Source: Demequina muriae | Lineage (GTDB): Bacteria; Actinomycetota; Actinomycetes; Actinomycetales; Demequinaceae | Assembly: GCF_030418295.1 (NCBI RefSeq) | Contig: NZ_JAUHQA010000001.1 | Location: forward strand, 2,480,001-2,544,000 | DNA length: 64,000 bases | Direction: 5' to 3' | Part shown: positions 1 through 64,000 of the stretch, in pieces | Layout of the letters: every line of letters begins with the position of its first letter | How positions within the stretch are numbered: position 1 is the stretch's first letter | The notes under the pieces: model-generated | The model's input: the letters and a program-made list of their open reading frames with translations, nothing else | Databases searched by the model: none | Told to the model about the DNA's origin: nothing | Translations under genes and position numbers: made by a program

Positions 1-1
1 G

Positions 2-100
2 GCAGGCATCCTCCAGGTCATCCTGGTGGTGCTGTCCATCATGGTGGGCCTGGTGGGCGCCAAGCTCGTCACCGACCGCGAGTGGGCCTTCGACCACTGA
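2..100 (+). CDS. C-terminal end of a membrane protein (partial)
   Basis: The gene enters from the left edge, and the open frame ends at the TGA at 98-100. The visible 32 residues begin with a strongly hydrophobic stretch (VILVVLSIMVGLVGA), probably the last transmembrane helix, followed by a short charged tail ending in REWAFDH. Too little remains to assign a family. It converges on the topoisomerase gene, with about 20 bases between the two stop codons. Confidence 0.6.
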   Translation, partial: AGILQVILVVLSIMVGLVGAKLVTDREWAFDH

Positions 101-121
101 CGCGTGCCCGCAGGGGTTCCG

Positions 122-2548
122 TCAGCCGATGCCGTGCACGGGGGCCTTCAGCGGCACGCCGGAGCCGTCCCGACGGCCAGGCTCCGCCGGCAGGTCGACC
201 GGCTGGCCCGCACCCGATGTCGCGCGTGGGGGAGCGGTGCCCACCCACGCCAGCATCAAGGCGTCCTCGCCCTTCAGGAACCGGTGCGCGCGCACCCCGC
301 CCGTCGCGCGGCCCTTGCCCGGGTACTCGGTGAAGGGGGTGACCTTCGCTGAGCCCGGCGTCGTGCCGGGCAGAGCCGTCGAGGAGCCCGCGATCGTGAC
401 GACCACCGCATCGGCCGGGCTGTCCACGACGCCGAAGTACACGGCACGCCGGCCCGGGGTCAGCTTGATCCCGCTGATGCCGCCACCCGACCGTCCTTGT
501 GCGCGCACCTTCTCCGCGGCGAAGTGCAGCAGCGGGCCGTCATCGGCGACGAACACGAGCGTGGCATCGTCGGGCGCGAGCGCCGCCCCGACCACCACGT
601 CGCCGTCCTGGAGCGCGATGGCTTCCCAGGCGTCCTTATTGGGCGCGGGCTCGGGCTTCACCCGCTTGACGATTCCGGCGGCCGTGCCGAGCGCCAGGGG
701 AATCTCGGCGCTCAGCGGAACGAGAGTCACCGCCTCCTCGCCCTTGTCGAGCGTCACCAGTTCGGCGACGGGGCTGCCGCCTCCGAGTGACGGCGGCTCG
801 CTGGTGGGGGCGAGAGCGGGGACCTCGAGCAGCGACAGCCGGAGGATGCGGCCCTGCGTGGTGACGACGCCCACGTCGGCGCGGGCCGATGCGGGGATGG
901 CGGCGCGCAGCACGTCGTGGGAGCTGCGCCGGCCGTCGCGAGTGGGCAGCGTGTCGTCGGCGGTGCGGGCGACCAGCCCGGTCGCGGACAGCAGCGCGTA
1001 GCAGGGGGTGTCCTCCACCTCCAGGGGTGCGGCGGCCGATGCGCCAGGCGTAGAGGCGGCCGACGACACGACTCCCGCCTCGGCCAGCAGAATGGTGCGG
1101 CGCGGCGTGCCGTACTCCGCGGCGACGGCATCCATCTCGAGGCCGACGACCTCGCGCAGTCGGGTGGGGGACCCGAGGATCTCCTCCAGCTCGGCGATCT
1201 CGGCGAGCAGCTGCGACTTCTCGTTCTCGAGCTCGAGCCGCGAGAACTTGGTGAGGCGGCGCAGGCGCAGCTCGAGGATGTAGTCGGCCTGGATCTCGGA
1301 GAGGTCGAAGGCGGTGCGGAGGCGCTCGCGCGCCTCGCTCGCGTCCTCGGACGAGCGGATGATCTGGATGACATCGTCGATGTCGAGGATGGCGACCAGG
1401 AGACCGTCCACCAGGTGGAGGCGGTCGCGGCGGGCCTGCAGGCGGTGCTCGGAGCGGCGCTTGACGACCGCGATGCGGTGGTCCACCCAGACCTGCAGCA
1501 TCTCCTTGAGGCCGAGCGTGCGGGGCTCACCGGCGACGAGGGCGACGTTGTTCATCGAGAACGACTCTTCGAGCGGCGTGACCTTGTAGAGCCGCTCGAG
1601 GACTGCTTCAGGATTGAAGCCGTTCTTGATCTCGATCACCAGGCGAAGGCCGTGCTTGCGGTCCGTGAGGTCCGTGACCGCGGTGACGCCCTCGAGCTTC
1701 TTCGCCGACACCGCGTCCTTGATCTTCTCGATCACCTTCTCGGGGCCCACCAGGTACGGCAGCTCGGTGACGACGATGCCTTGGCGGCGGGGCGTGACTT
1801 TCTCGATGCGGCTCGTCGCGCGCGTCTTGAACGCGCCCTTGCCGGTCTCGTAGGCCTGGCGCACACCGTCCAGACCGACGATCTTGCCGCCGCCGGGAAG
1901 GTCGGGGCCGGGGACGAACCGCATCAGCTCGTCGAGGTCCGCCTTGGGGTTGGCGAGCAGGTGGCGGGCCGCGGAGACGACCTCCACCAGGTTGTGCGGT
2001 GCCATGTTGGTCGCCATGCCCACCGCGATGCCGGAGGCGCCGTTGACGAGCAGGTTCGGGATCGCCGCGGGCAGCACCGACGGCTGGGTGAGCTTGTTGT
2101 CGTAGTTGGGGACCAGATCGACGACGTCCTCGTCGAGGTCCGCGAGCATCGACCGGGCGGCGGGCCCCATGCGGGCTTCGGTGTATCGCGATGCGGCGGG
2201 GCCGTCGTCGAGGGAGCCGAAGTTGCCGTGGCCGTCCACGAGCGGCAGCCGCAGGGAGAACGGCTGCGCCATGCGCACGAGTGCGTCGTAGATGGCAGTG
2301 TCGCCGTGGGGGTGCAGCTTTCCCATGACCTCGCCGACCACGCGCGAGGACTTCACATGGGCGCGGTCGGGGCGCAGGCCCATCTCGCCCATCGAGTAGA
2401 TGATGCGCCGCTGGACGGGCTTGAGACCGTCGCGCGCATCGGGCAGGGCCCGCGAGTAGATGACCGAGTACGCGTACTCCAGGAACGACGTCTCCATCTC
2501 GGCGCTGACGTCGATGTCCGTGATGTGCGCATCGGGCGCGGCGGCCAT
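122..2548 (-). CDS. parC: DNA topoisomerase IV subunit A (GyrA/ParC family)
   Basis: This is the breakage-reunion subunit of a type IIA topoisomerase (808 aa). It works with a ParE/GyrB ATPase subunit, not in this window, to relax and decatenate DNA. The quinolone-pocket segment [10 protein letters not shown] lies at residues 79-88, and the catalytic tyrosine is Tyr122 in [10 protein letters not shown]. The winged-helix and tower regions follow, then a C-terminal beta-propeller. A canonical GyrA box (QRRGGKG) is not seen; the nearest match is the degenerate GRSGGGISG near residue 700. That favours topoisomerase IV over gyrase. Thr84 occupies the position of E. coli GyrA Ser83. The gene is divergent from the DUF5998 gene across about 120 bp. 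Confidence 0.9.
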
Positions 2549-2667
2549 GTCTCTCCTTGCAATCTGCGGTCGGGGGCTGCAGGCATTGTCGCGCCGCGCC
2601 CGCCCGCCACGGCGGTGCCACGCGGCGTGAGTGGTGACCCTGCCGGTGAAGTGGAAGAATAGCCGCC

Positions 2668-3234
2668 ATGTCTCACACGCTCGACCAAGCGGTCGCCGTC
2701 GCCGGGTACTACCCGGCCCTCGCGAACTCCGTGCTCCGCACCGCGATCCGGGATGAGTCGGTGACCGCGCACTTCGTGCATGCCGAGACGACCTTCGACG
2801 ACCGCGAGGTGCGCCGGCACATGACGGTCCTCGTCGTGACGGAGACCCGGCTCATCCGCGTCCACATGGACGACGGCTCGGGCCACAGCGCCGAGGGCGC
2901 GCACGAGGCCTCCGCGACTGTCGAGACGGCGCTGCTCGCCGGCATCTCGAACATGGCGATGACGCACGTCGTGCATCACCCCGAGAACTTCAGCGACGGC
3001 GACTCGCCCAGCGAACTCGTCCTGGCCGTCGGCTGGGGAGTCCACTCCCGCGTCGAGCTCGAGCCGGCGACGTGCGGCGACGAGAACTGCGACGCCGACC
3101 ACGGGTACACGGGCGGCATCACCGGCGACGACACCCTGGTGCGGGTGAGCGCGATCGCCGACGGCGTGGAGACGGTCCGCGCTCTCGAGGACTTCGCGGC
3201 CACCCTGCAGCGCGCCATCGGGCCCCGCGGGTGA
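2668..3234 (+). CDS. DUF5998 family protein
   Basis: This 188 aa soluble protein starts [20 protein letters not shown] and resembles the actinobacterial DUF5998 family, whose function is unknown. No catalytic motif is visible. An acidic, cysteine-containing stretch ([12 protein letters not shown], near residues 136-147) could bind metal, but this is speculation. The next gene starts at a GTG overlapping this stop codon (GTGA), so the two are translationally coupled. The same arrangement, DUF5998 followed by an alkaline-phosphatase-like enzyme, is familiar from other Micrococcales. Confidence 0.75.
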
Positions 3235-4400
3235 GCCGGGCGGCCGAGCTCGCCGCGCTCGGTCTGAGCATGCCCGACTACGGCGGGCGCGAGCTGGGAG
3301 CGGTGCTGCCGGCCGCGCTGTCGGCGATCGGCGCCGGTCACGTGGTGACCCACCGCGACGCTGACGCGGACCGCAAGCGGCTGGGCCTGGCCCCCGCGCG
3401 CCACGTGGTCGTGGTGCTGCTCGATGGACTCGGGCACCTGGGCCTGGAAGCGCGACGCGGTCACGCTCCCTTCCTGCGCTCGGCCGAGCAGGGGGTGATC
3501 ACCGCCGGGTACCCCACCACGACGGCGGCGTCCCTGGCACTGTTCGGCACGGGGCAGCCGTCCGGTCGCACGGGGCTCACGGGCTATACCGCCCGCAACC
3601 CGCGCACGGGCGCCCTCGCGAACCTGGTGTCGTGGGAGGGGGCCTACGACGCTGTCGAGTGGCAGCGGCAGCCCTCGCTCCTCGAGAGTGCGGCCGCGGA
3701 CGGGTTCTCGGTGACCACTCTGGGGCGGCGACGTTTCGCAGGCTCCGGACTCACTCAGGCGGTGCTGCGCGGCGGCCGCTTCGTCGGCGCCGAACGACTC
3801 TCGGAGCGCATCGACGTGGCGTTGGCCACCGCCCGCGCTCCCGGAGTGTCCTACTGCTACTGGGGCGAGATCGACGCCGCCGGTCACCAGCACGGCTGGG
3901 GCTCCGAGGAATGGGTGGCGGCGCTTGAGGACGCGGACCGCGAGCTGCGCCGGCTGGCGGCGGGTCTGCCGGCCGATGCGACCATGGTCGTCACCGCGGA
4001 CCACGGCATGGTCGACGTGCCGGGCGCGGCCCGGTGGGACGTCGCGGACGAGCCCGCGCTGCGCGACGGCGTCGCTCTCATCGCAGGGGAGCCCCGCGCA
4101 CTGCACGTCCACACGGTGCCCGGGGTCGACCCGGCGGAGGTCGCAGCACGCTGGCGCGAGACGCTCGCGGGCCACGCGATGGTGTGGACGCGCGCCGAGG
4201 CCCGTGAGGACGCGCTGTTCGGAGAGCTGCTCGACGAGGTGGCCGAGAGGGTCGGCGACGTCGTGGTCGCGATGGCGGGCAGGGCCATCGTCGTGGACTC
4301 GCGCACGCAGTCCGCCAAGTCGATGGCGCTGGTGGGCATGCACGGCTCGCTGACGCCGGACGAGCTCCAGGTGCCGTGGCTGGTCGTCGACGGCCCGTGA
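3231..4400 (+). CDS. alkaline phosphatase superfamily nucleotide pyrophosphatase/phosphodiesterase
   Basis: Start chosen at the GTG at 3231, which overlaps the stop of the DUF5998 gene; the frame is open further upstream but runs inside that gene. The product is 389 aa. Metal-site motifs of the alkaline phosphatase superfamily are visible in order: VVLLDGLG (Asp65), the Thr nucleophile region YPTTTAASLALFGTG (about 94-108), EIDAAGHQHGW, TADHGM and GMHGS. It therefore probably hydrolyses phosphodiester or pyrophosphate bonds. The substrate is unknown. No signal peptide is seen, so it is likely cytoplasmic. Confidence 0.85.
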   Translation: MSRAAELAALGLSMPDYGGRELGAVLPAALSAIGAGHVVTHRDADADRKRLGLAPARHVVVVLLDGLGHLGLEARRGHAPFLRSAEQGVITAGYPTTTAASLALFGTGQPSGRTGLTGYTARNPRTGALANLVSWEGAYDAVEWQRQPSLLESAAADGFSVTTLGRRRFAGSGLTQAVLRGGRFVGAERLSERIDVALATARAPGVSYCYWGEIDAAGHQHGWGSEEWVAALEDADRELRRLAAGLPADATMVVTADHGMVDVPGAARWDVADEPALRDGVALIAGEPRALHVHTVPGVDPAEVAARWRETLAGHAMVWTRAEAREDALFGELLDEVAERVGDVVVAMAGRAIVVDSRTQSAKSMALVGMHGSLTPDELQVPWLVVDGP

Positions 4401-4416
4401 TGGTCGCCGGACGCGC

Positions 4417-5241
4417 CTAGCCGGCCGATGCGGCGCGCGCGGTCCAGCGGCCGTTGGTCCGCGTGATCTCGATGGGGTGGGCGAAGGCCTCGCTGACGGC
4501 CGCCGAGGTGAGCACCGCGCCGGCATCACCTGACGCGACCACCCGGCCCTCGCGCAGCAGCATCGCGTGCGTGGTGGACGCAGGGAGCTCTTCGAAGTGG
4601 TGGGTCACGGTCACGGTGCCGAGCGCGGGGTGGGAGCGCGACAGTCCGTCGAGTGTGGTGAGCAGCTGCTCGCGTGCCGCGACATCCAGGCCGGTCGTGG
4701 CCTCGTCGAGAAGCAGCACCGCAGGGTCGGGCATCAGCGCCCGCGCGATGAGGGTCCTGCCACGTTCTCCTTGGGACATCGTGGACCACCGCAGCCCGCG
4801 GTCGGGATCGAGCCCGAACTGGGTGAGCAGCGCACGCGCGCGACTGGTCTGCTCGGGCGTCGGAGGCCAGCGAGGCACCAGCTCGAGCGTGCCCGTCGCC
4901 CCCGTGAGGACCACGGACATGGCATCCAACGCGCTCGTGAGCGGATGGCGTGACGTCACGAGACCCACGTGGGCGCGCAGTTCGCGCATGTCCACGCGGC
5001 CCAGCCGGTAGCCGAGCACGTCGACCGTGCCACGGCTGGGGTGAGCGGTCGCGGCCAGGAGCGAGATCAGTGTGGACTTGCCCGCGCCGTTCGGACCGAT
5101 CAGCGCCCAGCGCTCGGCACGCCGGACGGTGAGGCTCACGTGGTCCAGGATCACGGTGTCTCCGCGCACGAACGTCGCGTCGTCGACGGTCAGCAGCGTG
5201 TCGGAGAGGCCATCGTGGTGCACCGCTGCGGGAGCGATCAT
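4417..5241 (-). CDS. ABC transporter ATP-binding protein
   Basis: This 274 aa ATPase subunit shows Walker A GPNGAGKST (residues 49-57), the ABC signature region MSQGERGRT, Walker B VLLLDEATTGLD and the H-loop VTHHFEE. The ATG at 5241 is preferred because the longer frame upstream runs into sepH. No permease gene is adjacent. Single-domain proteins of this ModF/YlmA-like type are common as orphans in actinobacteria, so the transported substrate, if any, is unknown. It lies about 40 bp downstream of sepH on the same strand and could be co-transcribed. Confidence 0.85.
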   Translation of the reverse strand: MIAPAAVHHDGLSDTLLTVDDATFVRGDTVILDHVSLTVRRAERWALIGPNGAGKSTLISLLAATAHPSRGTVDVLGYRLGRVDMRELRAHVGLVTSRHPLTSALDAMSVVLTGATGTLELVPRWPPTPEQTSRARALLTQFGLDPDRGLRWSTMSQGERGRTLIARALMPDPAVLLLDEATTGLDVAAREQLLTTLDGLSRSHPALGTVTVTHHFEELPASTTHAMLLREGRVVASGDAGAVLTSAAVSEAFAHPIEITRTNGRWTARAASAG

Positions 5242-5281
5242 GCGGGAAGGCCTGTCGCTGCCGTCGGTCTCGACGTGCGCG

Positions 5282-6382
5282 TCAGTCGTTCTTCGCGCCG
5301 AACACGATCTCGTCCCAGCTGGGGACCGAGGAACGCCCCTTGCGAGACGGCTTGGGCTCACCCGCGGGTGCGGACGGCGCGGAAGGCGCGGATGAGGACG
5401 GCGCATCCTCAGTGGGCGACTCGCCCCCATCGTCCGCAGACGACTGGTCACGGCGCGCAGAGCCCGCCGGGTGCGGCATCGTGCGTCCTGACTTGGGCGG
5501 CTGCGTGAAGCCCACCTCGGCCTCGCGCTTGCGCTGTGCCGGTCCGAAACCCTCGAACCCGCCGTCGTCGTCGAAGTCAGCGTCCTCGTCTGTCTCGACC
5601 GTGTCGCGGGTGCCGCGTCGCTCTTCCAGGTCCGCGAGCAACAGCTCCGTGGACGACGGGGCCGCGTCGTCACCCTCGGCCGAGTCAGTGGGCTCGGTGG
5701 CCACGGGCATGAGCGGACGCGATCGGTCCAGCGGAGCGTCGTCCTGCTCGGCTCGCACCGCGCTCAGGTGGCGCCGGGGGATCGGCACATCGAGAAGCTC
5801 CGTCTCCGTGAGCCACCGCGATTCGTCGTCCTGCGCCGTGACGGCCCGCGCCGTGTGGTCGAACTCCCACAGCGCGCGCACCTTGCGTCCGTCGACGGTG
5901 AAGTCGACTGCGACGAGCCACGGCTCGTCGATCTCCCGCCAGGCGTCCCACACGATCGCCTCGGGGTCGACGCCTCGGCTCGCAAGCCTGTCGGTGACAA
6001 GATCCGCGAGCACCGGCGCACCGCTGTCACGGCCGATGCGGGTGCCACGGGCGAGCTCCGCGATGTAGGCACGCTCGGCGAGCACGGGAGGCTCATACCG
6101 TTCGAGTGCCTCATACGGCTCGCCGGTCAGCTCGGCCAGTTCGTGCGCATCGAGCCCGCTGCGGATCCGCTGCTGGATCTCCTTGGGGCTCAGCGTGCTG
6201 GTGGCGCGCTCGTGGTCGTCATGCTGCGGGGCGGGGGCATCGACGCGTGCGCGGGGACGCGTGAGCGCCACCGTGCGTCGAAGCTCATCGGTCAGCGGAA
6301 GCTCGAACTCGTCGCCGGTCTCCGTCGCGACGACGAGATGGCCGCCGTCTTCGCCAGCGCGCACCAGGGACAGTCGAATCAT
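5282..6382 (-). CDS. sepH: septation protein SepH (DUF3071)
   Basis: The 366 aa product begins MIRLSLVRAGEDGGHLVVA and carries the N-terminal DUF3071 domain (about 1-170), including the helix-turn-helix-like segment LSPKEIQQRIRSGLDAHEL. It ends in a long, acidic, Ser/Pro-rich disordered tail. In Streptomyces and mycobacteria, SepH binds FtsZ and promotes Z-ring assembly; that role is inferred here from family membership. The ATG at 6382 fits the conserved N-terminus, although the frame continues upstream. It is divergent from the inositol-phosphatase-family gene. Confidence 0.88.
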   Translation of the reverse strand: MIRLSLVRAGEDGGHLVVATETGDEFELPLTDELRRTVALTRPRARVDAPAPQHDDHERATSTLSPKEIQQRIRSGLDAHELAELTGEPYEALERYEPPVLAERAYIAELARGTRIGRDSGAPVLADLVTDRLASRGVDPEAIVWDAWREIDEPWLVAVDFTVDGRKVRALWEFDHTARAVTAQDDESRWLTETELLDVPIPRRHLSAVRAEQDDAPLDRSRPLMPVATEPTDSAEGDDAAPSSTELLLADLEERRGTRDTVETDEDADFDDDGGFEGFGPAQRKREAEVGFTQPPKSGRTMPHPAGSARRDQSSADDGGESPTEDAPSSSAPSAPSAPAGEPKPSRKGRSSVPSWDEIVFGAKND

Positions 6383-6470
6383 GGCCTCAGCCTGCCACGC
6401 ACGGGGACGCTTCGCAGGATGCCGCGCCCGGCGAGCCTCCGGAGCACGGGCGTGCGGCACGATGGGAGGC

Positions 6471-7289
6471 ATGACCACTCCCGACGCCCTGATGCACGTG
6501 GCGCGCGCCCTCGCGCAGGAGACTGCGACCCTCATCATCGACGGCCGCAGCGAGGCCGAGGTCGCGGCCACCAAATCGAGCCCGATCGACATTGTGACCC
6601 AGATGGACCTCAAGGCGGAGCGACTGCTGCGCGATCGCCTCGCCGAGCTGCGCCCGCACGACGCGATCCTCGGCGAGGAGGGTGACGACGTGCCGGGCAC
6701 GTCGGGCATCACGTGGGTCCTCGACCCGATCGACGGGACCGTCAACTACCTCTACGGGCTGCCGCATTTCGCGGTGTCGGTGGCGGCCGTCAGCGGTGAC
6801 CCGACGCCGCAGACGTGGACGCCGCTCGCGGGAGCGGTGTGCGACGGCAGCGGGGTGATGTGGTCGGCCAGTCGCGGCGGGGGAGCGTGGCGCAACGCGC
6901 AGCCGCTGCTGCGGACGGCGGCGCCCTCGCTCGACGGCACGCTCCTGGGGACCGGCTTCCAGTACGTCGCGGAGCAGCGCGTGCGCCAGGGCGAGATCGT
7001 CACCGGCATGCTGGGACGGGTGCGGGACATCCGCAGGCTGGGCGTCGCAGCCGTCGACCTGTGTCTCGTGGCCGCAGGTCATCTCGACGCCTATTACGAG
7101 CACGGGCTGCATCCGTGGGACTTCGCTGCGGCTGCCCTGATCGCTCAGGAGGCGGGGGTTCGGGTGGCCGGAATCGACGGCGGGCCGCCCGACGGGAGGC
7201 TGACGATCGCTGCCATGCCGGCCGTGTGGGACGAGCTCGCGGAGGCCCTGATCGAGGCCGGTGCGGACCGCTCCTGGGGCGCGCCCTGA
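6471..7289 (+). CDS. inositol monophosphatase family protein
   Basis: This 272 aa Mg2+-dependent phosphatase has the family metal motifs GEEGDD (the Glu of motif 1), WVLDPIDGTVNY (DPIDGT) and, near the C-terminus, HPWDFAAAALIAQEAG (the WD-type motif). The likely substrate is inositol-1-phosphate or a related sugar phosphate. In actinobacteria this could feed inositol for phosphatidylinositol made by the pgsA operon at the far end of the window, but histidinol phosphatase is also possible. Start is uncertain: ATG at 6462, 6471 and 6492 are all in frame, and a GGGAGG lies immediately before 6471. Confidence 0.85.
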   Translation: MTTPDALMHVARALAQETATLIIDGRSEAEVAATKSSPIDIVTQMDLKAERLLRDRLAELRPHDAILGEEGDDVPGTSGITWVLDPIDGTVNYLYGLPHFAVSVAAVSGDPTPQTWTPLAGAVCDGSGVMWSASRGGGAWRNAQPLLRTAAPSLDGTLLGTGFQYVAEQRVRQGEIVTGMLGRVRDIRRLGVAAVDLCLVAAGHLDAYYEHGLHPWDFAAAALIAQEAGVRVAGIDGGPPDGRLTIAAMPAVWDELAEALIEAGADRSWGAP

Positions 7290-7317
7290 CCCAGGAGTCG
7301 CTTTCGGCGGATTTTTG

Positions 7318-7366
7318 ATGCACAATGCGTGCGCTCGGAGGGAACAAAACCACCGGCATGTGCATT
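7318..7366 (+). promoter_or_regulatory. imperfect inverted repeat in the DUF4193 leader
   Basis: ATGCACAATGC (7318-7328) and GCATGTGCAT (7356-7365) are near-complementary, with one extra base, and flank about 27 bases. They lie between the phosphatase stop and the DUF4193 start at 7405. The pair could be a hairpin in the leader RNA or an operator. There is no T-tract immediately after it, so a simple terminator is unlikely. Confidence 0.3.
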
Positions 7367-7404
7367 GAGTACTCACACACCACCGGTGAAGGGACTACTG
7401 CCTG

Positions 7405-7704
7405 ATGGCAACCGATTACGACGCACCTCGCAAGACCGACGACGAGGTCTCGGCAGACTCCATCGAGGAGCTGAAGGCCCGCCGCAATGACAAGACGTCG
7501 GGGGTCGTCGACGAGGACGAGGCTGAAGCGGCCGAGGGATTCGAGCTGCCTGGCGCGGATCTGTCCGGCGAAGAGCTCTCCGTTCGCGTACTTCCTGCTC
7601 AGCAGGACGAGTTCACGTGCATGTCGTGCTTCCTCGTCCACCACCGCAGCCAGCTCGCGACGTTCAAGAACGACCAGCCGATCTGCTCGGAGTGCGCGGC
7701 CTGA
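7405..7704 (+). CDS. DUF4193 family protein, probable zinc-binding
   Basis: This 99 aa acidic protein starts MATDYDAPRKTDDEVSADSI and ends with two CxxC pairs, Cys72/Cys75 (TCMSC) and Cys94/Cys97 (CSEC). That is a likely zinc ribbon. DUF4193 is conserved across actinobacteria and of unknown function. The N-terminal half is charged and probably disordered. It is followed 13 bp later by dut on the same strand. Confidence 0.88.
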   Translation: MATDYDAPRKTDDEVSADSIEELKARRNDKTSGVVDEDEAEAAEGFELPGADLSGEELSVRVLPAQQDEFTCMSCFLVHHRSQLATFKNDQPICSECAA

Positions 7705-7717
7705 CGGTCGGGTCACG

Positions 7718-8173
7718 ATGACGCCTCTCGACGTGCTTGTCAGCACGACGGACCCTGATGTTCCGCTGCCGGTGTACTCCCACCCGGGAGACGCCGGCGC
7801 GGACATCACCACACGCATCGACGTCGACCTCGCGCCGGGCGAACGCGCGACCGTCCCGACGGGGCTGCGCATCGCGCTGCCCGCCGGCTTCGCCGCCTTC
7901 GTGCACCCTCGTTCCGGACTCGCGTCTCGGCACGGCGTGACGATCGTGAACGCTCCCGGCACCGTCGACGCCGGCTACCGAGGCGAACTCGCGGTGACCC
8001 TCCACAATACCGACGCGCACGAGACTGTCTCGCTGCGCCGCGGCGACCGCATCGCCCAGTTGGTGATTCAGCGCGTCGAGCACGCCTCGTTCGTCCCCGT
8101 CGAGACCCTTCCCGGCTCTCACCGTGGCGAGGGCGGCTTCGGGTCGACAGGCACAGGGGCCGGGTCACCGTGA
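7718..8173 (+). CDS. dut: deoxyuridine 5'-triphosphate nucleotidohydrolase (dUTPase)
   Basis: This enzyme hydrolyses dUTP to dUMP and pyrophosphate, keeping uracil out of DNA and supplying dUMP for dTMP synthesis. The 151 aa length is typical of the trimeric family. All five motifs are present: PGDAGADI, HPRSGLASRHG, GTVDAGYRGE, RGDRIAQLVI and the Gly-rich C-terminal RGEGGFGSTG. The stop codon overlaps the GTG start of the OB-fold gene. Confidence 0.95.
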   Translation: MTPLDVLVSTTDPDVPLPVYSHPGDAGADITTRIDVDLAPGERATVPTGLRIALPAGFAAFVHPRSGLASRHGVTIVNAPGTVDAGYRGELAVTLHNTDAHETVSLRRGDRIAQLVIQRVEHASFVPVETLPGSHRGEGGFGSTGTGAGSP

Positions 8174-8442
8174 TCGCCCAGGCGACCCCGATCTCCGACC
8201 TGCAGCCGCGCGCGATGGCCGCCATCGCGGGGCGCATCGTGTCGATCCAAGTGGAGCCGCGGGACGCTGCTCCCAAGCTCACCGCGCGAGTCGACGACGG
8301 CACCGGCCGCGTCGAAGCCATCTTCATGGGCCGGCGTGCGATCGCCGGCATCGAACCGGGCGCGCGCATCCGCCTCGAGGGCCGCGTCTGCGCCACCGAC
8401 GCGCTGCCCCGGCTGTACAACCCCCGATTCGAGCTCGGCTGA
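8170..8442 (+). CDS. small OB-fold nucleic-acid-binding protein
   Basis: This 90 aa protein starts at a GTG inside the end of dut (4-base overlap). The pattern IAGRIVSIQVEPR...LTARVDDGTGRVEAIFMGRR...RIRLEGRV is that of an OB-fold tRNA_anti-type domain, as in the C-terminal DNA-binding domains of replication proteins. A gene of this kind between dut and DUF3159 is a familiar actinobacterial arrangement. The ligand and role are unknown. Its stop shares one base with the next start. Confidence 0.8.
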   Translation: MIAQATPISDLQPRAMAAIAGRIVSIQVEPRDAAPKLTARVDDGTGRVEAIFMGRRAIAGIEPGARIRLEGRVCATDALPRLYNPRFELG

Positions 8443-9194
8443 TGACCCAGCGGCACGAGCCGGATCGCGAGGCCGCGACGGAGCCCGCGATGGCAGCTGA
8501 CACGGATTCCCTCAACGAGCCCGCCATGGTGGCGTCCGGAAAGTCGTCACGCGTCGCACAGCTGGTCTCGGGCGACGAGTTCTCGCTGGCCGATGCGATG
8601 GGTGGCTGGCGCGGCTTCGTCGAGTCCGCGGCGCCCGGCGTGGTGTTCGTGGTGGCGTATCTCGGCTGGGGAGGCTTCCGCATCCCCGTGATCGCCTCCG
8701 TGGCCACCGTGCTGGTCATGGTGGTCGTGCGGCTGGTGCAGCGCTCGAGCATCCAGCAGGCGCTGTCGGGTGTGTTCGGCGTGGCTCTGGGCGCGGTCTG
8801 GGCCTGGCGCTCGGGGGACGCGGGGGGCTACTTCGTGCCGGGCCTCTGGATCAACGTCGCGTACGCGGCCGGCACCCTGATCTCGATGGCCGTGCGGTGG
8901 CCCCTCGTCGGCATCGTGATGGGCCTGCTCAAGGGATGGGGGACGTCGTGGCGGCGCGACCCGCGTTCGATGCGCGCGATGCAGTGGGCGACGGCGATCA
9001 TCGCCGCGGTGTTCCTCCTGCGCCTCGCCGTGCAGGTGCCGCTGTACCTCGCGGACGCGATCGCCGCGCTCGGCACCGCGAAGCTCGCCATGGGAGTGCC
9101 GCTGTTCGCGCTCAGTCTGTGGGCGGTGTGGCTCCTGGTGCGGTCCGCAGCACCCGATCAAGCGCCTCAGGATCCGCCTCAGCCGACACGATGA
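8442..9194 (+). CDS. DUF3159 family integral membrane protein
   Basis: The 250 aa product has a charged N-terminal tail of about 50 residues. Several transmembrane helices follow: VVFVVAYLGWGGF; IPVIASVATVLVMVVVRLV; a Gly-rich helix; AYAAGTLISMAVRWPLVGIV; two more near 180-240. The DUF3159 pattern is clear; the function is unknown. The ATG overlaps the OB-fold stop (TGATG). Its last 83 bases overlap, tail to tail, the 3' end of the TrkA gene on the other strand, an unusually long convergent coding overlap. Confidence 0.85.
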   Translation: MTQRHEPDREAATEPAMAADTDSLNEPAMVASGKSSRVAQLVSGDEFSLADAMGGWRGFVESAAPGVVFVVAYLGWGGFRIPVIASVATVLVMVVVRLVQRSSIQQALSGVFGVALGAVWAWRSGDAGGYFVPGLWINVAYAAGTLISMAVRWPLVGIVMGLLKGWGTSWRRDPRSMRAMQWATAIIAAVFLLRLAVQVPLYLADAIAALGTAKLAMGVPLFALSLWAVWLLVRSAAPDQAPQDPPQPTR

Positions 9195-9798
9195 ACAGCA
9201 GTTCGTCGCGCGCCTCGAGCGTGTCGGCGGGCGACGGCGCGATGGTGCGATCGCCGCGCACGATGCAGGACAGCACCGTCTCGCTGGGCCAGTCGATCTC
9301 GCGGACGGTCGCCCCGACGACGGGGGCATCCGTGGGCAGGGTCACCTCGATGATGGACGCCCCGGACTGGTGGAAGGTGAAGACCTTCACCAAGTCGCCG
9401 ATCGCCACCGCCTCCTCGACCATCGCGGTCATGATGCGTGGCGTCGACACCGCGACGTCCACGCCCCACTGAGCGTCGTACATCCACTCGTTCCGGGGGT
9501 TGTTGACGCGCGCGACGGTGCGGGGCACCCCGAACTCGGTCTTCGACAGGAACGACACGACGAGGTTGGCCTTGTCGTCGCCGGTGGCGGCGACCACCAC
9601 ATCCATGCCCTCGGTGGCGGCCTCGCGCAGGGCGGCCATCTCGCACGCGTCCGCCAGCATCCACTCGGCCTCCGCCACCTGCGCGACGCGCATGGCGGAA
9701 GGGTTGTGGTCCATGAGGAGCACCTCGTGGCCATGATCGAGGAGGTCGCGGGCGATGGACCGTCCCACGGAGCCGGCACCGGCGATCAGCACCTTCAC
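9112..9798 (-). CDS. TrkA family potassium uptake regulatory protein (second of pair)
   Basis: This 228 aa protein has an N-terminal Rossmann RCK-N domain opening with MKVLIAGAGSVGRSIARDLL (GxGxxG nucleotide site, residues 7-12). Its C-terminal RCK-C domain (about 140-220) contains IIEVTLPTDAPVVGATVREI. Such subunits sense NAD(H) or nucleotide and gate K+ channels or transporters. It overlaps the upstream trkA paralogue by 4 bases, giving a CeoB/CeoC-like pair. No Trk membrane subunit is adjacent; the nearest transporter is the divergent APC permease. The 3' end overlaps DUF3159 by 83 bp. Confidence 0.88.
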   Translation of the reverse strand: MKVLIAGAGSVGRSIARDLLDHGHEVLLMDHNPSAMRVAQVAEAEWMLADACEMAALREAATEGMDVVVAATGDDKANLVVSFLSKTEFGVPRTVARVNNPRNEWMYDAQWGVDVAVSTPRIMTAMVEEAVAIGDLVKVFTFHQSGASIIEVTLPTDAPVVGATVREIDWPSETVLSCIVRGDRTIAPSPADTLEARDELLFIVSAEADPEALDRVLRTAPGATPPTD

Positions 9799-10460
9799 GA
9801 TTCGCCTCCAGGGGCACGCGACAGGACGCGTTGGGCACGGGCGCCCACGGCGTCGGGCACGACGAAGTAGATCTCGTCGCCGGACTGCACCGGCGACGTC
9901 GGCGTGGGAAGCACACCCTCCGAGAAGCGCACGAGGTAGGCGACGCGTGTGCCGGTGGCCGCCTCGAGGTCCTTGATCGGCTGGCCGACCCAGCCGCCGT
10001 GATACGCCAGCCGGCGCACCGCCACGGCCGCCGAGGAGTCCACGTAGACGTCGTCAGACCCTCCTGGCAGCAGCCGCGACACGATCTGCGCGCTGGTCCA
10101 TGGCACCGGCGCCACCGTGGGGATGCCGAGCCTGCGGTACACCTCGGCGCGGCCCGAGTCCGAGATCCGCGCGACGACGTTCGCGACACCGTACGTCTCG
10201 CGCACCACCCGCGCGGCAAGGATGTTGGAGTTGTCGCCCGATGACACGGCGGCGAATGCGTACGCATCCTCGACGCCGGCCGAGACGAGAGTCTCGCGGT
10301 CGAATCCGATGCCGGTGATCTTCTGGCCCTGGAAGTCGGAGGGCAGTCGGCGGAACGAGTCGCCAAGACGGTCGATCACCGCGACGGAATGGCCACGCGA
10401 CTCGAACTCCGACGCGAGCGCGGCGCCAGTGCGGCCGCAGCCCATGATCACGATATGCAC
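9795..10460 (-). CDS. TrkA family potassium uptake regulatory protein (first of pair)
   Basis: This 221 aa RCK protein has MHIVIMGCGRTGAALASEFE at its N-terminus (GxGxxG) and a C-terminal RCK-C domain (about 135-215). It is the promoter-proximal member of the two-gene RCK operon; its stop overlaps the start of the next gene by 4 bases. The two proteins probably form hetero-oligomers, as proposed for CeoB/CeoC. It is divergent from the APC permease across about 40 bp, and a TATAGC -10-like element faces this gene. Confidence 0.88.
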   Translation of the reverse strand: MHIVIMGCGRTGAALASEFESRGHSVAVIDRLGDSFRRLPSDFQGQKITGIGFDRETLVSAGVEDAYAFAAVSSGDNSNILAARVVRETYGVANVVARISDSGRAEVYRRLGIPTVAPVPWTSAQIVSRLLPGGSDDVYVDSSAAVAVRRLAYHGGWVGQPIKDLEAATGTRVAYLVRFSEGVLPTPTSPVQSGDEIYFVVPDAVGARAQRVLSRAPGGES

Positions 10461-10501
10461 GAGACCCCACGCTATACCCGTCCGGCCTAGGATGGTGCGA
10501 C

Positions 10502-12403
10502 GTGCGACGTATTCTCGAAGGACTGCGCCGGCTGGCCTTTGGCCAGCCGATCGCTACCGACGCGCTGGCACCGATGCAGCTGCGGACCAGACTTGCGTTG
10601 CCGGTGTTCGGCGCAGGCATCCTTTCTGCGGTCGCGTATGCGCCCGATGCGGTGGTGGACGCCCTTCGCCAGGGCAGTCAGCAAGGCGCCATTCCCTTCA
10701 TGGCCGGCGGCGTCGTTCTCATCATGCTGCTGCTCGGCCTGGCCTACTGGTCGAATGTGCGGACCAGGCCCGATGCGCTCGGCGACTACGGCACGGTCCG
10801 CGACCTGCTGGGTCGCAAGGCCGGCGTGGTCACCGGAGCCGCGCTGCTGGTCGACTACCTGTTCACCGTGGCCGTGTCCGTCGCCGCCGTCACTCAGCTG
10901 ATCGCGTACCTGATCCCATCAGCACGGGAGTGGGTGTCGCTCATCGGCGTCGCCTTGCTCGCCGTCATGACGCTCGTCGCCCTGCGGGTCATCCGCGACC
11001 GCGCCAGGGTGCTGCTGGCGGTGTGGTTCGGCTTCCTCATCGTCGTCGCGCTCATGCTGATCTTCGGCGTGGCGCGCCTGGGTGCGGACACCGCATCGCC
11101 GATCCCTGCGAACCCGCCCACCACCTGGGCCATCCTCGTCGCCTACGCCGGCGCGATCTCCTCCGGCGCCGTGATGGTGACGGGCATCGAGCACCTGGCC
11201 TCGGCGGGCCCCAACCACGCGGAGCCGCGTGGGCGCCGCGCAGGACGCACGCTGGTGATCGCGGTCGCGGCCTCGGCCGCCGCGTTCTTCGCCGTGGCCC
11301 TGCTGTCGTGGATGTACCGCATCACGGGCTGGGCGGACGGCCCCATCCTGCTGCAGACCGTCGACCAGGTCTTCCGCCAGCCCTGGGTGATCTGGGCGGT
11401 GGCGCTCTCCGCCGCCGCACTGCTGTACGCCGCCGCATCGGCCGTCTTCCGCCGCTTCTCAAGCCTCGCGGAGAGCCTCGCGAAGGATGCCTACCTGCCT
11501 CGCCAGCTGTCGATGAAGAACGACAGGCTCGTGCTGCGCGGCGGCATCTTCATCGTGGCCAGTGCCTCGGCGCTGGTGGTGGTGCTGTCCGGGGCGAACG
11601 TCGAGACTCTCATCCACATGTACGTCGTGGGAGTGTTCGCGTCGATCGTGCTGAGCCAGGTCGCCATGATGCGTCACTTCACGAACCGGCTGGCGCTCGC
11701 GACCGATGCGGCCTCACGCCTGCGCCACTCGGCGTCGCGGGCGCTGCACGCGACCGCCGCGGTGGTCGCCGCACTGGTGTGGATCGTCGTCGCGGTCTTC
11801 AACTTCTTCAACGGCGCGTGGTTCGCCATCGTCCTGATCGTCGGTCTCGTGGTGCTCATGCACAAGATCAACCGCCACTACGCCGCGGTGCGCCAGGACG
11901 TCCGTCTCACCGCGAAGGACAAGGCGGTCGCGCTGCCCAGCGCCACCCACGGCGTGGTGCTCGTCGCGCAGCTCCACCGGCCCGCCGTGCGTGCGCTCGC
12001 GTACGCCAAGGCGGCGCGTCACTCGACGCTCGAGGCCGTGGGCGTGCAGATCGAGCCGGCGGCCGCCAAGGAGCTGCAGGACCGCTGGGGCGAGATCGAC
12101 GCCGGCATCCCCTTGGTGATCCTCGACTCGCCGTATCGGGACCTGGTGGAGCCGGTGATGGCGCACGTGCGCTCCATCCATCGGCGCAGCCCGCGCGATG
12201 TGGTCGTGGTCTACGTGCCGGAGTACATCGTGGGACGCTGGTGGGAGACCTTCCTGCACAACCGCGCCACACGGCGACTGCGCGCCCAGCTCCTGGAGCT
12301 CGAGGGCGTGGTCGTCTCCGCGGTGCCGTGGCACCTCGCATCCGCGCGGGACCGCCGCGCCGACGAAGAGGCGCCACCCACCCCCCACGAGGAGTTGCCG
12401 TGA
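10502..12403 (+). CDS. APC superfamily amino acid/polyamine permease
   Basis: This 633 aa permease has about twelve hydrophobic segments within residues 30-460. Its N-terminal VFGAGILSAVAYAPDA fits helix 1 of the APC fold. A cytosolic C-terminal domain of about 170 residues follows (from MHKINRHYAAVRQDV), as in many actinobacterial orphan APC permeases. The substrate is not predictable. The GTG start at 10502 lies only 8 bases after TAGGAT (10488-10493), a plausible -10, so the transcript may be nearly leaderless. The stop overlaps the next GTG start. Being divergent from two RCK K+ regulators raises the possibility of K+ transport by a KUP-like role, but this is weak. Confidence 0.85.
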   Translation: MRRILEGLRRLAFGQPIATDALAPMQLRTRLALPVFGAGILSAVAYAPDAVVDALRQGSQQGAIPFMAGGVVLIMLLLGLAYWSNVRTRPDALGDYGTVRDLLGRKAGVVTGAALLVDYLFTVAVSVAAVTQLIAYLIPSAREWVSLIGVALLAVMTLVALRVIRDRARVLLAVWFGFLIVVALMLIFGVARLGADTASPIPANPPTTWAILVAYAGAISSGAVMVTGIEHLASAGPNHAEPRGRRAGRTLVIAVAASAAAFFAVALLSWMYRITGWADGPILLQTVDQVFRQPWVIWAVALSAAALLYAAASAVFRRFSSLAESLAKDAYLPRQLSMKNDRLVLRGGIFIVASASALVVVLSGANVETLIHMYVVGVFASIVLSQVAMMRHFTNRLALATDAASRLRHSASRALHATAAVVAALVWIVVAVFNFFNGAWFAIVLIVGLVVLMHKINRHYAAVRQDVRLTAKDKAVALPSATHGVVLVAQLHRPAVRALAYAKAARHSTLEAVGVQIEPAAAKELQDRWGEIDAGIPLVILDSPYRDLVEPVMAHVRSIHRRSPRDVVVVYVPEYIVGRWWETFLHNRATRRLRAQLLELEGVVVSAVPWHLASARDRRADEEAPPTPHEELP

Positions 12404-13614
12404 CCGATCTCATCGACCTCGAGGTGGGCGCACCCGCCCATGGCGGTCACTGCGTGGCCCGCTACGAGGGCCGCGTGGTCTTCGTGCGCCACGCGCTGCC
12501 GGGCGAGACGGTGCGGGCACGGCTCACCGAATCGGGCGCCGATGCGCGCTTCTGGCGGGCCGACGCCGTCGAGGTCGTCGACGCCTCTCCTGACCGTGTC
12601 GACTCGGTCTGGCCGGAGGCCGGTCCGGGAGGGGTCGGCGGGGGAGAGCTCGCTCACGTGTCCCTGGCCGGTCAGCGGGCGTGGAAGCTGGCGGTGCTGC
12701 GCGAGTCCTTCGAGCGCTTCGCGAGCCTGGACTACCCCGGGGACGTGCTGTCCGTGCCTGCCGCTCTGGGTCGCGGGGACGACGAGGAGACGGGACTGGG
12801 CTACCGCACGCGGGTGAGCGCCATCGCGAATGCTGAGGGCGACGCGGCCATGCATCTGCACCGGTCGCGCGAGGTGCGCGCGCTCGCATCGATGCCCCTC
12901 GCATCGGCCGCGCTCGAGAAGACGCTCATCGAGGGGCGCTTTCCGGCCCGCTCGAGGATCGCGATCGCCGAATCGTCGACCGGCGAGCTGCGCGTGCTGG
13001 CCGACGGCGTCCCGTGGCGAGCAGGGAAGCTCGACAAGCGCCCGAACGCGCCGCGGGCCGTGCATGAGCACGTGGCCGTGGGGGAGCGGTCGTGGGACTT
13101 CCGGGTCGACGCCGCGGGGTTCTGGCAGGTGCACCGCGACGCGCCCGCCGTGCTCGTGACCGAAGTGCTGCAGCGCGTGGGTGACGCGGAGCGCGTCGCC
13201 GACCTGTACTCGGGCGCCGGACTCCTGTCGGTGCCGCTCGCCGAGGGCGGACGCGAGGTGGTCGCGATCGAGTCTGACGATGACGGTGCTCGCGCGGCAC
13301 GACGCAACGCCCACGCGGCGCCGTCGCTGCGCGTGATCCACGGTGACGTGCGACTCTCGCTCGCCGAGGGTCTGGGCGAACTCGACGCCGTGGTGCTCGA
13401 CCCGCCGCGCAGCGGCGCCGGAGCGGCGACGATCGCCGCCCTTGCCGACACGGGAGTGCCACGCGTGGTCTACGTGGCGTGCGATCCGGTGGCGCTCGCC
13501 CGCGACGTCGCGCTCTTGAACGGCCACGGCTACGACCTCGTCGACGCGTCGGCGGTGGACCTGTTTCCCATGACCCACCATGTCGAGACGATGGCGACCT
13601 TCGAGCGTCGCTGA
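12400..13614 (+). CDS. TrmA/RlmD-type class I SAM-dependent RNA (uracil-5-)methyltransferase
   Basis: Start chosen at the GTG at 12400, overlapping the permease stop; the frame is open far upstream inside that gene. The 404 aa product has an N-terminal TRAM RNA-binding domain (about 1-60), the SAM motif [14 protein letters not shown], the catalytic-site motif VLDPPRSG and the nucleophile Cys361 in [12 protein letters not shown]. It methylates uridine in tRNA or 23S rRNA; the target site cannot be read from sequence. The iron-sulfur cysteine cluster of RlmD is not evident. Confidence 0.88.
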
Positions 13615-13679
13615 CCGCCGCATCGGCCGTCCGCTTGTGGCCGATAGACTGGACATCAGACTGCTACGGAGGAGAGTGC

Positions 13680-16511
13680 ATGAGCGAGAACACGCTGGGA
13701 GCGAAGGCCACGCTGGACGTGGACGGCACGGGCTACGAGATCTACCGCCTCGACGCGGTGCCCGGACTGGAGAAGCTCCCATACTCGCTCAAGGTCCTCG
13801 CGGAGGCGCTGCTGCGCACCGAGGATGGCAAGAACATCACCGCGGACCACGTGCGCGCCCTCGCCCAGTGGGACTCCAAGGCGTCCCCCAGCACCGAGAT
13901 CCAGTTCACGCCCGCCCGCGTGGTCATGCAGGACTTCACCGGGGTTCCCTGCGTCGTCGACCTCGCGACGATGCGTGAGGCAGTGGTGGAGCTCGGCGGC
14001 GATCCGTCGGTCATCAACCCGCTCGCGCCGGCCGAGATGGTCATCGACCACTCCGTCGTCATCGACGTGTTCGGCAGCCACGACGCACTGCAGCGCAACA
14101 CCGACCTCGAGTACGAGCGCAACCGCGAGCGCTACCAGTTCCTCCGCTGGGGCCAGACGGCATTCGACAACTTCAAGGTCGTGCCGCCCGGCACCGGCAT
14201 CGTCCACCAGGTGAACCTCGAGTACCTCGCGCGCGGCGTGATGACTCGCGAGATCGACGGTGTGACCCAGGCGTACCCGGACTCGTGCGTGGGCACCGAT
14301 TCGCACACGACCATGATCAACGGCCTCGGCGTGCTCGGCTGGGGAGTGGGCGGCATCGAGGCCGAGGCCGCGATGCTGGGCCAGCCGGTGTCGATGCTGA
14401 TCCCCAAGGTCGTCGGCTTCAAGCTGTCCGGGGAGATCCCCGCCGGTGCGACCGCGACCGACGTGGTGCTCACCATCACCGAGATGCTCCGTCAGCACGG
14501 CGTGGTCGGCAAGTTCGTCGAGTTCTACGGCGACGGCGTGGGCGCAGTGCCGCTCGCGAACCGCGCGACCATCGGTAACATGTCGCCCGAGTTCGGCTCG
14601 ACCGCGGCGATCTTCCCCATCGACGGCGTGACGATCGACTACCTGCGGCTCACGGGTCGCTCGGACGAGCAGGTCGCGCTGGTCGAGGCGTACTGCAAGG
14701 AGCAGGGCATGTGGCACGACCCCTCGGCCGAGGGGTACGTCGAGCCGGTGTTCTCCGAGTACCTCGAGCTCGACCTGTCGTCGGTGGTGCCGTCGATCGC
14801 CGGCCCCAAGCGTCCGCAGGACCGCATCGCGCTGACGGACGCCAAGACGTCGTTCGGCCGCTCGATCCTGGACTACGTGAACCACGACGAGCAGGAGACG
14901 CACGGGCTCGACGAGTCGGTCGAGGAGACGTTCCCCGCCTCGGACCCGATCGCCGCCGAGGCTCATGCAGGCGACGCACCCGAGCCGCGCGAAGGAACGT
15001 CCGAGGACCACCGGCCGCGCCCGCACAAGCGCGTGCCCGTGACCATGGCCGACGGCACCGCCACCGAGCTGGATCACGGCGCGGTCGTCATCGCGTCCAT
15101 CACGTCGTGCACCAACACCTCGAACCCGTCGGTGATGCTCGCGGCGGCGCTGCTGGCACGCAACGCCAACGCGCGCGGCCTCGCGGTGAAGCCGTGGGTC
15201 AAGACGTCGATGGCGCCGGGCTCGAAGGTCGTGACGGACTACTACGAGAAGGCCGGGCTGTGGCCCGACCTCGAGGCGCTCGGCTTCCACCTGGTGGGCT
15301 ATGGATGCACGACGTGCATCGGCAACTCGGGCCCGCTTCCGGACGAGGTCTCGCAGGCGGTCAACGACCACGACCTGTCGGTGGTCTCGGTGCTCTCCGG
15401 CAACCGCAACTTCGAGGGTCGCATCAACCCCGACGTGAAGATGAACTACCTCGCGTCGCCGCCGCTGGTGATCGCGTATGCGCTCGCCGGCACGATGGAC
15501 CACGACTTCGACGCCGAGCCGTTGGGCACGGACTCCGAGGGCAATGACGTCTTCCTCAAGGACATCTGGCCCGATGCGACCGAGGTCGAGAGCATCGTCC
15601 AGTCCTCAATCAACCAGGGCATGTTCACGTCGGGCTACGAGGACGTCTTCGCCGGCGACGAGCGCTGGACCGGCCTCCCCACGCCGGACGGCAAGACCTT
15701 CGAGTGGGCCGAGGACTCGACCTACGTGCGCAAGCCCCCGTACTTCGAGGGGATGAACAAGGACCCCGAGCCCGTCGCCGACATCGCCGGCGCGCGAGTG
15801 CTGGCGCTGCTGGGCGACTCGGTCACCACCGACCACATCTCGCCCGCGGGTGCGATCAAGCCCGACAGCCCTGCCGGCCGGTACCTCGCTGAGAACGGCG
15901 TGGAGCGTCGCGACTTCAACTCCTACGGCTCGCGCCGCGGCAACCACGAGGTGATGATCCGCGGCACGTTCGCGAACATCCGCCTGAGGAACCTGCTGCT
16001 GGCCGACGAGAACGGCGGCGCGGGCGTCGAGGGCGGCTTCACACGCAACCTCCTCACGGGCCAGCAGGACTCGATCTACGACGCGGCTCAGGCCTACGCT
16101 GCGGAGGGCATTCCGCTCGTGGTGCTGGCGGGCAAGGAGTACGGCTCCGGCTCGTCCCGCGACTGGGCGGCCAAGGGCACCAGCCTGCTCGGCGTGCGCG
16201 CCGTCATCACGGAGAGCTTCGAGCGGATCCACCGGTCCAACCTCATCGGCATGGGCGTGCTGCCGCTTCAGTTCCCGGAGGGGCAGTCCGCTGCGTCGCT
16301 GGGACTGGACGGCACCGAGACGTTCGACATCGTGGGCGTCGCGGCGTTCAGCGCCGGCGAGCACCCCGAGACCCTGCCCGTGAAGGCCACCAAGGCCGAC
16401 GGCGGCGTCGTCGAGTTCGACGCGCTGGTGCGCATCGACACCCCTGGTGAGGCTGACTACTTCCGCAACGGCGGCATCCTCCAGTACGTGCTGAGGTCGC
16501 TCGTCGCGTGA
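13680..16511 (+). CDS. acnA: aconitate hydratase A
   Basis: This enzyme interconverts citrate and isocitrate in the TCA cycle. The ATG at 13680 follows a strong ACGGAGGAG ribosome-binding site. The 943 aa product has the [4Fe-4S] ligands Cys477 ([12 protein letters not shown]), Cys543 and Cys546 ([11 protein letters not shown]), and the C-terminal swivel motif [15 protein letters not shown]. Length slightly exceeds the usual ~890-900 because of a ~50-residue polar insert around residues 400-455 that carries [21 protein letters not shown] (13645-13650) is a possible -10. The gene stands alone between the RNA methyltransferase and dxs. Confidence 0.96.
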
Positions 16512-16582
16512 CCGCGAGGGCGCCGCGAGGCGCCTCGGCGGCACGTAGAGTGGTGTGACGAAAAGTACCCGAAGGAGGGCCT

Positions 16583-18439
16583 GTGCTGGAGCGCATCGCG
16601 TCGCCGGCGGACCTGCGCGGGCTCACCTACGGGGAGCTCGACGCGCTCGCGGAAGAGATCCGCGACTACCTGGTCTCGTCCGTGTCGCTGACCGGCGGGC
16701 ACCTGGGCCCGAACCTCGGGGTCGTCGAGCTGACGCTCGGCCTTCACCGGGTGTTCCAGTCGCCGCATGACACCCTGGTCTTCGACACCGGACACCAGTC
16801 GTACGTCCACAAGCTGCTGACCGGCAGGCAGGACTTCTCCGACCTGCGCAAGCGCGGGGGCCTGGCGGGCTACCCGTCCCGCGCCGAGTCGGAGCACGAC
16901 GTGGTGGAGAACTCGCACGCATCCACCGCGCTGTCGTGGGCCGCAGGGATCGCGCGTGGCCGCACGCTCGCGGGAGAGACCGACCGCACGACCGTGGGCG
17001 TCATCGGCGACGGAGCGCTCACCGGCGGCATGGCCTGGGAGGCACTGAACTCGCTGGCCGATGCGCACGACCGCGTGGTCATCGTCGTGAACGACAACGG
17101 TCGCTCGTACGCGCCCACCATCGGTGGCCTCGCCCGCAAGCTCGACGGCATTCGCATCAACCCCCGCTACGAGCAGTTCCTCGGCTGGGGCAAGCGCACG
17201 TTCGAGAACCGCGGGCCGTGGCGCAACTTCGCCTACCGGACCGTGATGCACGGCAAGCGCGCCGTCAAGGGCCTGATCACCGAGCCAGGAATGTTCGACG
17301 ACCTGGGGCTGAAGTATGTGGGCCCGGTCGACGGCCACGACCTCCGTCAGGTCGAGGCCGCACTGACCGCGGCCCGCGACTTCGGCGCTCCGGTGATCGT
17401 GCACGTGCTCACGGAGAAGGGTCGCGGGTACACCCCGGCCGAGGAGGACGTCGCTGATCGGTTCCACGCCGTGGGTCGCATCCACCCTGAGACCGGCCTG
17501 CCCGTCAAACCCAGCCGGTTCGGCTGGACCAAGGTCTTCGCCGAAGAGATCGTCGCCGTCGGACGCGAGCGGGAGGACGTGGTGGCGCTCACCGCGGCCA
17601 TGCTCGCGCCCGTGGGACTCCAGCCGTTCGCGGACGAGTTCCCCGAACGCGTGATCGACGTGGGCATCGCCGAGCAGCACGCGGTGACCAGCGCCGCAGG
17701 TCTCGCGTTCGCTGGACGACACCCGGTGGTCGCGGTCTACGCGACGTTCCTCAATCGCGCGTTCGACCAGGTGCTGATGGATGTGGCACTCCACGGCGCC
17801 GGCGTCACGTTCATGCTCGACCGTGCCGGCATCACCGGAGACGACGGCCCCAGCCACAACGGCATGTGGGACATGGCGCTGCTGCGTCACGTGCCAGGCC
17901 TGCGCCTGGCGGCTCCCCGGGACGCTCCGACCATGCGCCGGGCCTTCCGCGAGGCGCTCGACGTCAACGATGCGCCCACCGTGGTGCGCTATCCCAAGGG
18001 CCCCGTGGGGGATGATCTGCCCGCCGTGCGCTCCATCGGAGACCTGGATGTGCTGGCGGAGCACGGCGCGGAACCGCAGGTCATCGTCGTGGGCCTGGGG
18101 TCCATGGCGCCCACCGCGATCGACGCCGCAGAGAAGATCGCGGCCGGCGGCGTGAGCGTCACCGCGATGACGGCGACATGGGTCCATCCCGTGCCCGCCG
18201 GCCTGGTGGACGCGCTCGGCGACGCCTCACTCGTCGTCACCATCGAGGATGGGCTGGCAGACGCCGGCATCGGCGAGGAGTGGGCTGCTGCGGCACGGAC
18301 CGCGGGGCACGACGCCCGGTGGATGCACCGGGGGGTTCCGCGCGAGTTCCTCCAGCACGCCGCGCGCGACCAGATCGTCGAGCAGGTGGGCCTGGACGCG
18401 TCAGCGATCGCCGACGACGTGGTGGCCGCGCTGGCCTGA
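16583..18439 (+). CDS. dxs: 1-deoxy-D-xylulose-5-phosphate synthase
   Basis: This enzyme condenses pyruvate and glyceraldehyde-3-phosphate to DXP, the first step of the MEP isoprenoid pathway, using thiamine diphosphate. The 618 aa product shows GGHLGPNLGVVELTLGLH near the N-terminus, the ThDP motif GDGALTGGMAWEALN, the pyrimidine-domain motif DVGIAEQHAVTSAAGLA and the transketolase C-terminal domain. The GTG start at 16583 follows GAAGGAGG. No other MEP gene is nearby, and no TPP riboswitch is evident in the short leader. Confidence 0.96.
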   Translation: MLERIASPADLRGLTYGELDALAEEIRDYLVSSVSLTGGHLGPNLGVVELTLGLHRVFQSPHDTLVFDTGHQSYVHKLLTGRQDFSDLRKRGGLAGYPSRAESEHDVVENSHASTALSWAAGIARGRTLAGETDRTTVGVIGDGALTGGMAWEALNSLADAHDRVVIVVNDNGRSYAPTIGGLARKLDGIRINPRYEQFLGWGKRTFENRGPWRNFAYRTVMHGKRAVKGLITEPGMFDDLGLKYVGPVDGHDLRQVEAALTAARDFGAPVIVHVLTEKGRGYTPAEEDVADRFHAVGRIHPETGLPVKPSRFGWTKVFAEEIVAVGREREDVVALTAAMLAPVGLQPFADEFPERVIDVGIAEQHAVTSAAGLAFAGRHPVVAVYATFLNRAFDQVLMDVALHGAGVTFMLDRAGITGDDGPSHNGMWDMALLRHVPGLRLAAPRDAPTMRRAFREALDVNDAPTVVRYPKGPVGDDLPAVRSIGDLDVLAEHGAEPQVIVVGLGSMAPTAIDAAEKIAAGGVSVTAMTATWVHPVPAGLVDALGDASLVVTIEDGLADAGIGEEWAAAARTAGHDARWMHRGVPREFLQHAARDQIVEQVGLDASAIADDVVAALA

Positions 18440-18522
18440 CCGCTGGGCCCACGCACGGCGGACTGCTGACGCACACGCATCGGCCGCATGCGAGGCCGGG
18501 CCCCGCATCGGGCCTCTCGCGC

Positions 18523-18619
18523 TTTGACTGCGAACCATTTCTCCTGCGACACGCAGGCGATCACGGTCCTCTGCGTTCGGCAGTGCGGCGTGTCGGCCGA
18601 ATAGTGGTTCGCAGTTGAA
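18523..18619. repeat. nested inverted-repeat element between dxs and rnd
   Basis: Three nested stems fill the convergent gap. The outer stem pairs 18523-18539 with 18603-18619: 17 positions, of which 11 in a row are perfect (ACTGCGAACCA / TGGTTCGCAGT) and three are G-T. The middle stem pairs CGACACGC (18547-18554) with GCGTGTCG (18588-18595). The inner stem pairs CTGC (18571-18574) with GCAG (18580-18583). It is more A/T-rich than its surroundings. It could be a bidirectional termination structure, a small palindromic repeat or a structured RNA. Confidence 0.55.
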
Positions 18620-18627
18620 GGCGTGGG

Positions 18628-19917
18628 CTACTCGGAGGGCTCGGACTCCGCCTCTGCGGCCAGATGATCCTCGGCGTCCTCGAACGCCTCCGCCAGCAGT
18701 GGTGCCATCAGCTCGATCTGCCACGCCCGCGCGCCGCGACCGCGGAGGAAGTCGCGAATCCACTCCTCGCCGCCGGAGCGGTACTCCCAGCAGCAGCGCC
18801 GCAGCGCATCGGGCTGCAGCAGGTTCTCGGCCGGAATCTGGAGCCTGTCGGAGTCTGCGGCGACGACGTCGCGGGCGAACGTGAGCCGCGCCGCGGCGTC
18901 GGGACGCTTGTCCTTCCACATGCGCGGCTGCGGCGGGCCGTCGCCACGAGGGCCTCGCTTCGCAGGAAGCTGTGACTCAGGGAGCGCCATCGCCGCCTCG
19001 ATCGCGGTGTACCAGTGCGCAGCGCGCCGCTTGGTGCCCTTGGACTGCCACTCCCGGATCTTCACGAGCTCGTCGAGGCTCCGGGGCTTGGCCTGCGCAG
19101 CCGCGACGATCGCGACATCGCGGAGGACCCGGCCCGGCGAGATGTCCCGATGCTGAGCGTCCTGCTCTCGCGCCTCCCACAGAGACTTGACGATCGCCAG
19201 TCCTCGCTGGTCGCGCACCTGTGCGGAGCCCGAAGTGCGACGCCACGGGTCGACGCGGGGCTCGGCCGGGGGAGCGTTGCGGACGGCCTCGAACTCCTCG
19301 CGCGCCCACGCGAGCTTGCCCGCGGCCTCGAGGTGCGCGTACAGGCCGTCGCGCAGTTCGAGCAGCACCTCGACGTCGAGCGCCGCATAGGTGAGCCACG
19401 CCGGCGGGAGGGGACGGGTGGACCAGTCCTGCGCAGAGTGCTCCTTGGCGAGAGAGAAGCCGAGCTCGCGCTCGACGACGGCGGCGAGGCCCACCTTGGG
19501 CCACCCCAGCAGCCGTGCCGCCAGCTCGGTGTCGAAGACCGACGCCGGGGTGAGCCCCAGGTCGCGCATGCCGGGAAGGTCCTGGCTGGCTGCGTGGAAC
19601 ACCCACTCGGCATCACCGAAGGCGTCGTTCAGGATCGACAGGTCCGACACCGCGTCGGTGTCGATCAGCGCGATCCCGGCGCCCTCGCGCTTGAACTGCG
19701 CGAGGTAGGTCGCCTGACCATAGCGAAAGCCCGATGCGCGCTCGGCGTCCGCGGCGATGGGTCCGGTTCCTGCCGCGAACCGCTCCGCCATCTCGGCGAG
19801 GGCCTCGGGTGTCTCGATCACGTCGGGGACGCCTCCGGCCGGGGTGCGCAGCGGCGTCGGAGTGGCCTCCTCCTCTCCTGCACCCTCGGTGAGGTCGTCG
19901 TTCTGCTCGTCGGTCAT
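18628..19917 (-). CDS. rnd: ribonuclease D-like 3'-5' exonuclease with HRDC domain
   Basis: Start chosen at the ATG at 19917, which follows AGGAGGAG and overlaps the DUF3000 stop; the frame is open a further 19 codons. The 429 aa product has the DEDD exonuclease motifs IAADAER, the middle HAASQDLPGM and the C-terminal YAALDVEVLLELRD, then an HRDC domain (about 215-300). It probably trims structured RNA 3' ends such as tRNA precursors. The acidic first ~40 residues look disordered. Confidence 0.9.
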   Translation of the reverse strand: MTDEQNDDLTEGAGEEEATPTPLRTPAGGVPDVIETPEALAEMAERFAAGTGPIAADAERASGFRYGQATYLAQFKREGAGIALIDTDAVSDLSILNDAFGDAEWVFHAASQDLPGMRDLGLTPASVFDTELAARLLGWPKVGLAAVVERELGFSLAKEHSAQDWSTRPLPPAWLTYAALDVEVLLELRDGLYAHLEAAGKLAWAREEFEAVRNAPPAEPRVDPWRRTSGSAQVRDQRGLAIVKSLWEAREQDAQHRDISPGRVLRDVAIVAAAQAKPRSLDELVKIREWQSKGTKRRAAHWYTAIEAAMALPESQLPAKRGPRGDGPPQPRMWKDKRPDAAARLTFARDVVAADSDRLQIPAENLLQPDALRRCCWEYRSGGEEWIRDFLRGRGARAWQIELMAPLLAEAFEDAEDHLAAEAESEPSE

Positions 19918-20474
19918 CGGTCTCCTCCTGGCAGCGCGGTCACGCCCTCCGGAACGGGGGGAACGCCGGCGCATGACGCCATCAGCTCAGTCCACGCGGC
20001 GATGTGGGGTCCGAGGTCGGTGTCGGTGGGGGTCCAGGACACGCGCAACTCGACCTGGACCTCGGACGGGCGGGTGGCGAGCTCGCCGAAGGACTCGTTC
20101 ACGGTCTTCGTCACGGTGCCGCCGCTCGCGCGGTGCGGGACCGTCTGCAACGCGTCGTCGAGCCACGACCACGCGGCCTGCGCCCACAGGTCGTCGGCGC
20201 CCACTTCGGCATCGACCTGTGCCTTCACCAGCGCGACCACCCGGAACACCCCTTCCCACGCATCCTGACCCTCAGGATCGTGCAGCACCACGAACCGCCC
20301 GCTGGCCTCGGCGTCCCGTGCGGTGAGGTGGCCGTCGATCGCGGCCGCGAACGGCGCGATGCGCGACGGTGCGGGCGTCTCGGTGAGCACCACGTCTCGC
20401 CGCGTGCGCGCGTGCGCGAGCGACCGCAAGGCCTCTTGGAATGCCGGCGGCGCCGATGCGAGATCGCGGGCCAT
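19914..20474 (-). CDS. DUF3000 domain-containing protein
   Basis: This 186 aa protein starts MARDLASAPPAFQEALRSL and belongs to the actinobacterial DUF3000 family. It is soluble, with no catalytic motif I can name; it ends in a short tail carrying CAGVPPVPEGV. The ATG at 20474 is chosen because the longer frame reads into the gnd promoter. Its stop overlaps the rnd start (ATGA), and a DUF3000-RNase D pair is a conserved actinobacterial arrangement, hinting at an RNA-related role. Confidence 0.82.
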   Translation of the reverse strand: MARDLASAPPAFQEALRSLAHARTRRDVVLTETPAPSRIAPFAAAIDGHLTARDAEASGRFVVLHDPEGQDAWEGVFRVVALVKAQVDAEVGADDLWAQAAWSWLDDALQTVPHRASGGTVTKTVNESFGELATRPSEVQVELRVSWTPTDTDLGPHIAAWTELMASCAGVPPVPEGVTALPGGDR

Positions 20475-20578
20475 GCCCACGAGCCTAGGTGCGCGAGAGC
20501 AACGCCCCAGGTTCGCCACGCGGCGACCCTCTACTAGGCTGGCATCCGTACCCCGACACCCACCAGAAGGACCCTCCC

Positions 20579-22015
20579 ATGGCACTTGCTCAGATCGGTG
20601 TGACCGGACTTGCGGTGATGGGCCGCAACCTGGCCCGCAACTTCGCCCGCAACGGCTTCACCGTGGCGGTGCACAACCGCTCGGCGCAGAAGATGCACTC
20701 GCTGATCGAGGACCACGGCGACGAGGGCACGTTCATCGGGTCCGAGTCGCTCGAGGAGTTTGTCGCTTCCCTGGAGACGCCGCGCAAGGTGGTCGTCATG
20801 GTCCAGGCCGGTGGCCCCACTGACGCAGTGATCGACGCGCTGGTGCCGCTGCTGGACCAGGGGGACATCATCGTGGACGCGGGCAACGCCCTGTACACCG
20901 ACACCATGCGGCGGGAGAAGGACCTCGCGTCCAAGGGCCTCCACTTCGTGGGCTCCGGCGTGTCAGGCGGCGAGGAGGGTGCACTTCTCGGCCCGTCCAT
21001 CATGCCCGGCGGTCCCGCCGAGTCGTACGTCACGCTCGGCCCGATCCTCGAGAAGATCGCCGCCAAGGCAGAGGACGGCACCCCGTGCTGCGTGCACATC
21101 GGCCCCGACGGCGCCGGTCACTTCGTGAAGATGGTCCACAACGGCATCGAGTACGCGGACATGCAGCTCATCGGCGAGGCGTACGACCTGCTGCGCCAGG
21201 GGCTCGACCTTGAGCCTGCAGAGATCGCAGACATCTTCGCGGAGTGGAACCAGGGCGACCTGGAGTCCTTCCTCATCGAGATCACCGCCGAAGTGCTGCG
21301 TCAGACCGACGCCCGCACCGGCAAGGCGCTCGTGGACGTCATCAAGGACGAGGCCGGGCAGAAGGGTACTGGCCGCTGGACAGTCAAGTCCGGCCTCGAT
21401 CTTGGCGTGCCGATCACCGGAATCGCCGAGGCCACGTTCGCGCGCGCCATCTCGTCGCAGGTCGCGCAGCGTCAGGCCGCCCGGGGCGTGCTCGCAGGCG
21501 ATGCGCAGGAGTTCGCGTTCGAGAGCCGCGACGCCTTCATCGAGGACGTGCGCCTTGCGCTGTACGCCTCGAAGGTGGTCGCCTACGCCCAGGGCTTCGA
21601 CCAGATCCGTGCCGCCTCGGACGAGTACGACTGGGACATCGCGCTCGGCGACATGGCGAAGATCTGGCGCGAGGGCTGCATCATTCGCGCCCGCTTCCTG
21701 GATCGCATCACCGAGGCCTTCGAGCGCGACGCCGCACTCTCCAGCCTGCTCGTCGACCCGTACTTCGTCGACGAGGTCGCCGGCAGCGTGGCGGCATGGC
21801 GCCGAGTGGTCGCGCAGTCCGCGCTCACGGGCGTGCCTGCCCCTGCCTTCGCCTCGTCGCTCGCGTACTACGACTCGCTGCGCGCCGAGCGCCTGCCCGC
21901 CGCGCTGATCCAGGGTCAGCGCGACTTCTTCGGGGCGCACACGTACAAGCGCGTCGACGCCGAGGGAACCTTCCACACGCTGTGGTCGGGGGACCGCTCC
22001 GAGGTCGAGGCCTGA
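20579..22015 (+). CDS. gnd: 6-phosphogluconate dehydrogenase (decarboxylating)
   Basis: This enzyme converts 6-phosphogluconate and NADP+ to ribulose-5-phosphate, CO2 and NADPH in the pentose phosphate pathway. The 478 aa length matches the long-chain dimeric family. The dinucleotide site is GVTGLAVMGRNLARN (near residues 7-21), and the substrate site includes GSGVSGGEEGALLGPSIMPGG and GHFVKMVHNGIEYADMQ. The ATG at 20579 matches the conserved MALAQIGVTGL start. It is divergent from DUF3000-rnd; TAGGCT (20535-20540) is a possible -10. Confidence 0.96.
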   Translation: MALAQIGVTGLAVMGRNLARNFARNGFTVAVHNRSAQKMHSLIEDHGDEGTFIGSESLEEFVASLETPRKVVVMVQAGGPTDAVIDALVPLLDQGDIIVDAGNALYTDTMRREKDLASKGLHFVGSGVSGGEEGALLGPSIMPGGPAESYVTLGPILEKIAAKAEDGTPCCVHIGPDGAGHFVKMVHNGIEYADMQLIGEAYDLLRQGLDLEPAEIADIFAEWNQGDLESFLIEITAEVLRQTDARTGKALVDVIKDEAGQKGTGRWTVKSGLDLGVPITGIAEATFARAISSQVAQRQAARGVLAGDAQEFAFESRDAFIEDVRLALYASKVVAYAQGFDQIRAASDEYDWDIALGDMAKIWREGCIIRARFLDRITEAFERDAALSSLLVDPYFVDEVAGSVAAWRRVVAQSALTGVPAPAFASSLAYYDSLRAERLPAALIQGQRDFFGAHTYKRVDAEGTFHTLWSGDRSEVEA

Positions 22016-22020
22016 GCACT

Positions 22021-23250
22021 GTGACGCAGCGCCCGGTCGTTCCCGTCGTCGTCGGCGGTGACATCGGGGCGTACGCGCTGCTGAGGGCGTTCCACGACCA
22101 GCTCGGCACCCGCGGCGTCGTCGTCTCCCGGATCCAGACGCGTCCCTTTGCGCGGACGCGCATCGCGGACGTGCGCATCGCCGATGTCGAGGATGCCGAT
22201 GCGCTGGTCGAGTCACTCGTGACGCTCGCCCAGGAGCGGGCAGGCGAGCGGCTGGTGCTGCTGTCGAACGCCGACTGGTACGTCGAGACCATCATCCGCG
22301 CCCGCGACCGCCTCGCTCCGCACTATGAGATCCCCATGTGCTCCCTCGAGGCGTTCGAGCGGGTGTCCTCCAAGGAGGCCTTCCAGGCGGACTGCGACGC
22401 ACTCGGCATCCCCGTGCCGCAGACGGTTCCCGTGCGCTTCGTCGACGGCGTGCCGGTGCCCGACGGCGAACTGGACGCGCTGACCTACCCCGTGATCGGC
22501 AAGGCCAGCTCGTCGGCGGAGCATCACTACGCCGAGTACGCGGGCAAGAAGAAGGTCCAGCACCTCGAGACGCGAGGCGAGGTCGATGACCTCCTCTCCC
22601 GGATCGCGGGCTCCGGCTTCACCGGCACGTACCTGCTGCAGGAGTTCATCCCTGGCGACGAGACGCAGATGCGCTCCCTGACCGCGTATCGCGACGCCCA
22701 GGGCGTGGTGACGATGCTGTGCACCGGGAGGGTGCTGCTCGAAGAGCACACCCCTGGCACGCTCGGGATTCCGGCGGCCATCCTCACCGAGCCGTACACG
22801 GACGCGATGGACGCCATGGAGCGCTACCTGGAACGGGTGGACTACCGGGGCTTCGCCAACGCGGACTACAAGCGCGACCCGCGCACAGGCGAGCATGTGT
22901 TCTTCGAGGTCAACCCGCGCATCGGCCGCAACAACTGGTACGCGACCGCAGCAGGCGCCGACCCGGCGGGACATGTGATGGCCGACATCGACGGTGAGCC
23001 CCGCGAGCAGCTGCGCGCCACGCGCGAGGTGCTCTACTCGGTGGTCCCGCTGCGACTGCTCACGCGCTACCTGCTCGATGTCGACCTGCGAGCGCGCGTG
23101 GTGCGGGCGGCCAAGCGCGGCATCGCCCGCCCGTTGCACAACCCGGCGGACGCGTCGCCGCGCAGGCGAGCCGTGATCGCGGCCCTGACACTGAACTACC
23201 GACGCAAGTATCGTGAGCACTACCCGAAGCCGACGCCCACGGGACACTAG
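22021..23250 (+). CDS. ATP-grasp carboxylate-amine ligase family protein
   Basis: This 409 aa protein starts at a GTG five bases after gnd. It shows an ATP-grasp layout: an N-terminal preATP-grasp domain opening PVVVGGDIGAYALLRAFH, a central ATP-binding part with YPVIGKASSS and YLLQEFIPGDE, and metal ligands in FANADYKRDPRTGEHVFFEVNPRIGRNN. The enzyme joins a carboxylate to an amine via an acyl phosphate. The family includes D-aspartate ligases that add a D-amino acid to peptidoglycan cross-bridges, which would suit Micrococcales with A4-type walls, but the substrate is not proven. The C-terminus is strongly basic. Confidence 0.8.
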   Translation: MTQRPVVPVVVGGDIGAYALLRAFHDQLGTRGVVVSRIQTRPFARTRIADVRIADVEDADALVESLVTLAQERAGERLVLLSNADWYVETIIRARDRLAPHYEIPMCSLEAFERVSSKEAFQADCDALGIPVPQTVPVRFVDGVPVPDGELDALTYPVIGKASSSAEHHYAEYAGKKKVQHLETRGEVDDLLSRIAGSGFTGTYLLQEFIPGDETQMRSLTAYRDAQGVVTMLCTGRVLLEEHTPGTLGIPAAILTEPYTDAMDAMERYLERVDYRGFANADYKRDPRTGEHVFFEVNPRIGRNNWYATAAGADPAGHVMADIDGEPREQLRATREVLYSVVPLRLLTRYLLDVDLRARVVRAAKRGIARPLHNPADASPRRRAVIAALTLNYRRKYREHYPKPTPTGH

Positions 23251-23355
23251 GGTCGTGCGTCAGCCACGTCGGGCGGCGCCATTGGGGGCTTCACGGACTG
23301 GCACTCACGAGGGCCTCGGAGCGCCGTCGCTTCTTGAGAATGTGGGGGCACGACG

Positions 23356-23691
23356 ATGGGTCGACGCGTGATGCGCACGGCTCTCACCGCGGTGGTGGTG
23401 GCAGAGACGCTGAGTGGCTGCGTCTTCTCCTACGATGCGGCTCACCCCGCGCTCGGCTACATCAACAGTTTCGATCAGCCCGTCACCGTCATCATCGAGG
23501 GAACTGACCCCGAGATCGAGACGCCAATCCCGGGCCAGCGTTCCAGCGACACCCTCCTGAGCGAGTGCGTGGGGACGGCGATCAGGGTGGAGACGGTCGA
23601 CGGCGCGCTCCTCGGTCGCATCGAAGAGCAGGCGTGCCCCGGCTGGGTGGTGACGATCACCAAGGACGGCAACGTGGAGTACCGAGAGTAG
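23356..23691 (+). CDS. small putative lipoprotein, function unknown
   Basis: This 111 aa protein has a short basic N-terminus, a hydrophobic segment and a lipobox-like LSGC (Cys about residue 22), suggesting lipid anchoring outside the membrane. The mature part contains two more cysteines (ECVGT, QACPG) that could form a disulfide, and it ends in VEYRE. I do not recognise a family. ATG at 23356 or 23371 are both possible. It lies alone between the ATP-grasp gene and the convergent reductase. Confidence 0.6.
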   Translation: MGRRVMRTALTAVVVAETLSGCVFSYDAAHPALGYINSFDQPVTVIIEGTDPEIETPIPGQRSSDTLLSECVGTAIRVETVDGALLGRIEEQACPGWVVTITKDGNVEYRE

Positions 23692-23720
23692 TCGTCCACG
23701 ACGGCAGTGCAGGCGGCGCG

Positions 23721-24455
23721 TCAGCGGGGCGCGACCCACCGCTCCATCTCGAACGGTCCTCCGGCGAGCCGATGCGCGAGCCGCAGCCTCGCGGGCACGT
23801 CCGGCACTCGCTTCGCGCCAGGGTCGCCGTCGACGTCCGCGGTGGTCACGCAGAACTCGTCGATGAGGCCGCGTTCGAGCATGCGCGCTGCGAGCGTCGG
23901 CCCGCCCTCGCACAGCACGCGCGTGAGCCCCCTCGACCCGAGCTCGCGCAGCAGCGTTCGCGGGGAGATGTCGGTGCCTCCGGCCTCGATCACCTGCGAG
24001 GCCCACGGCCCGCCGAGCGCAGCAGCGCGGGATCCCGAGACGGTCACGATCCATGTGGTCGCGGGAGTGAGCCCGGGCGGCAGAATGCCCGATCTGGTCA
24101 CGATCGCCAGGTGGGGGCGGGGAGCTCTCAGTGAGGTCCGGGTGGCGGTCAGCGCCGCCGGCAGGTCGATGTCGCCGTACCGTTCGCGCCGTGCGGTCTG
24201 CGCGCCGACCAGCACCACGTCCGCCACCGACCGGAGCGTCCGCAGGATGCGGAGATCCTCGGGCCCGGTGAGGGTGCCGGAGGAGCCGTCGGGGCCGGCG
24301 CACCGACCGTCGCGCGAGCGGATGAGCCCCAATCGCACGGTTCCGGGCCGGTGCGCGTAGAGGGCGCGCATCTCGCCCTCGGCGGGGTCAGGCGCGATGT
24401 CGTCTCCCGCGGGCTCGATGCGCCGCAGCGTCGTCGCCCTGTCTGGCTCCGTCAC
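23721..24455 (-). CDS. RibD C-terminal/dihydrofolate reductase-like pyrimidine reductase
   Basis: This 244 aa protein has the RibD_C fold: RLGLIRSRDGRCAG near the substrate and NADPH site, ADVVLVGAQTARRERYGD, and the late motif VLCEGGPTLAARMLERGLIDEF. It is related to the reductase of riboflavin synthesis, which reduces the ribosyl group of a pyrimidine intermediate. No other rib gene is adjacent, so the substrate is open. The GTG at 24455 is chosen because GACAGGAGAG lies just upstream; the longer frame would start within the zapE start codon. Confidence 0.82.
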   Translation of the reverse strand: MTEPDRATTLRRIEPAGDDIAPDPAEGEMRALYAHRPGTVRLGLIRSRDGRCAGPDGSSGTLTGPEDLRILRTLRSVADVVLVGAQTARRERYGDIDLPAALTATRTSLRAPRPHLAIVTRSGILPPGLTPATTWIVTVSGSRAAALGGPWASQVIEAGGTDISPRTLLRELGSRGLTRVLCEGGPTLAARMLERGLIDEFCVTTADVDGDPGAKRVPDVPARLRLAHRLAGGPFEMERWVAPR

Positions 24456-24504
24456 CGGCTCTCCTGTCCTACGGCGGCCTGTCGCGTCAGTAGTGTGTGG
24501 TCTC

Positions 24505-25497
24505 ATGACCGCCCGCCTCGTCGGACGGCGGCCGCATGTCGAGCCCGAGGCTCTGATCGCGGCCCTCGTCCCCCCGCCGCACTTCGCGGACGCTTCCTTT
24601 TCATCGTACGTCCCGGACCCCGACTTCCCGAGTCAGGAGAGCGCACTCGAGGAGGCTCAGGCGTTCGCACGCGGAGTGGGACGCCGAGGACTCGGACCGC
24701 TGCGCCGCTCGAGCGGAGGCCGCGGCCTGTACTTGGACGGCGGGTTCGGCGTCGGCAAGACCCACCTGTTGGTGTCGATGGCACGCGACGTGGGGGAGCG
24801 GGCCGCGTTCGGCACGTTCGTCGAGTACACGAGCCTCGTGGGCGCGATGGGCTTCCAGGCCACCCGTCAGGCGCTGCAGCAGTTCGCGCTCGTGTGCATC
24901 GACGAGTTCGAGCTCGACGACCCGGGCGACACGGTGCTGATGGCGCGGCTCATGCGCGAGCTGGCCGATGCCGGGGTCGCGCTGGCGGCCACATCCAACA
25001 CCGCGCCGGGCTCGCTCGGCAAGGGCCGCTTCGCGGCGGACGACTTCCGGCGCGAGATTCAGGCCGTGTCGACGGCGTTCGAGGTGGCGACCATCGACGG
25101 TCCCGACTACCGCGGCCGGGGTGAGCTGGTGTTCCCGGCTCCCGCGACCGTTGACCAGGTCCTCGGGGCGTGCGCGCGCGACGGCGGGGCCTGCGAGGAG
25201 TGGTCGGCACTCATGGAGGACCTGCGGCACGTGCACCCGAGCCGGTTCGGCGCGTACGTGGACGGCATCTCGGTGCTCGGTCTGCGAGGCGTGAGGCCGC
25301 TGCCGGACCAGGCGCAGGCGCTGCGCGTCGTCGCGCTCGTGGACCGCCTGTACGACCGTGACGTGCGCATCGTCGCCTCGGGCCATTCGCTCGCGGAGAT
25401 CTTCTCGCAGGACATGCTGCGCGGCGGGTACCGCAAGAAGTACCTGCGTGCGCTCAGTCGGCTGCTGGCGATGGTCGCGGGGGAAGGCAAGGGATAG
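24505..25497 (+). CDS. zapE: cell division protein ZapE (AFG1-like ATPase)
   Basis: This 330 aa AAA-type ATPase has Walker A GGFGVGKTHLLVS (near residue 78), Walker B LVCIDEFELDDPGD and a sensor segment LAATSNTAPGSLGKGRF, the hallmark of the ZapE/AFG1 family. In E. coli, ZapE binds FtsZ at the constricting septum; the actinobacterial role is inferred. The ATG at 24505 begins MTARLVGRRPHVEPE, divergent from the reductase gene with about 50 bp between starts. Confidence 0.88.
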   Translation: MTARLVGRRPHVEPEALIAALVPPPHFADASFSSYVPDPDFPSQESALEEAQAFARGVGRRGLGPLRRSSGGRGLYLDGGFGVGKTHLLVSMARDVGERAAFGTFVEYTSLVGAMGFQATRQALQQFALVCIDEFELDDPGDTVLMARLMRELADAGVALAATSNTAPGSLGKGRFAADDFRREIQAVSTAFEVATIDGPDYRGRGELVFPAPATVDQVLGACARDGGACEEWSALMEDLRHVHPSRFGAYVDGISVLGLRGVRPLPDQAQALRVVALVDRLYDRDVRIVASGHSLAEIFSQDMLRGGYRKKYLRALSRLLAMVAGEGKG

Positions 25498-25589
25498 ACG
25501 GTCGCGGACGGATCACGCGTCCCCGCGCGCTGCGGCCCCGCTGCTGATAGACCTGAACTGCCATACGGGCATTCAGGGAAGGATCCGAC

Positions 25590-25772
25590 ATGAGCAGCAA
25601 CGGCTCGGCAGCGGCCGGGGGCGGGGCCATCTACGGCCTCGGGATCTTCGGCGGGATCGTGTACTACTGGCAGGTCGCCGAGGGCTTCTGGGAGCACGTG
25701 GGGGCGATCTTCCAGGGGATCTTCTGGCCTGCGTTCATGGTCTACGAGGTGCTCCGCGCCCTGGGAGGATGA
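25590..25772 (+). CDS. small hydrophobic membrane protein
   Basis: This 60 aa protein has one to two membrane segments (IYGLGIFGGIVYYWQVA and IFQGIFWPAFMVYEVLRAL) after a Ser/Gly/Ala-rich N-terminus. An AGGGAAGGA ribosome-binding site precedes the ATG at 25590, which supports translation. Similar tiny aromatic-rich membrane proteins occur in actinobacteria without known function. It stands alone, convergent with ppk2. Confidence 0.65.
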   Translation: MSSNGSAAAGGGAIYGLGIFGGIVYYWQVAEGFWEHVGAIFQGIFWPAFMVYEVLRALGG

Positions 25773-25793
25773 CGGCCGCGGCCCGGCGCGTCC

Positions 25794-26663
25794 CTACTCT
25801 CCCTGCCGTCGCAGATTCGCGATGCGCGCTCGTTCCTCGTCGAGATCGTAGTCAGGGGCCGGCCACTCCAGGTCCATGCTCTCGAGCGCCGAGGTGAGCA
25901 GCTCGGTGACCGCGAGCCGGGCGTACCACTTGCGCGTGGAGGGGATCACGTGCCAGGGCGCGGCATCCGTGGAGGTGCGGTCGAACACGGCCTGAAAGGC
26001 TTCCATGTACGCGGGCCAATAGGCGCGCTCGTCCAGGTCGGACGTGCTGTACTTCCAGTGCTTGTCGGGTCGAGTGAGGCGCTTCGCCAGGCGATCGAGC
26101 TGTTCGTCCTGCGAGACCATGAGCGCGCACTTCACGATGGTGGTGCCGCTGTCCGTCAGGCGCTGCTCCCACTCGTTGATCTCGTCGTACCGACGCTCCC
26201 ACGTGTCCTGGGGCACGAGCTCATGGACACGTGCGATGAGCACGTCCTCGTAGTGCGACCGGTCGAATACTCCAATGTGGCCGGCCTTGGGAAGGGCCTT
26301 CTCGATGCGCCACAGGAAGTGGTGCTCGAGCTCTTCCTCCGTGGGCGCCCCGAAGCCGCGCGCCTGGACGCCCTGCGGGTCCACCATGCCCAGCACGTGG
26401 CGCACGATGCCACCCTTGCCAGCGGTGTCCATCCCCTGGAGCACGAGCAGGAGCGACCTGTCGTCTCCGACGCGGCCCTGGGCGAACAGGCGTTCCTGGA
26501 GGTCGGCGAGCAGCGTGCCCCGCTCCTTCCTCAGGCGTCTGCCCTGCTTCTTCGACCCGGAGAACCCGGGCTTGCCGGTGCGATCGAAGTCCTCGAGACG
26601 AAAGCCCTCGCTGACACGGAGAGCGGAGGTGGGGTGCTCATCCCAATGCTTGCTGCGCGCCAT
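25794..26663 (-). CDS. ppk2: polyphosphate kinase 2 family protein
   Basis: This 289 aa enzyme transfers phosphate between polyphosphate and nucleotides. It has Walker A VLQGMDTAGKGG, the lid region GFGAPTEEELEHHFLWR and Walker B-like GVFDRSHYEDVL, all diagnostic of PPK2. Whether it uses AMP, ADP or both cannot be read directly. It sits 4 bp downstream of treZ on the same strand, so it may be read from the treYZ promoter. Confidence 0.92.
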   Translation of the reverse strand: MARSKHWDEHPTSALRVSEGFRLEDFDRTGKPGFSGSKKQGRRLRKERGTLLADLQERLFAQGRVGDDRSLLLVLQGMDTAGKGGIVRHVLGMVDPQGVQARGFGAPTEEELEHHFLWRIEKALPKAGHIGVFDRSHYEDVLIARVHELVPQDTWERRYDEINEWEQRLTDSGTTIVKCALMVSQDEQLDRLAKRLTRPDKHWKYSTSDLDERAYWPAYMEAFQAVFDRTSTDAAPWHVIPSTRKWYARLAVTELLTSALESMDLEWPAPDYDLDEERARIANLRRQGE

Positions 26664-26666
26664 CGC

Positions 26667-28406
26667 TCAGCTCGCGGGGACCACGACGACGGCATCGGCC
26701 GCGAGGAGCAGGTCACCGTCGCCCGCATCCGTGACGTCGCCGAAGGTGGCGAGGGGGGCCGCTCCGGGGACGGTCACCGGGGTGTCCGTGAGGTTCGCAT
26801 GAACCGTGAGCGGGCCGTGCATGGTGAGCACCCGTGGCGCCGACTCGCTCGCACCCGCCGGGTGAGCGGCCCAGGCCTCGCGCGAATCGACGCGCACACG
26901 CAGCGCCATCAGGTCGGCGACCCAGGCGCGGATCGCATCGTTGCCCGCGCTCGATGAGCCGATGCCGGAGCCGAGCTTGGATCGCAGGAAGGTGGTGCGG
27001 TCCTGAGGGTCGGGCACGTGCACCTCACCGCCGTACAGGTCCTCCCAGCCGTGGCCCGCGAATTCGCTCATGCGGCCCTCTGACACTGCGGTGCCGAGAG
27101 GCTCATCGTGGTCAGTGAAGAACATGAACGGGCGCGTCTCGCCGTACTCCTCGCCCATGAACAGCATCGGGGTGAACGGGCCGAGCAGCACCAGGGCGAG
27201 AGAGGCCGCCTGGGCGCCGGGGGAGAGCGTCGAGGCCGGACGGTCGCCGATGGCGCGGTTGCCCACCTGGTCGTGGTTCGAGGCGCACACGACGAACCGC
27301 CGACGGTCCACCTCCGCGGGCACGGGTGCTCCCCATGCGCGGTCGCGGAACGGCGAGTAGGTGCCGTCGTGCCAGAACGCGTCGCGGTACACCTTGTCGA
27401 GGGCCTCGATGCTGCCGAAGTCCACGTAGTAGCCGTGGCGTTCGCCGGTGAGGTAGGCGTGAATCGCGTGGTGGACGTCGTCGGCCCACTGCGCCGTCAT
27501 GCCGTAGCCGCCCTCGGACGTGGGGGTCACCATGCGGACGTCGTTGAGGTCGGACTCCGCGACCAGGGACAGCGGCCGGCCCTCGCGCTCGGCGAGCGCT
27601 GCCGTGTCATCGGAGAGCTGCGCGAGGATGTGGGGGTCGGAGTCGTCCTGCAGCTCGTGCACCGCATCCAGGCGCAGGCAGTCGATGCGGAAGTCCGTCA
27701 GCCAGCGCGACACATTGTCACGGATGAAGTCCCGCATGCCGTGGGCATCGTCCTGGTCGAGGTTGACGGCCCATCCCCACGGCGTGTGGTGCGCATCCGT
27801 GAAGTAGGGGCCGAACTTGCTCAGGTAGTTCCCGTCGGGGCCCAGGTGGTTGTAGACCACGTCGAGGCACACGCCCAGACCGGCCTGGTGAGCGGCATCG
27901 ACGAATCGCTGCAGCGCGGCCGGCCCGCCGTAGGCCTCGTGGACCGCATAGAGCGCCACACCGTCGTATCCCCAGCCGTGTCGACCGGGGAAGCCCGCGA
28001 CGGGCATGAGCTCCACGATGTCCACGCCGGTGGCCTTGAGATCCGGCAGCTGCACGATCGCGGCGTCAAGGGTTCCCGTGGGGGTGAAGGTCCCGATGTG
28101 CATCTCGTAGAAGACGGCACCCAGCGCATCGACGCCGCGCCACTCGCCGTCCTGCCAGCGGTGAAGTCCGGACTCGAACACGCGTGACGGGCCGTGGACG
28201 CCGTACGGCTGCTGCGCCGAGCGCGGGTCCGGCCACGGGCCCTCGCCGTCGACCTCGTACGCATAGTCGGTGCCGTGCGCCAGCTCGGGGCCGTGCCACC
28301 AGCCGTCGCTGCCGCGGGTCATCGGCTCGCGGACACGGTCCGAGTCGGGCGCCCCGATTACCGCCACCACCGCATCGGCCGTGGGCGCCCATACGCGCGC
28401 GCGCAT
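26667..28406 (-). CDS. treZ: malto-oligosyltrehalose trehalohydrolase
   Basis: This GH13 enzyme cleaves trehalose from the end of maltooligosyl-trehalose made by TreY. The 579 aa product has an N-terminal early-set (CBM48-like) domain opening with MRARVWAPTADAVVAVIGAP. A catalytic barrel follows, with DVVYNHLGPDGNY, the nucleophile motif CLRLDAVHEL and the late motif FVVCASNHDQVGNRA. The ATG at 28406 overlaps the treY stop (TGATG). No treX debranching gene is in the window. Confidence 0.94.
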   Translation of the reverse strand: MRARVWAPTADAVVAVIGAPDSDRVREPMTRGSDGWWHGPELAHGTDYAYEVDGEGPWPDPRSAQQPYGVHGPSRVFESGLHRWQDGEWRGVDALGAVFYEMHIGTFTPTGTLDAAIVQLPDLKATGVDIVELMPVAGFPGRHGWGYDGVALYAVHEAYGGPAALQRFVDAAHQAGLGVCLDVVYNHLGPDGNYLSKFGPYFTDAHHTPWGWAVNLDQDDAHGMRDFIRDNVSRWLTDFRIDCLRLDAVHELQDDSDPHILAQLSDDTAALAEREGRPLSLVAESDLNDVRMVTPTSEGGYGMTAQWADDVHHAIHAYLTGERHGYYVDFGSIEALDKVYRDAFWHDGTYSPFRDRAWGAPVPAEVDRRRFVVCASNHDQVGNRAIGDRPASTLSPGAQAASLALVLLGPFTPMLFMGEEYGETRPFMFFTDHDEPLGTAVSEGRMSEFAGHGWEDLYGGEVHVPDPQDRTTFLRSKLGSGIGSSSAGNDAIRAWVADLMALRVRVDSREAWAAHPAGASESAPRVLTMHGPLTVHANLTDTPVTVPGAAPLATFGDVTDAGDGDLLLAADAVVVVPAS

Positions 28407-30919
28407 CAGGCGGCCACCAGCAGCGCCACCGGCATGGCGGGCAGCAGGTCGTGGAGGTCGACGTTGCCGCCCTCGAACTCCCGGCCGGACAGCACGTCGC
28501 GCCAGCGGCCGTCGGGCAGCGTCACGGTGTGCTCGCGCCACCCGCCGAGCTTCTCCAGGTCGAGTCCCAAGCGGGTCGCCACCGTGATGACCTGCGGCTC
28601 GTCTCCGACGGTGCGCGCGTACACGACGGCGTGCCCGGAGGACGCGGCGAGCGGGTGGTAGCCCGCGTGGTCGCCGATGAAGGCCTCGGGGTGGTCGCGG
28701 CGGGCCTGTACCGCGCGTGCCGTGACCAGCAGCTTCTCCTCGTCGAGGGACTTCGGCTTCGCGCGGCCCGTGACCTTGCGAAGGGCCGATGCGCGGGCGG
28801 CGAAGTCCACCGGGCGCCGGTTGTCGGGGTCCACCAGCGACGGAGCGACCATCTCAGTTCCCTGGTAGATGTCCGGCACCCCGGGCATCGTGAGCTGGAT
28901 GAGCTTCATCGACAGGATCGCGGCGCGAGTGCCGATGGCCACTGACTTGTGCCACGCGAGGACGATGTCGCGGATCGCGGGGTCCGTGTGCGTCGACTGT
29001 GCGAACCACAGCACTGCCGATTCGTAGTCGGCGTCGACGGCGGTCCACGTGGTGTGGGTCTTCGACTCGCGCATGGCCTTGACGAGGTAGCCCTCGAGCC
29101 GGTCCCAGTCCATGAAGCCGTGCTCGTCGGAGGTGCCGACCAGTGTCTGCCACCACAGGTTCTCCATGCGGCCATCCAGCAGGGCCGGCCGGATGCGAGA
29201 CGCGGCCTCCTGGAGGTGCGTGACGGTGACGTCCCACTCGTCGGCGGCCTCCGACAGCACGCCCAGGCGGGCGCGGACGTCCTCGGAACGCTTGGTGTCG
29301 TGAGTCGTGAGGCACGTCATCGCGTGCGGGAACGCGAGCTGCTGCTCGTCGGCCCAGGCGTGGAAGCCCGAGGGCGGCAGCGCGAAGCGGCCGGCGGGGG
29401 AGCCGACCTCGCACAACGGGAGCAGGTGGGTCCAGCGGTAGTAGGCGGTGTCCTCGACACCCTTGGCCATCACTGCGCCGCATGCCTGCTGGAATCGCGT
29501 GATGAGCTCGCGCCGGTTCTTGTCGTCCGTGCGGCCAGCGGAGCCGACCTCGGCGCCCTTGAGCAGGTCGACGACCACCTCGAGGGTCTCGTGACGCTCG
29601 GGGTCCAGGTGCGCCTGAGCGCGCTCGGCGGCGTGATCGATCGCCTCGAGCGACGGAGGCTTGGGTGGGACGCCGGCCACGACATACGCGCGGTAGCGGT
29701 CGAACTCGACGAGCAGCGTGCGCAGGCAGTCGTACAGCGACCGCCACGTGTGGTCGCGCAGCCGCACATCGGTGTGGCACACGGTGTGGGCGATGGTCGC
29801 GAGACGGTGCACCTCGCTCGACAGCGACTCCTTGACGATCTCGAGCTTCGCCTCGGAGATCATGTCCGGCAGGGTGCCCATCGCGTCGCCTGTGAGGCGG
29901 TGAAGAGTGCCAGCGAGCGGCGACGAGCCAGCGGGGTCCCGCAGCAGCGCACCCACGCGCCATGCGGCGTCGTAACCGGTGGTGCCCGCCGTGCGCCACG
30001 AGCGCGGGAGCTGCTCGTCGCCCTCGAGGATCTTCTCGACGACCACCCACGCGCCGTCCGTCGCATCGTGCAGGCGAGCGAGATATCCAGCGGGGTCGGC
30101 GAGGCCGTCGGGGTGGTCGATGCGCAGGCCCTGCAGCGTGCCGTCCTTGACGAGGTCGACGATGACGCGGTGGGTGGCCTCGAACACGTCCTCGTCCTCG
30201 ACCCGGACTGCCACGAGGGAGCCGACGTCGAAGAAACGGCGGTAGTTCAGCTCCTCGTTCGCTACCCGCCAGTACGCGAGGCGGTAGTGCTGCTGGTCGA
30301 CGAGGTCCGCCATCGGCAGATTCTCGGTGCCTTCGCGAACAGGGAACACGTGCTCGAAGTACCGCAGCACGTGGACCTCGCCGGCCTCCTCGAAGCCGGG
30401 AACGACCATCGTGTCGAGGTGCAGCTCGTCGGCCGCGAGCACCGTGCCGATGCGCTGGCCGAGCACGGGCATGAGCACGGGGTCGCCGCTCGACCAGTCC
30501 ACGTCGAACCAGTGGGCGTGATCGGACTCCTCGCCGTGCGCCAGCACCGACCACAGTGCCTTGTTGTGGAAGGCGGGCGTGGGGACGGCCATGTGGTTCG
30601 GCACCACGTCGGCGATGAGACCGAGGCCGTGCTCGCCAGCCTTCCAGGAGAGCTCCCGCAGCGCCTCGACGCCCCCCAGGGACTCGGCGATCCGGGAGTG
30701 GTCCACCACGTCGTAGAAGTGCGTCGAGCCGGGGGCGGCCTCGAGCACGGGCGACAGGTAGAGGTGGCTCACTCCGAGCGAGACGAAGTACTCCAGGTGC
30801 TCCGCCGCATCGGCGAAGGTGAAGTCCGCACTGAGCTGGAGTCGGTAGGTCGAGTTCGGCACCGGCGCATCGAGGCGGTGCCCGGCCCGTCGCGTGCGTT
30901 CGTGAGTGACGTCAGTCAT
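28406..30919 (-). CDS. treY: malto-oligosyltrehalose synthase
   Basis: This GH13 isomerase converts the reducing-end alpha-1,4 bond of maltodextrins to the alpha,alpha-1,1 bond of trehalose. The 837 aa product starts at the ATG at 30919, with an alternative TTG one codon earlier. The barrel begins PNSTYRLQLSADFTFADAAE, and the barrel motifs IADVVPNHMA, LQGLRIDHPDGLADP and the late TMPGVPDIYQGTEM are visible. treY, treZ and probably ppk2 form one operon making trehalose from glycogen for osmotic or desiccation protection. Confidence 0.95.
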   Translation of the reverse strand: MTDVTHERTRRAGHRLDAPVPNSTYRLQLSADFTFADAAEHLEYFVSLGVSHLYLSPVLEAAPGSTHFYDVVDHSRIAESLGGVEALRELSWKAGEHGLGLIADVVPNHMAVPTPAFHNKALWSVLAHGEESDHAHWFDVDWSSGDPVLMPVLGQRIGTVLAADELHLDTMVVPGFEEAGEVHVLRYFEHVFPVREGTENLPMADLVDQQHYRLAYWRVANEELNYRRFFDVGSLVAVRVEDEDVFEATHRVIVDLVKDGTLQGLRIDHPDGLADPAGYLARLHDATDGAWVVVEKILEGDEQLPRSWRTAGTTGYDAAWRVGALLRDPAGSSPLAGTLHRLTGDAMGTLPDMISEAKLEIVKESLSSEVHRLATIAHTVCHTDVRLRDHTWRSLYDCLRTLLVEFDRYRAYVVAGVPPKPPSLEAIDHAAERAQAHLDPERHETLEVVVDLLKGAEVGSAGRTDDKNRRELITRFQQACGAVMAKGVEDTAYYRWTHLLPLCEVGSPAGRFALPPSGFHAWADEQQLAFPHAMTCLTTHDTKRSEDVRARLGVLSEAADEWDVTVTHLQEAASRIRPALLDGRMENLWWQTLVGTSDEHGFMDWDRLEGYLVKAMRESKTHTTWTAVDADYESAVLWFAQSTHTDPAIRDIVLAWHKSVAIGTRAAILSMKLIQLTMPGVPDIYQGTEMVAPSLVDPDNRRPVDFAARASALRKVTGRAKPKSLDEEKLLVTARAVQARRDHPEAFIGDHAGYHPLAASSGHAVVYARTVGDEPQVITVATRLGLDLEKLGGWREHTVTLPDGRWRDVLSGREFEGGNVDLHDLLPAMPVALLVAA

Positions 30920-30984
30920 CAAGTCGCGTCCCTGTTCGTTGCGGTCATGGCCATCATCCCAGATCCGCAGGGACGCGTGTCGCT

Positions 30985-31419
30985 TCAGCTGGTGGTAACC
31001 GTGACCTCGACGGGGATATTTCCACGGGTGGCGTGGGAGTACGGGCAGACCTCGTGGGCCTTGTCGGCGACCCGGCGAGCGGTCTCATCGTCGACGCCCA
31101 CGAGGTGGACCTCGAGCGTCACGGCGAGTCCGAAGCCTCCGGTGAGTCCCAGGGCGCCGATGCCGACTTTGCCGGTGACCGTCGAGTCGTCGACCCTGAC
31201 CTTGAGCTGCTTCGCCGCCTGTCCGATGGCCGAGTTGAAGCATGCGGCGTATCCGGCGGCGAACAGCTGCTCGGGGTTGGTGCGCTTTGCCTTGGTGAAG
31301 GGCTTGGGGGTCGCGAGGTCGAGGTCGAGAAGGCCGTCATCCGTGGCGACGTGGCCGTTGCGGCCGTCTCCGGTGGCGGTGGCAGTGGCGGTGTAGAAGA
31401 CCTTGGGCGTGGTGGTCAT
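30985..31419 (-). CDS. ohr: organic hydroperoxide resistance protein (Ohr/OsmC family)
   Basis: This thiol peroxidase of 144 aa reduces organic hydroperoxides. The peroxidatic cysteine lies in AAGYAACFNSAIG (about residue 61), and the resolving cysteine lies in EVCPYSHATRGNI (about residue 126), as in Ohr rather than general OsmC. The ATG at 31419 gives the conserved start MTTTPKVFYTATATATG. It is divergent from a TetR regulator, across a gap that carries a symmetric element around ACTAGT. Confidence 0.93.
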   Translation of the reverse strand: MTTTPKVFYTATATATGDGRNGHVATDDGLLDLDLATPKPFTKAKRTNPEQLFAAGYAACFNSAIGQAAKQLKVRVDDSTVTGKVGIGALGLTGGFGLAVTLEVHLVGVDDETARRVADKAHEVCPYSHATRGNIPVEVTVTTS

Positions 31420-31456
31420 GGGAATCGTCGCTCCATGTCGCTGAAGATGGGATGTT

Positions 31457-31472
31457 GAGTTACTAGTGAGTC
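31457..31472. promoter_or_regulatory. candidate TetR operator between ohr and tetR
   Basis: The 16 bp GAGTTACTAGTGAGTC is nearly its own reverse complement around a perfect ACTAGT core: 12 of 16 positions are symmetric. A TTGTAG hexamer on the minus strand (31472-31477) overlaps its edge and could be the ohr -35. The site sits in the 115 bp divergent gap, where a local TetR repressor would bind. Confidence 0.45.
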
Positions 31473-31534
31473 TACAAAGGAACGCGAGTAGCCTGGAGGG
31501 CATTCCCGGCGTTTCCCATCGGACGGAGGCAGTC

Positions 31535-32092
31535 ATGGCGACAGGGACCATGCGAGGTCAGGCGCGCGACGCGATTCTCCGGGCCGCGGTGTCCGACTTC
31601 ACTTCTCATGGCATCCGAGCGGTCAGCGCGGATCGGGTCATGGCCGATGCCGGGGTCTCGAAGGTGACGTTCTATCGCCATTTTCCGACCAAGGACGACC
31701 TCGTGGTCGCCTACCTCGAGGCCGAGCTCGAGCGGGTGCAGCGAGCGGTGGCCGAGGCAGGGGAGCGGGCCACGCCCGGGCAGTGGTCCGCCGCGCTGGC
31801 CGAGGAGATCTGCCGACCGGGCTTCCGGGGCTGCCCGTTCATCAACGCCGCAGCGGAGTATGCGGATCCCGACCACGCCGTCCGGGAGGTCGTGGCCCGA
31901 TTCCGCGCATGGATGATCGGCGCCATCACGGGAGCGCTCGCATCCCGGGGCATCGCGGATCCCGAGCGGGTCGCCCGCCAGGTGATGATGCTGCGCGACG
32001 GAGCCCTGGTGGAGGGCTACGTGTCAGGCGACCCGGACAGGGTTGCCGCTGAGTTGTCGGCGGGAGTCGACGCTCTCGTCGCCGCCGCGTAG
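31535..32092 (+). CDS. TetR/AcrR family transcriptional regulator
   Basis: This 185 aa regulator has an N-terminal TetR helix-turn-helix (residues ~9-58: ILRAAVSDFTSHGIRAVSAD then VSKVTFYRHFPTKDDLVVAY). Its ligand domain contains two cysteines seven residues apart, Cys93 and Cys100, in EICRPGFRGCPFINAAAEYA. The ATG at 31535 follows GGACGGAGG. As the divergent neighbour of ohr, it probably represses ohr and itself. The usual Ohr regulator is the MarR-type OhrR, so a TetR here is a variation; the cysteines may be the peroxide sensor. Confidence 0.88.
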   Translation: MATGTMRGQARDAILRAAVSDFTSHGIRAVSADRVMADAGVSKVTFYRHFPTKDDLVVAYLEAELERVQRAVAEAGERATPGQWSAALAEEICRPGFRGCPFINAAAEYADPDHAVREVVARFRAWMIGAITGALASRGIADPERVARQVMMLRDGALVEGYVSGDPDRVAAELSAGVDALVAAA

Positions 32093-32114
32093 CGCTCGCA
32101 GGTAGCGTCGAGGG

Positions 32115-32708
32115 ATGACCTACTCCTGGCACGTGCGTGACTGGCGCCGACAAGTCTTCGACCTCTATGCCGCGGTGCGGGCGCAGGACCACCCGGCCGC
32201 CGCGCATCGGCTCTGGACCGAGGGTCGCGATCGACTGCTGGCGACGCACCCCGCGTCCCCGGTTCCTGAGAGCGACCGTGAGGGCTTTCGGGCCCGCATC
32301 GGCGCCTACGACCCGGAGTTCCGGTTCGTCGTGCCCGTCGAGCAAGCCGAGCCGGAGCGCCGCGAGGTGCCGACTCCGAGCGACGGCGTGGTGCCGTTCG
32401 AGCGCATCGGCCGGGTGTCGCTGCCTGGGTTGGGAGGCCTGGACGTGTGGTGGCTCGACTCGTACGGAGGGGGACTCTTCCTGCCGCTGCGCGACGGCGG
32501 AGCGGGGGACACCACCTATGGCGGCGGACGCTATGTTCTCGACACGGTGAAGGGTGCGGACCTGGGCGGAGACTCGGACGCCCTGGTCGTGGACCTGAAC
32601 TTCGCGTTCCAGCCCTCGTGCGCGTACTCGAGCGACTGGGTGTGCCCGTTGCCGGGCCCGGGGAACCGGCTTGAGGCGCGCGTCGACGTGGGCGAGCTGG
32701 TGCCGTAG
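32115..32708 (+). CDS. DUF1684 domain-containing protein
   Basis: This 197 aa soluble protein of unknown function carries the DUF1684 signature near its end: FAFQPSCAYSSDWVCPLPGP followed by NRLEARVDVGE. It also has the Gly-rich LDSYGGGLFLPLRDG and YGGGRYVLDTVKGAD in the middle. It starts 22 bp after tetR on the same strand and may be co-transcribed. It is convergent with the P-type ATPase. Confidence 0.85.
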   Translation: MTYSWHVRDWRRQVFDLYAAVRAQDHPAAAHRLWTEGRDRLLATHPASPVPESDREGFRARIGAYDPEFRFVVPVEQAEPERREVPTPSDGVVPFERIGRVSLPGLGGLDVWWLDSYGGGLFLPLRDGGAGDTTYGGGRYVLDTVKGADLGGDSDALVVDLNFAFQPSCAYSSDWVCPLPGPGNRLEARVDVGELVP

Positions 32709-32732
32709 TCGACACCGCGCGGACGGCTCGGG

Positions 32733-35054
32733 TCAGGCGCCGGTGGCGCGTGCCGTGGGAACGAGGCTGAACGCGCCCTCTTCCTCCTGGGCGTTGTGCA
32801 GGCGCAGGATCCCGTAGAGGCCGTAGAGGAGTCGACGCAGCTCCACGACGTCCTCGGGCTCCGCCGTGTCCCCGTGGAACGCGTCTTCGTCGAGACCCGC
32901 GAGCAGACGGCCCAGCCGCCCGACCTGGTGTTCGATCTCCGCGTGGGTGCGGCTCAGGGTCGCGGTGGTCTCGGCGCCGCCCAGCGCCCGGCTCACCAGC
33001 GGCAGGAGCAGGGCCTCGTCGGCTCGTTCATGTGGCAGCAGCTCGGTCACGAGCCTGTCGTGAAGGTCCCTGACCGGGGCGAGGCTGCTGCGCTCGGTCG
33101 TGAGCCCATCGGCCACCGCGCGTATCTGCTCGACGACGGCGAGCGTGGCATCGTGTTCGGCTCTGAGTCGGCGCGCGGTGGCGACGTCGATGGGCGGCAT
33201 GGCGATCGTGTGCGTCCGTCCCGGCAGCACGGCGCGCAGAGCGATCGCGATGGCGAGGACGTCGATCACTTCCTGCAGGAGCGCTCCCGCCGTCGGTGGC
33301 AAGTACCCCAGTGCGGCGACCACCATGGCGATCAGCGAGAGCCCCATGCCGATGGACACCGCTTGGATCGCGACCCGCCTCGAGCGACGCGAGATCAGGA
33401 TCGCGTCGGCGAGGGCGTCGATGCGATCGACGGTGAGCACGACGTCGGCCGCCTCGGACGATGCGGTGGCGCCGTGTGACGCCAGTGCGACCCCCACCCC
33501 GGCCGCCGCGAGAGCAGGGGCGTCATTGACGCCGTCGCCGACCATGATGGTGGCGGCGCCGTCCGACTCGATGGTGATGGCCGCAAGCTTGTCGGCGGGG
33601 TCGCGGTCGGCGAGAACCGTATCCACTCCCACGATCCGTCCCACCGTTCCCGCGGTGTCCTCTCGGTCCCCGGTGACCAGCACGACCCGGGTGATGCCCG
33701 CCTGGCGCAGCGCGCGGATCATCCGCGGGGCGTCGGGCCGGATCGGGTCCTCGAGGAGGAAGGCGCCCGCGGGTACGCCGTCAACCGCGACGAAGACGGA
33801 CAGCGAACCGTCGAGGTCTGCTCTGCGGCGCACCTGGCGCGCCCACGCGGGTGGGGCGTCGCCCACGATCCATGCGGCTTTGCCCAGGCGGACGTGGTGA
33901 GACCCGACGCGTCCGCTCAGCCCGTAGCCGTGCTCCTCGCGCACGTCCGTGGGGAGCTCGAGGTCCAGGTCGCGCCGCGCCGCGGCCGTGACGATCGCGC
34001 TCGCGAGCACATGAGCGGAGACCTGGTCGAGCGAAGCGGCCAGGCGAAGGATCTCAGTCGCGTCCACGTCGGCGCCTGCGGGGATCACGTCGGACAGCGC
34101 CGGTTGCCCCTGGGTGAGAGTGCCGGTCTTGTCGAAGAGCATCACGCGGCCCGCGGCCAGCCTCTCGAGCGCGCCGCCGCCTTTGATGACGACGCCGATT
34201 CTCGCGGCCCGTGACAGCCCGGACATGATGGCGATCGGAGCCGCGAGCAGCAGGGGGCACGGCGTGGCGACGACGAGCACGGCGACGGCGCGAACCGAGT
34301 CGCCTGACACGGCCCACGCACCACCGGCGAGCAGGAGCGTCAGCGGGACGAAGATGATCGCGACCCGGTCGGCGGCACGGACGAACGGAGCGGACGATGC
34401 CTGCGCCTGCTGCACGAGTCGCACCACCCCCGCGTACGTGGACTCGGCTGCCGTGGCGGTCGCCCTGAGCTCGAGAGGGGGCCCCGCATTGACCACTCCG
34501 CTGCGCACCTGGTCCCCAGCGGGACGCTCGACCGGCATCGGCTCTCCTGTGAGCGCCGATTCGTCGAGGACGCCCCCAGCCGCCAGCCTTCCGTTGACGG
34601 GCACCACCTCGCCCGTGCGCACCAGGATCCGGTCACCGACGCCGACGTCGTCGACAGGGATCTCGTCGAGTTCGTCCGCCATCAGCTTGCGCGCGGTGCG
34701 AGGCGCCCTCTCGATGAGGAGGCTGAGCTCGCGCCGTGCCCGCGCCGCCGCCCGGTCCTCGAGCAGCTGGCCGGTCGCCAGCATGACGGTGATGACCGCG
34801 CCGGCGAACGGCTCGCCGACCCACAGCGCCCCCGCCAGCGCCAGGAACGCGATCACGTCGACGGTGAACTCGCGACTGCGGATCGCGCGTGCGATCCACC
34901 ATGCGGACACCACGAGTCCGAGCACCGCGGCGGCGACCAGGATGGCCTCGCCCCAGGAGCGGGGTCCACTGAACCAGAAGAAGGCGCCCACGAGGAGCAG
35001 CCCCGTCGAGACGACGAAGAGCATCAGGTCCGCGCGCGAGCGCCACCGCTCCAT
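32733..35054 (-). CDS. P1B-type heavy-metal ATPase with C-terminal hemerythrin-like domain
   Basis: This 773 aa protein has N-terminal membrane helices but no N-terminal CxxC metal-binding domain. It has the actuator loop DESALTGEPMP, the transmembrane metal motif TPCPLLLAAP, the phosphorylation site DKTGTLT and the hinge GDGVNDAPAL. From about residue 628 a hemerythrin-like four-helix domain follows, with RAEHDAT (His634), LLPHERADEALLLPL, HAEIEHQ and HNAQEEEGAF supplying the expected His/Glu iron ligands. TPC-type ATPases with a hemerythrin tail belong to the P1B-5 group linked to Ni/Co/Fe export. ATG at 35054 preferred; a GTG at 35090 is in frame. Confidence 0.9.
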   Translation of the reverse strand: MERWRSRADLMLFVVSTGLLLVGAFFWFSGPRSWGEAILVAAAVLGLVVSAWWIARAIRSREFTVDVIAFLALAGALWVGEPFAGAVITVMLATGQLLEDRAAARARRELSLLIERAPRTARKLMADELDEIPVDDVGVGDRILVRTGEVVPVNGRLAAGGVLDESALTGEPMPVERPAGDQVRSGVVNAGPPLELRATATAAESTYAGVVRLVQQAQASSAPFVRAADRVAIIFVPLTLLLAGGAWAVSGDSVRAVAVLVVATPCPLLLAAPIAIMSGLSRAARIGVVIKGGGALERLAAGRVMLFDKTGTLTQGQPALSDVIPAGADVDATEILRLAASLDQVSAHVLASAIVTAAARRDLDLELPTDVREEHGYGLSGRVGSHHVRLGKAAWIVGDAPPAWARQVRRRADLDGSLSVFVAVDGVPAGAFLLEDPIRPDAPRMIRALRQAGITRVVLVTGDREDTAGTVGRIVGVDTVLADRDPADKLAAITIESDGAATIMVGDGVNDAPALAAAGVGVALASHGATASSEAADVVLTVDRIDALADAILISRRSRRVAIQAVSIGMGLSLIAMVVAALGYLPPTAGALLQEVIDVLAIAIALRAVLPGRTHTIAMPPIDVATARRLRAEHDATLAVVEQIRAVADGLTTERSSLAPVRDLHDRLVTELLPHERADEALLLPLVSRALGGAETTATLSRTHAEIEHQVGRLGRLLAGLDEDAFHGDTAEPEDVVELRRLLYGLYGILRLHNAQEEEGAFSLVPTARATGA

Positions 35055-35110
35055 AAGGTCATCTTGTCCCTGCCGCTGTCGGGTGTCCACGGCAGGAGCG
35101 GGGAGACGAC

Positions 35111-35133
35111 AAAGGCCGACCCGAAGGTCGGCC
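35111..35133 (-). terminator. terminator of the Gly-Cys-Val tRNA operon
   Basis: A perfect 8 bp stem, GGCCGACC / GGTCGGCC (35114-35121 and 35126-35133), with a four-base loop is followed on the minus strand by a short T run (35111-35113). It lies just past the 3' end of tRNA-Val. Confidence 0.75.
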
Positions 35134-35144
35134 TGTCGTGGACA

Positions 35145-35219
35145 TGGTGGGCGATACTGGGATCGAACCAGTGACCTCTTCCGTGTCAGGGAAGCGCGCT
35201 ACCGCTGCGCCAATCGCCC
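35145..35219 (-). tRNA. tRNA-Val (GAC)
   Basis: On the minus strand the acceptor GGGCGAT (35213-35219) pairs with ATCGCCC (35149-35155). The anticodon arm CTTCC-CTGACAC-GGAAG places GAC at positions 34-36. The T arm contains GGTTCGATCC. Discriminator A and the CCA end are encoded. It is the last gene of a three-tRNA operon and nearly identical, apart from the anticodon loop, to the tRNA-Val(CAC) at 40497. Confidence 0.95.
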
Positions 35220-35220
35220 G

Positions 35221-35291
35221 AGGTGGAGATGGGATTCGAACCCACGTATACGGCTTTGCAGGCCGCTGCCTCGCCTCTCGGCCACTCCACC
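35221..35291 (-). tRNA. tRNA-Cys (GCA)
   Basis: The minus-strand acceptor GGTGGAG (35285-35291) pairs with CTCCACC (35222-35228). The anticodon arm CGGC-CTGCAAA-GCCG gives GCA. The discriminator base is U, as expected for tRNA-Cys. CCA is not encoded. One base separates it from tRNA-Val. Confidence 0.95.
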
Positions 35292-35326
35292 GTAGTGCCG
35301 CAGCCATGACAGGCTCCGGCGCTCCG

Positions 35327-35398
35327 AGCGGACGACGGGATTCGAACCCGCGACCCTCACCTTGGCAAGGTGATGCTCTACCACTGAGCCACGTCCGC
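35327..35398 (-). tRNA. tRNA-Gly (GCC)
   Basis: The minus-strand acceptor GCGGACG (35392-35398) pairs with CGTCCGC (35328-35334). The anticodon arm CACC-TTGCCAA-GGTG gives GCC. The T arm contains GGTTCGAATCC. CCA is not encoded. It is the first gene of the Gly-Cys-Val tRNA operon. Confidence 0.95.
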
Positions 35399-35432
35399 AT
35401 TTCGTCCGGGCTGTTGCCCTGACGAGATTGGA

Positions 35433-35461
35433 ACTCTAGCCGACTTCTCGGCCCAACACAA
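35433..35461 (-). promoter_or_regulatory. promoter of the tRNA operon
   Basis: On the minus strand TTGTGT (35456-35461) and TAGAGT (35433-35438) are separated by exactly 17 bases. They stand about 35 bp upstream of tRNA-Gly, a good fit to a housekeeping sigma promoter. Confidence 0.6.
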
Positions 35462-35479
35462 AACGCCGGGACTCACGGC

Positions 35480-36631
35480 GTGGCGGGCGAGACGAGACTC
35501 CATGCGGCTCCCGATAGCGTGGTGCACGTGACACGGGGACACGACGAGCGAGTGCGGGGCAGCGCCGAGTTCCGTGGCGTCCGGGCACGAGGCGTGGTCG
35601 AGCACATCGATGCCCGTGTGGACGGGCATCGGCTCTCCGAAGGCGGATTCTGGGTGGTCGTCGGCGACTTCGACGGTCGCATCGATGCGTGGCGCATGGG
35701 TGAGGTCGCTCACGCCGAAGCGGGCGACGTCGAACCGAGCGCCGCACCCCCGTCTGGCCGCGCATGGCACGGCCCCGCGGCCGATGCGTGGGAGACCTCG
35801 CTGTCCCGCGAGGCCTATATGGGCGGCGTCTCGCGCATCCGCGAGGACATTCGCGACGGCACCGTCTACCAGGTGAACCTCTGTCGGGTCCTGAGTGCAC
35901 CGCTCCCCGCGGGGCCGGCAGGGCCCGATGCGGTCGCGCTCTCCGAGCGCCTTGCCATCGGCAACCCCGCCCGCTACGCCAGCCGCATCGTGATCCCCGC
36001 AGGCGACGCACACCCTGGCGCCTGGATCGTGTCCGCGTCGCCGGAGCTGTATCTCAGTGTCGAGCGCGACACGCTGCGGTCGTCGCCCATCAAGGGCACG
36101 GCTGCGCCCGGAGTCGCGATGCTCGACAAGGACATCGCCGAGAACGTGATGATCACCGACCTGGTGCGCAACGATCTGTCCCACGTGGCTCAGCCCGGAT
36201 CCGTGGCCGTCCCCGAGCTGCTTGCGGAGCACCAGCACCCTGGCCTGACCCATCTCGAGTCCACGGTCGAGGCATCGCTCGCACCCCGCTACTCATGGAC
36301 CGCGCCCCTGTGGCCCGCACTGCTCGACGGCACCTTCCCGCCAGGGTCGGTCTCGGGAGCGCCCAAGTCGTCGGCCCTGCGCATCATCGAGCGCGAGGAG
36401 ACCGCGCCTCGAGGGCCCTATTGCGGCGCCATCGGCTGGATCGATGCCGATGCGCGCCGTGCGGAGCTGGCCGTCGGGATCCGCACCTTCTGGTGGCGCG
36501 ACGGTCGGCTGCGGTTCGGCACCGGCGCAGGCATCACGTGGGGCTCCGACCCGGCGGGCGAATGGGACGAGACCGAACTGAAGGCCAGACGCTTGATCGG
36601 CCTGGCATCAGCCGGGATACTTCACTCATGA
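35480..36631 (+). CDS. pabB: aminodeoxychorismate synthase component I (chorismate-binding protein)
   Basis: This enzyme aminates chorismate to 4-amino-4-deoxychorismate for folate synthesis, with a PabA glutaminase not seen here. The 383 aa product has GTVYQVNLCRVLSAPLP, SPELYLSVERD, the active-site segment SPIKGT, LTHLESTVEASL and PGSVSGAPKSSALRIIE. Lys in PIKGT (TrpE has PIAGT) marks it as PabB rather than anthranilate synthase. The N-terminal part is short. GTG at 35480 is taken as start; downstream GTGs near 35520 are alternatives. Its stop overlaps the pabC start (ATGA). Confidence 0.88.
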   Translation: MAGETRLHAAPDSVVHVTRGHDERVRGSAEFRGVRARGVVEHIDARVDGHRLSEGGFWVVVGDFDGRIDAWRMGEVAHAEAGDVEPSAAPPSGRAWHGPAADAWETSLSREAYMGGVSRIREDIRDGTVYQVNLCRVLSAPLPAGPAGPDAVALSERLAIGNPARYASRIVIPAGDAHPGAWIVSASPELYLSVERDTLRSSPIKGTAAPGVAMLDKDIAENVMITDLVRNDLSHVAQPGSVAVPELLAEHQHPGLTHLESTVEASLAPRYSWTAPLWPALLDGTFPPGSVSGAPKSSALRIIEREETAPRGPYCGAIGWIDADARRAELAVGIRTFWWRDGRLRFGTGAGITWGSDPAGEWDETELKARRLIGLASAGILHS

Positions 36632-37500
36632 GCGTGATCGTGTGGTCCGGTGGCGCACTGCGCGCGCCGGGCGAACCGATCATCACCGCCACGGATCACG
36701 GTCTCACTGTGGGGGACGGCGTCTTCGAGACTCTCACCATTCGCGACGGCCAGCCCTTCGCGCTCACCCGCCACCTCGCGCGGCTGCGGTACTCGGCGGA
36801 GCGCATCGGCCTGGCGGAGCCCGATGCGGACGCCGTTCGCGCGGGCATCGCGGCGGTGATGGAGGCGGGCGCGGGCGCGCTGACGCGCCTTCGCGTGACC
36901 GTCACCTCGGGTCAGGGGCCGATGAGCTCGGCGCGCGGCGACGGACCGCAGACCGTGGTGGTCACCGGGGGACAGGCGGCTCGCCCGCACGTGTGTCACG
37001 CCGTGCGCGCGCCCTGGCACCGCAACGAGCGGTCGCCTCTCGCCGGCGTGAAATCCACGTCGTACGGCGAGAATGCCGTGATGGCGGCATACGCGCGTGA
37101 CAAGGGCGCGGACGAGGCCATCGTCGCGAACACGCACGGCAACCTGTGCGAGGGCACCGCGACCAACGTGTTCGTCGAGGTCGATGAGGAGATCGTGACG
37201 CCGCCGCTCGCATCGGGCTGCCTGCCGGGGATCACGCGGGGGCTCGCCCTCGAATGGGCCGCCCAGGCGGGACTGCCGATCCGCGTCGCGGCACCCGGCG
37301 AGCTCACCATGAGCGTGCTCGACGCCGCGATCGAGGGCCGCGCCCACCTCGCCGTGACATCCTCGACCCGTGGCGTCCAGCACATCGCGAGCCTCGATGG
37401 GCACGACCTCGCAGCGGGTCGACTGCTGCGCAAGCTGGGCGCGCTGTTCGAGCTCAACGCCGAGCGCGATCCCGATCCGGCGCCGCGTCGCTCCTCGTAA
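36628..37500 (+). CDS. pabC: aminodeoxychorismate lyase (PLP fold type IV)
   Basis: This 290 aa enzyme releases pyruvate from 4-amino-4-deoxychorismate to give 4-aminobenzoate. The PLP lysine lies in LAGVKSTSYGENAVMAA. EGTATNVFVEV and SGCLPGITRG are the phosphate-binding segments of the fold type IV aminotransferase family, and ATDHGLTVGDGVFETL is the family's N-terminal signature. Branched-chain or D-amino-acid aminotransferases share these motifs. The 4-base overlap with pabB is the main reason to call it PabC. Confidence 0.87.
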   Translation: MSVIVWSGGALRAPGEPIITATDHGLTVGDGVFETLTIRDGQPFALTRHLARLRYSAERIGLAEPDADAVRAGIAAVMEAGAGALTRLRVTVTSGQGPMSSARGDGPQTVVVTGGQAARPHVCHAVRAPWHRNERSPLAGVKSTSYGENAVMAAYARDKGADEAIVANTHGNLCEGTATNVFVEVDEEIVTPPLASGCLPGITRGLALEWAAQAGLPIRVAAPGELTMSVLDAAIEGRAHLAVTSSTRGVQHIASLDGHDLAAGRLLRKLGALFELNAERDPDPAPRRSS

Positions 37501-37507
37501 ACGATGG

Positions 37508-37523
37508 ATGAGAGCACTCTCAT
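37508..37523. promoter_or_regulatory. palindrome ATGAGAG-N2-CTCTCAT upstream of the repeat-protein gene
   Basis: A perfect 16 bp palindrome (7 bp arms, 2 bp centre) lies between pabC and the Ser/Pro/Ala-repeat gene, about 82 bp upstream of that start. A third half-site, CTCTCATCC, is at 37539-37547, 22 bp downstream of the second arm. The same palindrome occurs upstream of the two-component operon at 40411-40425, which suggests binding by that response regulator. A T-tract is absent, so it is not an obvious pabC terminator. Confidence 0.5.
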
Positions 37524-37604
37524 GTGGCTCTCCCCGTTCTCTCATCCGGCGTCGGCACAGTAGTTCTCGAGGGGCCCGCACGGGGCTCCGCTAGGAGGAT
37601 CATC

Positions 37605-38057
37605 ATGGCCAAGCAGACAGCATGGATCGTCACCGGAGCACTCGGCATCGCCGCGCTGGGCACGGGCGCCGCCTTCGCCTCCAACAACGACGACCGCCCC
37701 GACCTCGGCCCCGGCGTCGAGCTCAGTGAGAGGAGCGACCGCCAAGGGGGCGTCGTCACCATCAGCTCGCGGATGTCGAGCGTCACTCCCGTGAGCGTCC
37801 GCACCAGCGCGTCGCCGCAGTCGCCGGTGTCCGTGCTCTCGACCCCGAGCCCCGCCTCGACGCAGAGCGCCGCCTCCCAGGCGAGCCCCGCATCGGCCCC
37901 GAGCCCGGTGTCGAAGGCCAGCCCGGCATCGGCGCCGAGCCCGGCGTCGAAGGCCAGCCCCGTGAGCCCCGCCAGCCCGGCTTCCGCCAACAGCCCCGCC
38001 TCGGCGAACAGCCCCGAGTCCGCTGACTCGCCCGCCTCCGCCGAATCGGCGGACTGA
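37605..38057 (+). CDS. secreted Ser/Pro/Ala-repeat protein
   Basis: This 150 aa protein follows a strong CTAGGAGGATC ribosome-binding site. Residues 1-26 look like a signal peptide (MAKQTAWIVTGALGIAALG then GAAFAS). After a short linker, from about residue 66, it consists of low-complexity SPAS-type repeats (SPAS, SPVS, SPES) with interspersed K, N, Q and later E/D, ending SADSPASAESAD. It has no membrane anchor or sortase motif. Such tails may span or decorate the cell wall; the function is unknown. It is transcribed toward the two-component operon, which reads the opposite way, and shares an upstream palindrome with it. Confidence 0.75.
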   Translation: MAKQTAWIVTGALGIAALGTGAAFASNNDDRPDLGPGVELSERSDRQGGVVTISSRMSSVTPVSVRTSASPQSPVSVLSTPSPASTQSAASQASPASAPSPVSKASPASAPSPASKASPVSPASPASANSPASANSPESADSPASAESAD

Positions 38058-38165
38058 GGCCCCCCGCCACGGCCCGTCCACGCGTCGCTGATGCCTCAGC
38101 GGCCCGTGGGCGGGCCTGGTGGCGTCCGGGACCGGGAATGCGCTGACGCCGTCGCAGGACCGGTG

Positions 38166-38849
38166 TCAGGTCGACTGGGCGGCACCGCCGTCGCGCCGCC
38201 AGCGGTAGCCCACGCCTCGCACCGTCTCGATCCACTCCGCGCCCACTTTGGCCCGCAGGTAGCGCACGTAGACGTCCACCACGTTGGACCCGGGGTCGAA
38301 GTCGTAGCCCCACACCTGGGCGAGCAGCTGTTCGCGAGCGAGCACCTGGCCCGGGTGCCGCATCAGCGTCTCCGCCAGGGCGAACTCTCTTGCGGACAGA
38401 TCGATGGTGCGGCCCTGGAGAGACACCGTCCGCGCCCGCAGGTCCAGCACCAATGACCCGTGCTCGATGGTGGTCGCGTCCGCGCCGTCCACGTGACGCA
38501 GACGCAGGCGAATGCGCGCGAGCAGCTCGTCGAACCCGAACGGCTTCGACATGTAGTCGTCGGCGCCACCCTCGAGGCCCGCGACGGTGTCGTCGAGCGA
38601 GCGACGGGCAGTAAGGATGATCACCGGCGCGCTGACCCCGCTGTCGCGCATGCGGCGCAGCAGGTCCATGCCATCGCCGTCCGGCAGGCCCAAGTCGAGC
38701 ACGATCAACGCCGGATCGTTCACCAGCACGGCGTCCATGCCCTCCCGCACCGTGGACGCACGGACGGGTACGTAGCCCGCGGCGGTGAGGCCCTTGGCGA
38801 TGAAGGACGCGATACGATCCTCGTCCTCGACGATAAGGATCTGGGTCAT
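38166..38849 (-). CDS. OmpR-family response regulator
   Basis: This 227 aa DNA-binding regulator has a receiver domain with acidic pocket EDED (residues 8-11), phospho-acceptor Asp52 (IVLDLGLPDGDG) and the conserved Lys in SKPFGFDELLARI. A winged-helix output domain follows (about 130-220, ending VRGVGYRWR). Its start overlaps the stop of the histidine kinase gene by 4 bases. The likely targets include its own operon and the neighbouring repeat-protein gene through the shared palindrome. Confidence 0.93.
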   Translation of the reverse strand: MTQILIVEDEDRIASFIAKGLTAAGYVPVRASTVREGMDAVLVNDPALIVLDLGLPDGDGMDLLRRMRDSGVSAPVIILTARRSLDDTVAGLEGGADDYMSKPFGFDELLARIRLRLRHVDGADATTIEHGSLVLDLRARTVSLQGRTIDLSAREFALAETLMRHPGQVLAREQLLAQVWGYDFDPGSNVVDVYVRYLRAKVGAEWIETVRGVGYRWRRDGGAAQST

Positions 38850-40366
38850 GCGGTCACCTCAGGCTCGGGGGAGGGCGGGAGCACGATCGTGAAGGTCGAC
38901 CCCTCTCCGGGTGCGGAGACGCACTGGACGGTGCCGCCGTGGCCCTCGGCGATCGCCTTCACGATCGCGAGGCCCAAGCCGGATCCGTCGGTGCTGCCAT
39001 CCCCGGCGCGCACGAAGCGTTCGAAGATGCGCTCCTGGTCCTCGGCGGCGATGCCCACACCCTCGTCCCGCACCCACAGCTTGGCTCCCTCGGGAGTCGA
39101 TGCGGATCCCAGGCAGATGGCGGAGCCCGCGGGTGAGAACTTCACGGCGTTGGCGGCGAGCTGCAGCCAAGCCTGCGTGAGGCGCTCGCGGTCGCCGCGA
39201 ACCGTGGCGTCGCCGCGGGCCTCCACCGACCAGTCGCGGTCGCCCAGCATGACCACCTTGTCGAGGATGTCGTCGGTCAGCGGGCCGATTCCCACCTCTC
39301 CGAGGGTCACGAAGTCCGGTCGGTCGATGGTCGCGAGGGTGGTGAGGTCGCCCACGACACGGTTCATGCGATCCACCTCGTCGAGAGCGAGCGCCCTCAC
39401 CTCGCGTGCATCGTCAGGGTCGTCGGGGTCCATGAGTTCGAGATGGCCGCGCACGATGGTGAGCGGGGTGCGCAGTTCGTGGCGCACGTCGCCCACGAGC
39501 TGGCGCTGGGAGTCGAACGCGGCCTCGATGCGGTCGAGCATCTCGTTGACCGAGGCCGTCATCTGCGCCATGTCGTCCGTGCCGGTGACGGGAATGCGCT
39601 CGGAGACATCGCCGCGGCCGATGCGGGTCGCGGTGCTCGCGAGCACGCGGACGGGGGCCAGGAGTCGGCCGGCGATCGCCCAGCCCACCGCGGTGACCAC
39701 CGCCAGCGACGAGGCGGCCACGAGCGCGTACGTCACGAAGACCTCGTTGAACGCGGCGTGCTCCGCGTCGACGTCATAGCCGAGTACCAGGGCGGCGACA
39801 GAGTCATGGGCGGGCACCGCGTCGTCCGGCTCTTCGGCGAGCGCGCCGTCCGCAGTGGTGCGCACGGGCACTGCGGCGAGCCGATAGCGTGCGATGTCCG
39901 TGGTGATCGTCGTGTACGTGGCCGTGTCGCCGATGACGAGCGGGCCGAGCTTGTCGACCAGCTCCGGATCGTCCTCGAGCGCGATATCGGCGCCGCGGGT
40001 GGTGTACGCGACCTCGCCGCCCACGATCCCGAGCACGCCCTCATTGCGCGCCGGGATCACGCGCTCCATCGCGGTGCGCACCAGTTCCTCAGGGGAGGCG
40101 AACGGCTCGCCGGTGCGCGGGTCCACCCCTACTGTCGCGAGCACCCGGAACTCCTCGGCGGAGGCGGACAGGTCGGCGTCGATGCGGGCGTCCACCCGCG
40201 CGTCCTGCAGCGCAGACGCGGTGTATCCGGCGGTGAAGAGCGCGAGGGCGGTGAGGCCGAGCACCGCCAGCAGGATGGCGGACCTCACCGTGAGGTGGGG
40301 GAGGCGGAGGCGCCACCGACGGCGCGCGGGCGCCGCTGGGGGGTCGTCCTGCACGCTGTCCGTCAT
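38846..40366 (-). CDS. sensor histidine kinase
   Basis: This 506 aa membrane kinase has a basic N-terminal tail, a first transmembrane helix near residues 30-50, an extracytoplasmic sensor region of about 180 residues, a second transmembrane helix (LVAASSLAVVTAVGWAIAGRLL), HAMP, HisKA with DVRHELRTPL and HATPase_c with GSGLGLAIVKAIAEGHGG. The ligand is unknown. The ATG at 40366 gives MTDSVQDDPPAAPARRRWRL. The upstream palindrome at 40411 is about 45 bp before this start. Confidence 0.92.
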   Translation of the reverse strand: MTDSVQDDPPAAPARRRWRLRLPHLTVRSAILLAVLGLTALALFTAGYTASALQDARVDARIDADLSASAEEFRVLATVGVDPRTGEPFASPEELVRTAMERVIPARNEGVLGIVGGEVAYTTRGADIALEDDPELVDKLGPLVIGDTATYTTITTDIARYRLAAVPVRTTADGALAEEPDDAVPAHDSVAALVLGYDVDAEHAAFNEVFVTYALVAASSLAVVTAVGWAIAGRLLAPVRVLASTATRIGRGDVSERIPVTGTDDMAQMTASVNEMLDRIEAAFDSQRQLVGDVRHELRTPLTIVRGHLELMDPDDPDDAREVRALALDEVDRMNRVVGDLTTLATIDRPDFVTLGEVGIGPLTDDILDKVVMLGDRDWSVEARGDATVRGDRERLTQAWLQLAANAVKFSPAGSAICLGSASTPEGAKLWVRDEGVGIAAEDQERIFERFVRAGDGSTDGSGLGLAIVKAIAEGHGGTVQCVSAPGEGSTFTIVLPPSPEPEVTA

Positions 40367-40410
40367 CCCGTCAGTCTGGCACCTGAGTGGGCGCCCACCA
40401 GGGCGGACGC

Positions 40411-40425
40411 ATGAGAGTTCTCTCA
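40411..40425. promoter_or_regulatory. palindrome ATGAGAG-N2-CTCTCA upstream of the two-component operon
   Basis: The sequence ATGAGAGTTCTCTCA differs from the element at 37508-37523 only in the 2 bp centre and the final base. It lies 45 bp upstream of the histidine kinase start and about 70 bp from the divergent tRNA-Val gene. It is the best candidate for an autoregulatory site of the response regulator. Confidence 0.5.
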
Positions 40426-40496
40426 CGATCGCTCGGCCCCCTCGGAGGGGGTGTGCGCGGGCCGCCGCGAGGACGCGCTACTATTGTTCTCGCTCA

Positions 40497-40568
40497 GGGC
40501 GATTGGCGCAGTGGTAGCGCGCTTCCTTCACACGGAAGAGGTCACTGGTTCGAACCCAGTATCGCCCA
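40497..40568 (+). tRNA. tRNA-Val (CAC)
   Basis: The acceptor GGGCGAT (40497-40503) pairs with ATCGCCC (40561-40567), and the discriminator is A. The anticodon arm CTTCC-TTCACAC-GGAAG gives CAC. CCA is not encoded. A TACTAT -10 element (40479-40484) sits 13 bp upstream. Its 3' half is the left attachment site of the island that follows. Confidence 0.95.
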
Positions 40569-40631
40569 CTCGTAGAAAGCCCTGGTATCCCTTCTCGCCG
40601 ATGGGTGCCAGGGCTTTTTGCATGCGCGGCG
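40523..40631 (+). repeat. left attachment repeat (attL) in tRNA-Val(CAC)
   Basis: This segment starts in the anticodon stem of tRNA-Val and runs through its terminator to about 40631. It is repeated in the same orientation at 44627-44735, 4104 bp away, with only five mismatches over the first 105 bases (positions 40543, 40573, 40588, 40614 and 40617). A direct repeat of the 3' half of a tRNA is the classic footprint of tyrosine-recombinase integration. Confidence 0.88.
40576..40619 (+). terminator. terminator of tRNA-Val(CAC)
   Basis: AGCCCTGG (40578-40585) pairs perfectly with CCAGGGCT (40608-40615), followed by a T run to 40619. It is part of the attachment repeat, so a slightly altered copy also exists at about 44681-44723. 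Confidence 0.8.
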
Positions 40632-40750
40632 TTGGTCGATGCGTGCCCTAACGGCACTCACAACCCCACCGCGAGGTGAGTCAACTCGAATGTAGGTGTT
40701 GTCCATGTGGAACAGCCTTGCCTGACCACCTCGAGTATCAGGAAGGCCGG

Positions 40751-41218
40751 ATGGTGAGAACGTACGAGCCGCGGGATCTCGGGGAGCTCGCCGAACTTGT
40801 GCGCAACGCGCGAGGTGCGATGCTCTCGATAGAGGCCGAACCGAGCCGGAACCTCAAGGAACTGTTCCCCGCGATGTGGTGTGAACATTCCTCTATCGTG
40901 ATAGCGGAGACGCTCCTGCGGCGAGGACTCGGTGCCTGGACCTTCGTCGCTATGGGGCACCGCGACGGTCCCAATGGTCACGCTTGGCTCGAGCTGCGAG
41001 ATGAGGGCGAGAATCGACTTGTGACGATCGACGCGACGATTGATCAGTTTGACTGGGGCAGGGACTTGCCTTTCGTGAGCGCGACGCAGACCCGTGCCGC
41101 GACAGAGTTCACCGTGCCGCGCTATTCGGGTCCATGGCAGCACTGGCCCGTTCTCGAGAGGGACTCCTCGTTTCTGACTTACGCCGAGGCCTTCGTGAGG
41201 CAGTCAGGCCTTATTTGA
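40751..41218 (+). CDS. transglutaminase/cysteine-protease-like protein (island)
   Basis: The ATG at 40751 follows GGAAGG; the frame is open to 40676. The 155 aa product shows a plausible papain-like triad: Cys in AMWCEHSSIVIAETLLRRG, His in GHAWLEL and Asp in TIDATIDQF, in the order and spacing of transglutaminase-like or NlpC-like hydrolases. No signal peptide or membrane segment is present, so it would act in the cytoplasm. The substrate is unknown. It is the first gene inside the island and has no partner on its strand nearby. Confidence 0.6.
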   Translation: MVRTYEPRDLGELAELVRNARGAMLSIEAEPSRNLKELFPAMWCEHSSIVIAETLLRRGLGAWTFVAMGHRDGPNGHAWLELRDEGENRLVTIDATIDQFDWGRDLPFVSATQTRAATEFTVPRYSGPWQHWPVLERDSSFLTYAEAFVRQSGLI

Positions 41219-41321
41219 GTGGTTTCTTCGCAGCGCAGGTTCTGCGACAGCAATGTCACAGCCAGAGCGCGCTGCGGAGTGACCCCAGCGCCGCAGCCTG
41301 CGGCTCAGAGCCGCAATGCTC

Positions 41322-41440
41322 CTAGATGTTCAGCGTCGTCGATGCTCTCGCGTGGCCGAGGACTCGAGGCATGGCGACGATGTCCGCACCGCCGGCGATC
41401 ATGAGTGAAGCGGCGGATTGGCGCAGAGTGTGCACGGACG
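41322..41440 (-). pseudogene. C-terminal remnant of a tyrosine integrase
   Basis: On the minus strand the frame reads HTLRQSAASLMIAGGADI and then RVLGHARASTTLNI, the HxLR box and LGH box of phage-type tyrosine recombinases. The codon after TTLNI, where the catalytic Tyr belongs, is TAG (41322-41324), followed by GAG CAT. The similarity fades upstream of about 41440, so the catalytic Arg I and the N-terminal domains are lost. Both facts argue that the island's own integrase is dead. Confidence 0.78.
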
Positions 41441-41499
41441 CCACGCACTGGCCCACCCGCGGCACCCCGACCAAGGCCGCACCTACGCGCCTGTTCGAT

Positions 41500-41796
41500 C
41501 TGCCGGTGCCGCTTGACGCGGCCATCCTTGAGGGGGAACCAATCGTCGCGGACTGGGCGACCGTGAGCCTGCGCCACCTCAATGGCATGGGCGTTCGCTG
41601 GCACGAGCACGGCGCCCAGACCGAGAGCGAGGCAGTGCTGGATATGTTCTCCCGCAACGTCCTGTACTTCCGCGCCGAGGTCCGCAACGCGCCGATCATC
41701 GCGTCGCCACTATCGGTGCGGCTCGTGGATCTCACGGCGGCGCAGGACGTGCCGCGCTGCCCGCCAGGTCCGGGGGCGTCGGCGTGTCGGAGGTAG
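41500..41796 (+). pseudogene. coding-like fragment of unknown family (island)
   Basis: The plus-strand frame ending at the TAG at 41794-41796 has strong GC-rich third positions and a protein-like composition, beginning about LFDLPVPLDAAILEGEPIVA and including GMGVRWHEHG, FSRNVLYFRAEVRN and SVRLVDLTAAQD. No convincing start is seen: the same frame upstream reads through the antisense integrase remnant. It may be the 3' part of a gene truncated when the elements recombined. I do not recognise the family. Confidence 0.4.
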
Positions 41797-41857
41797 GTGT
41801 CAGAGCCGCTCGCCAGACTAGACACGCCAACACAGGCATCGGGGAATTGGGGAGACC

Positions 41858-42103
41858 ATGGCCGAGAACATCCGCATCGAGTTCGACGAGCAGGCACTCA
41901 ACAGGCTCGGCGGCGACATCGCTGCAAAGGCCGAGAAGGCGATCAACGGCGTTGCCGACGACATGGCAGGAGGCAACTCAGACGCAATCGCTGTCGAGAT
42001 TGAGAAGCGGCTGCGCTCTGTAGGCATCGAGCCACACTCAAGCGTTGTGAAAGAGCACGCTGAGAGGATCGCACTAGCCCGAGGGGCCGACGCCAGTGAC
42101 TGA
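41858..42103 (+). CDS. small helical protein of unknown function (island)
   Basis: This 81 aa protein starts at an ATG after GGGGAGACC. It is predicted to be mostly helical and charged (AAKAEKAINGVADDM; VEIEKRLRSVGIEP) and ends HAERIALARGADASD. Small proteins of similar layout occur on actinobacterial mobile elements, but I cannot name a family. It overlaps the next gene by 8 bases, which suggests translation coupling and a joint role. Confidence 0.55.
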   Translation: MAENIRIEFDEQALNRLGGDIAAKAEKAINGVADDMAGGNSDAIAVEIEKRLRSVGIEPHSSVVKEHAERIALARGADASD

Positions 42104-42689
42104 CGCGCCGTTATGGCTTCAGGTGACTGCCGTTGCAGTCCCTGCACTTGTGAGCATCGGTTCGGCTATTTGGGCGTCCAGGTCGGCGAACAGGGCGAGA
42201 AGGTCCGAACGCGACGCTGCTCGGCTTCTAGCGCTTGAAGAACGTACAGCGAGCAAAAAGTACGAGTTGTACGAGCCGTTTGTGGTTCACCTTGGTGATC
42301 TCCTGACGCCCGCACGCAAGGAGGCTGCGGAGGTGCGATCAGAAGAGGTGATGGCTGACTTCCAAACCTCGGTGATGATGTGGGGCTCCGACGATGCGGT
42401 GAGCGCGTTCTCTCGTTTCCGACGAGCATCGTCGACCAATCCACCGGGCCACATAGCCATGAGGTTAGTGGCCGATCTGCTGCTGGCGATCCGTCGCGAC
42501 GTAGCAGTACCTGACAGTCGTGCGACAGGCATGGAGATCCTGGGATCGCGTCTGAACGACTTGAAGAAAGGCAGCGCGATCACCCGTGCCCTTGAAGCTC
42601 CATTTCCCGAGGTTTGCAAGGAGCACGGTTGGGAGCCACCGTTCGACTTTGAGGAGCCCCGGCGCGCACGCTTCGGTAGACGGCGATAG
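42096..42689 (+). CDS. single-pass membrane protein of unknown function (island)
   Basis: The GTG start at 42096 lies inside the end of the 81 aa gene. The 197 aa product has one N-terminal transmembrane helix (VTAVAVPALVSIGSAIWASR), a short basic coiled segment (SANRARRSERDAARLLALEE), and a soluble helical domain that includes FQTSVMMWGSDDAVSAFSRF. The overall layout is seen in many uncharacterised accessory-region proteins. No enzyme motif is visible. Confidence 0.6.
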   Translation: MTDAPLWLQVTAVAVPALVSIGSAIWASRSANRARRSERDAARLLALEERTASKKYELYEPFVVHLGDLLTPARKEAAEVRSEEVMADFQTSVMMWGSDDAVSAFSRFRRASSTNPPGHIAMRLVADLLLAIRRDVAVPDSRATGMEILGSRLNDLKKGSAITRALEAPFPEVCKEHGWEPPFDFEEPRRARFGRRR

Positions 42690-42753
42690 CGGCGCGCAGG
42701 ACCACGCGAACTGGACTTGTCGAGCTGTCGTAGGGGGCCGATAGGGTCACGTC

Positions 42754-43404
42754 ATGGCAGCTAACACTTGCGGCTGGTGCAACCACCGCACCCACATGGC
42801 ATTCGTAAAGGGCACCTACTACTCGGCCCGTGATGGCCAGTTCGATTTTCACAATGCTGCCTACCAGTGCATCAATTGCGAGCGGTACTCGGTGGCGTAC
42901 TGGCAACATCTCTACTACGAGCCTGATCCGTCAGAAGGGCGGTTCGTGGGTGATGGGGGTGGACCAGTTCCTCCGGACTGCGCAGTTTGGAATCCACCGG
43001 CAGGGGCACGCAAGGAGTTCCCCGATGTCCCCGACCACCTCGGTGCAGTCGCGTCCGAGGCGCACCTGTGCCGGGCAACGGGCGCACTGCGAGGGTCAGT
43101 GATACTTGCTCGCTCAGTCATTGAAGGTGTGGCGAAGCATCTTGGTTGTGACGAGTGGGGGATCCAAGCAAAGATCACGTGGCTCCGTGAACAACAGCAC
43201 ATAAGGCCCAAGACCTTCGAGGCTGCGAACGCTCTGCGCCTCGCGGGCAACGACATCGCGCACGCGGATCCTGGTGAGTCCGTTACCGCCGAAGAATGCG
43301 ACGAACTCCTGGTCCTCATGGCTGTAGTTCTGGACGAGGCCCTTGAATCGGACGTGCGGCTCGCCCGCGTGAAGGAAGCGCGAGAGGCTCGCACCGGCAA
43401 GTAG
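42754..43404 (+). CDS. DUF4145 domain protein with N-terminal zinc-ribbon-like cysteines (island)
   Basis: This 216 aa protein opens with CGWCNHRTHM and has a second pair, CINCERY, giving a CxxC-N29-CxxC zinc-ribbon pattern. The DUF4145 part (about 90-200) includes ALRGSVILARSVIEGVAKHL and ANALRLAGNDIAHADPGES. DUF4145 proteins are common on mobile elements and near restriction or abortive-infection genes, and are thought to be HEPN-related. No RxxxxH-type catalytic HEPN motif is obvious here. The function is open. Confidence 0.72.
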   Translation: MAANTCGWCNHRTHMAFVKGTYYSARDGQFDFHNAAYQCINCERYSVAYWQHLYYEPDPSEGRFVGDGGGPVPPDCAVWNPPAGARKEFPDVPDHLGAVASEAHLCRATGALRGSVILARSVIEGVAKHLGCDEWGIQAKITWLREQQHIRPKTFEAANALRLAGNDIAHADPGESVTAEECDELLVLMAVVLDEALESDVRLARVKEAREARTGK

Positions 43405-43442
43405 GGTCCAACCGTCGTACCTCGGCGGATGAAGGGAACTCT

Positions 43443-44447
43443 GTGGCATTCGAACCGTTCGACGCTGCTTGGCAACGTTGGGAGCGGGCCCGTGCGCGCA
43501 TGACGGAAGCGGTGCAGGTCTGGAACGGTTTCATCGAGCCGCATGACGCCTTCGACTTCAGCCTGGACGGTGACGACACCGGGGTTTTCATTTTGCGGGT
43601 GCACCAGGTCCGTCCGACGCCACCAGAAATGGCCGTCGTCATCGGCGAGTGGCTTTACAACCTTCGAGCTGCCCTTGACTACCTCATGTGGGCGACCGCC
43701 TGCTACGTCGCCGGGTCTGTCCCGCCCCCCAAGGAGAACGTCCTTCAGTACCCGATCTACGACACAGAGTCAGCGTGGACGAGCAATCTCTACAGGCTGG
43801 ATGGCCTTCTCGATCACCATCGAGAGATGCTGCTATTGATGCAGCCGTTCAATAGCGATATAGACGCAAACTACCTCGGTTGGCTTAACCGCCTCGCGCG
43901 CATCGACCGGCACCGAAACCTCGTCACAGGTTCGGCACGTCTTGGTCTGGTTGAGCCTGTGCTGAGGTGCCCCGAGGGTAGCCGCGTGATAGTGGAGTGG
44001 GGCGAACGGATGATCGTCGACGGTCGGGCGGACGTGGCACGGTTCACAGTTCAGCCGTACTGGCCCGGAGCGGTTGTGGACGTGAATCCGCGCGTAGGTA
44101 TCGACCCGGAGATCGATGAGTGGTCTCGTTCACCATTCTGGGGCAAAGTCACTTTCCAGGAGCGCCTGCGGATGATTCAGGTGTTCGTTGCGGGGGAGAT
44201 TGCGGCATATGAGTACGACTGCACCGGGTCAAGCCGGAAGTCCAACATGGTTAGCGATGAGTTCCAGAAGGCTATGGACGAGCGGCGGGGACCCGTGCCC
44301 AAACTTGCACGGCAGCGGCCACCCATGACGTGGACGCGGGGTTCGGGCAAGGTGTCTACGCGCACGATGTTCGAAGGTGCGGATTTTTGCGATGACGGCG
44401 CCGGCCCGATCGATAGCGGTCCTTCGGGCTTGGGAGTGGCGCGCTAA
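43443..44447 (+). CDS. uncharacterised accessory protein with helical N-terminal domain (island)
   Basis: This 334 aa protein starts at a GTG after GAAGGGA. The N-terminal part has long helices (AAWQRWERARARMTEAVQVW) and the segment GEWLYNLRAALDYLMWAT, a motif I have seen in unannotated proteins of actinobacterial phages and islands. The C-terminal half is mixed alpha/beta. The last ~40 residues (after WTRGSGKVSTRTMFEGAD) look disordered. It is the last gene before the right attachment repeat. No function can be assigned. Confidence 0.62.
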   Translation: MAFEPFDAAWQRWERARARMTEAVQVWNGFIEPHDAFDFSLDGDDTGVFILRVHQVRPTPPEMAVVIGEWLYNLRAALDYLMWATACYVAGSVPPPKENVLQYPIYDTESAWTSNLYRLDGLLDHHREMLLLMQPFNSDIDANYLGWLNRLARIDRHRNLVTGSARLGLVEPVLRCPEGSRVIVEWGERMIVDGRADVARFTVQPYWPGAVVDVNPRVGIDPEIDEWSRSPFWGKVTFQERLRMIQVFVAGEIAAYEYDCTGSSRKSNMVSDEFQKAMDERRGPVPKLARQRPPMTWTRGSGKVSTRTMFEGADFCDDGAGPIDSGPSGLGVAR

Positions 44448-44504
44448 CAAACCCTGCGCACTACCAGGCATTGCGGTGCAGGCAAGGAGGTCCTCGGTGG
44501 TCCG

Positions 44505-44524
44505 TACCCCAATTCCTACCCCAA
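44505..44524 (+). repeat. paired TACCCCAA direct repeats near the right attachment site
   Basis: TACCCCAA occurs at 44505-44512 and again at 44517-44524, a 12 bp period, about 100 bp inside the right end of the island. Short tandem repeats beside an att core often are arm-type integrase binding sites. The surrounding stretch (44448-44626) otherwise holds nothing I can identify. Confidence 0.35.
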
Positions 44525-44626
44525 CCAGGCAGCTTCCGCGGTGGACCGTCGATATGCGCTCTTGTGCGGAGGTCTGGGTTTACCATGCGTGACGCACTGC
44601 GGCGAACAGTGGCGGATCGGAGGTCA

Positions 44627-44735
44627 TTCCTTCACACGGAAGAGGTCGCTGGTTCGAACCCAGTATCGCCCACTCGCAGAAAGCCCTGGTAACCCTTCTC
44701 GCCGATGGGTGCCAGGGTTTCTTGCATGCGCTGCG
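44627..44735 (+). repeat. right attachment repeat (attR), partial tRNA-Val copy
   Basis: This second copy of the attachment repeat contains the 3' part of tRNA-Val from the anticodon stem (44627) to the discriminator (44672), plus a slightly changed terminator hairpin. The 5' half of the tRNA is absent, so it cannot be functional. It marks the right end of the island. The remaining bases to the hydrolase start at 44801 show no gene. Confidence 0.85.
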
Positions 44736-44800
44736 CGGGCCGTTGGCGCCATTATGTCTGTCGCATGCCGGGAGTAGCATCGACCAGAGGTGATGACCTC

Positions 44801-45610
44801 ATGACGACAGCGCGTTCTACGCCGCACACCACCACCTCGGCCGACGGCACCGAGATCGTGCGCTGGTCGAGCGGAGCCGGCCCGCCCCTGCTCCTGGTGC
44901 ATGGCGCGATGTCGGACCACCGGCGCTGGCGCATCGTGCCGCACCTCACGCCCCATGCGACCGTGCACGCGATGGATCGGCGTGGCCGAGGAGAGAGCGG
45001 CGACGCGCTGGAGTGGTCCCTGGACCGGGAAGTCGCGGACATCGTCGCCGTCGTCGATGCCATCGCGGACGAATCCGGGTCTCCTGTGGACGTGCTCGGT
45101 CACTCTCTCGGTGGCCTGCTGACGTTGCGTGCCGCGCTGGACACCTCGAACATCCGGCGACTCGTCGTCTACGAACCCTCCGTCAACGAGCTCGCGTGCT
45201 CTCCGCAGACAATCGCCGCCATGGAGGCGCACCTCGGGCGCGGAGACCGGGCCGCAGCGGTGCGCACCATGATGCGTGAGATCGTGCTCATGCCCGAAGG
45301 CGAGATCGAATACCTCGAGTCGCTGCCCTCGTGGCACACCAGGCTTGCTGCAGCGCACACACTGCCTCGCGAGTTGGGCACGGATCTGGTCATGCGACCC
45401 GCAGACCTGCGGCAGATCACCGTGCCCGTGGTGAGCATCCTGGGTGGCGATAGCCCCGAGTCCGTACAGGCTGCAGCGCACATGATGGCGGCCAATGTGC
45501 CGCGCCACCAACTGATCGTGATCGAGGGCCAGCAGCATGTGGCGGACCAGGTCGTTCCGGAGGAGTTCGCGCGTCACGTGCTCCGCTTCCTGCGCGACGA
45601 GGCCCGGTAG
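44801..45610 (+). CDS. alpha/beta hydrolase
   Basis: This 269 aa protein has an oxyanion region LLLVHGAMSDHRRW, the nucleophile elbow VLGHSLGGLL and a late His in EGQQHVADQV, which fit the alpha/beta-hydrolase triad; the acid is probably the Asp in LGGDSPES. No signal peptide is seen. The ATG at 44801 is preferred for its position after GAGGTGATG; an in-frame ATG lies at 44765. It is the first gene outside the island. The substrate is unknown. Confidence 0.85.
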   Translation: MTTARSTPHTTTSADGTEIVRWSSGAGPPLLLVHGAMSDHRRWRIVPHLTPHATVHAMDRRGRGESGDALEWSLDREVADIVAVVDAIADESGSPVDVLGHSLGGLLTLRAALDTSNIRRLVVYEPSVNELACSPQTIAAMEAHLGRGDRAAAVRTMMREIVLMPEGEIEYLESLPSWHTRLAAAHTLPRELGTDLVMRPADLRQITVPVVSILGGDSPESVQAAAHMMAANVPRHQLIVIEGQQHVADQVVPEEFARHVLRFLRDEAR

Positions 45611-45675
45611 GTCGCTGGGGACGCATGGGCGACAGTCGCTCGCCGTCCGCGAGCGCCTCCGGGTATCTCCGCCGT

Positions 45676-47436
45676 TCAGTCGCGGCAGGTCGACTCCGCC
45701 GGGGTGCCGGCGAACCGCTCCTCGGTCCAGGTGAGGAGCTCGCCCACCAGCGCGGACTCGTCGGCGACGATGCTGAGGTGATCTTCGTCGGGGTACGTCC
45801 GGTAGTCGAGCTCGTGACCGTCCGCGCACCGCTGATCCACATACGCCTGTTGTGCGGCTGGCAGCACCAAGGGGTCGGCGTCCCCTTGAGCCAGCAGGAG
45901 CGGCGCGTCAATGGCGCCGGAGGGGACGTTCTCGGCGAGCCTGTCCACGAATGCGCCGGTCTTGGCGTCGTCGGTGAAGATCGTGTCGCCGAACAGGAAG
46001 GTCTCGATCACAGAGACGAGTGCCCCAGGCTCGGCTAGGCAGCGGCCAGCGATCTCCTTGACCTGCACTCGTGCCGCCGGGCGGACGATGTCGTCGAAGG
46101 ACACATCGTCGTAGACCGCGCTGTAGGCCTCGACGATGTAGGACGCGAACAAGGTGCCGCCCGGGACGACGTCGAGGTTGTCAACAAGTCCAGGAAGATT
46201 GCTCGCGGGTGCCATCGCGGAGACGCCGACCACCCCGGCATCCGGCGCGTAGTCCGATGCGAGGACGCCGGCCCACAACGCGGCGTGGCCGCCCTGCGAA
46301 TGACCCCAGACCACCGTGCCGTCAGCCCACACGACGTCCCGCAGCTGCCGGGCGGCGCGCACGCTATCGAGCACCGACCGGCCCTCCGCTTGGCCGATCA
46401 GATAGGGGTGTGGACTCTCGGTTCCCAGGCCCACGTAGTCGGTCGCGACCATCACCCACCCGTTGTCGACGACCTGGGGCAGCGCCGGCGTCGCCCCTGC
46501 TTCGAAAGGGTGCTCCAGCACTGATGGAGCACATCCTGGCACCACGCCCGTCGTGCCGTGCGCCCAGGCGACGATGGGGCGGGGCTCTGTGCTGGCTGCA
46601 AGTGGCGCCACCACGAGAGCACTGGCGACGGCAGGCTGCCCCTGGTCACGCGTGGTCGTGTAGAGGATCCGCCAAGCCAGCGCGCCATCCGGGACGTCGC
46701 GGGTGAAAGGCTCGCTCGCTAGGAGCACGCCGGGCTCGGCCGGCACGTCGTCTGGCGGGTCGTAGAAATCGTCGGCGACTGGAGTGCCCTGCCGCAACGT
46801 GACGCTCACCGTCACGAGCAGCAGAGCCACGGCGAGCGCCATGATGGCGCCGAGGGTCCGGACGAATCGTCGGGCGGTGCCCGCGGTGCGAGTCTCGGGA
46901 TCGACGTCGGGGGCACCACGCAGCGCCGCCCACACCAGTCCGACTCCGGCGAGCACGGTGCGGACTCCGAAGAGGACGGCGACCACGAAGACAGTGACGT
47001 CTGGCCACACCAGCGCCAGCGCGCCCAACAGGAGTCCCGCGCCTCCCAGGAGCGCCGATGCGAGACGGGCATCGACAGTGCCGCGCAGCGCCGCGGCGAC
47101 GCGGAGCGCACCGGCCAGCGCCATGGCGAGTCCGGCCACGACTGCGAGCACCTGCAGAGTGGGGCCGGGCCAGAGTGCGACGACGGTTGCGGCCGTGACC
47201 CATCCCAGGCCGGTGATGCGAGCAGCGGCCCGCGAGCGCCCGCTGCGGGCAGCCGTCAACTCACCGATGCCGGTGAGTGCCATGGCCGTGATCACCAGCA
47301 GCACCAGGACTGCGAGAGAGGCGAACGGCGTCACCGTCAGCACCGCGCCGACCAGGACGAGGAGCAGCCCCACGACGAGGCGACCCCATGGGCGCGCAAG
47401 CCGCGGCGCGGATTCAGACACCACCGAAGCGCTCAT
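45676..47436 (-). CDS. DUF308-type membrane domain fused to a secretory-lipase-like hydrolase
   Basis: This 586 aa fusion has about seven hydrophobic helices in residues 15-230, in the pattern of HdeD/DUF308 proteins (for example VGLLLVLVGAVLTVTPFASL). An extracytoplasmic hydrolase of the secretory-lipase (LIP) type follows. It has IVAWAHGTTGVVPGC, the nucleophile elbow VWGHSQGGHAALW, Asp in AQGDADPLVLP and His in YPDEDHLS. The product is thus a membrane-anchored esterase or lipase, probably facing outward. ATG at 47436; a GTG two codons earlier is in frame. Its 3' end converges on the alpha/beta hydrolase. Confidence 0.8.
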   Translation of the reverse strand: MSASVVSESAPRLARPWGRLVVGLLLVLVGAVLTVTPFASLAVLVLLVITAMALTGIGELTAARSGRSRAAARITGLGWVTAATVVALWPGPTLQVLAVVAGLAMALAGALRVAAALRGTVDARLASALLGGAGLLLGALALVWPDVTVFVVAVLFGVRTVLAGVGLVWAALRGAPDVDPETRTAGTARRFVRTLGAIMALAVALLLVTVSVTLRQGTPVADDFYDPPDDVPAEPGVLLASEPFTRDVPDGALAWRILYTTTRDQGQPAVASALVVAPLAASTEPRPIVAWAHGTTGVVPGCAPSVLEHPFEAGATPALPQVVDNGWVMVATDYVGLGTESPHPYLIGQAEGRSVLDSVRAARQLRDVVWADGTVVWGHSQGGHAALWAGVLASDYAPDAGVVGVSAMAPASNLPGLVDNLDVVPGGTLFASYIVEAYSAVYDDVSFDDIVRPAARVQVKEIAGRCLAEPGALVSVIETFLFGDTIFTDDAKTGAFVDRLAENVPSGAIDAPLLLAQGDADPLVLPAAQQAYVDQRCADGHELDYRTYPDEDHLSIVADESALVGELLTWTEERFAGTPAESTCRD

Positions 47437-47587
47437 GCGCACCTCGCGATCATCATGGTCACGGCGTACGTGACGCGTCCATCCGCGTGGGTGTGGCGTC
47501 CCCGATCGACGCCACGACTACAGGGCTCCAGGGTATTCGATGCCCCCAATCCCGCACCAGAGGGAGCGCTCACCTAGGGTGAGACCC

Positions 47588-48352
47588 GTGGCAACCACCG
47601 CAGCCGGCATCCTCGCTCGCGCTCGACGCATCGGCCGGGCTCCCGGCGAGGCGTGGGCCTTCGCGCAGCTGCCGCCCATCGCCCGTGCCGTGATCCGCGA
47701 GCGGCTCACGTATCTGTCTCCAGTCAAGATGCTCGAGCTCCAGCGTGCGGTGCGCGACGTGGACGCGGCCACCGTGCCGGGAGACGTCGTCGAGTTCGGC
47801 GTGGCCCTCGGGGGCTCGGGGATCGCGCTGTCGCACACGGCCAGCACTCGCGCCTTTCATGGCTTCGATCTGTTCGGGCTGATCCCGCCGCCGTCGAGCG
47901 ACAAGGACGGCGAGCGTGCGGTGCAGCGATACGAGGTCATCGCGTCGGGACTGTCGGCAGGGATCCGCGGAGACGAGTACTACGGCTATCTTCCCGACCT
48001 GCTGGGCACCGTGAAGGCGAGCTTCACCCGGCACGGACTTCCCGTCGATGGCGGCCGCATCGCCCTGCATCCGGGGCTCTTCGACGAGGGCTGGCCGCTC
48101 GCTTCACCGTCCGTGCAGGCCATTGCGCTCGCGCACGTGGACTGCGACTGGTACGACCCCGTCCGCTACTGCCTCGACGCGATCGCGCCGCTGATCTCAC
48201 CCCGCGGCATCATCGTGCTCGACGACTACCTCGACTACGACGGGTGCCGGGCGGCCACGGACGAGTTCCTCACCGCGCATGCCGAGTTCTCGGTGAGGCA
48301 TCGGCGCGGCAACGTGTCGCTGGTCAAGTCCGGCGCGGTGTCGGACGGCTGA
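47588..48352 (+). CDS. TylF/macrocin-O-methyltransferase-family protein
   Basis: This 254 aa class I methyltransferase-like protein has the TylF pattern: an early helix segment YLSPVKMLELQRAVRDVD, SAM-site region VPGDVVEFGVALGGSGIAL, then ALAHVDCDWYDPVRYCLDAI and GIIVLDDYLDYDGCR, carrying the acidic metal ligands expected for Mg2+-dependent sugar O-methylation. It is divergent from the lipase fusion. Whether it modifies a glycan or natural product is unknown, as no biosynthetic cluster is nearby. Confidence 0.8.
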   Translation: MATTAAGILARARRIGRAPGEAWAFAQLPPIARAVIRERLTYLSPVKMLELQRAVRDVDAATVPGDVVEFGVALGGSGIALSHTASTRAFHGFDLFGLIPPPSSDKDGERAVQRYEVIASGLSAGIRGDEYYGYLPDLLGTVKASFTRHGLPVDGGRIALHPGLFDEGWPLASPSVQAIALAHVDCDWYDPVRYCLDAIAPLISPRGIIVLDDYLDYDGCRAATDEFLTAHAEFSVRHRRGNVSLVKSGAVSDG

Positions 48353-48423
48353 CAGCGCGACACGCCGTTGCTCCGGCGTGTCCCAGGTGTGACGTTCGGC
48401 GCCTCGCCGTGATGTGATGAGGC

Positions 48424-49626
48424 ATGGCGAGCGATCATGCGGCAGCGCCGCTGCTGACCGGGCCCGAGGCCGGCGACATCCTCGCGACGGCGCTCGCGAC
48501 CATGGAGGTCGAGCTCGACTCCTGGAGCGTCGATTCGGTCAACGCTCGGCCGGGAGCCGAGACCTCCGTGGGATACGACGTCGTCGCCGGGGGAGAGCGG
48601 CTCTACCTCGTCGCCTCGACGGTGTCGCTCACGGACGAGCAGCGTGCGGCGGCCAAGGCAGTCCGCCTGGCCTCGGACGACGGGGAAGTTCACGTGTGGC
48701 GCCACCCCGCGGATCCGTACCTCCCCGGGCTGGCCGATGCGTGCGTCCCTGAGACTCTCGCGCCCCGCCTCAGCGCGGCGACCGGGAGGACCATCACCAT
48801 CGAGTCACTCGACATGATGGTGATGCGGCCCATGCGCAGAGCGGTGCTGAGGGTGCACACCGTCGCAGAGGACGGCCGTCGCACCTGGTACGTGAAGGTG
48901 GTGCGGCCTGAGCGCGCTGCCGCCATGCTCGCTCGCCACCGCATGTGCGACCTCGCCCCGATCGCTCTCGATGCGGGCGACGGCATCGTCGTGGTGCAGG
49001 AGGCGCATGGCACCCCCATGACCCGCGCGCTGCACCGTCCCGACGGTTCCGAGCCGGCACCCATCGACCCCGCGATGCTGCTCGCGGCGATGGATCGGTT
49101 GCCCGCGGAGGCCACTGCGTTGGATCACCGCCCGCCGGTGCCCGACCGCGTGTCGCAATACGCGCGGATGGCGATCGCCGAAGGTCTGCCTCAGGACCGG
49201 GTGGAGGCGCTCGAGCAGCGCATCACGGCGGCGCTGGCAGCCGCGCCGGAGCACCCCACGGTCGCCACGCACGGCGACCTCCACGCGGCGAACATCTACC
49301 TCGACGACGCGGTGGCGCCCACCCGAGTGGAGGCCGTGATCGACCTCGACACCCTCGGGCCGGGGCGGCGCATCGACGACTGCGCGTGCATGGTCGCGCA
49401 CATGATGGTGCTCCCGCAGCTCGACCCGGAGGGCTACCGGGGCGTGCCTGCGATCGCCTCTCAGGTGCTGGAGGCCTTCGGTGCGCGCTTCGGGATCGAG
49501 GAGCTGCGGGCGCGCGTCGCCGCGAACATCCTGTCGCTGGTGGCCGGGGCCGAGGACGGGTCCATCGCCGCCGCATGGCTGGAGGCCGCCGAGTCCGTGA
49601 CGAGCGGTCGCGCCGCAACCGACTAG
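48424..49626 (+). CDS. aminoglycoside phosphotransferase (APH)-family kinase-like protein
   Basis: This 400 aa protein has a C-terminal kinase-like lobe with the Brenner-type catalytic loop THGDLHAANIYLDD and the metal motif VIDLDTLGPG, typical of APH and choline-kinase-like phosphotransferases. The nucleotide lobe includes TWYVKVVRPE as a candidate ATP lysine. Such proteins phosphorylate small molecules; the substrate is unknown and a resistance role is not implied. Its last four bases overlap the end of the convergent glutaminase gene. Confidence 0.82.
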   Translation: MASDHAAAPLLTGPEAGDILATALATMEVELDSWSVDSVNARPGAETSVGYDVVAGGERLYLVASTVSLTDEQRAAAKAVRLASDDGEVHVWRHPADPYLPGLADACVPETLAPRLSAATGRTITIESLDMMVMRPMRRAVLRVHTVAEDGRRTWYVKVVRPERAAAMLARHRMCDLAPIALDAGDGIVVVQEAHGTPMTRALHRPDGSEPAPIDPAMLLAAMDRLPAEATALDHRPPVPDRVSQYARMAIAEGLPQDRVEALEQRITAALAAAPEHPTVATHGDLHAANIYLDDAVAPTRVEAVIDLDTLGPGRRIDDCACMVAHMMVLPQLDPEGYRGVPAIASQVLEAFGARFGIEELRARVAANILSLVAGAEDGSIAAAWLEAAESVTSGRAATD

Positions 49627-50930
49627 GCGCGTGGTGCCGCACGCTCCTCGTCGGCGACGAGGTCCGCGGTCTCACCGAGGTCGTTCACGACCGTCACCCG
49701 GCCACCGCCCGGATGAGGACCCGGGAGGATCGACTCGGGGTCGACCAGGGTGACGCCATGACCTTCGAGCGTGAGCCTCCGCACGATCTCCAGCAGCATG
49801 CGCCGTGACACGTCGTCGACCGACGAGACCATCGTGAGATCGAGTGCGACCCTCGTCTCTGCAGGGGCAGTCTCGACGACTTCTCTCACCACCCTCTCGA
49901 CTCCGGCGAAGCGGATGCCGCCCTGCAGCTCGATCACGCGGATCGCGTGCGGACCGGAGCCGACCACACGGTTGGATCGCACGACCGCGCGCGCAGCGGG
50001 TGGCACCTCCATCACATGCAGGCCCATGTCGGACGAGAAGCGGTGGAACAGCGACACCCCGCGAACACTCGTCCCGTGCGCGTCCAACCGGGGCGAGAAC
50101 GTCGCGATGCCGATCTGGCCAGGCAGAGTGCCGATCAGGCCCCCGGCTACGCCGCTCTTCGCAGGAATGCCGACTTGGGTGGCCCAGTCGCCGGCAGCGT
50201 CGTACATCCCGCACGTCGCCATCACGCTCAACACCTGACGCAGCACCGGTTCCGGCACCACCTGCTTACCTGACAGCGGATTGACTCCACGGTTGGCCAG
50301 GGTTGCCGCCATCACCGCGAGATCGCGGGTGGTGACGAGCAGGGAGCACTGTCGGATATAGCCCTCGACGACTGTCGCAGGGTCCTCGGTGAGGATGTCG
50401 TGACTGCGGAGCATATGCCCGATGGCAAGGTTCCGATGCGCGAACGCCATCTCCGAAGCGCAGACCGACTCGTCCATCTCCAGCTGGCGGCCGGCGAAGG
50501 CGGAGAGTCCGTCGACCACCCGCTCGAGGCGCTCCGCAGGGTCAGAACCTGCGACCCCCACCAGCGAGTGCGTGGTGATGGCTCCCGCATTGATCATCGG
50601 ATTGAGAGGACGTCCGGAGCCGCCTTCGAGAGAGATCTCGTTGAATGCCTCCCCGGACGGCTCGACGCCGACTCTGGCCAAGACCGCGTCGAAGCCACGG
50701 TCGGCGAGGGCCAGCGCGTAGACGAAAGGCTTCGAGATCGACTGGATGGAGAACTCGGCATCGCAGTCGCCCGCAGCGTAGACCTGTCCGTCGACCGTCG
50801 CGAAGGCTGCACCGAGCTGCTCGGGCTCGGCATCTGCGAGTTCGGGGATGTAGCCGGCGGTGGCACCGGACGTGTCCGGCTCGACGTGCTCGAGCACATC
50901 GGTCAAGTAGTCAGGAATCATCGATCGCAT
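49623..50930 (-). CDS. glsA: glutaminase A with C-terminal STAS domain
   Basis: This enzyme hydrolyses glutamine to glutamate and ammonia. Residues 1-310 are a full beta-lactamase-like glutaminase: catalytic Ser-x-x-Lys in FSIQSISKPF, NPMINAGAI, GHMLRSHDIL and SGVAGGLIGTLPGQIG. Residues ~330-420 form a STAS domain (RVALDLTMVSSVDDVSRRML). The 435 aa length exceeds the usual ~310 because of this tail. STAS domains bind partners or nucleotides, so activity may be allosterically controlled. Start is the ATG at 50930, with 50921 possible. Confidence 0.9.
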   Translation of the reverse strand: MRSMIPDYLTDVLEHVEPDTSGATAGYIPELADAEPEQLGAAFATVDGQVYAAGDCDAEFSIQSISKPFVYALALADRGFDAVLARVGVEPSGEAFNEISLEGGSGRPLNPMINAGAITTHSLVGVAGSDPAERLERVVDGLSAFAGRQLEMDESVCASEMAFAHRNLAIGHMLRSHDILTEDPATVVEGYIRQCSLLVTTRDLAVMAATLANRGVNPLSGKQVVPEPVLRQVLSVMATCGMYDAAGDWATQVGIPAKSGVAGGLIGTLPGQIGIATFSPRLDAHGTSVRGVSLFHRFSSDMGLHVMEVPPAARAVVRSNRVVGSGPHAIRVIELQGGIRFAGVERVVREVVETAPAETRVALDLTMVSSVDDVSRRMLLEIVRRLTLEGHGVTLVDPESILPGPHPGGGRVTVVNDLGETADLVADEERAAPRA

Positions 50931-50951
50931 GCGCCATCTCCATCCGTTCGC

Positions 50952-51353
50952 TCAGTGAGGGTGGGTCGTGGCCGAGGTGATGCGTGCGACCAGCGCGATG
51001 TCACCGGATGTGGGCCGACGGAACCTTCCGCCACGACTCACGAAGTCGTCGCCGTGCCGCGCCAGGTGCTTCGCGAACAGGGGGCATACGGGAACGACGG
51101 TGAGGTCGTGCCGGACGCAGTCGGCGAGCGCCTCGCGAACAAGGAGTCCCGCAAGCCCGCGGCCGCGGACTGCGTGATCGACTTCCGTGTGGAAGAAGAT
51201 GCGTTCGCCGAGAACCGTGGGGGAGTCGAAGAAGTCCGCCTGGCCGACGAACGAGCCGTCGGCGAGAGCCACCGTGTAGCTGCTGATCGGTCGGCCATGC
51301 CGGAGCATGACCGCTGCGGTCTCTGCGCTGTTGACGTCATGCTGCTCAGTCAT
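50952..51353 (-). CDS. GNAT-family N-acetyltransferase
   Basis: This 133 aa protein resembles the short YjdJ-type GNAT family: RIFFHTEVDHAVRGRGLAGL contains the acetyl-CoA-binding RGxGLA loop, followed by DLTVVPVCPLFAKHL. The substrate is unknown. Its start overlaps the esterase stop by 4 bases, and glsA follows 21 bp downstream, so all three may be one transcript. Confidence 0.82.
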   Translation of the reverse strand: MTEQHDVNSAETAAVMLRHGRPISSYTVALADGSFVGQADFFDSPTVLGERIFFHTEVDHAVRGRGLAGLLVREALADCVRHDLTVVPVCPLFAKHLARHGDDFVSRGGRFRRPTSGDIALVARITSATTHPH

Positions 51354-52420
51354 GGCGATGGGACCTTCGGGTGATGTCGAGCGAAGTCCCAGGCGAATGC
51401 GCTGGCGTCCGGCCCGGCACGATCAGTGAAGAGTCCTACTCCGCTTGGGCCAGGCCACACGTGTCCCATCTCGTGCACGAGATACGACTCGATCAGCGAT
51501 GAACCGTCCGGCAGCGTCAAGGTGGTGTGGGTGAAGGCGTGCCTGTCGGCTTCTGCGGGAAGCCGTGCGCTGGTCTGGGCCAGACGCAGATCACCGTCGA
51601 GGAGCCCGTCCTCGACGAGGTCGCTGACCGCGGTCCAGTGCTCGACGAGGCGTGTCGCGACGACGGGTGGGACGACCTCATCCTCCTCGCCCTGGATGAC
51701 CAGCAGCGGGACCTGGCGCGCGCGATCACCCATCTGAGCCCACGCCTGGCGCGCCGTGTAGGTGGGCGGCGTGGTGTCGGGAGACTCGGGGTCCACCTGA
51801 TTCAGTCCGTACTCGCCCCCGGCCACGGAGGTGGCGGTCGCGAAGACGTCGGGATAGGTGGCGGCCAGGATCACCGCCGTCCCCGCACCAGATGAGGCGC
51901 CCGCGACATGAACATGGTCCGGATCTGCGTTGTACTCGTCGACGACCTCCCGAGCGACACCGGCAAGGAGAGCGGGCTCGCTGCCACCGCGATGCTGTTC
52001 GCGTGGATCGCCTGAGTTCCAGCAGTTGATCGCGTTGCGGAACAGCCGCTGCGTCGGGTAGACGACGATGAAGCCTTCGCGATCAGCAAGGTCGTTGAAC
52101 TGTGTTGTGCCCTTCATCGAGTTCCACCCGAATCCCGTCATTCCGCACCCGTGAATCGCCATCATCACCGGTAGCTGCGTCGAACTGTCCCAGTCCGGCG
52201 GAACGTGAACTTGGTAGCGCTGCGACCCCTCCGGTCCGGTGAAGGTGTGGTTGCGGTCGCCTTCCTCCATCCACCAAGGAAGGCCGTACTGGAACACGGC
52301 GGTGGCGGCGACCACGATCGCCACGAGCAGAGCGCCGGACAGGAGCCAGGACCATCGCCGCCGCCCGCCGGAACCGTCGAGTGACTGGTCCGGCCGGAGC
52401 GCGTCATCGTGGGCGGTCAC
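51350..52420 (-). CDS. membrane-anchored PHB-depolymerase/feruloyl-esterase-type hydrolase
   Basis: This 356 aa protein has an N-terminal transmembrane anchor (LLSGALLVAIVVAATAVF, near 26-43), then an extracytoplasmic esterase domain of the PhaC/LpqC type. It has PVMMAIHGCGMTGFGWN, the nucleophile elbow VAGASSGAGTAVIL, DEVVPPVVATRLVEHW and a late His in HEMGHVWPGPSG. It probably hydrolyses esters or polyesters outside the cell. It starts 3 bp after the export-protein stop and overlaps the GNAT start. Confidence 0.85.
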   Translation of the reverse strand: MTAHDDALRPDQSLDGSGGRRRWSWLLSGALLVAIVVAATAVFQYGLPWWMEEGDRNHTFTGPEGSQRYQVHVPPDWDSSTQLPVMMAIHGCGMTGFGWNSMKGTTQFNDLADREGFIVVYPTQRLFRNAINCWNSGDPREQHRGGSEPALLAGVAREVVDEYNADPDHVHVAGASSGAGTAVILAATYPDVFATATSVAGGEYGLNQVDPESPDTTPPTYTARQAWAQMGDRARQVPLLVIQGEEDEVVPPVVATRLVEHWTAVSDLVEDGLLDGDLRLAQTSARLPAEADRHAFTHTTLTLPDGSSLIESYLVHEMGHVWPGPSGVGLFTDRAGPDASAFAWDFARHHPKVPSP

Positions 52421-52423
52421 GGC

Positions 52424-53026
52424 TCACGTCGTCTCGACGAGCAGGGTGAGGGCTGCCCACACGGACACCGTGGCGAGACTGGTCCAGATCACGATGGCGA
52501 CGGCCTGCCATAGCAGGACCCACCGCCGAGGAGTGCCGCCGCCCACCAGGATCGCCGCCGTGAACTGGGTCGGGATGGCGAGTGGTCCGAGGATGCTCGC
52601 ACCGGGGACGCCGAAGCGGACCACCCACCGCTTGAAACGTTGCCGCCCCTTCGACTCGGGCGTCGGGGACGCTCGCTGTTCGCCCTGTTCTCCCTGTTCG
52701 TCCTGTTCGCCCTGATCGTCGTCGAGACCAGTCGGGCCACTACCACCGGCGGTCGCCGCGACTGAGATGCGTCGGCGGCCGACCACGGCTGTGCGGGCAC
52801 GCGACGTGACTGCGACGACCAGCAGCACGCACAGGAAATTCCCGCCGGCTGCGGCAGCGGCCGCGACGATCGGATGAAGACCGCCGACGACCCCGACGAT
52901 GGCGCCCCCCTCGCCCTCGATGAACGGGATCGCCGCCGCGAGCGCGACGACGAGGGGCTGGACGATGTCGGGCACGTCGGCGACCAGCATCTGAAAGCTG
53001 CTGATCGTCTCATCGATGGCGCTCAT
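52424..53026 (-). CDS. putative small multi-drug export family membrane protein
   Basis: This 200 aa protein follows a strong AAAGGAG site. Its helices (IVQPLVVALAAAIPFIEGEG, IVAAAAAAGGNFLCVLLVVAV, then two near the C-terminus) match the COG2426 family annotated as small multidrug export, whose substrate is unproven. Between the halves lies a hydrophilic loop with a short repeat, GEQDEQGEQGEQ. That loop looks slippage-prone and may vary between strains. It belongs to a minus-strand gene run from the chloroperoxidase-like hydrolase to glsA. Confidence 0.8.
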   Translation of the reverse strand: MSAIDETISSFQMLVADVPDIVQPLVVALAAAIPFIEGEGGAIVGVVGGLHPIVAAAAAAGGNFLCVLLVVAVTSRARTAVVGRRRISVAATAGGSGPTGLDDDQGEQDEQGEQGEQRASPTPESKGRQRFKRWVVRFGVPGASILGPLAIPTQFTAAILVGGGTPRRWVLLWQAVAIVIWTSLATVSVWAALTLLVETT

Positions 53027-53094
53027 ATCGAATCTCCTTTGGTGGTGGCCGAGGCCTGTCTCGGGTGCTGACGGGCTGGCGCCCAGCCGTGGGG

Positions 53095-54186
<1,092 letters not shown>

Positions 54187-54288
54187 TCACCTCGGACGTC
54201 CGGCAGGCGGTGCACAGGTGCGAGCGTTCCTCGCGGTTCACCCAGCACTGGCCGGCCGTCCTCGCTCATCGTGGAACGAGGTCTCACC

Positions 54289-55047
54289 ATGACAGTGCCC
54301 CGCCAGCGTGTGGCGATCATCACCGGAGCTGGAAGCGGCCACGGCATCGGCTTCGCCACGGCTCTCCTTCTCGGCGCCGCAGGCATGCGCGTGGTCGTGA
54401 CCTCGACGACCGACCGCATCTTCGATCGAGTCTCCCAATTGCGCGCAGCAGGAATCGACGCGCAGGGAGTGGTGGCCGATCTCCGGGACCGCAGCGGTGC
54501 TGACGCTGTCGCGGCCCGAGCGGCGAGCATCGATGGCCGTGTCGACGTGCTCGTCAACAACGCAGGCATGACTTCGGTTTCGGAGCGGGATCCCGCTGGC
54601 GCGATGTCTCGCTGGCAGGCGTCCTTGGAGCGCAATCTGAGCACGACATTCTTAATGACCAGCGCGGTGCTCGACGGCATGCGGTCCGCCCGCTACGGCC
54701 GCGTCGTCAATGTCTCGTCCGTGTCGGGACCAGTCGCCGCGTATCCCGGTGACGTCGCCTACCATGCGGCGAAGGCCGGAATGGTGGGGCTGACTCGAGC
54801 AGTGGCGATCGAAACCGCCTCCAGTGGGATCACTGTCAACGCCGTCGCACCTGGATGGATCGATACGGCGTCAGCGTCCGACCACGAGCGCCGCATGGGC
54901 GCGGCGAGCCCGGTCGGCCGTTCCGGCACCGCGGAGGAGGTCGCGTATGTGATCGCCATGCTCGCCGGAGAGGGTGCGTCGTACATCAGCGGGCAGTTGG
55001 TCATCGTCGACGGAGCGAACTCCGTCAGCGAGGAGCGCGGTCGCTGA
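54289..55047 (+). CDS. short-chain dehydrogenase/reductase (FabG-like)
   Basis: This 252 aa classical SDR has the cofactor site IITGAGSGHGIGFA (TGxxxGxG), NNAG in VDVLVNNAGMTS, catalytic Ser in VVNVSSVSG and the YxxxK pair in AYHAAKAGMVGLTRA; the C-terminal motif YISGQLVIVDGA is typical. It oxidises or reduces an alcohol or keto group with NAD(P)(H); the substrate is unknown. The ATG at 54289 gives the expected N-terminus. A MerR-type promoter lies about 115 bp upstream. Confidence 0.88.
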   Translation: MTVPRQRVAIITGAGSGHGIGFATALLLGAAGMRVVVTSTTDRIFDRVSQLRAAGIDAQGVVADLRDRSGADAVAARAASIDGRVDVLVNNAGMTSVSERDPAGAMSRWQASLERNLSTTFLMTSAVLDGMRSARYGRVVNVSSVSGPVAAYPGDVAYHAAKAGMVGLTRAVAIETASSGITVNAVAPGWIDTASASDHERRMGAASPVGRSGTAEEVAYVIAMLAGEGASYISGQLVIVDGANSVSEERGR

Positions 55048-55361
55048 GCCGTGCGACCAGCGCCGCCGGGTCTGCGAAGAGGACGGGACGGAGTCGCTTC
55101 GGTCGTGACGGTCTGCAAGTGGCGTGTGCCGAGCACGGAAGGTGCCGCCCTGGTCGCGGCTACGTGACTTCCACCGACGCGAAGGGCTCGTCACGAGCGC
55201 GAGGCTGGCGACATGGCCACCACACTCGCCGTCGAACCATCGGGAGCACGCAGGCTCCACGCCTCAGCGCTGACACCAGCGCGGCACAGCCGTAGCCCCG
55301 GTGTGATCCGGTTCACCAGGATGTCGCGCACCGCGGGCTACCCGAGTCGACGGAGGCACCG
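55048..55361. other. intergenic stretch without recognised features
   Basis: This 314 bp gap separates the SDR from the MerR-family gene. The six reading frames give only composition-driven shadows, and I see no RNA gene, repeat or clear terminator. A promoter for the MerR-family gene must lie here, but no hexamer pair stands out. Confidence 0.4.
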
Positions 55362-56183
55362 ATGACGTGGAGCACGCGGGAGCTCGCGGAGATGGCGGGC
55401 ACCACCGTGAACACGGTGCGGCACTATCACGCTCTCGGGCTGCTTGAACCGCCCAGCCGGACGTGCAACGGGTACAAGCAGTACGAGGTTCGGCACCTGG
55501 TCACGTTGACGAGGGTGCGGCGCCTTGCTGAACTGGGGGTTCCTCTCGCGCAGGTGGGAGCGATCGCCCTGCGAGCGGGTGCCGCTCCCAGCGCGCTGCT
55601 CCGCCTCGATGCAGAGCTCCGGTCCCACATCCGCACTCTCCGCCGCGCGAGGAAGGACATCGCCGCGATCGTTCGAGACCACGCACCTGCAGACAGTCCC
55701 CGAGGATTTGAACGCGTCGCATCGCAGCTGTCGGAGGCGGACCTGTCGTACTTGCACATCCTGACGCGTCTGCATGACGGCCATGAGTCCCTCTCCGTCC
55801 TGCGAGACATGATCGACACGGAGAGCCAGGAGGTCCGCGACCAACTCGGAGGCCTGCGGCTCGATGCGAGTGCCGCCTCGCGCCAACGCCTCGCAGAGCG
55901 GATGACGGCTGACGGTGCCCAGTGGCGCTCTCCGACTCGTCCGTGGCTCGGTTCACGCACCGAGACCCAGCGTGAACGGGACGTCCCCATGGATCGCATT
56001 CTGGACGAAGCACTGACCGAGCTCTACACCCCCGCACAGCGAGATGTCCTCATGCGTGCCGACGCAGTGTGCACACGCTTGCCGGCTCGCGCCTCGAGGC
56101 TGCCGAGCCGGATCGAGGACACCGACTCCCAGCAGTCCAGCCGCTCGGCCGAGCAGTGGCTCGCGCCTGCAGGTGGTGCATGA
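55362..56183 (+). CDS. MerR family transcriptional regulator
   Basis: This 273 aa regulator has an N-terminal winged helix-turn-helix (residues 4-70): STRELAEMAGTTVNTVRHYH, LGLLEPPSR, YKQYEVRHL and LTRVRRLAELGVPLAQVGAI. A helical effector domain follows, longer than in metal-sensing MerR proteins, and there is no cysteine cluster, so it probably senses an organic compound. The C-terminal ~40 residues are polar and likely disordered. It is a candidate activator of the SDR promoter at 54143. Confidence 0.88.
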   Translation: MTWSTRELAEMAGTTVNTVRHYHALGLLEPPSRTCNGYKQYEVRHLVTLTRVRRLAELGVPLAQVGAIALRAGAAPSALLRLDAELRSHIRTLRRARKDIAAIVRDHAPADSPRGFERVASQLSEADLSYLHILTRLHDGHESLSVLRDMIDTESQEVRDQLGGLRLDASAASRQRLAERMTADGAQWRSPTRPWLGSRTETQRERDVPMDRILDEALTELYTPAQRDVLMRADAVCTRLPARASRLPSRIEDTDSQQSSRSAEQWLAPAGGA

Positions 56184-56287
56184 ACCCGGTCCACCTGCGC
56201 CGCGCCGCGCGACACCGGGCACCGCGATGAGTGCCAACCGCGGCAAGCGGTCGACGGCGACACTCGAGAAGCCACGGGAGAGAGACC

Positions 56288-56462
56288 ATGAGCGCCACCA
56301 TCACGGCGACAACCGACATCGACGCGCCTGGTGCACAGCGAGACGTTCTCGGGCGTCTTCGTCCCCGTGATGAAGGGCGTGGCGAAGGACAGCGAGTCAG
56401 GGTTCCAGGCATTCAAGGAGGCGGTGAAGCGACGAGCGGAGAGTCCGCTCGACCGTCGCTGA
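56288..56462 (+). pseudogene. SRPBCC-family gene scar (internal deletion and frameshift)
   Basis: The ATG at 56288 starts MSATITATTDIDAP, a common N-terminus of SRPBCC (polyketide cyclase-like) proteins. Shortly after, a different frame carries the family's C-terminus, HSETFSGVFVPVMKGVAKDS then FQAFKEAVKRRAE, ending at the TGA at 56460-56462. The middle of the domain is missing and the two parts are out of frame, with the junction near 56325-56335. A deletion of most of an SRPBCC gene explains this. The rest of the 56184-56566 gap shows no gene. Confidence 0.65.
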
Positions 56463-56566
56463 GAGCTGTCCTGTGGCGGCCATGACTTGATGGGCCACCA
56501 TCGCGCGACGACTCAGGGCCAGGTACCTTGATGTGTACCAACTTGGGGCCGTGATGGGAGCACAAG

Positions 56567-59332
56567 GTGGCAGATCTCGTCGGCCGCAGCTCAGAGGCCG
56601 CAGTACTCGAGAAGTGCCTGATGCTGGCTCGAACCGGGCGCAGTGGCTCACTCCTTGTGCGTGGCGAAGCCGGGATCGGAAAGACGGCTGTCCTGGAGCA
56701 CACCCAACAGGCGGCACGTGCAGCAGGCTTTCGCGTCGTGACGTCAGTGGGTGTCGAGTCCGAGTCGCAGTTCGCGTTCGCTGGACTTCACCAGCTCTGC
56801 GGATCGCTTCTGGACCATCGCGACGCGCTGCCCGAGCCACTGAAGGTGGCTCTCGGCGTGGTCTTCGGACTCCACGGTGGTCCCGCCCCGGATCGATTCC
56901 TGGTGGGACTGGCTGTTCTGAACCTGCTCGCCGAGGTCGCGGAGGAACGGCCGTTGCTGTGCCTCGTCGACGATGCCCAATGGCTGGATGAGTCATCGGC
57001 ACAGGTCCTCGCATTCGTGGCTCGACGATTGGGAGCCGAGAGGCTGGCCCTCATCGTCGGGGTGCGCGACGCCAACGGGGGCGAATGCCCTCCCTTCACC
57101 GGGCTGCCGGTACTGCGCCTGGAAGGTCTCGCCGACGACGATGCGCGGGAGCTCCTGTCCGTCGCCGTCCACACACCCCTGGATGAACGAGTGCGGGACC
57201 GGATCGTCGCCGAGGCCCGTGGCAACCCGCTGGCACTGTTGGAACTGCCTCGCAGCGTGAGTCCGGAGCGGTCGGCTGGCGGGTTCGAGCTGCCGCACGT
57301 GGCCAGCGTCCCGCAACGCATCGAAGAGACCTTTCGCAGCCGTTCGGACATGCTCCCCGAGGACACGCAGCTGTTGCTGCTGGTCGCGGCGTCTGACCAG
57401 ACCGGTGACGCCGCGCTGCTGTGGCGCGCGGCCGCCAGCTTGGGCCTTGCCGCAGAGGCGCTCGAGCCCGCGAAGCTGGCCGGACTGCTGGAGATCGACT
57501 CACGAGTGCGGTTTCGTCACCCGCTGGTGCGCTCAGCGGTGTACCAGGCAGCAAAGCCTCAGGACCTTCGCCGCGCGCACGAGGCTCTGGCCGCTGTCAC
57601 CGACCCCGAACGAGACCCAGACCGACGTGCCTGGCATCAAGCACAGGCGGTGCTGGGCGCGGATGAGGACGTCGCCCTGGCACTCGAGCGTTCGGCCGGT
57701 CGGGCACGAGCCCGCGGGGGCGCCGCGGCGTCGGCCGCGTTCCTGGAGCGAGCGACCGAGGTGACGGATGCTCCGTCAGATCGGGCCCGTCGGGCCCTGG
57801 AGGCCGCCCATGCCAAATACGAAGCGGGCGTCCCTGCGTCGGCGCTCGAGCTGCTCGCCATCGCGGCCGCCGGGCCGCTCGAACCGCGACAGCGGGCTCG
57901 CGTCGAGCTGTTGCGCGCCCAGGTGGCGTTCCATCTGACGCGCGCCGGCGACGTGCCGAGGATGCTTGTGAAGACCGCTAGAACGCTCGCGCCGCTGGAC
58001 GCATCGCTCTCCCGCGAGACCTACCTGCATGCCCTGGAGGCCGCGATCATCACCGGCGGGCCCAGTGCACGAGATGTCGCTGCCCTCGCCAGCGACGCGC
58101 CCTCGCCACCTGGTTCGCCGGTGCCGGCGGACCAGTTGCTCGCCGGTCTGGTGAGGGCGTACACGGAAGGGTATGAGCCAGGAGGGCCCGACCTGCGGCG
58201 CGCGCTTGAGGCCTTTCGGGAGGACGACCCTACGGCCGACACCGACGACGGTCGCTCCGGCCGCCGCTGGCTGTGGTTGGCCAGCCGTACCGCGGCGACT
58301 CTCTTCGACGACGAGTTGGTCGATGTGCTGACGACTCGCAACGTGCGGCTCTCTCGCCAAGCGGGCGCGCTTGCCACACTGCCAGCCGCGCTCGCCTCGT
58401 CGTCCATCGCGCTGGCGCTCTTCGGTCGGCTCCCGCAGGCCCACGAGCTGGCGACCGAGGAGACTGAGATCAGGTTGGCCACAGGAGCTGAGCCGCTGCA
58501 CCATCATGCCCAACTGTTCGTCGCCGGTTGGCAAGGGCGACGTGCTGAGACCGTCGAGCTCCACGACACGAGCGTGCGGCAGCTGACCGCGCAAGGTCAG
58601 GCCGCGGGCCTGTCCAGCGCGCAATACGCGTTGGCAGTGCTGCATAACGGACTCGGCGACTATGCGAGCGCGCTCTCCGCCGCGGAGGGAGCGTGCGATG
58701 GCGACGAACCTTCGCACCACTACTTGTCTCTCTTCGAGGTCCTGGCTCTGGCCGAGGGTGTCGAGGCCGCCACGCGCGTCGGCGAGACGGAGCGAGCCCT
58801 TGCTGCTGCGCAACAGTTCGAATCACGCGCACGCGCAAGCGCCACGGCGTGGGCGCTTGGCATGGCGGCGAGGTCGCGCGCGCTCGTCAGCACCGGGTCC
58901 GTGGCGGAGGGTCTGTACCGCGAAGCGATCGAGCAGCTCGGAAAGAGTCGGGTGCGCTCCTACCTTGCCCGCACCCACCTCGTCTACGGTGAGTGGCTTC
59001 GCCGCGAGGGTCGCCGAAGAGATGCCCGCGAGCAGCTCCGTGCGGCTCACCGACTCCTCGCCGAGATGGGCGCTGACGCGTTCGCCACCCGTGCCGCGAG
59101 CGAGCTCAGAGCGACTGGCGAGCACCCACGCGCTCGAACAGCGCAGCCCACCGACGAGCTCACTGCCCAGGAGCAGCACGTTGCACGCCTGGTGGCCACC
59201 GGGGCGACGTCACGCGAAGTCGGCGCACAGCTGTTCCTGAGCCCTCGCACCATCGAGGCCCACCTGCGCAGCATCTTTCGCAAGCTCGGGATCAGCTCGC
59301 GCCGCGAACTCCGGAAGATCTACCGGCCCTGA
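56567..59332 (+). CDS. large LuxR-family regulator with AAA ATPase domain
   Basis: This 921 aa protein of the LAL/MalT-like type starts at a GTG. The N-terminus is a P-loop ATPase (VGRSSEAAVLEKCL, Walker A VRGEAGIGKT at ~32-41, Walker B LLCLVDDAQWLDE). A long helical, TPR-like central region follows, and a C-terminal LuxR helix-turn-helix (LTAQEQHVARLVATGATSRE then LSPRTIEAHL). Such proteins act as signal-dependent activators; the signal and targets are unknown. Its position between the SRPBCC scar and an NAD(P)-binding protein suggests local control of redox or hydrolytic genes, but this is inference. Confidence 0.9.
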   Translation: MADLVGRSSEAAVLEKCLMLARTGRSGSLLVRGEAGIGKTAVLEHTQQAARAAGFRVVTSVGVESESQFAFAGLHQLCGSLLDHRDALPEPLKVALGVVFGLHGGPAPDRFLVGLAVLNLLAEVAEERPLLCLVDDAQWLDESSAQVLAFVARRLGAERLALIVGVRDANGGECPPFTGLPVLRLEGLADDDARELLSVAVHTPLDERVRDRIVAEARGNPLALLELPRSVSPERSAGGFELPHVASVPQRIEETFRSRSDMLPEDTQLLLLVAASDQTGDAALLWRAAASLGLAAEALEPAKLAGLLEIDSRVRFRHPLVRSAVYQAAKPQDLRRAHEALAAVTDPERDPDRRAWHQAQAVLGADEDVALALERSAGRARARGGAAASAAFLERATEVTDAPSDRARRALEAAHAKYEAGVPASALELLAIAAAGPLEPRQRARVELLRAQVAFHLTRAGDVPRMLVKTARTLAPLDASLSRETYLHALEAAIITGGPSARDVAALASDAPSPPGSPVPADQLLAGLVRAYTEGYEPGGPDLRRALEAFREDDPTADTDDGRSGRRWLWLASRTAATLFDDELVDVLTTRNVRLSRQAGALATLPAALASSSIALALFGRLPQAHELATEETEIRLATGAEPLHHHAQLFVAGWQGRRAETVELHDTSVRQLTAQGQAAGLSSAQYALAVLHNGLGDYASALSAAEGACDGDEPSHHYLSLFEVLALAEGVEAATRVGETERALAAAQQFESRARASATAWALGMAARSRALVSTGSVAEGLYREAIEQLGKSRVRSYLARTHLVYGEWLRREGRRRDAREQLRAAHRLLAEMGADAFATRAASELRATGEHPRARTAQPTDELTAQEQHVARLVATGATSREVGAQLFLSPRTIEAHLRSIFRKLGISSRRELRKIYRP

Positions 59333-59568
59333 TCGCTCTGGCACCGCGGCACGGAAGATCGGTGCCTGTCACCGACGCGACGGACGAGCGTCCACGGCCA
59401 CGCTTGCCTCATGCGTCGGCACGATTCCACTCCGTCTGTCGGCGTGGCACGCGCCGTCCCTCGCACGACGGCGGTGGCCACGGCACCCCGGGCAAGCGTG
59501 CAGGCAGCATCGCTGGAGTCGAGTGCCCGCGGTGTGACGGTCATCCAATCGGAGCAAGGGGCACCCCG

Positions 59569-60288
59569 ATGAGGGTCTTCATCATCGGCATCACCGGAGC
59601 CGTGGGCAGCCGGTTGGCTGGCGCACTGATCGAACGCGGCGACGTCGTGGTCGGGCTGGTGCGTCGCAGTCAGCAGAGGCGAGAGCTGGCGGCCCGCGGC
59701 GTGGAGGTTCATGTGGCTGAACTGACACGCCTGACGGCAGAATCGCTGGCCCGGATGCTGGCCGGTGCCGATGCGGTGGTGTACGCGGCCGGGTCCAATG
59801 GCGGGACGAGAGAATCCACGGCGGCCGTGGACGGCGAAGCAGTGATCACTGCCATGGAGGCGGTCCTGCTGGCCGGTGTGGGGCGTTTCGCGCTGGTGTC
59901 CGTGCTGCCTGAGGCCGGGCGGGGCGAGCAGCTCGGTGACGATGTGGAGTTCTACTTCGCGGTGAAGAAGCTGATCGAGGTGATGGTCAGCATGACCGAT
60001 GTGGACTGGCTGATACTGCGCCCATCGCTGCTCGTCGACCGCGTCGGGTCAGGGCTGATCTCGCTCGGACCGGCGCAGCCCAACGACGAGATCTCACGTG
60101 CAGACGTCGCCGAGACGCTGGCGGAGCTGCTCCATGAGCCTCGGATCCGCAGGCGCATCCTTGAGGTCACCGAAGGCTCGACGCCGATCGCGTGGGCGGT
60201 GCTGGCCAACGTGCTTGGCGACGAGGGCACTTCCGCCTCCGACGGGTTCGAGGACAGCGAGCTCGACGGGGGCCAGGGCCACGACTGA
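59569..60288 (+). CDS. NAD(P)-binding atypical SDR/epimerase-like protein
   Basis: This 239 aa protein has an N-terminal Rossmann motif FIIGITGAVGSRLAGALIER (GxxGxxG-like), VVYAAGSNGG and a C-terminal part with DWLILRPSLLVD, features of the atypical SDR / NmrA-like group that includes NAD(P)H-binding sensors and reductases. The classic YxxxK is replaced by FYFAVKK. ATG at 59569 after GGAGCAAGGGG. The substrate is unknown. About 235 bp separate it from the LuxR gene without recognised features. Confidence 0.8.
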   Translation: MRVFIIGITGAVGSRLAGALIERGDVVVGLVRRSQQRRELAARGVEVHVAELTRLTAESLARMLAGADAVVYAAGSNGGTRESTAAVDGEAVITAMEAVLLAGVGRFALVSVLPEAGRGEQLGDDVEFYFAVKKLIEVMVSMTDVDWLILRPSLLVDRVGSGLISLGPAQPNDEISRADVAETLAELLHEPRIRRRILEVTEGSTPIAWAVLANVLGDEGTSASDGFEDSELDGGQGHD

Positions 60289-60451
60289 CGCGGTGGCATC
60301 AGTCGAGTCAGGCGTCTCTCGCGATCGAGAGATCGTGCCCGGTGGGCGCGCGGGCGTGGGTGTCCGCCCGCATGTCGGTAGCATCGTCGGGTGACGGACG
60401 TGTGCTGGGGCGCGCGACGCAGACAACCGCACGAACCCGAGGAGATCACCG

Positions 60452-62443
60452 GTGCCCACCATCAACCTGACCGTCGACGGCGACCAGCGACAGGCCGACG
60501 CGACGACGACGGGCACCGACCTGTTCGGCGAGCGCCGCGAAGTTCTCGTGATGCGCGTCGACGGCGAGCTGTGGGACCTGTCCCGCGAGCTCCACGACGG
60601 CGCCACCGTCGAGGCCGTCATCATCGACGAGCCTGACGGCCTCATGGTGCTGCGCCACTCGACCGCGCACGTGCTCGCGCAGGCGGTCCAGCAGGCGCAC
60701 CCCGATGCGAAGCTGGGCGTGGGCCCGCCGATCGAGAACGGCTTCTACTACGACTTCGACGTCGAGGAGCCGTTCACGCCCGAGGATCTCAAGAAGCTCG
60801 AGAAGGCGATGCAGCGCATCGTCAAGGAGGGCCAGGCGTTCGTGCGACGCGACGTGACGCGCGAGGAGGCGCTTGCCGAGCTCTCTCACGAGCCCTACAA
60901 GTGCGAGCTCCTCAGCCACGAGGCCGACGGGGCCGAGGGCGCCTCGGTCGAGATCGGCGACGGCGACATCACCATCTACGACAACGTGCGACGTGGTGGC
61001 GAGGTCGCGTGGAAGGACCTGTGCCGCGGCCCCCACGTGCCGAGCACCAAGCTGCTCGCGAACGGCTGGTCGCTGATGCGCTCGGCCGCCGCGTACTGGA
61101 AGGGCTCCGAGAAGAACCCTCAGCTGCAGCGCGTGTACGGCACCGCGTGGCCCACCAAGGAGGAGCTCACCGCCTACAAGGAGAGGCTTGCCGAGGCCGA
61201 GCGTCGCGACCACCGCCGCTTGGGGGCCGAGCTCGACCTGTTCTCGTTCCCTGAGCAGATCGGCTCGGGGCTGGCGGTGTTCCATCCCAAGGGCGGCATC
61301 ATCCGCCACGAGATGGAGGAGTACTCGCGCCAGCGCCACCTCGAATCCGGGTACGAGTTCGTCTACACGCCGCACGCGACCAAGGCCCAGCTGTTCGAGA
61401 CCTCGGGCCACCTCGACTGGTACGCCGACGGCATGTACCCGCCCATGCAGATGGACGAGGAGCGCGACGAGGCAGGCAACGTCACCAAGCAGGGCCAGGA
61501 CTACTACCTGAAGCCCATGAACTGCCCCATGCACAACCTCATCTTCGACGCCCGCGGGCGCTCGTATCGCGAGCTGCCGATCCGGCTCTTCGAGTTCGGC
61601 ACCGTGTACCGGTATGAGAAGTCGGGAGTGGTGCACGGCCTCACCCGTGCGCGTGGCTTCACGCAGGATGACGCCCACATCTACTGCACCCGCGAGCAGA
61701 TGAAGGACGAGCTGAACGGTCTGCTCACCTTCGTGCTCGACCTTCTCAAGGACTACGGGCTCGATGACTTCTATCTGGAGCTGTCGACCCGCAACCCCGA
61801 GAAGTCCGTGGGCTCGGAGGAGATCTGGGACGAGGCGACGGAGACCCTGCGCGAGGTCGCTGAGGGATCCGGGCTGGAGCTCGTGCCGGACCCGGGCGGC
61901 GCGGCGTTCTATGGGCCGAAGATCTCGGTCCAGACGCGCGACGCCATCGGCCGCTCGTGGCAGATGTCGACCATCCAGCTCGATTTCAACCTGCCGGAGC
62001 GGTTCGAACTCGAGTACACCGCCTCGGACAACAGCCGCCAGCGGCCCGTGATGATCCACCGTGCGCTGTTCGGCTCGATCGAGCGGTTCTTCGCGATCCT
62101 CACGGAGCACTACGCCGGCGCCTTCCCTGTATGGCTCGCACCCGTGCAGGTGCGTGCGATCCCGGTCGCCGATGCGTTCGACGACTACCTCTCTGACGTC
62201 GTCTCCCAGTTGCGTGCGCACGGCATCCGCGCTGAGCTCGACGCCTCCGACGAGCGGTTCCCCAAGAAGATCCGCTCGGCATCGAAGGAGAAGATTCCGT
62301 TCGTCCTCATCGCTGGCGGCGAGGACGCCGATGCCGGCGCGGTCTCGTTCCGGCTGCGCGACGGCAGCCAGGACAACGGGGTGCCGGTGGCCGATGCGGT
62401 CGCGCGCATCGTCGAGGCCGTCCGGACCAAGGCGCAGGTGTAG
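60452..62443 (+). CDS. thrS: threonine-tRNA ligase
   Basis: This enzyme charges tRNA-Thr with threonine. The 663 aa product has an N-terminal TGS domain, the editing-domain motif [16 protein letters not shown] (motif HxxxH), the class II catalytic core with [11 protein letters not shown] (zinc-binding Cys) and motif 3 region [15 protein letters not shown], and a C-terminal anticodon-binding domain. GTG start at 60452. No T-box leader is evident in the ~160 bp upstream. It heads the thrS-HIT-pgsA-acyltransferase operon known from mycobacteria. Confidence 0.96.
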
Positions 62444-62448
62444 ACCCG

Positions 62449-62997
62449 GTGGCGGAGATCGTCGACGGCGAGATGATGGGCGGCGAGGCCGACGGCTTCG
62501 AGCGCCTGTGGACTCCGCATCGCATGGCCTACGTGCGTCACTCGTCCGACAGGCCCGAGTACGCAGGGGAGCACGAATGCCCGCTGTGCACCAAGGTCAC
62601 CGGTGATGACCGCGAGGGGCTCGTGGTGCACCGCGGCGAGCACTGCTACGTGGTCCTCAACCTCTACCCGTACAACCCCGGCCACCTGATGGTGTGCCCG
62701 TACCGGCACGTGGGCTGGTACACCGACGCCACGGATGCGGAGCGCGATGAGATGGGCGCCCTCACGCAGCACGCGATGCGCGTCCTCACGCACGTGAGCG
62801 GCACCAAGGGCTTCAACATCGGCATGAACCAGGGCCAGGTGGGCGGCGCGGGGATCTCGGAGCATCTGCACCAGCACGTGGTCCCACGGTGGACCGGCGA
62901 TTCCAACTTTCTGCCCATCATCGGCCGTACCAAGGCGGTCCCGGAACTGCTCGACGACACCTGGGAGCGGCTCACGCACGCCTGGGACGAGGTCTGA
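62449..62997 (+). CDS. HIT family protein (AP4A phosphorylase-like)
   Basis: This 182 aa protein starts 5 bp after thrS at a GTG. It has the histidine triad HLHQHVVPRW, the Cys pair ECPLC and the ligand-loop LNLYPYNPGHLMVCPYRH. In the mycobacterial counterpart of this operon (Rv2613c) the HIT protein is an AP4A phosphorylase, which is the likely activity here. Gene order thrS-HIT-pgsA matches that operon. Confidence 0.9.
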   Translation: MAEIVDGEMMGGEADGFERLWTPHRMAYVRHSSDRPEYAGEHECPLCTKVTGDDREGLVVHRGEHCYVVLNLYPYNPGHLMVCPYRHVGWYTDATDAERDEMGALTQHAMRVLTHVSGTKGFNIGMNQGQVGGAGISEHLHQHVVPRWTGDSNFLPIIGRTKAVPELLDDTWERLTHAWDEV

Positions 62998-63014
62998 CGA
63001 CCGGGAGGTCACAC

Positions 63015-63728
63015 ATGTTCGGCAAGCTGCGGCCGCTGATGGCCGCGATCTGGCAGGCACCCGCGAAGGCGCTGCTGCGCATGGGGGTGCACCCCAACGC
63101 GGTGACCATCGCGGGCACGATCGGCGTGGTCACCGGGGCGATCGTCCTCCTGCCCCGCGGCGGCATGGCGCTGTTCTGGGGCGTCCTCGTCATCACGTTC
63201 TTCGTCGTGACCGACATGCTCGACGGCACGATGGCCCGGCTCTCCGGCAAGACGTCGAGGCTTGGCGCGTACCTGGACTCGACGCTCGACCGCGTGGCCG
63301 ATGCGGCGATCTTCGGAGCGCTCGTGTGGGGGTTCCGCGAGGACTCGGCTCCTACGGCGCTGGCAGCGCTGCTGTGCCTGACGATCGGATCCTTCGTGCC
63401 CTACGCCAGGGCCAAGGCGGAGTCGCTCGGCGTCGAGGCGTCGGGAGGCATCGCCGAGCGGTCGGATCGCCTCGTCATCACCCTGACGGCGACGGCCCTC
63501 GTGGGCCTGGGGCTGCCGGTCGCCGTCCTGACGTGGACGCTGTTCCTGCTGGCGGCGGCCGCGGCGTTCACGGTGGGCCAGCGCACGATGGCCGTGGTGC
63601 GCGCCAACCGCGAGGACCTGCGCGACCACCAGGATCACCACCGCGACTCACTCGACTACGGTGACCACCCGGAGCACCACCCCGGTGAGCCCGCCACGGA
63701 CAGCACGGACCGCGACGCGGATCGATGA
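63015..63728 (+). CDS. pgsA: CDP-alcohol phosphatidyltransferase (phosphatidylinositol phosphate synthase-like)
   Basis: This 237 aa membrane enzyme has the family signature D-x2-D-G-x2-A-R-x8-G-x3-D-x3-D in DMLDGTMARLSGKTSRLG followed by AYLDSTLDRVADA, and about six transmembrane helices. In actinobacteria it joins CDP-diacylglycerol with inositol phosphate, the first step toward phosphatidylinositol and PIMs. The C-terminal tail is rich in His and Asp (DHQDHHRDSLDYGDHPEHH) and may be cytoplasmic. Its stop overlaps the next start (ATGA). Confidence 0.9.
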   Translation: MFGKLRPLMAAIWQAPAKALLRMGVHPNAVTIAGTIGVVTGAIVLLPRGGMALFWGVLVITFFVVTDMLDGTMARLSGKTSRLGAYLDSTLDRVADAAIFGALVWGFREDSAPTALAALLCLTIGSFVPYARAKAESLGVEASGGIAERSDRLVITLTATALVGLGLPVAVLTWTLFLLAAAAAFTVGQRTMAVVRANREDLRDHQDHHRDSLDYGDHPEHHPGEPATDSTDRDADR

Positions 63729-64000
63729 CCGCGTTCCTCACCGCCTGGCGTGTGTCAGGAAAGCTGCCCATCGAGGCCACCCGGGCCGTCGCATCGGCCG
63801 TCTCGTGGTGGGCGTGGGCGACCCATGCCAAGCCTGCCGCGAGGCTCGAGGACAACCTTCACCGCGTCACCGGGCTCGAGGGGCGCGAGCTGCGCCGGCT
63901 GTCGCGGCGGGGCATGGCGTCCGCCGCACGCTACTACTCCGAGGTGCTCGAGCTCGGTCGCCTGACCGAGAGCCAGATCGACGCCCGCGCCCGCACGGAG
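63725..64000 (+). CDS. phosphatidylinositol mannoside acyltransferase (partial, cut by window edge)
   Basis: The frame opens at the ATG at 63725, overlapping the pgsA stop, and continues past the right edge. The visible 92 residues begin MTAFLTAWRVSGKLPIEATR and contain LEDNLHRVTG, the N-terminal pattern of the LpxL-like lysophospholipid acyltransferase family. By operon position (pgsA followed by PatA in mycobacteria) it should acylate phosphatidylinositol mannosides. The catalytic HxxxxD motif lies beyond the window. Confidence 0.82.
   Translation, partial: MTAFLTAWRVSGKLPIEATRAVASAVSWWAWATHAKPAARLEDNLHRVTGLEGRELRRLSRRGMASAARYYSEVLELGRLTESQIDARARTE

Follow-up and report, generated by a model that had tools for sequence, protein, structure and literature searches.

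Prophages and genomic islands that target tRNA genes with tyrosine integrases have been described (Williams 2002, NAR 30:866, as cited in PMC10121019). Site-specific integration at tRNA genes is already known, and the island described here is of this ordinary kind. Within the HEPN superfamily, fusion of the DUF4145 branch with a zinc ribbon has been reported (PMC3710099). We analysed a 64,000-nucleotide stretch of the Demequina muriae genome (the window) and consider it very probable that positions 40523–44735 are what remains of a decayed integrative element of the integrase type (a temperate phage, a phage satellite or an integrase-only island) at tRNA-Val(CAC). The new points are the placement of this island in a hotspot, a terminator that appears to be carried by the element, the likelihood that the site was used more than once and the presence of a defence-like gene in the cargo (Table 1).

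Table 1. Features of the tRNA-Val(CAC) locus, in positions of the window
Feature	Positions	Strand	Remarks
tRNA-Val(CAC), intact, integration target	40497..40569	+	ARAGORN; between pabC and thrS genus-wide
Left direct repeat (attL), tRNA 3′ part and terminator	40523..40631	+	103/109 identical to 44627–44735
T-type terminator hairpin, left copy	40572..40621	+	−32.9 kcal/mol, z −7.5
orfA, 155 aa	40751..41218	+	no family match in Pfam, NCBIfam or PADLOC; one clear homologue among 297 genomes of the order
Integrase remnant (tyrosine recombinase), ~50 C-terminal residues	41313..41477	-	C-terminus towards tRNA
orfX, open frame, doubtfully coding	41464..41796	+	joined to integrase remnant
orfB, 81 aa	41858..42103	+	no significant family match
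orfC, 197 aa	42096..42689	+	N-terminal membrane-like segment; 8 bp overlap with orfB
Zinc-ribbon and HEPN (DUF4145) protein, 216 aa	42754..43404	+	candidate phage-defence effector
orfE, 334 aa, uncurated LRxxLD...DRHR family	43443..44447	+	relatives in prophages, on plasmids and in defence-type neighbourhoods
Right direct repeat, half tRNA and second T-type terminator	44627..44735	+	attR or two-element junction
T-type terminator hairpin, second copy	44676..44725	+	−28.4 kcal/mol, z −5.2
Rest of the tRNA-Val–thrS variable region	44736..60451		host-like GC; partly absent at the locus in D. aestuarii

The 3′ end of tRNA-Val(CAC) is directly repeated at both ends of the island. The two copies align as a single ungapped match with 6 mismatches over 109 bases, 5 of which fall within the first 105, the latter being the count given in the preliminary description; the local score of 188 compares with a maximum of 25 among shuffled sequences (n = 200). 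Identity ends abruptly at 40523 and 44627, with unrelated bases just upstream of the two copies, and the repeat runs from base 27 of the 73-base tRNA to 62 bases past it. ARAGORN calls a functional tRNA at the left copy and no tRNA at the right one, in agreement with the earlier view of the latter as a half gene. When the whole genome was queried with the tRNA, three matches were found: both copies and the paralogous tRNA-Val(GAC) at 35147–35219. The repeat reaches past the tRNA and is longer than the 43–55-bp cores of relatives.

Between the repeats lie 4.0 kb with five small open reading frames on the forward strand and the C-terminus of an integrase. Five genes and an integrase remnant had been proposed here and both are present, but the remnant amounts to only about 50 residues. 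By composition the island is an outlier. Its GC content is 62.1%, compared with 69.8% in the rest of the window, and none of 260 control windows of 4 kb is as low (minimum, 66.3%); its dinucleotide distance of 0.118 exceeds the control maximum of 0.106, and GC3 is 0.64–0.73 compared with 0.74–0.93 in the other genes measured. The island genes are sporadic, being absent, rare or decayed in Demequina genus mates, so the block is not universal in the genus, and no such right half-copy was found in the island-free relatives examined; both outcomes favour the earlier view. Composition and rarity in the genus both bear out the foreign origin that had been claimed for this gene set.

The tRNA-proximal integrase gene survives only as this remnant (VHTLRQSAASLMIAGGADIVAMPRVLGHARASTTLNI, followed by TAG and then EH), in which the stop codon occupies the position of the catalytic tyrosine of relatives (LGHxxxxxTxDxYxHL). 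Matches to PF00589 are weak (E 7e-4, under the Pfam gathering score), and PHROG integrases match with an E value of 2.5e-4. The remnant matches best to the integrase of a D. iriomotensis prophage that occupies the same tRNA (40–49% over ~40–55 residues, E 3.8e-6). As in D. iriomotensis, the C-terminus faces the tRNA, with orfA sitting between the two. Three further species have relatives of this integrase at tRNA-Pro, tRNA-Arg and tRNA-Lys. Because the integrase is broken, excision without help in trans is not expected. The PHROG search of the island gave no significant phage structural match, and the structural or packaging genes by which a prophage is recognized were not found in it; we count this, along with the shortness of the remnant and its score below the Pfam threshold, against the main reading.

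In the genus members examined, the locus has the order pabB, pabC, tRNA-Val(CAC), a variable stretch and thrS. The stretch between the tRNA and thrS measures about 20 kb in the window, about 7 kb in D. aestuarii, 0.35 kb in a third Demequina genome (G009) and 0.13 kb in a fourth (G021), and the 4.1-kb island is therefore the portion of a larger hotspot that lies nearest the tRNA. The preliminary description of a defined 4.1-kb island holds in that a bounded low-GC segment lies between the repeats, but this segment is only one part of the variable stretch. The remaining 15.7 kb encode an alpha/beta hydrolase, a lipase, a methyltransferase, a phosphotransferase, a glutaminase and regulators, and have a host-like composition without an integrase trace. 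Neither a further half-tRNA nor an integrase piece was detected above chance between 44735 and thrS.

Other states of the site are found among relatives. The nearest relative, D. aestuarii NBRC 106260 (~89% DNA identity), has different DNA behind the tRNA and lacks the right flank (44736–47569) at that place; we therefore rejected it as a strict empty site. It has no detectable integrase at tRNA-Val and carries a DUF4145 remnant beside the tRNA, which could mean an older shared arrival, a point that we count against the main reading. The DNA identity of this remnant (65%) is below the 71–78% found at fourfold sites of shared genes, so common descent was set aside and separate acquisition seems more likely, if unproven. 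D. iriomotensis NBRC 109399 has an apparently intact prophage at tRNA-Val(CAC), with an integrase, a repressor, an AAA ATPase and terminase-type genes; the corresponding half-tRNA, of 43 bp, lies on a different contig. In Demequina sp. NBRC 110055 the integrase is broken, the cargo is small and a half-tRNA lies 2.6 kb downstream, beyond which come another low-GC gene (DUF4062/HEAT) and then a native-like terminator. Its sister species (G024) is empty at the same attB: the two genomes align until the tRNA ends, precisely at its 3′ terminus, and become alignable again after 5.4 kb, at tdk; NBRC 110055, the filled genome, has a second half-tRNA of 45 bp. An empty and filled pair thus exists for this attB, but no exact empty site with the flanks of the window island was present among the genomes compared. 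The site-specific integration at tRNA-Val(CAC) that had been put forward is corroborated by the repeat, the canonical orientation of the integrase remnant, the break in composition, the sporadic genes and the presence of this integrase family at the same tRNA in other Demequina.

The terminator within the repeat belongs to a distinctive hairpin type (AAAGCCCTGGTA...TGCC[A/G]GGGCTTT; T-type). Among 44 Demequina, it occurs at tRNA-Val only in the window genome (twice), D. aestuarii, D. iriomotensis and Demequina sp. NBRC 110055; most Demequina have assorted unrelated hairpins behind this tRNA. A pattern search of 84,980 species genomes, a set from which the genome of the window was possibly left out, returned only three Demequina contigs. 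In a PabC tree (a single gene, midpoint rooted) the carriers fall in three places, requiring three changes. The hairpin adjoins the integrase in D. iriomotensis and Demequina sp. NBRC 110055, and D. iriomotensis has it on the tRNA side (attL), whereas its far half-tRNA (attR) retains the terminator type of the relatives G006, G023 and G011. With the T-type at this tRNA in three lineages and a native type at the far end in D. iriomotensis, it is therefore the element that brings the terminator in D. iriomotensis and NBRC 110055. The preliminary description took the repeated terminator as that of the tRNA itself, which we correct: on the simplest reading of these sequences, it is borne by the element, whose attP would carry it. 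No pattern match to an attP of the same type was found in viral contigs or phage records, and no record spans both tRNA and terminator. Keyword searches of the literature for element-borne tRNA terminators gave nothing direct, which is no proof of absence. We lean towards the view that the attachment site of this Demequina integrase family includes a replacement tRNA terminator, so that each integration would swap the terminator of the host tRNA. Integrations, decayed ones too, would then leave the exchanged terminator as a scar that outlives the element, records past events and gives elements that arrive afterwards a longer stretch to land in.

We propose that an attP bearing the 3′ part of the tRNA and a strong terminator of its own would recombine with the chromosomal tRNA-Val(CAC) and would thus keep the tRNA gene working while exchanging its terminator, displacing the old 3′ part downstream. 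Subsequent loss of the integrase save for its C-terminus would make the element immobile, leaving the cargo alone. At least two such elements probably used the site in turn.

A T-type terminator at both ends is not expected from one integration into a native site; either two elements arrived in turn or the lineage already had a T-type scar. At least two elements therefore probably arrived, and the right copy probably marks an inner junction of these arrivals instead of the old chromosome edge. As a refinement of the main reading, we somewhat favour a stack of at least two elements, in which the copy at 44627 would be the left end of an earlier one and the edge with the native terminator would have been lost before thrS. 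Both copies in the window are T-type, compared with the tRNA-side copy only in D. iriomotensis and NBRC 110055; the latter genome also has the low-GC DUF4062/HEAT gene between its half-tRNA and a native-like terminator, and the stretch before thrS is far longer here than in D. aestuarii, G009 or G021. The host-like GC of the right-hand genes speaks against stacking, as does the lack of an integrase remnant or further half-tRNA between the right copy and thrS. Compared with the terminator of D. aestuarii, the left copy is identical at 54 of 55 positions and the right copy at 50 of 55, the reverse of what the simplest two-element history predicts. Selection on the working left copy could explain this closeness.

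We regard it as rather unlikely that the terminator is native to the lineage and that one element carrying a copy from the same lineage integrated once, the long repeat then reflecting identity of attP and attB beyond the tRNA. The near-identical terminator in D. aestuarii, where no integrase is detectable, is what such a history would give, but the scatter of the T-type over three lineages, its position next to the integrase in D. iriomotensis and NBRC 110055, and the different DNA with a DUF4145 remnant behind the D. aestuarii tRNA all argue against it. A segmental duplication produced by ordinary recombination without any integrase would account for a repeat that extends past the tRNA and exceeds the cores of relatives, but is highly improbable given the start inside the tRNA, the integrase remnant, the break in composition and the relatives that have this integrase family at the same site.

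Decayed integration, our preferred reading, leaves a cargo that includes the DUF4145 protein. It matches PF13643 (1.8e-11, 44.4 bits compared with a gathering score of 23.1) and phrog_1305 (1.7e-17); four of its cysteines are invariant, and its C-terminal part is a HEPN domain. An AlphaFold model is confident in most blocks of residues 94–214, for which the top PDB matches are HEPN proteins (probability ~1, TM by target 0.61–0.64, with weak E values). The HEPN consensus is Rx4-6H. By contrast, the island motif is R-x2-GN-x2-AH, in which R162 and H170, both invariant in alignments, are separated by seven residues. Relatives of the protein occur on actinobacterial plasmids and in viral contigs; searches of genome contigs with single-protein patterns gave no confirmed DUF4145 case. 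RNA cleavage that aborts phage infection is the most likely role that we can predict for this gene, by a slight preference, and an anti-phage role for the other cargo genes is less likely.

Of those other genes, orfA, orfB and orfC match no named family. By eye only, orfA shows a transglutaminase-like pattern of Cys, His and Asp. No homologue of orfX was found among the 297 genomes of the order, although it weakly matches a broken frame in the island of G021 (35% over 75 aa). Homologues of orfC are present in 6 of these genomes, none of them Demequina, and those of orfE in 8. The LRxxLD and D[RK]HR motifs are invariant in alignments of the orfE family, members of which lie near an ImmA/IrrE-type gene in one genome (G157) and near a TIR-AAA gene in another (G230); a further relative is gene 34 of the Mycobacterium abscessus prophage prophiGD13-2, where it resembles a moron. 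Pattern searches of viral contigs returned no orfE relative, and alignment-free structure prediction for orfE gave a model too poor to use (pLDDT 36).

Together, these genomes provide a clear comparative case of the repeated use of a tRNA site within a single genus, in which the site can be compared when empty, when filled by an intact or a broken element and when only a worn-down one is left. A tRNA terminator borne by the element could serve to date and count past integrations, and what survives of the cargo yields a few anti-phage candidates, namely the HEPN protein and a member of an unnamed family.

Like the elements of Williams 2002, as cited in PMC10121019, the island has a duplicated tRNA 3′ part, an intact tRNA and an integrase whose 3′ end faces the adjoining tRNA; unlike them, its core includes a whole terminator and its integrase is cut to about 50 residues. 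It resembles the integrase-only defence islands at Escherichia coli hotspots (PMC10121019) in its small size, fixed site, lack of mobility genes beyond the integrase and defence-type cargo, but its integrase is dead, its host is actinobacterial and the defence role of its cargo is predicted. The PADLOC profile of PD-T7-4 covers residues 5–192 of the DUF4145 protein (3.6e-8), and this gene, too, is near an integrase; similarity is low, however. The PF13643 domain and a C-terminal half predicted to fold like solved HEPN proteins are consistent with the DUF4145 branch of that superfamily (PMC3710099). The closest counterpart is the D. iriomotensis prophage, which shares the attB, a homologous integrase and a homologous terminator with the island, and differs from it in retaining a phage gene set with integrase, repressor and terminase.

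The left flank of tRNA-Val(CAC) in the window differs from that in four related genomes: pabC and the tRNA are separated (37499-40309) by a two-component system and a small ORF, whereas pabC immediately precedes the tRNA in D. aestuarii NBRC 106260 (the nearest relative), D. iriomotensis NBRC 109399, Demequina sp. NBRC 110055 and the Demequina genome G021. Between the phosphotransferase gene and thrS, approximately 10.7 kb of the window (49627-60344; encoding a glutaminase, an SDR, a LuxR-type regulator and others) is missing in D. aestuarii.

Two-component system genes on the left flank of tRNA-Val in the window
Feature	Coordinates	Comment
Response regulator	38166-38849	Part of two-component system
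Sensor kinase	38846-40366	Part of two-component system

The D. aestuarii hotspot also carries a 73-bp direct repeat (93%; L033, 12535-12607 and 15952-16024) that corresponds to the start of a methyltransferase gene. The copies enclose a 3.3-kb segment in which a UvrA-like gene accompanies a DUF4145 remnant; this segment is possibly a second insertion at the same hotspot. In the further genome G013, two stretches (L128 and L129) each carry an integrase-type frame; the frames are closely similar, and near each lies a 31-32-bp piece of the tRNA-Val 3' end. No tRNA gene was found on the stretches examined. The two frames perhaps represent two copies of another element aimed at the same tRNA.

A separate 3.5-kb island lies downstream of tRNA-Val(GAC) in G021 (L035, 10546-14098), its ends marked by an exact 55-bp tRNA repeat. 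Its contents include a HEPN-type Hypoth_Ymh (TIGR02391) gene and a broken frame with weak similarity to orfX, an open frame of the window's tRNA-Val(CAC) island that is only doubtfully coding. At the tRNA-Val(CAC) site of Demequina sp. NBRC 110055, the gene immediately past the half-tRNA (L089, 11696-14041) encodes a DUF4062/HEAT protein that matches the PADLOC candidate PDC-S60 (1.3e-17).

Follow-up and report, generated by a model that had tools for sequence, protein, structure and literature searches.

A probable decayed prophage at a tRNA-Val gene of Demequina muriae with five open accessory genes

Here we present the analysis of an element that adjoins a tRNA-Val(cac) gene and measures 4,104 bp from repeat to repeat, lying in a window of 64,000 nucleotides of Demequina muriae DNA. 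Its five open reading frames lie, as the first-pass annotation had placed them, all on the + strand. The features of the locus, in window coordinates, are as follows.

40497..40569, + strand: tRNA-Val (cac), intact, the integration target (ARAGORN)
40523..40641, + strand: attL-like direct repeat of 119 nt, tRNA 3' end and downstream terminator-like region
40751..41218, + strand: P155, 155 aa, Cys44-His77-Asp94 layout
41322..41441, - strand: integrase relic, a tyrosine recombinase of which the C-terminal part with HxxR...LGH is left and the remainder missing
about 41512..41742, + strand: probable capsid relic, from the C-terminal part of an HK97-type major capsid protein (ORF 41371-41796, residues 48-124)
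41858..42103, + strand: P81, 81 aa, an ORF for which no relatives were found
42096..42689, + strand: P197, 197 aa, GTG start, one N-terminal membrane-like segment
42754..43404, + strand: P216, 216 aa, zinc ribbon plus DUF4145 (HEPN superfamily), PD-T7-4-like
43443..44447, + strand: P334, 334 aa, GTG start, unnamed phage/island family with the motifs R75..D79 and D155-R-H157-R
44627..44745, + strand: attR-like direct repeat, partial tRNA-Val 3' end and downstream sequence

The two copies of the 119-nt direct repeat differ by 10 mismatches (92% identity), and the GC content is 0.62 within the element vs 0.70 in the remaining window. The att-like repeats and the low GC bear out the earlier proposal that these genes are island cargo. 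The ends of the element, and the two broken phage genes between the first and second ORFs, had gone unmentioned in the first-pass annotation.

The integrase relic, which points toward the tRNA, matches PF00589 at 3.9e-5, under the Pfam cut-off, and a PHROG integrase at 2.5e-4, and it can be aligned to the intact integrase found at the same tRNA in a congener, G008. There the tRNA-Val is followed by the integrase gene, in the same orientation (PF00589, 2.2e-27), an HTH gene and then a terminase-like gene. An integrase-like stub was seen at the same tRNA in G029. Gene neighbours were called with a rough home-made gene finder, and names resting on its output alone, such as those of the terminase-like gene and of this stub, were assigned by eye.

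For the second relic, the sole phage record matched was the RootBeer major capsid protein, with a weak E-value of 0.08; the local score was 81, a value equalled by none of 500 shuffles (31 +/- 4.7). The match covers the capsid C-terminus and ends near both stops. Neither a Pfam match nor, in a single-protein scan of viral contigs, any relative of the stretch was obtained, and as judged from sequence it is a less secure phage remnant than the integrase relic. The locus might alternatively be a small integrative element or satellite in which the capsid-like stretch resembles a capsid protein by chance or was acquired as a fragment, as the size of 4.1 kb and the tRNA site also fit satellites, and the E-value of the capsid match and its missing viral-contig relatives agree with such an origin. 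This is rendered rather improbable by G008, where the same tRNA is followed by an integrase gene, an HTH gene and phage-like genes, and by the position of the sole phage match at the very end of the capsid protein.

Decayed prophages integrated at tRNA genes carry a partial tRNA repeat, an integrase pointing to the tRNA, and phage relics. The element resembles them in all three respects but is without almost all phage genes, so that mostly cargo remains. Among prophage features, att sites at a tRNA are represented by the 119-nt repeat, and the integrase by a relic only, below the PF00589 cut-off. No related description of a tRNA-Val prophage remnant was found in the open-access literature. Our preferred reading, to which we give a probability of about 0.58, is that of a decayed prophage that has kept accessory ("moron") genes as separately acting anti-phage cargo, two of them perhaps encoding HEPN RNases. 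A prophage would have integrated at tRNA-Val(cac) and lost nearly everything between the integrase and its right end, a loss that would have left the C-terminal stubs of the integrase (-) and major capsid protein (+) genes side by side, with five accessory genes staying open.

The open frame of P155 extends upstream to a GTG at 40676. The Cys-His-Asp layout noted earlier for this gene is present, within the motifs WC (43-44), GHAW (76-79) and DAT (94-96), and the C-H-D order is kept in its one strong relative (54%), whose neighbours are an HTH gene of control type and PDC-S61 (3.7e-57), a candidate defence gene in PADLOC. Searches for a known protease gave no usable match, whether in Pfam (no hit at E up to 10), NCBIfam, PADLOC and PHROGs, among PDB sequences (no match) or in two fold searches. 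Nor were relatives found by tblastn of phage records or by a viral-contig scan with a two-sequence alignment. The single-sequence model was poor (pLDDT 42); the fold searches gave no match, and nothing in the VIA list reached Z 5, a result that speaks neither for nor against a relationship. P155 may be a papain/transglutaminase-like protease or amidase, the enzyme class that we infer for it.

P81 and P197 overlap by 8 nt (42096-42103), as had been described. GC by codon position in P81 is coding-like (0.68/0.42/0.74), and no relatives were found in the searches made, which included tblastn of phage records and a viral-contig scan. P81 was also tried as a counterpart of the gene lying next after the capsid gene in phages of the HK97 type, and this was rejected, as its score of 33 against RootBeer gp7 was equalled by 189 of 500 shuffles (31.8 +/- 5.3). 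Since P81 is without relatives, the P81-P197 coupling is not conserved. P197 is the predicted membrane protein of the pair, with a single N-terminal hydrophobic stretch at residues 10-28 (KD 1.72), and may be a membrane-anchored accessory. It has relatives in other genomes, for example G180; tblastn of phage records and a single-protein scan of viral contigs found none.

P216 matches Pfam DUF4145 (PF13643) at 1.8e-11, scoring 44.4 bits against a curated cut-off of 23.1, and PHROG 1305 at 1.7e-17. Its zinc ribbon, C6xxC9/C39xxC42, is intact. The sequence RLAGNDIAH at 162-170 fits RxxGNxxAH, which we take to be the HEPN active-site region of the DUF4145 family, and R162, G165, N166, A169 and H170 are invariant in three sequences. 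Residues 5-192 align with positions 15-177 of the 211-position PADLOC profile PD-T7-4 (3.6e-8), and all three relatives searched also match it (9.9e-5 to 1.3e-8), a similarity that counts as weak because the profile is given no curated cut-off. Relatives of P216 occur on two viral contigs, a little before genes judged by eye to be recombinase-like; tblastn of phage records gave none. The earlier association of this zinc-ribbon DUF4145 protein with defence is upheld by the PADLOC match and by the occurrence of DUF4145, a listed HEPN family, in restriction-modification operons, as given in the sections of PMC3710099 available to us. PD-T7-4 itself is a single-gene anti-phage system whose homologues lie on integrase-bearing elements, according to the portion of PMC9519451 consulted; P216 likewise lies on such an element, but its match is distant (31 bits) and actinobacterial, and its defence role is a prediction. 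P216 would be a PD-T7-4-type protein, with zinc ribbon and HEPN domain, whose role is to sense invading phage; its HEPN site would then cleave RNA, stopping growth.

Four of the five ORFs, the exception being P81, have relatives in other genomes, in class-wide searches of samples of 394 or 296 genomes, and on this basis the ORFs represent more than chance. The first-pass annotation had suggested that the five together may form a small module, an idea to which a consistent failure to co-occur elsewhere would be adverse. When the five proteins were compared by tblastn with 127 of 135 loci, the eight from the genome itself being left out, 69 loci held one of the five and none held two, so that within these loci the cargo genes never co-occur and the module was not substantiated. 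The zero is to be read with the design in mind: single-sequence tblastn misses remote relatives, the loci range from ~3.3 kb to 20 kb with about a third reaching only 1.5 kb each side, some overlap one another, and most owe their inclusion to one of the five proteins. One functional defence operon, comprising sensor, membrane effector, HEPN RNase and protease, would agree with the shared direction of all five genes and with the 8-nt overlap; a HEPN-like gene also directly precedes the P197 relative in G180, and G216 has a DUF4145 gene overlapping that of a small membrane protein, and thus HEPN and membrane neighbours recur loosely. Against an operon stand the absence of any locus with two of the five, the lack of relatives for P81 and the phage relics that separate gene 1 from gene 2, and we judge it very unlikely.

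The last gene, P334, carries a GEWLYNLRAALDYLMW motif that had been described as shared with unannotated phage proteins, and indeed 29 viral-contig loci have it. The family motifs are HNLRSALD and DKH. R..ALD and [KR]H are kept in 26/26 viral relatives counted and, by reading, in three left-out copies, numbers that are inflated because the 29 loci were found by patterns on both motifs; the alignment and the strand and GC counts used 26, with L104, L113 and L117 omitted as copies or near-copies. The same R, D and H are invariant in a second alignment of nine sequences found by whole-protein search, comprising the window P334, 7 of the 17 other genomes from that search (those with a wide locus and a clean ORF), and G012. 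P334 relatives are minority-strand genes in 22 of the 26 viral loci and have a GC content below that of their own locus in 23, and in the prophage prophiGD13-2 the P334-matching gene is + among - genes. P334 in the window reads with its neighbours, unlike most of its viral relatives.

Profile libraries provided no name for this family. Its 27 members gave one PHROG match (0.0067) and one PADLOC match (0.0073), there was no Pfam model of its own among those matching members, and NCBIfam was compared with the window protein only. BFVD yielded two matches at E < 0.001, both nameless; tblastn of phage records gave one match, a single-protein scan of viral contigs gave no relatives, and the motif strings were not found in the open-access literature. 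The sequences point to a family of proteins ~250-330 aa long in which an Arg, an Asp and a His are invariant, present on many viral contigs and nameless in the libraries searched; its one modelled member has a predicted fold resembling HEPN.

The state of these genes bears on whether the locus is simply junk, a decaying prophage remnant without present function, its ORFs simply not yet closed after a recent loss. The integrase and capsid genes are stubs, as this would require, and the only close relative in which a DUF4145 gene was seen after the same tRNA is G002, where that gene is broken, recovered over residues 117-205 only and in two frames. Frequent truncation in relatives had been named beforehand as evidence against a functional module; truncation was seen in this one case. 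But each of the five cargo ORFs is open, and most show a coding-like pattern of GC by codon position, next to phage genes reduced to stubs; P216 keeps its motif residues and P334 the family-invariant R75, D79 and H157, and we therefore hold the junk explanation to be unlikely. Under the preferred reading of a decayed prophage, we infer that the five genes act, or once acted, singly, as cargo expressed during lysogeny, and separately mobile anti-phage genes would have outlived the prophage that brought them.

P334 may be the second protein of HEPN-like fold in the element. With its model, VIA-align ranked HEPN entries 1-4 (Z 9.1, 7.7, 7.5 and 7.0; next 5.8), of which ranks 2 and 3 are the same toxin, and Z-scores of 7-9 can come from common helical arrangements. 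The best PDB E-value with Foldseek was 0.31, which is not significant, and RnlA rows had a TM-score of about 0.1. HEPN Pfam models matched 0/27 family members at E up to 1, and profile comparison gave no relation to DUF4145 (hhalign probability 0.2%). The canonical Rx4-6H is not conserved (2/27 and 2/9 sequences), although the window protein has R150-x6-H157 and the His is kept in 27/27; some accepted HEPN families are without the R, as indicated in the accessible parts of PMC3710099. P334 resembles the HEPN superfamily delineated there (DUF4145, Ymh, Csm6/Csx1, HepT) in that its model superposes on HEPN entries and places the invariant His at the end of helix 3.

Among the matches listed, the nearest in the open literature to HEPN with prophage, moron or superinfection was Tha, a tail-activated HEPN anti-phage system of S. 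aureus prophages (PMC11087260, in excerpt). Like P334, Tha is a single prophage-borne gene product of ~300 aa, with a HEPN domain where P334 has a predicted HEPN-like fold; its reported DALI Z-scores to HEPN-MNT and Csm6 structures are 9.9 and 9.0, and the VIA Z-scores of P334 to the same kinds are 7.7 and 7.0. Unlike Tha, which according to that excerpt has R-x4-H in its C-terminal domain, the P334 family lacks a conserved Rx4-6H and has R..D in helix 2 and, where helix 3 ends, D-K-H. The putative active site of P334 would comprise R75/D79 (helix 2) and D155-R-H157 (helix 3 end). We tentatively propose, at somewhat less than even odds, that P334 belongs to a widespread nameless family of HEPN-fold RNases, single-gene morons largely on phages and mobile islands, acting as anti-phage effectors; as part of that proposal, their site would be rearranged relative to known HEPN enzymes, made up of the Arg and Asp of helix 2 and of [DG]-[KR]-His in the last part of helix 3.

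From the element one can suggest which genes survive the decay of a prophage, its accessory genes being open and its integrase and capsid genes reduced to stubs. Furthermore, if the P334 family are RNases, a group of "hypothetical" phage genes would become testable as anti-phage effectors.

We interpret the five ORFs as accessory genes, two of them possibly encoding HEPN-type RNases, that were retained in a prophage decayed at tRNA-Val(cac), and we put the probability of this reading at roughly 0.58; support is fairly good for its ordinary part, namely that a prophage remnant carrying accessory genes sits at this tRNA. All five ORFs of the first-pass annotation are present as it described them, and they lie together in an element of 4,104 bp, single-copy in its 2.8 Mb genome, with a GC content of 0.62 between the bounding repeats vs 0.70 in the remaining window. 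An integrase stub and a probable capsid stub, which that annotation lacked, were found in addition. The features are as follows.

40497-40569: intact tRNA-Val(cac)
40523-40641: left copy of a 119-nt direct repeat, starting inside the tRNA-Val
40751-41218, + strand: ORF of P155
41322-41441, - strand: relic of a tyrosine recombinase C-terminus (PF00589, PHROG integrases, alignment with congener G008)
41371-41796, + strand: ORF whose residues 48-124 are a probable major capsid protein C-terminus
41858-42103, + strand: ORF of P81
42096-42689, + strand: ORF of P197
42754-43404, + strand: ORF of P216
43443-44447, + strand: ORF of P334
44627-44745: right copy of the repeat, with 10 mismatches to the left copy

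The recombinase relic matched PF00589 at 3.9e-5, slightly under the Pfam cut-off, and PHROG integrases at 2.5e-4, and 36 of its residues align with the intact G008 integrase, HxxR and LGH falling within the alignment. For the capsid-like stretch the sole match among 50,697 phage records was RootBeer (E 0.08), at the C-terminal end of its major capsid protein, with an alignment score reached by none of 500 shuffles; because Pfam gave no match to this stretch, we regard its identity as probable rather than certain. The two stubs are direct neighbours, an arrangement expected after loss of a large internal segment.

In G008 an intact integrase directly follows the same tRNA-Val(cac) (locus L071, G008:C17, 5716-13267), followed by an HTH regulator and, by eye, terminase-like gene(s); this site in G008 thus apparently holds a prophage as well. 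Together with an integrase-like stub, seen by eye, after the same tRNA-Val in genome G029, these genes indicate that the tRNA appears to be used by phages within the genus. Past a partial tRNA copy, G029 also carries a DUF4062-like gene (0.00043, under the cut-off) that matches the PADLOC candidate PDC-S60 at 3e-10. The query tRNA and downstream DNA were matched in all 44 genus genomes, only partially in G039, and P334-like genes in two of the 44, including its own, the other being weak and at a different place.

Several further genes were seen near these sites. In G032 (L134, G032:C6:262000-274000, 8006-8758) a Hypoth_Ymh gene (PF09509, 1.3e-24), of a family counted as HEPN in PMC3710099, is enclosed by a second tRNA-Val match on one side and a partial tRNA copy on the other, so the genus may have hot spots of HEPN genes at its tRNA-Val sites. 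Closest to the partial tRNA copy of G008 is a gene (L133, G008:C15, 2782-3735) for a protein of 317 aa; this contains RVGFKHHG, which resembles Rx4H, and matches no Pfam or PADLOC family at a useful score. After the same tRNA in G002, a sister with ~90% DNA identity across two flanking blocks, L069 4683-9730 holds, besides a UvrA-like gene, a repeat-rich gene of surface-exposed look (by eye) and the broken remains of a DUF4145 gene. In the window, two hydrolase-like genes (by eye) at 44801-47442, to the right of the attR-like repeat, fall in a stretch that matched nothing in the compared 15 kb of G002, and the variable region is thus wider than the element.

The suggestion that the five genes form a joint module did not hold up: at a threshold of E 1e-3, none of 127 searched loci holds two of the five families, and 69 hold one (41 P334, 14 P197, 11 P216 and 3 P155; some of these are overlapping copies of one place). 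Genome G144 has relatives of both P334 and P197, on separate contigs. As far as the 127 loci go, the five genes travel singly.

Of the 394 class genomes sampled, 18, its own among them, gave P334 relatives in a whole-protein search, one being 51% identical; beside this closest relative lies a GIY-YIG-like gene (by eye; L072 10969-11634) with third-position GC below that of genes further out. Nine family sequences share R75, L78, D79, P104, Q134, P135, D155, H157 and R158. Scanning with two conserved motifs gave 29 viral-contig loci; in an alignment of 26 of these motif-selected relatives with P334, R75, A77, L78, D79 and H157 are invariant, D155 occurs in 25/27 and K/R at 156 in 27/27. In 22 of the 26 viral loci the P334-type gene runs counter to the prevailing gene orientation; across the 26, its GC is lower than that of its locus in 23, equal in two and higher in one. 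Where both neighbours were seen, both are on the opposite strand for 8/22 P334-type genes vs 32/241 other genes there. The only phage record matched, prophiGD13-2, has the gene alone among opposite-strand genes. Morons tend to show such features; in the window, P334 shares the strand of its neighbours.

The AlphaFold2 model of P334 has a mean pLDDT of 71.5, with ten-residue means of 78-96 over residues 1-160, mostly 52-67 over 161-230, 90 over 241-260 and <50 from 282. Its predicted helices span 7-31, 61-90 (carrying R75 and D79), 144-157 (H157 at the end) and, later, 238-261. With VIA-align, HEPN entries fill ranks 1 to 4: 4nqf (Z 9.1, rmsd 3.6, 127 aligned), 7bxo (Z 7.7) and 6m6w (Z 7.5), both the same toxin-antitoxin, and the Csm6 entry 6tug (Z 7.0); the best non-HEPN row scores 5.8. 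Against this, none of 27 members matches a HEPN Pfam model, the Foldseek PDB list holds no significant match (RnlA, also a HEPN enzyme, takes ranks 5 and 6 at E >1), and only 2/27 have the classical Rx4-6H spacing. We therefore call the modelled fold HEPN-like, short of proven HEPN membership. One member of the 27 matches PHROG (0.0067) and one PADLOC (0.0073).

P216 is, as first annotated, a zinc-ribbon DUF4145 protein; it contains CxxC/CxxC and RxxGNxxAH. It matches PHROG 1305 and, like all three relatives tested, PADLOC PD-T7-4. PMC3710099 places DUF4145 among HEPN families, with the active-site motif mostly retained. Relatives occur on seven plasmid records; two viral contigs also carry them, there slightly ahead of recombinase-like genes. 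No phage record was matched by tblastn. After the same tRNA in G002, just residues 117-205 of a relative were recovered, split over two frames.

Among 296 sampled genomes, P155 has one strong relative (54% identical, C, H and D retained) and a second, weak one; the strong one has a candidate defence gene, PDC-S61, on one side and a control-type HTH gene on the other. P197 has relatives in five of the 296, its own included, and, by two search patterns that set a lower bound, at no fewer than eight loci in named genomes (Streptomyces, Kitasatospora, Actinophytocola and others). Immediately before the P197 relative in G180 is a HEPN-like gene (PF05168 0.025, under the cut-off). L077 9098-10337 has a HEPN-like gene (RRRGDIVHG) directly ahead of a P197 relative, forming a HEPN and membrane-protein pair, with a DUF6414 gene upstream. 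For P81, neither the 296 genomes nor the phage records and viral contigs yielded any relative.

In the proposed sequence of events, a temperate phage would have inserted at tRNA-Val(cac), having carried in, or collected, the moron genes, and the prophage would have decayed and left them behind. The interesting part of the finding is the P334 family, which is without a name. By analogy with PD-T7-4 and Tha, as presented in PMC9519451 and PMC11087260, respectively, P216 and the HEPN-like P334 may cleave RNA on sensing another phage, arresting the cell.
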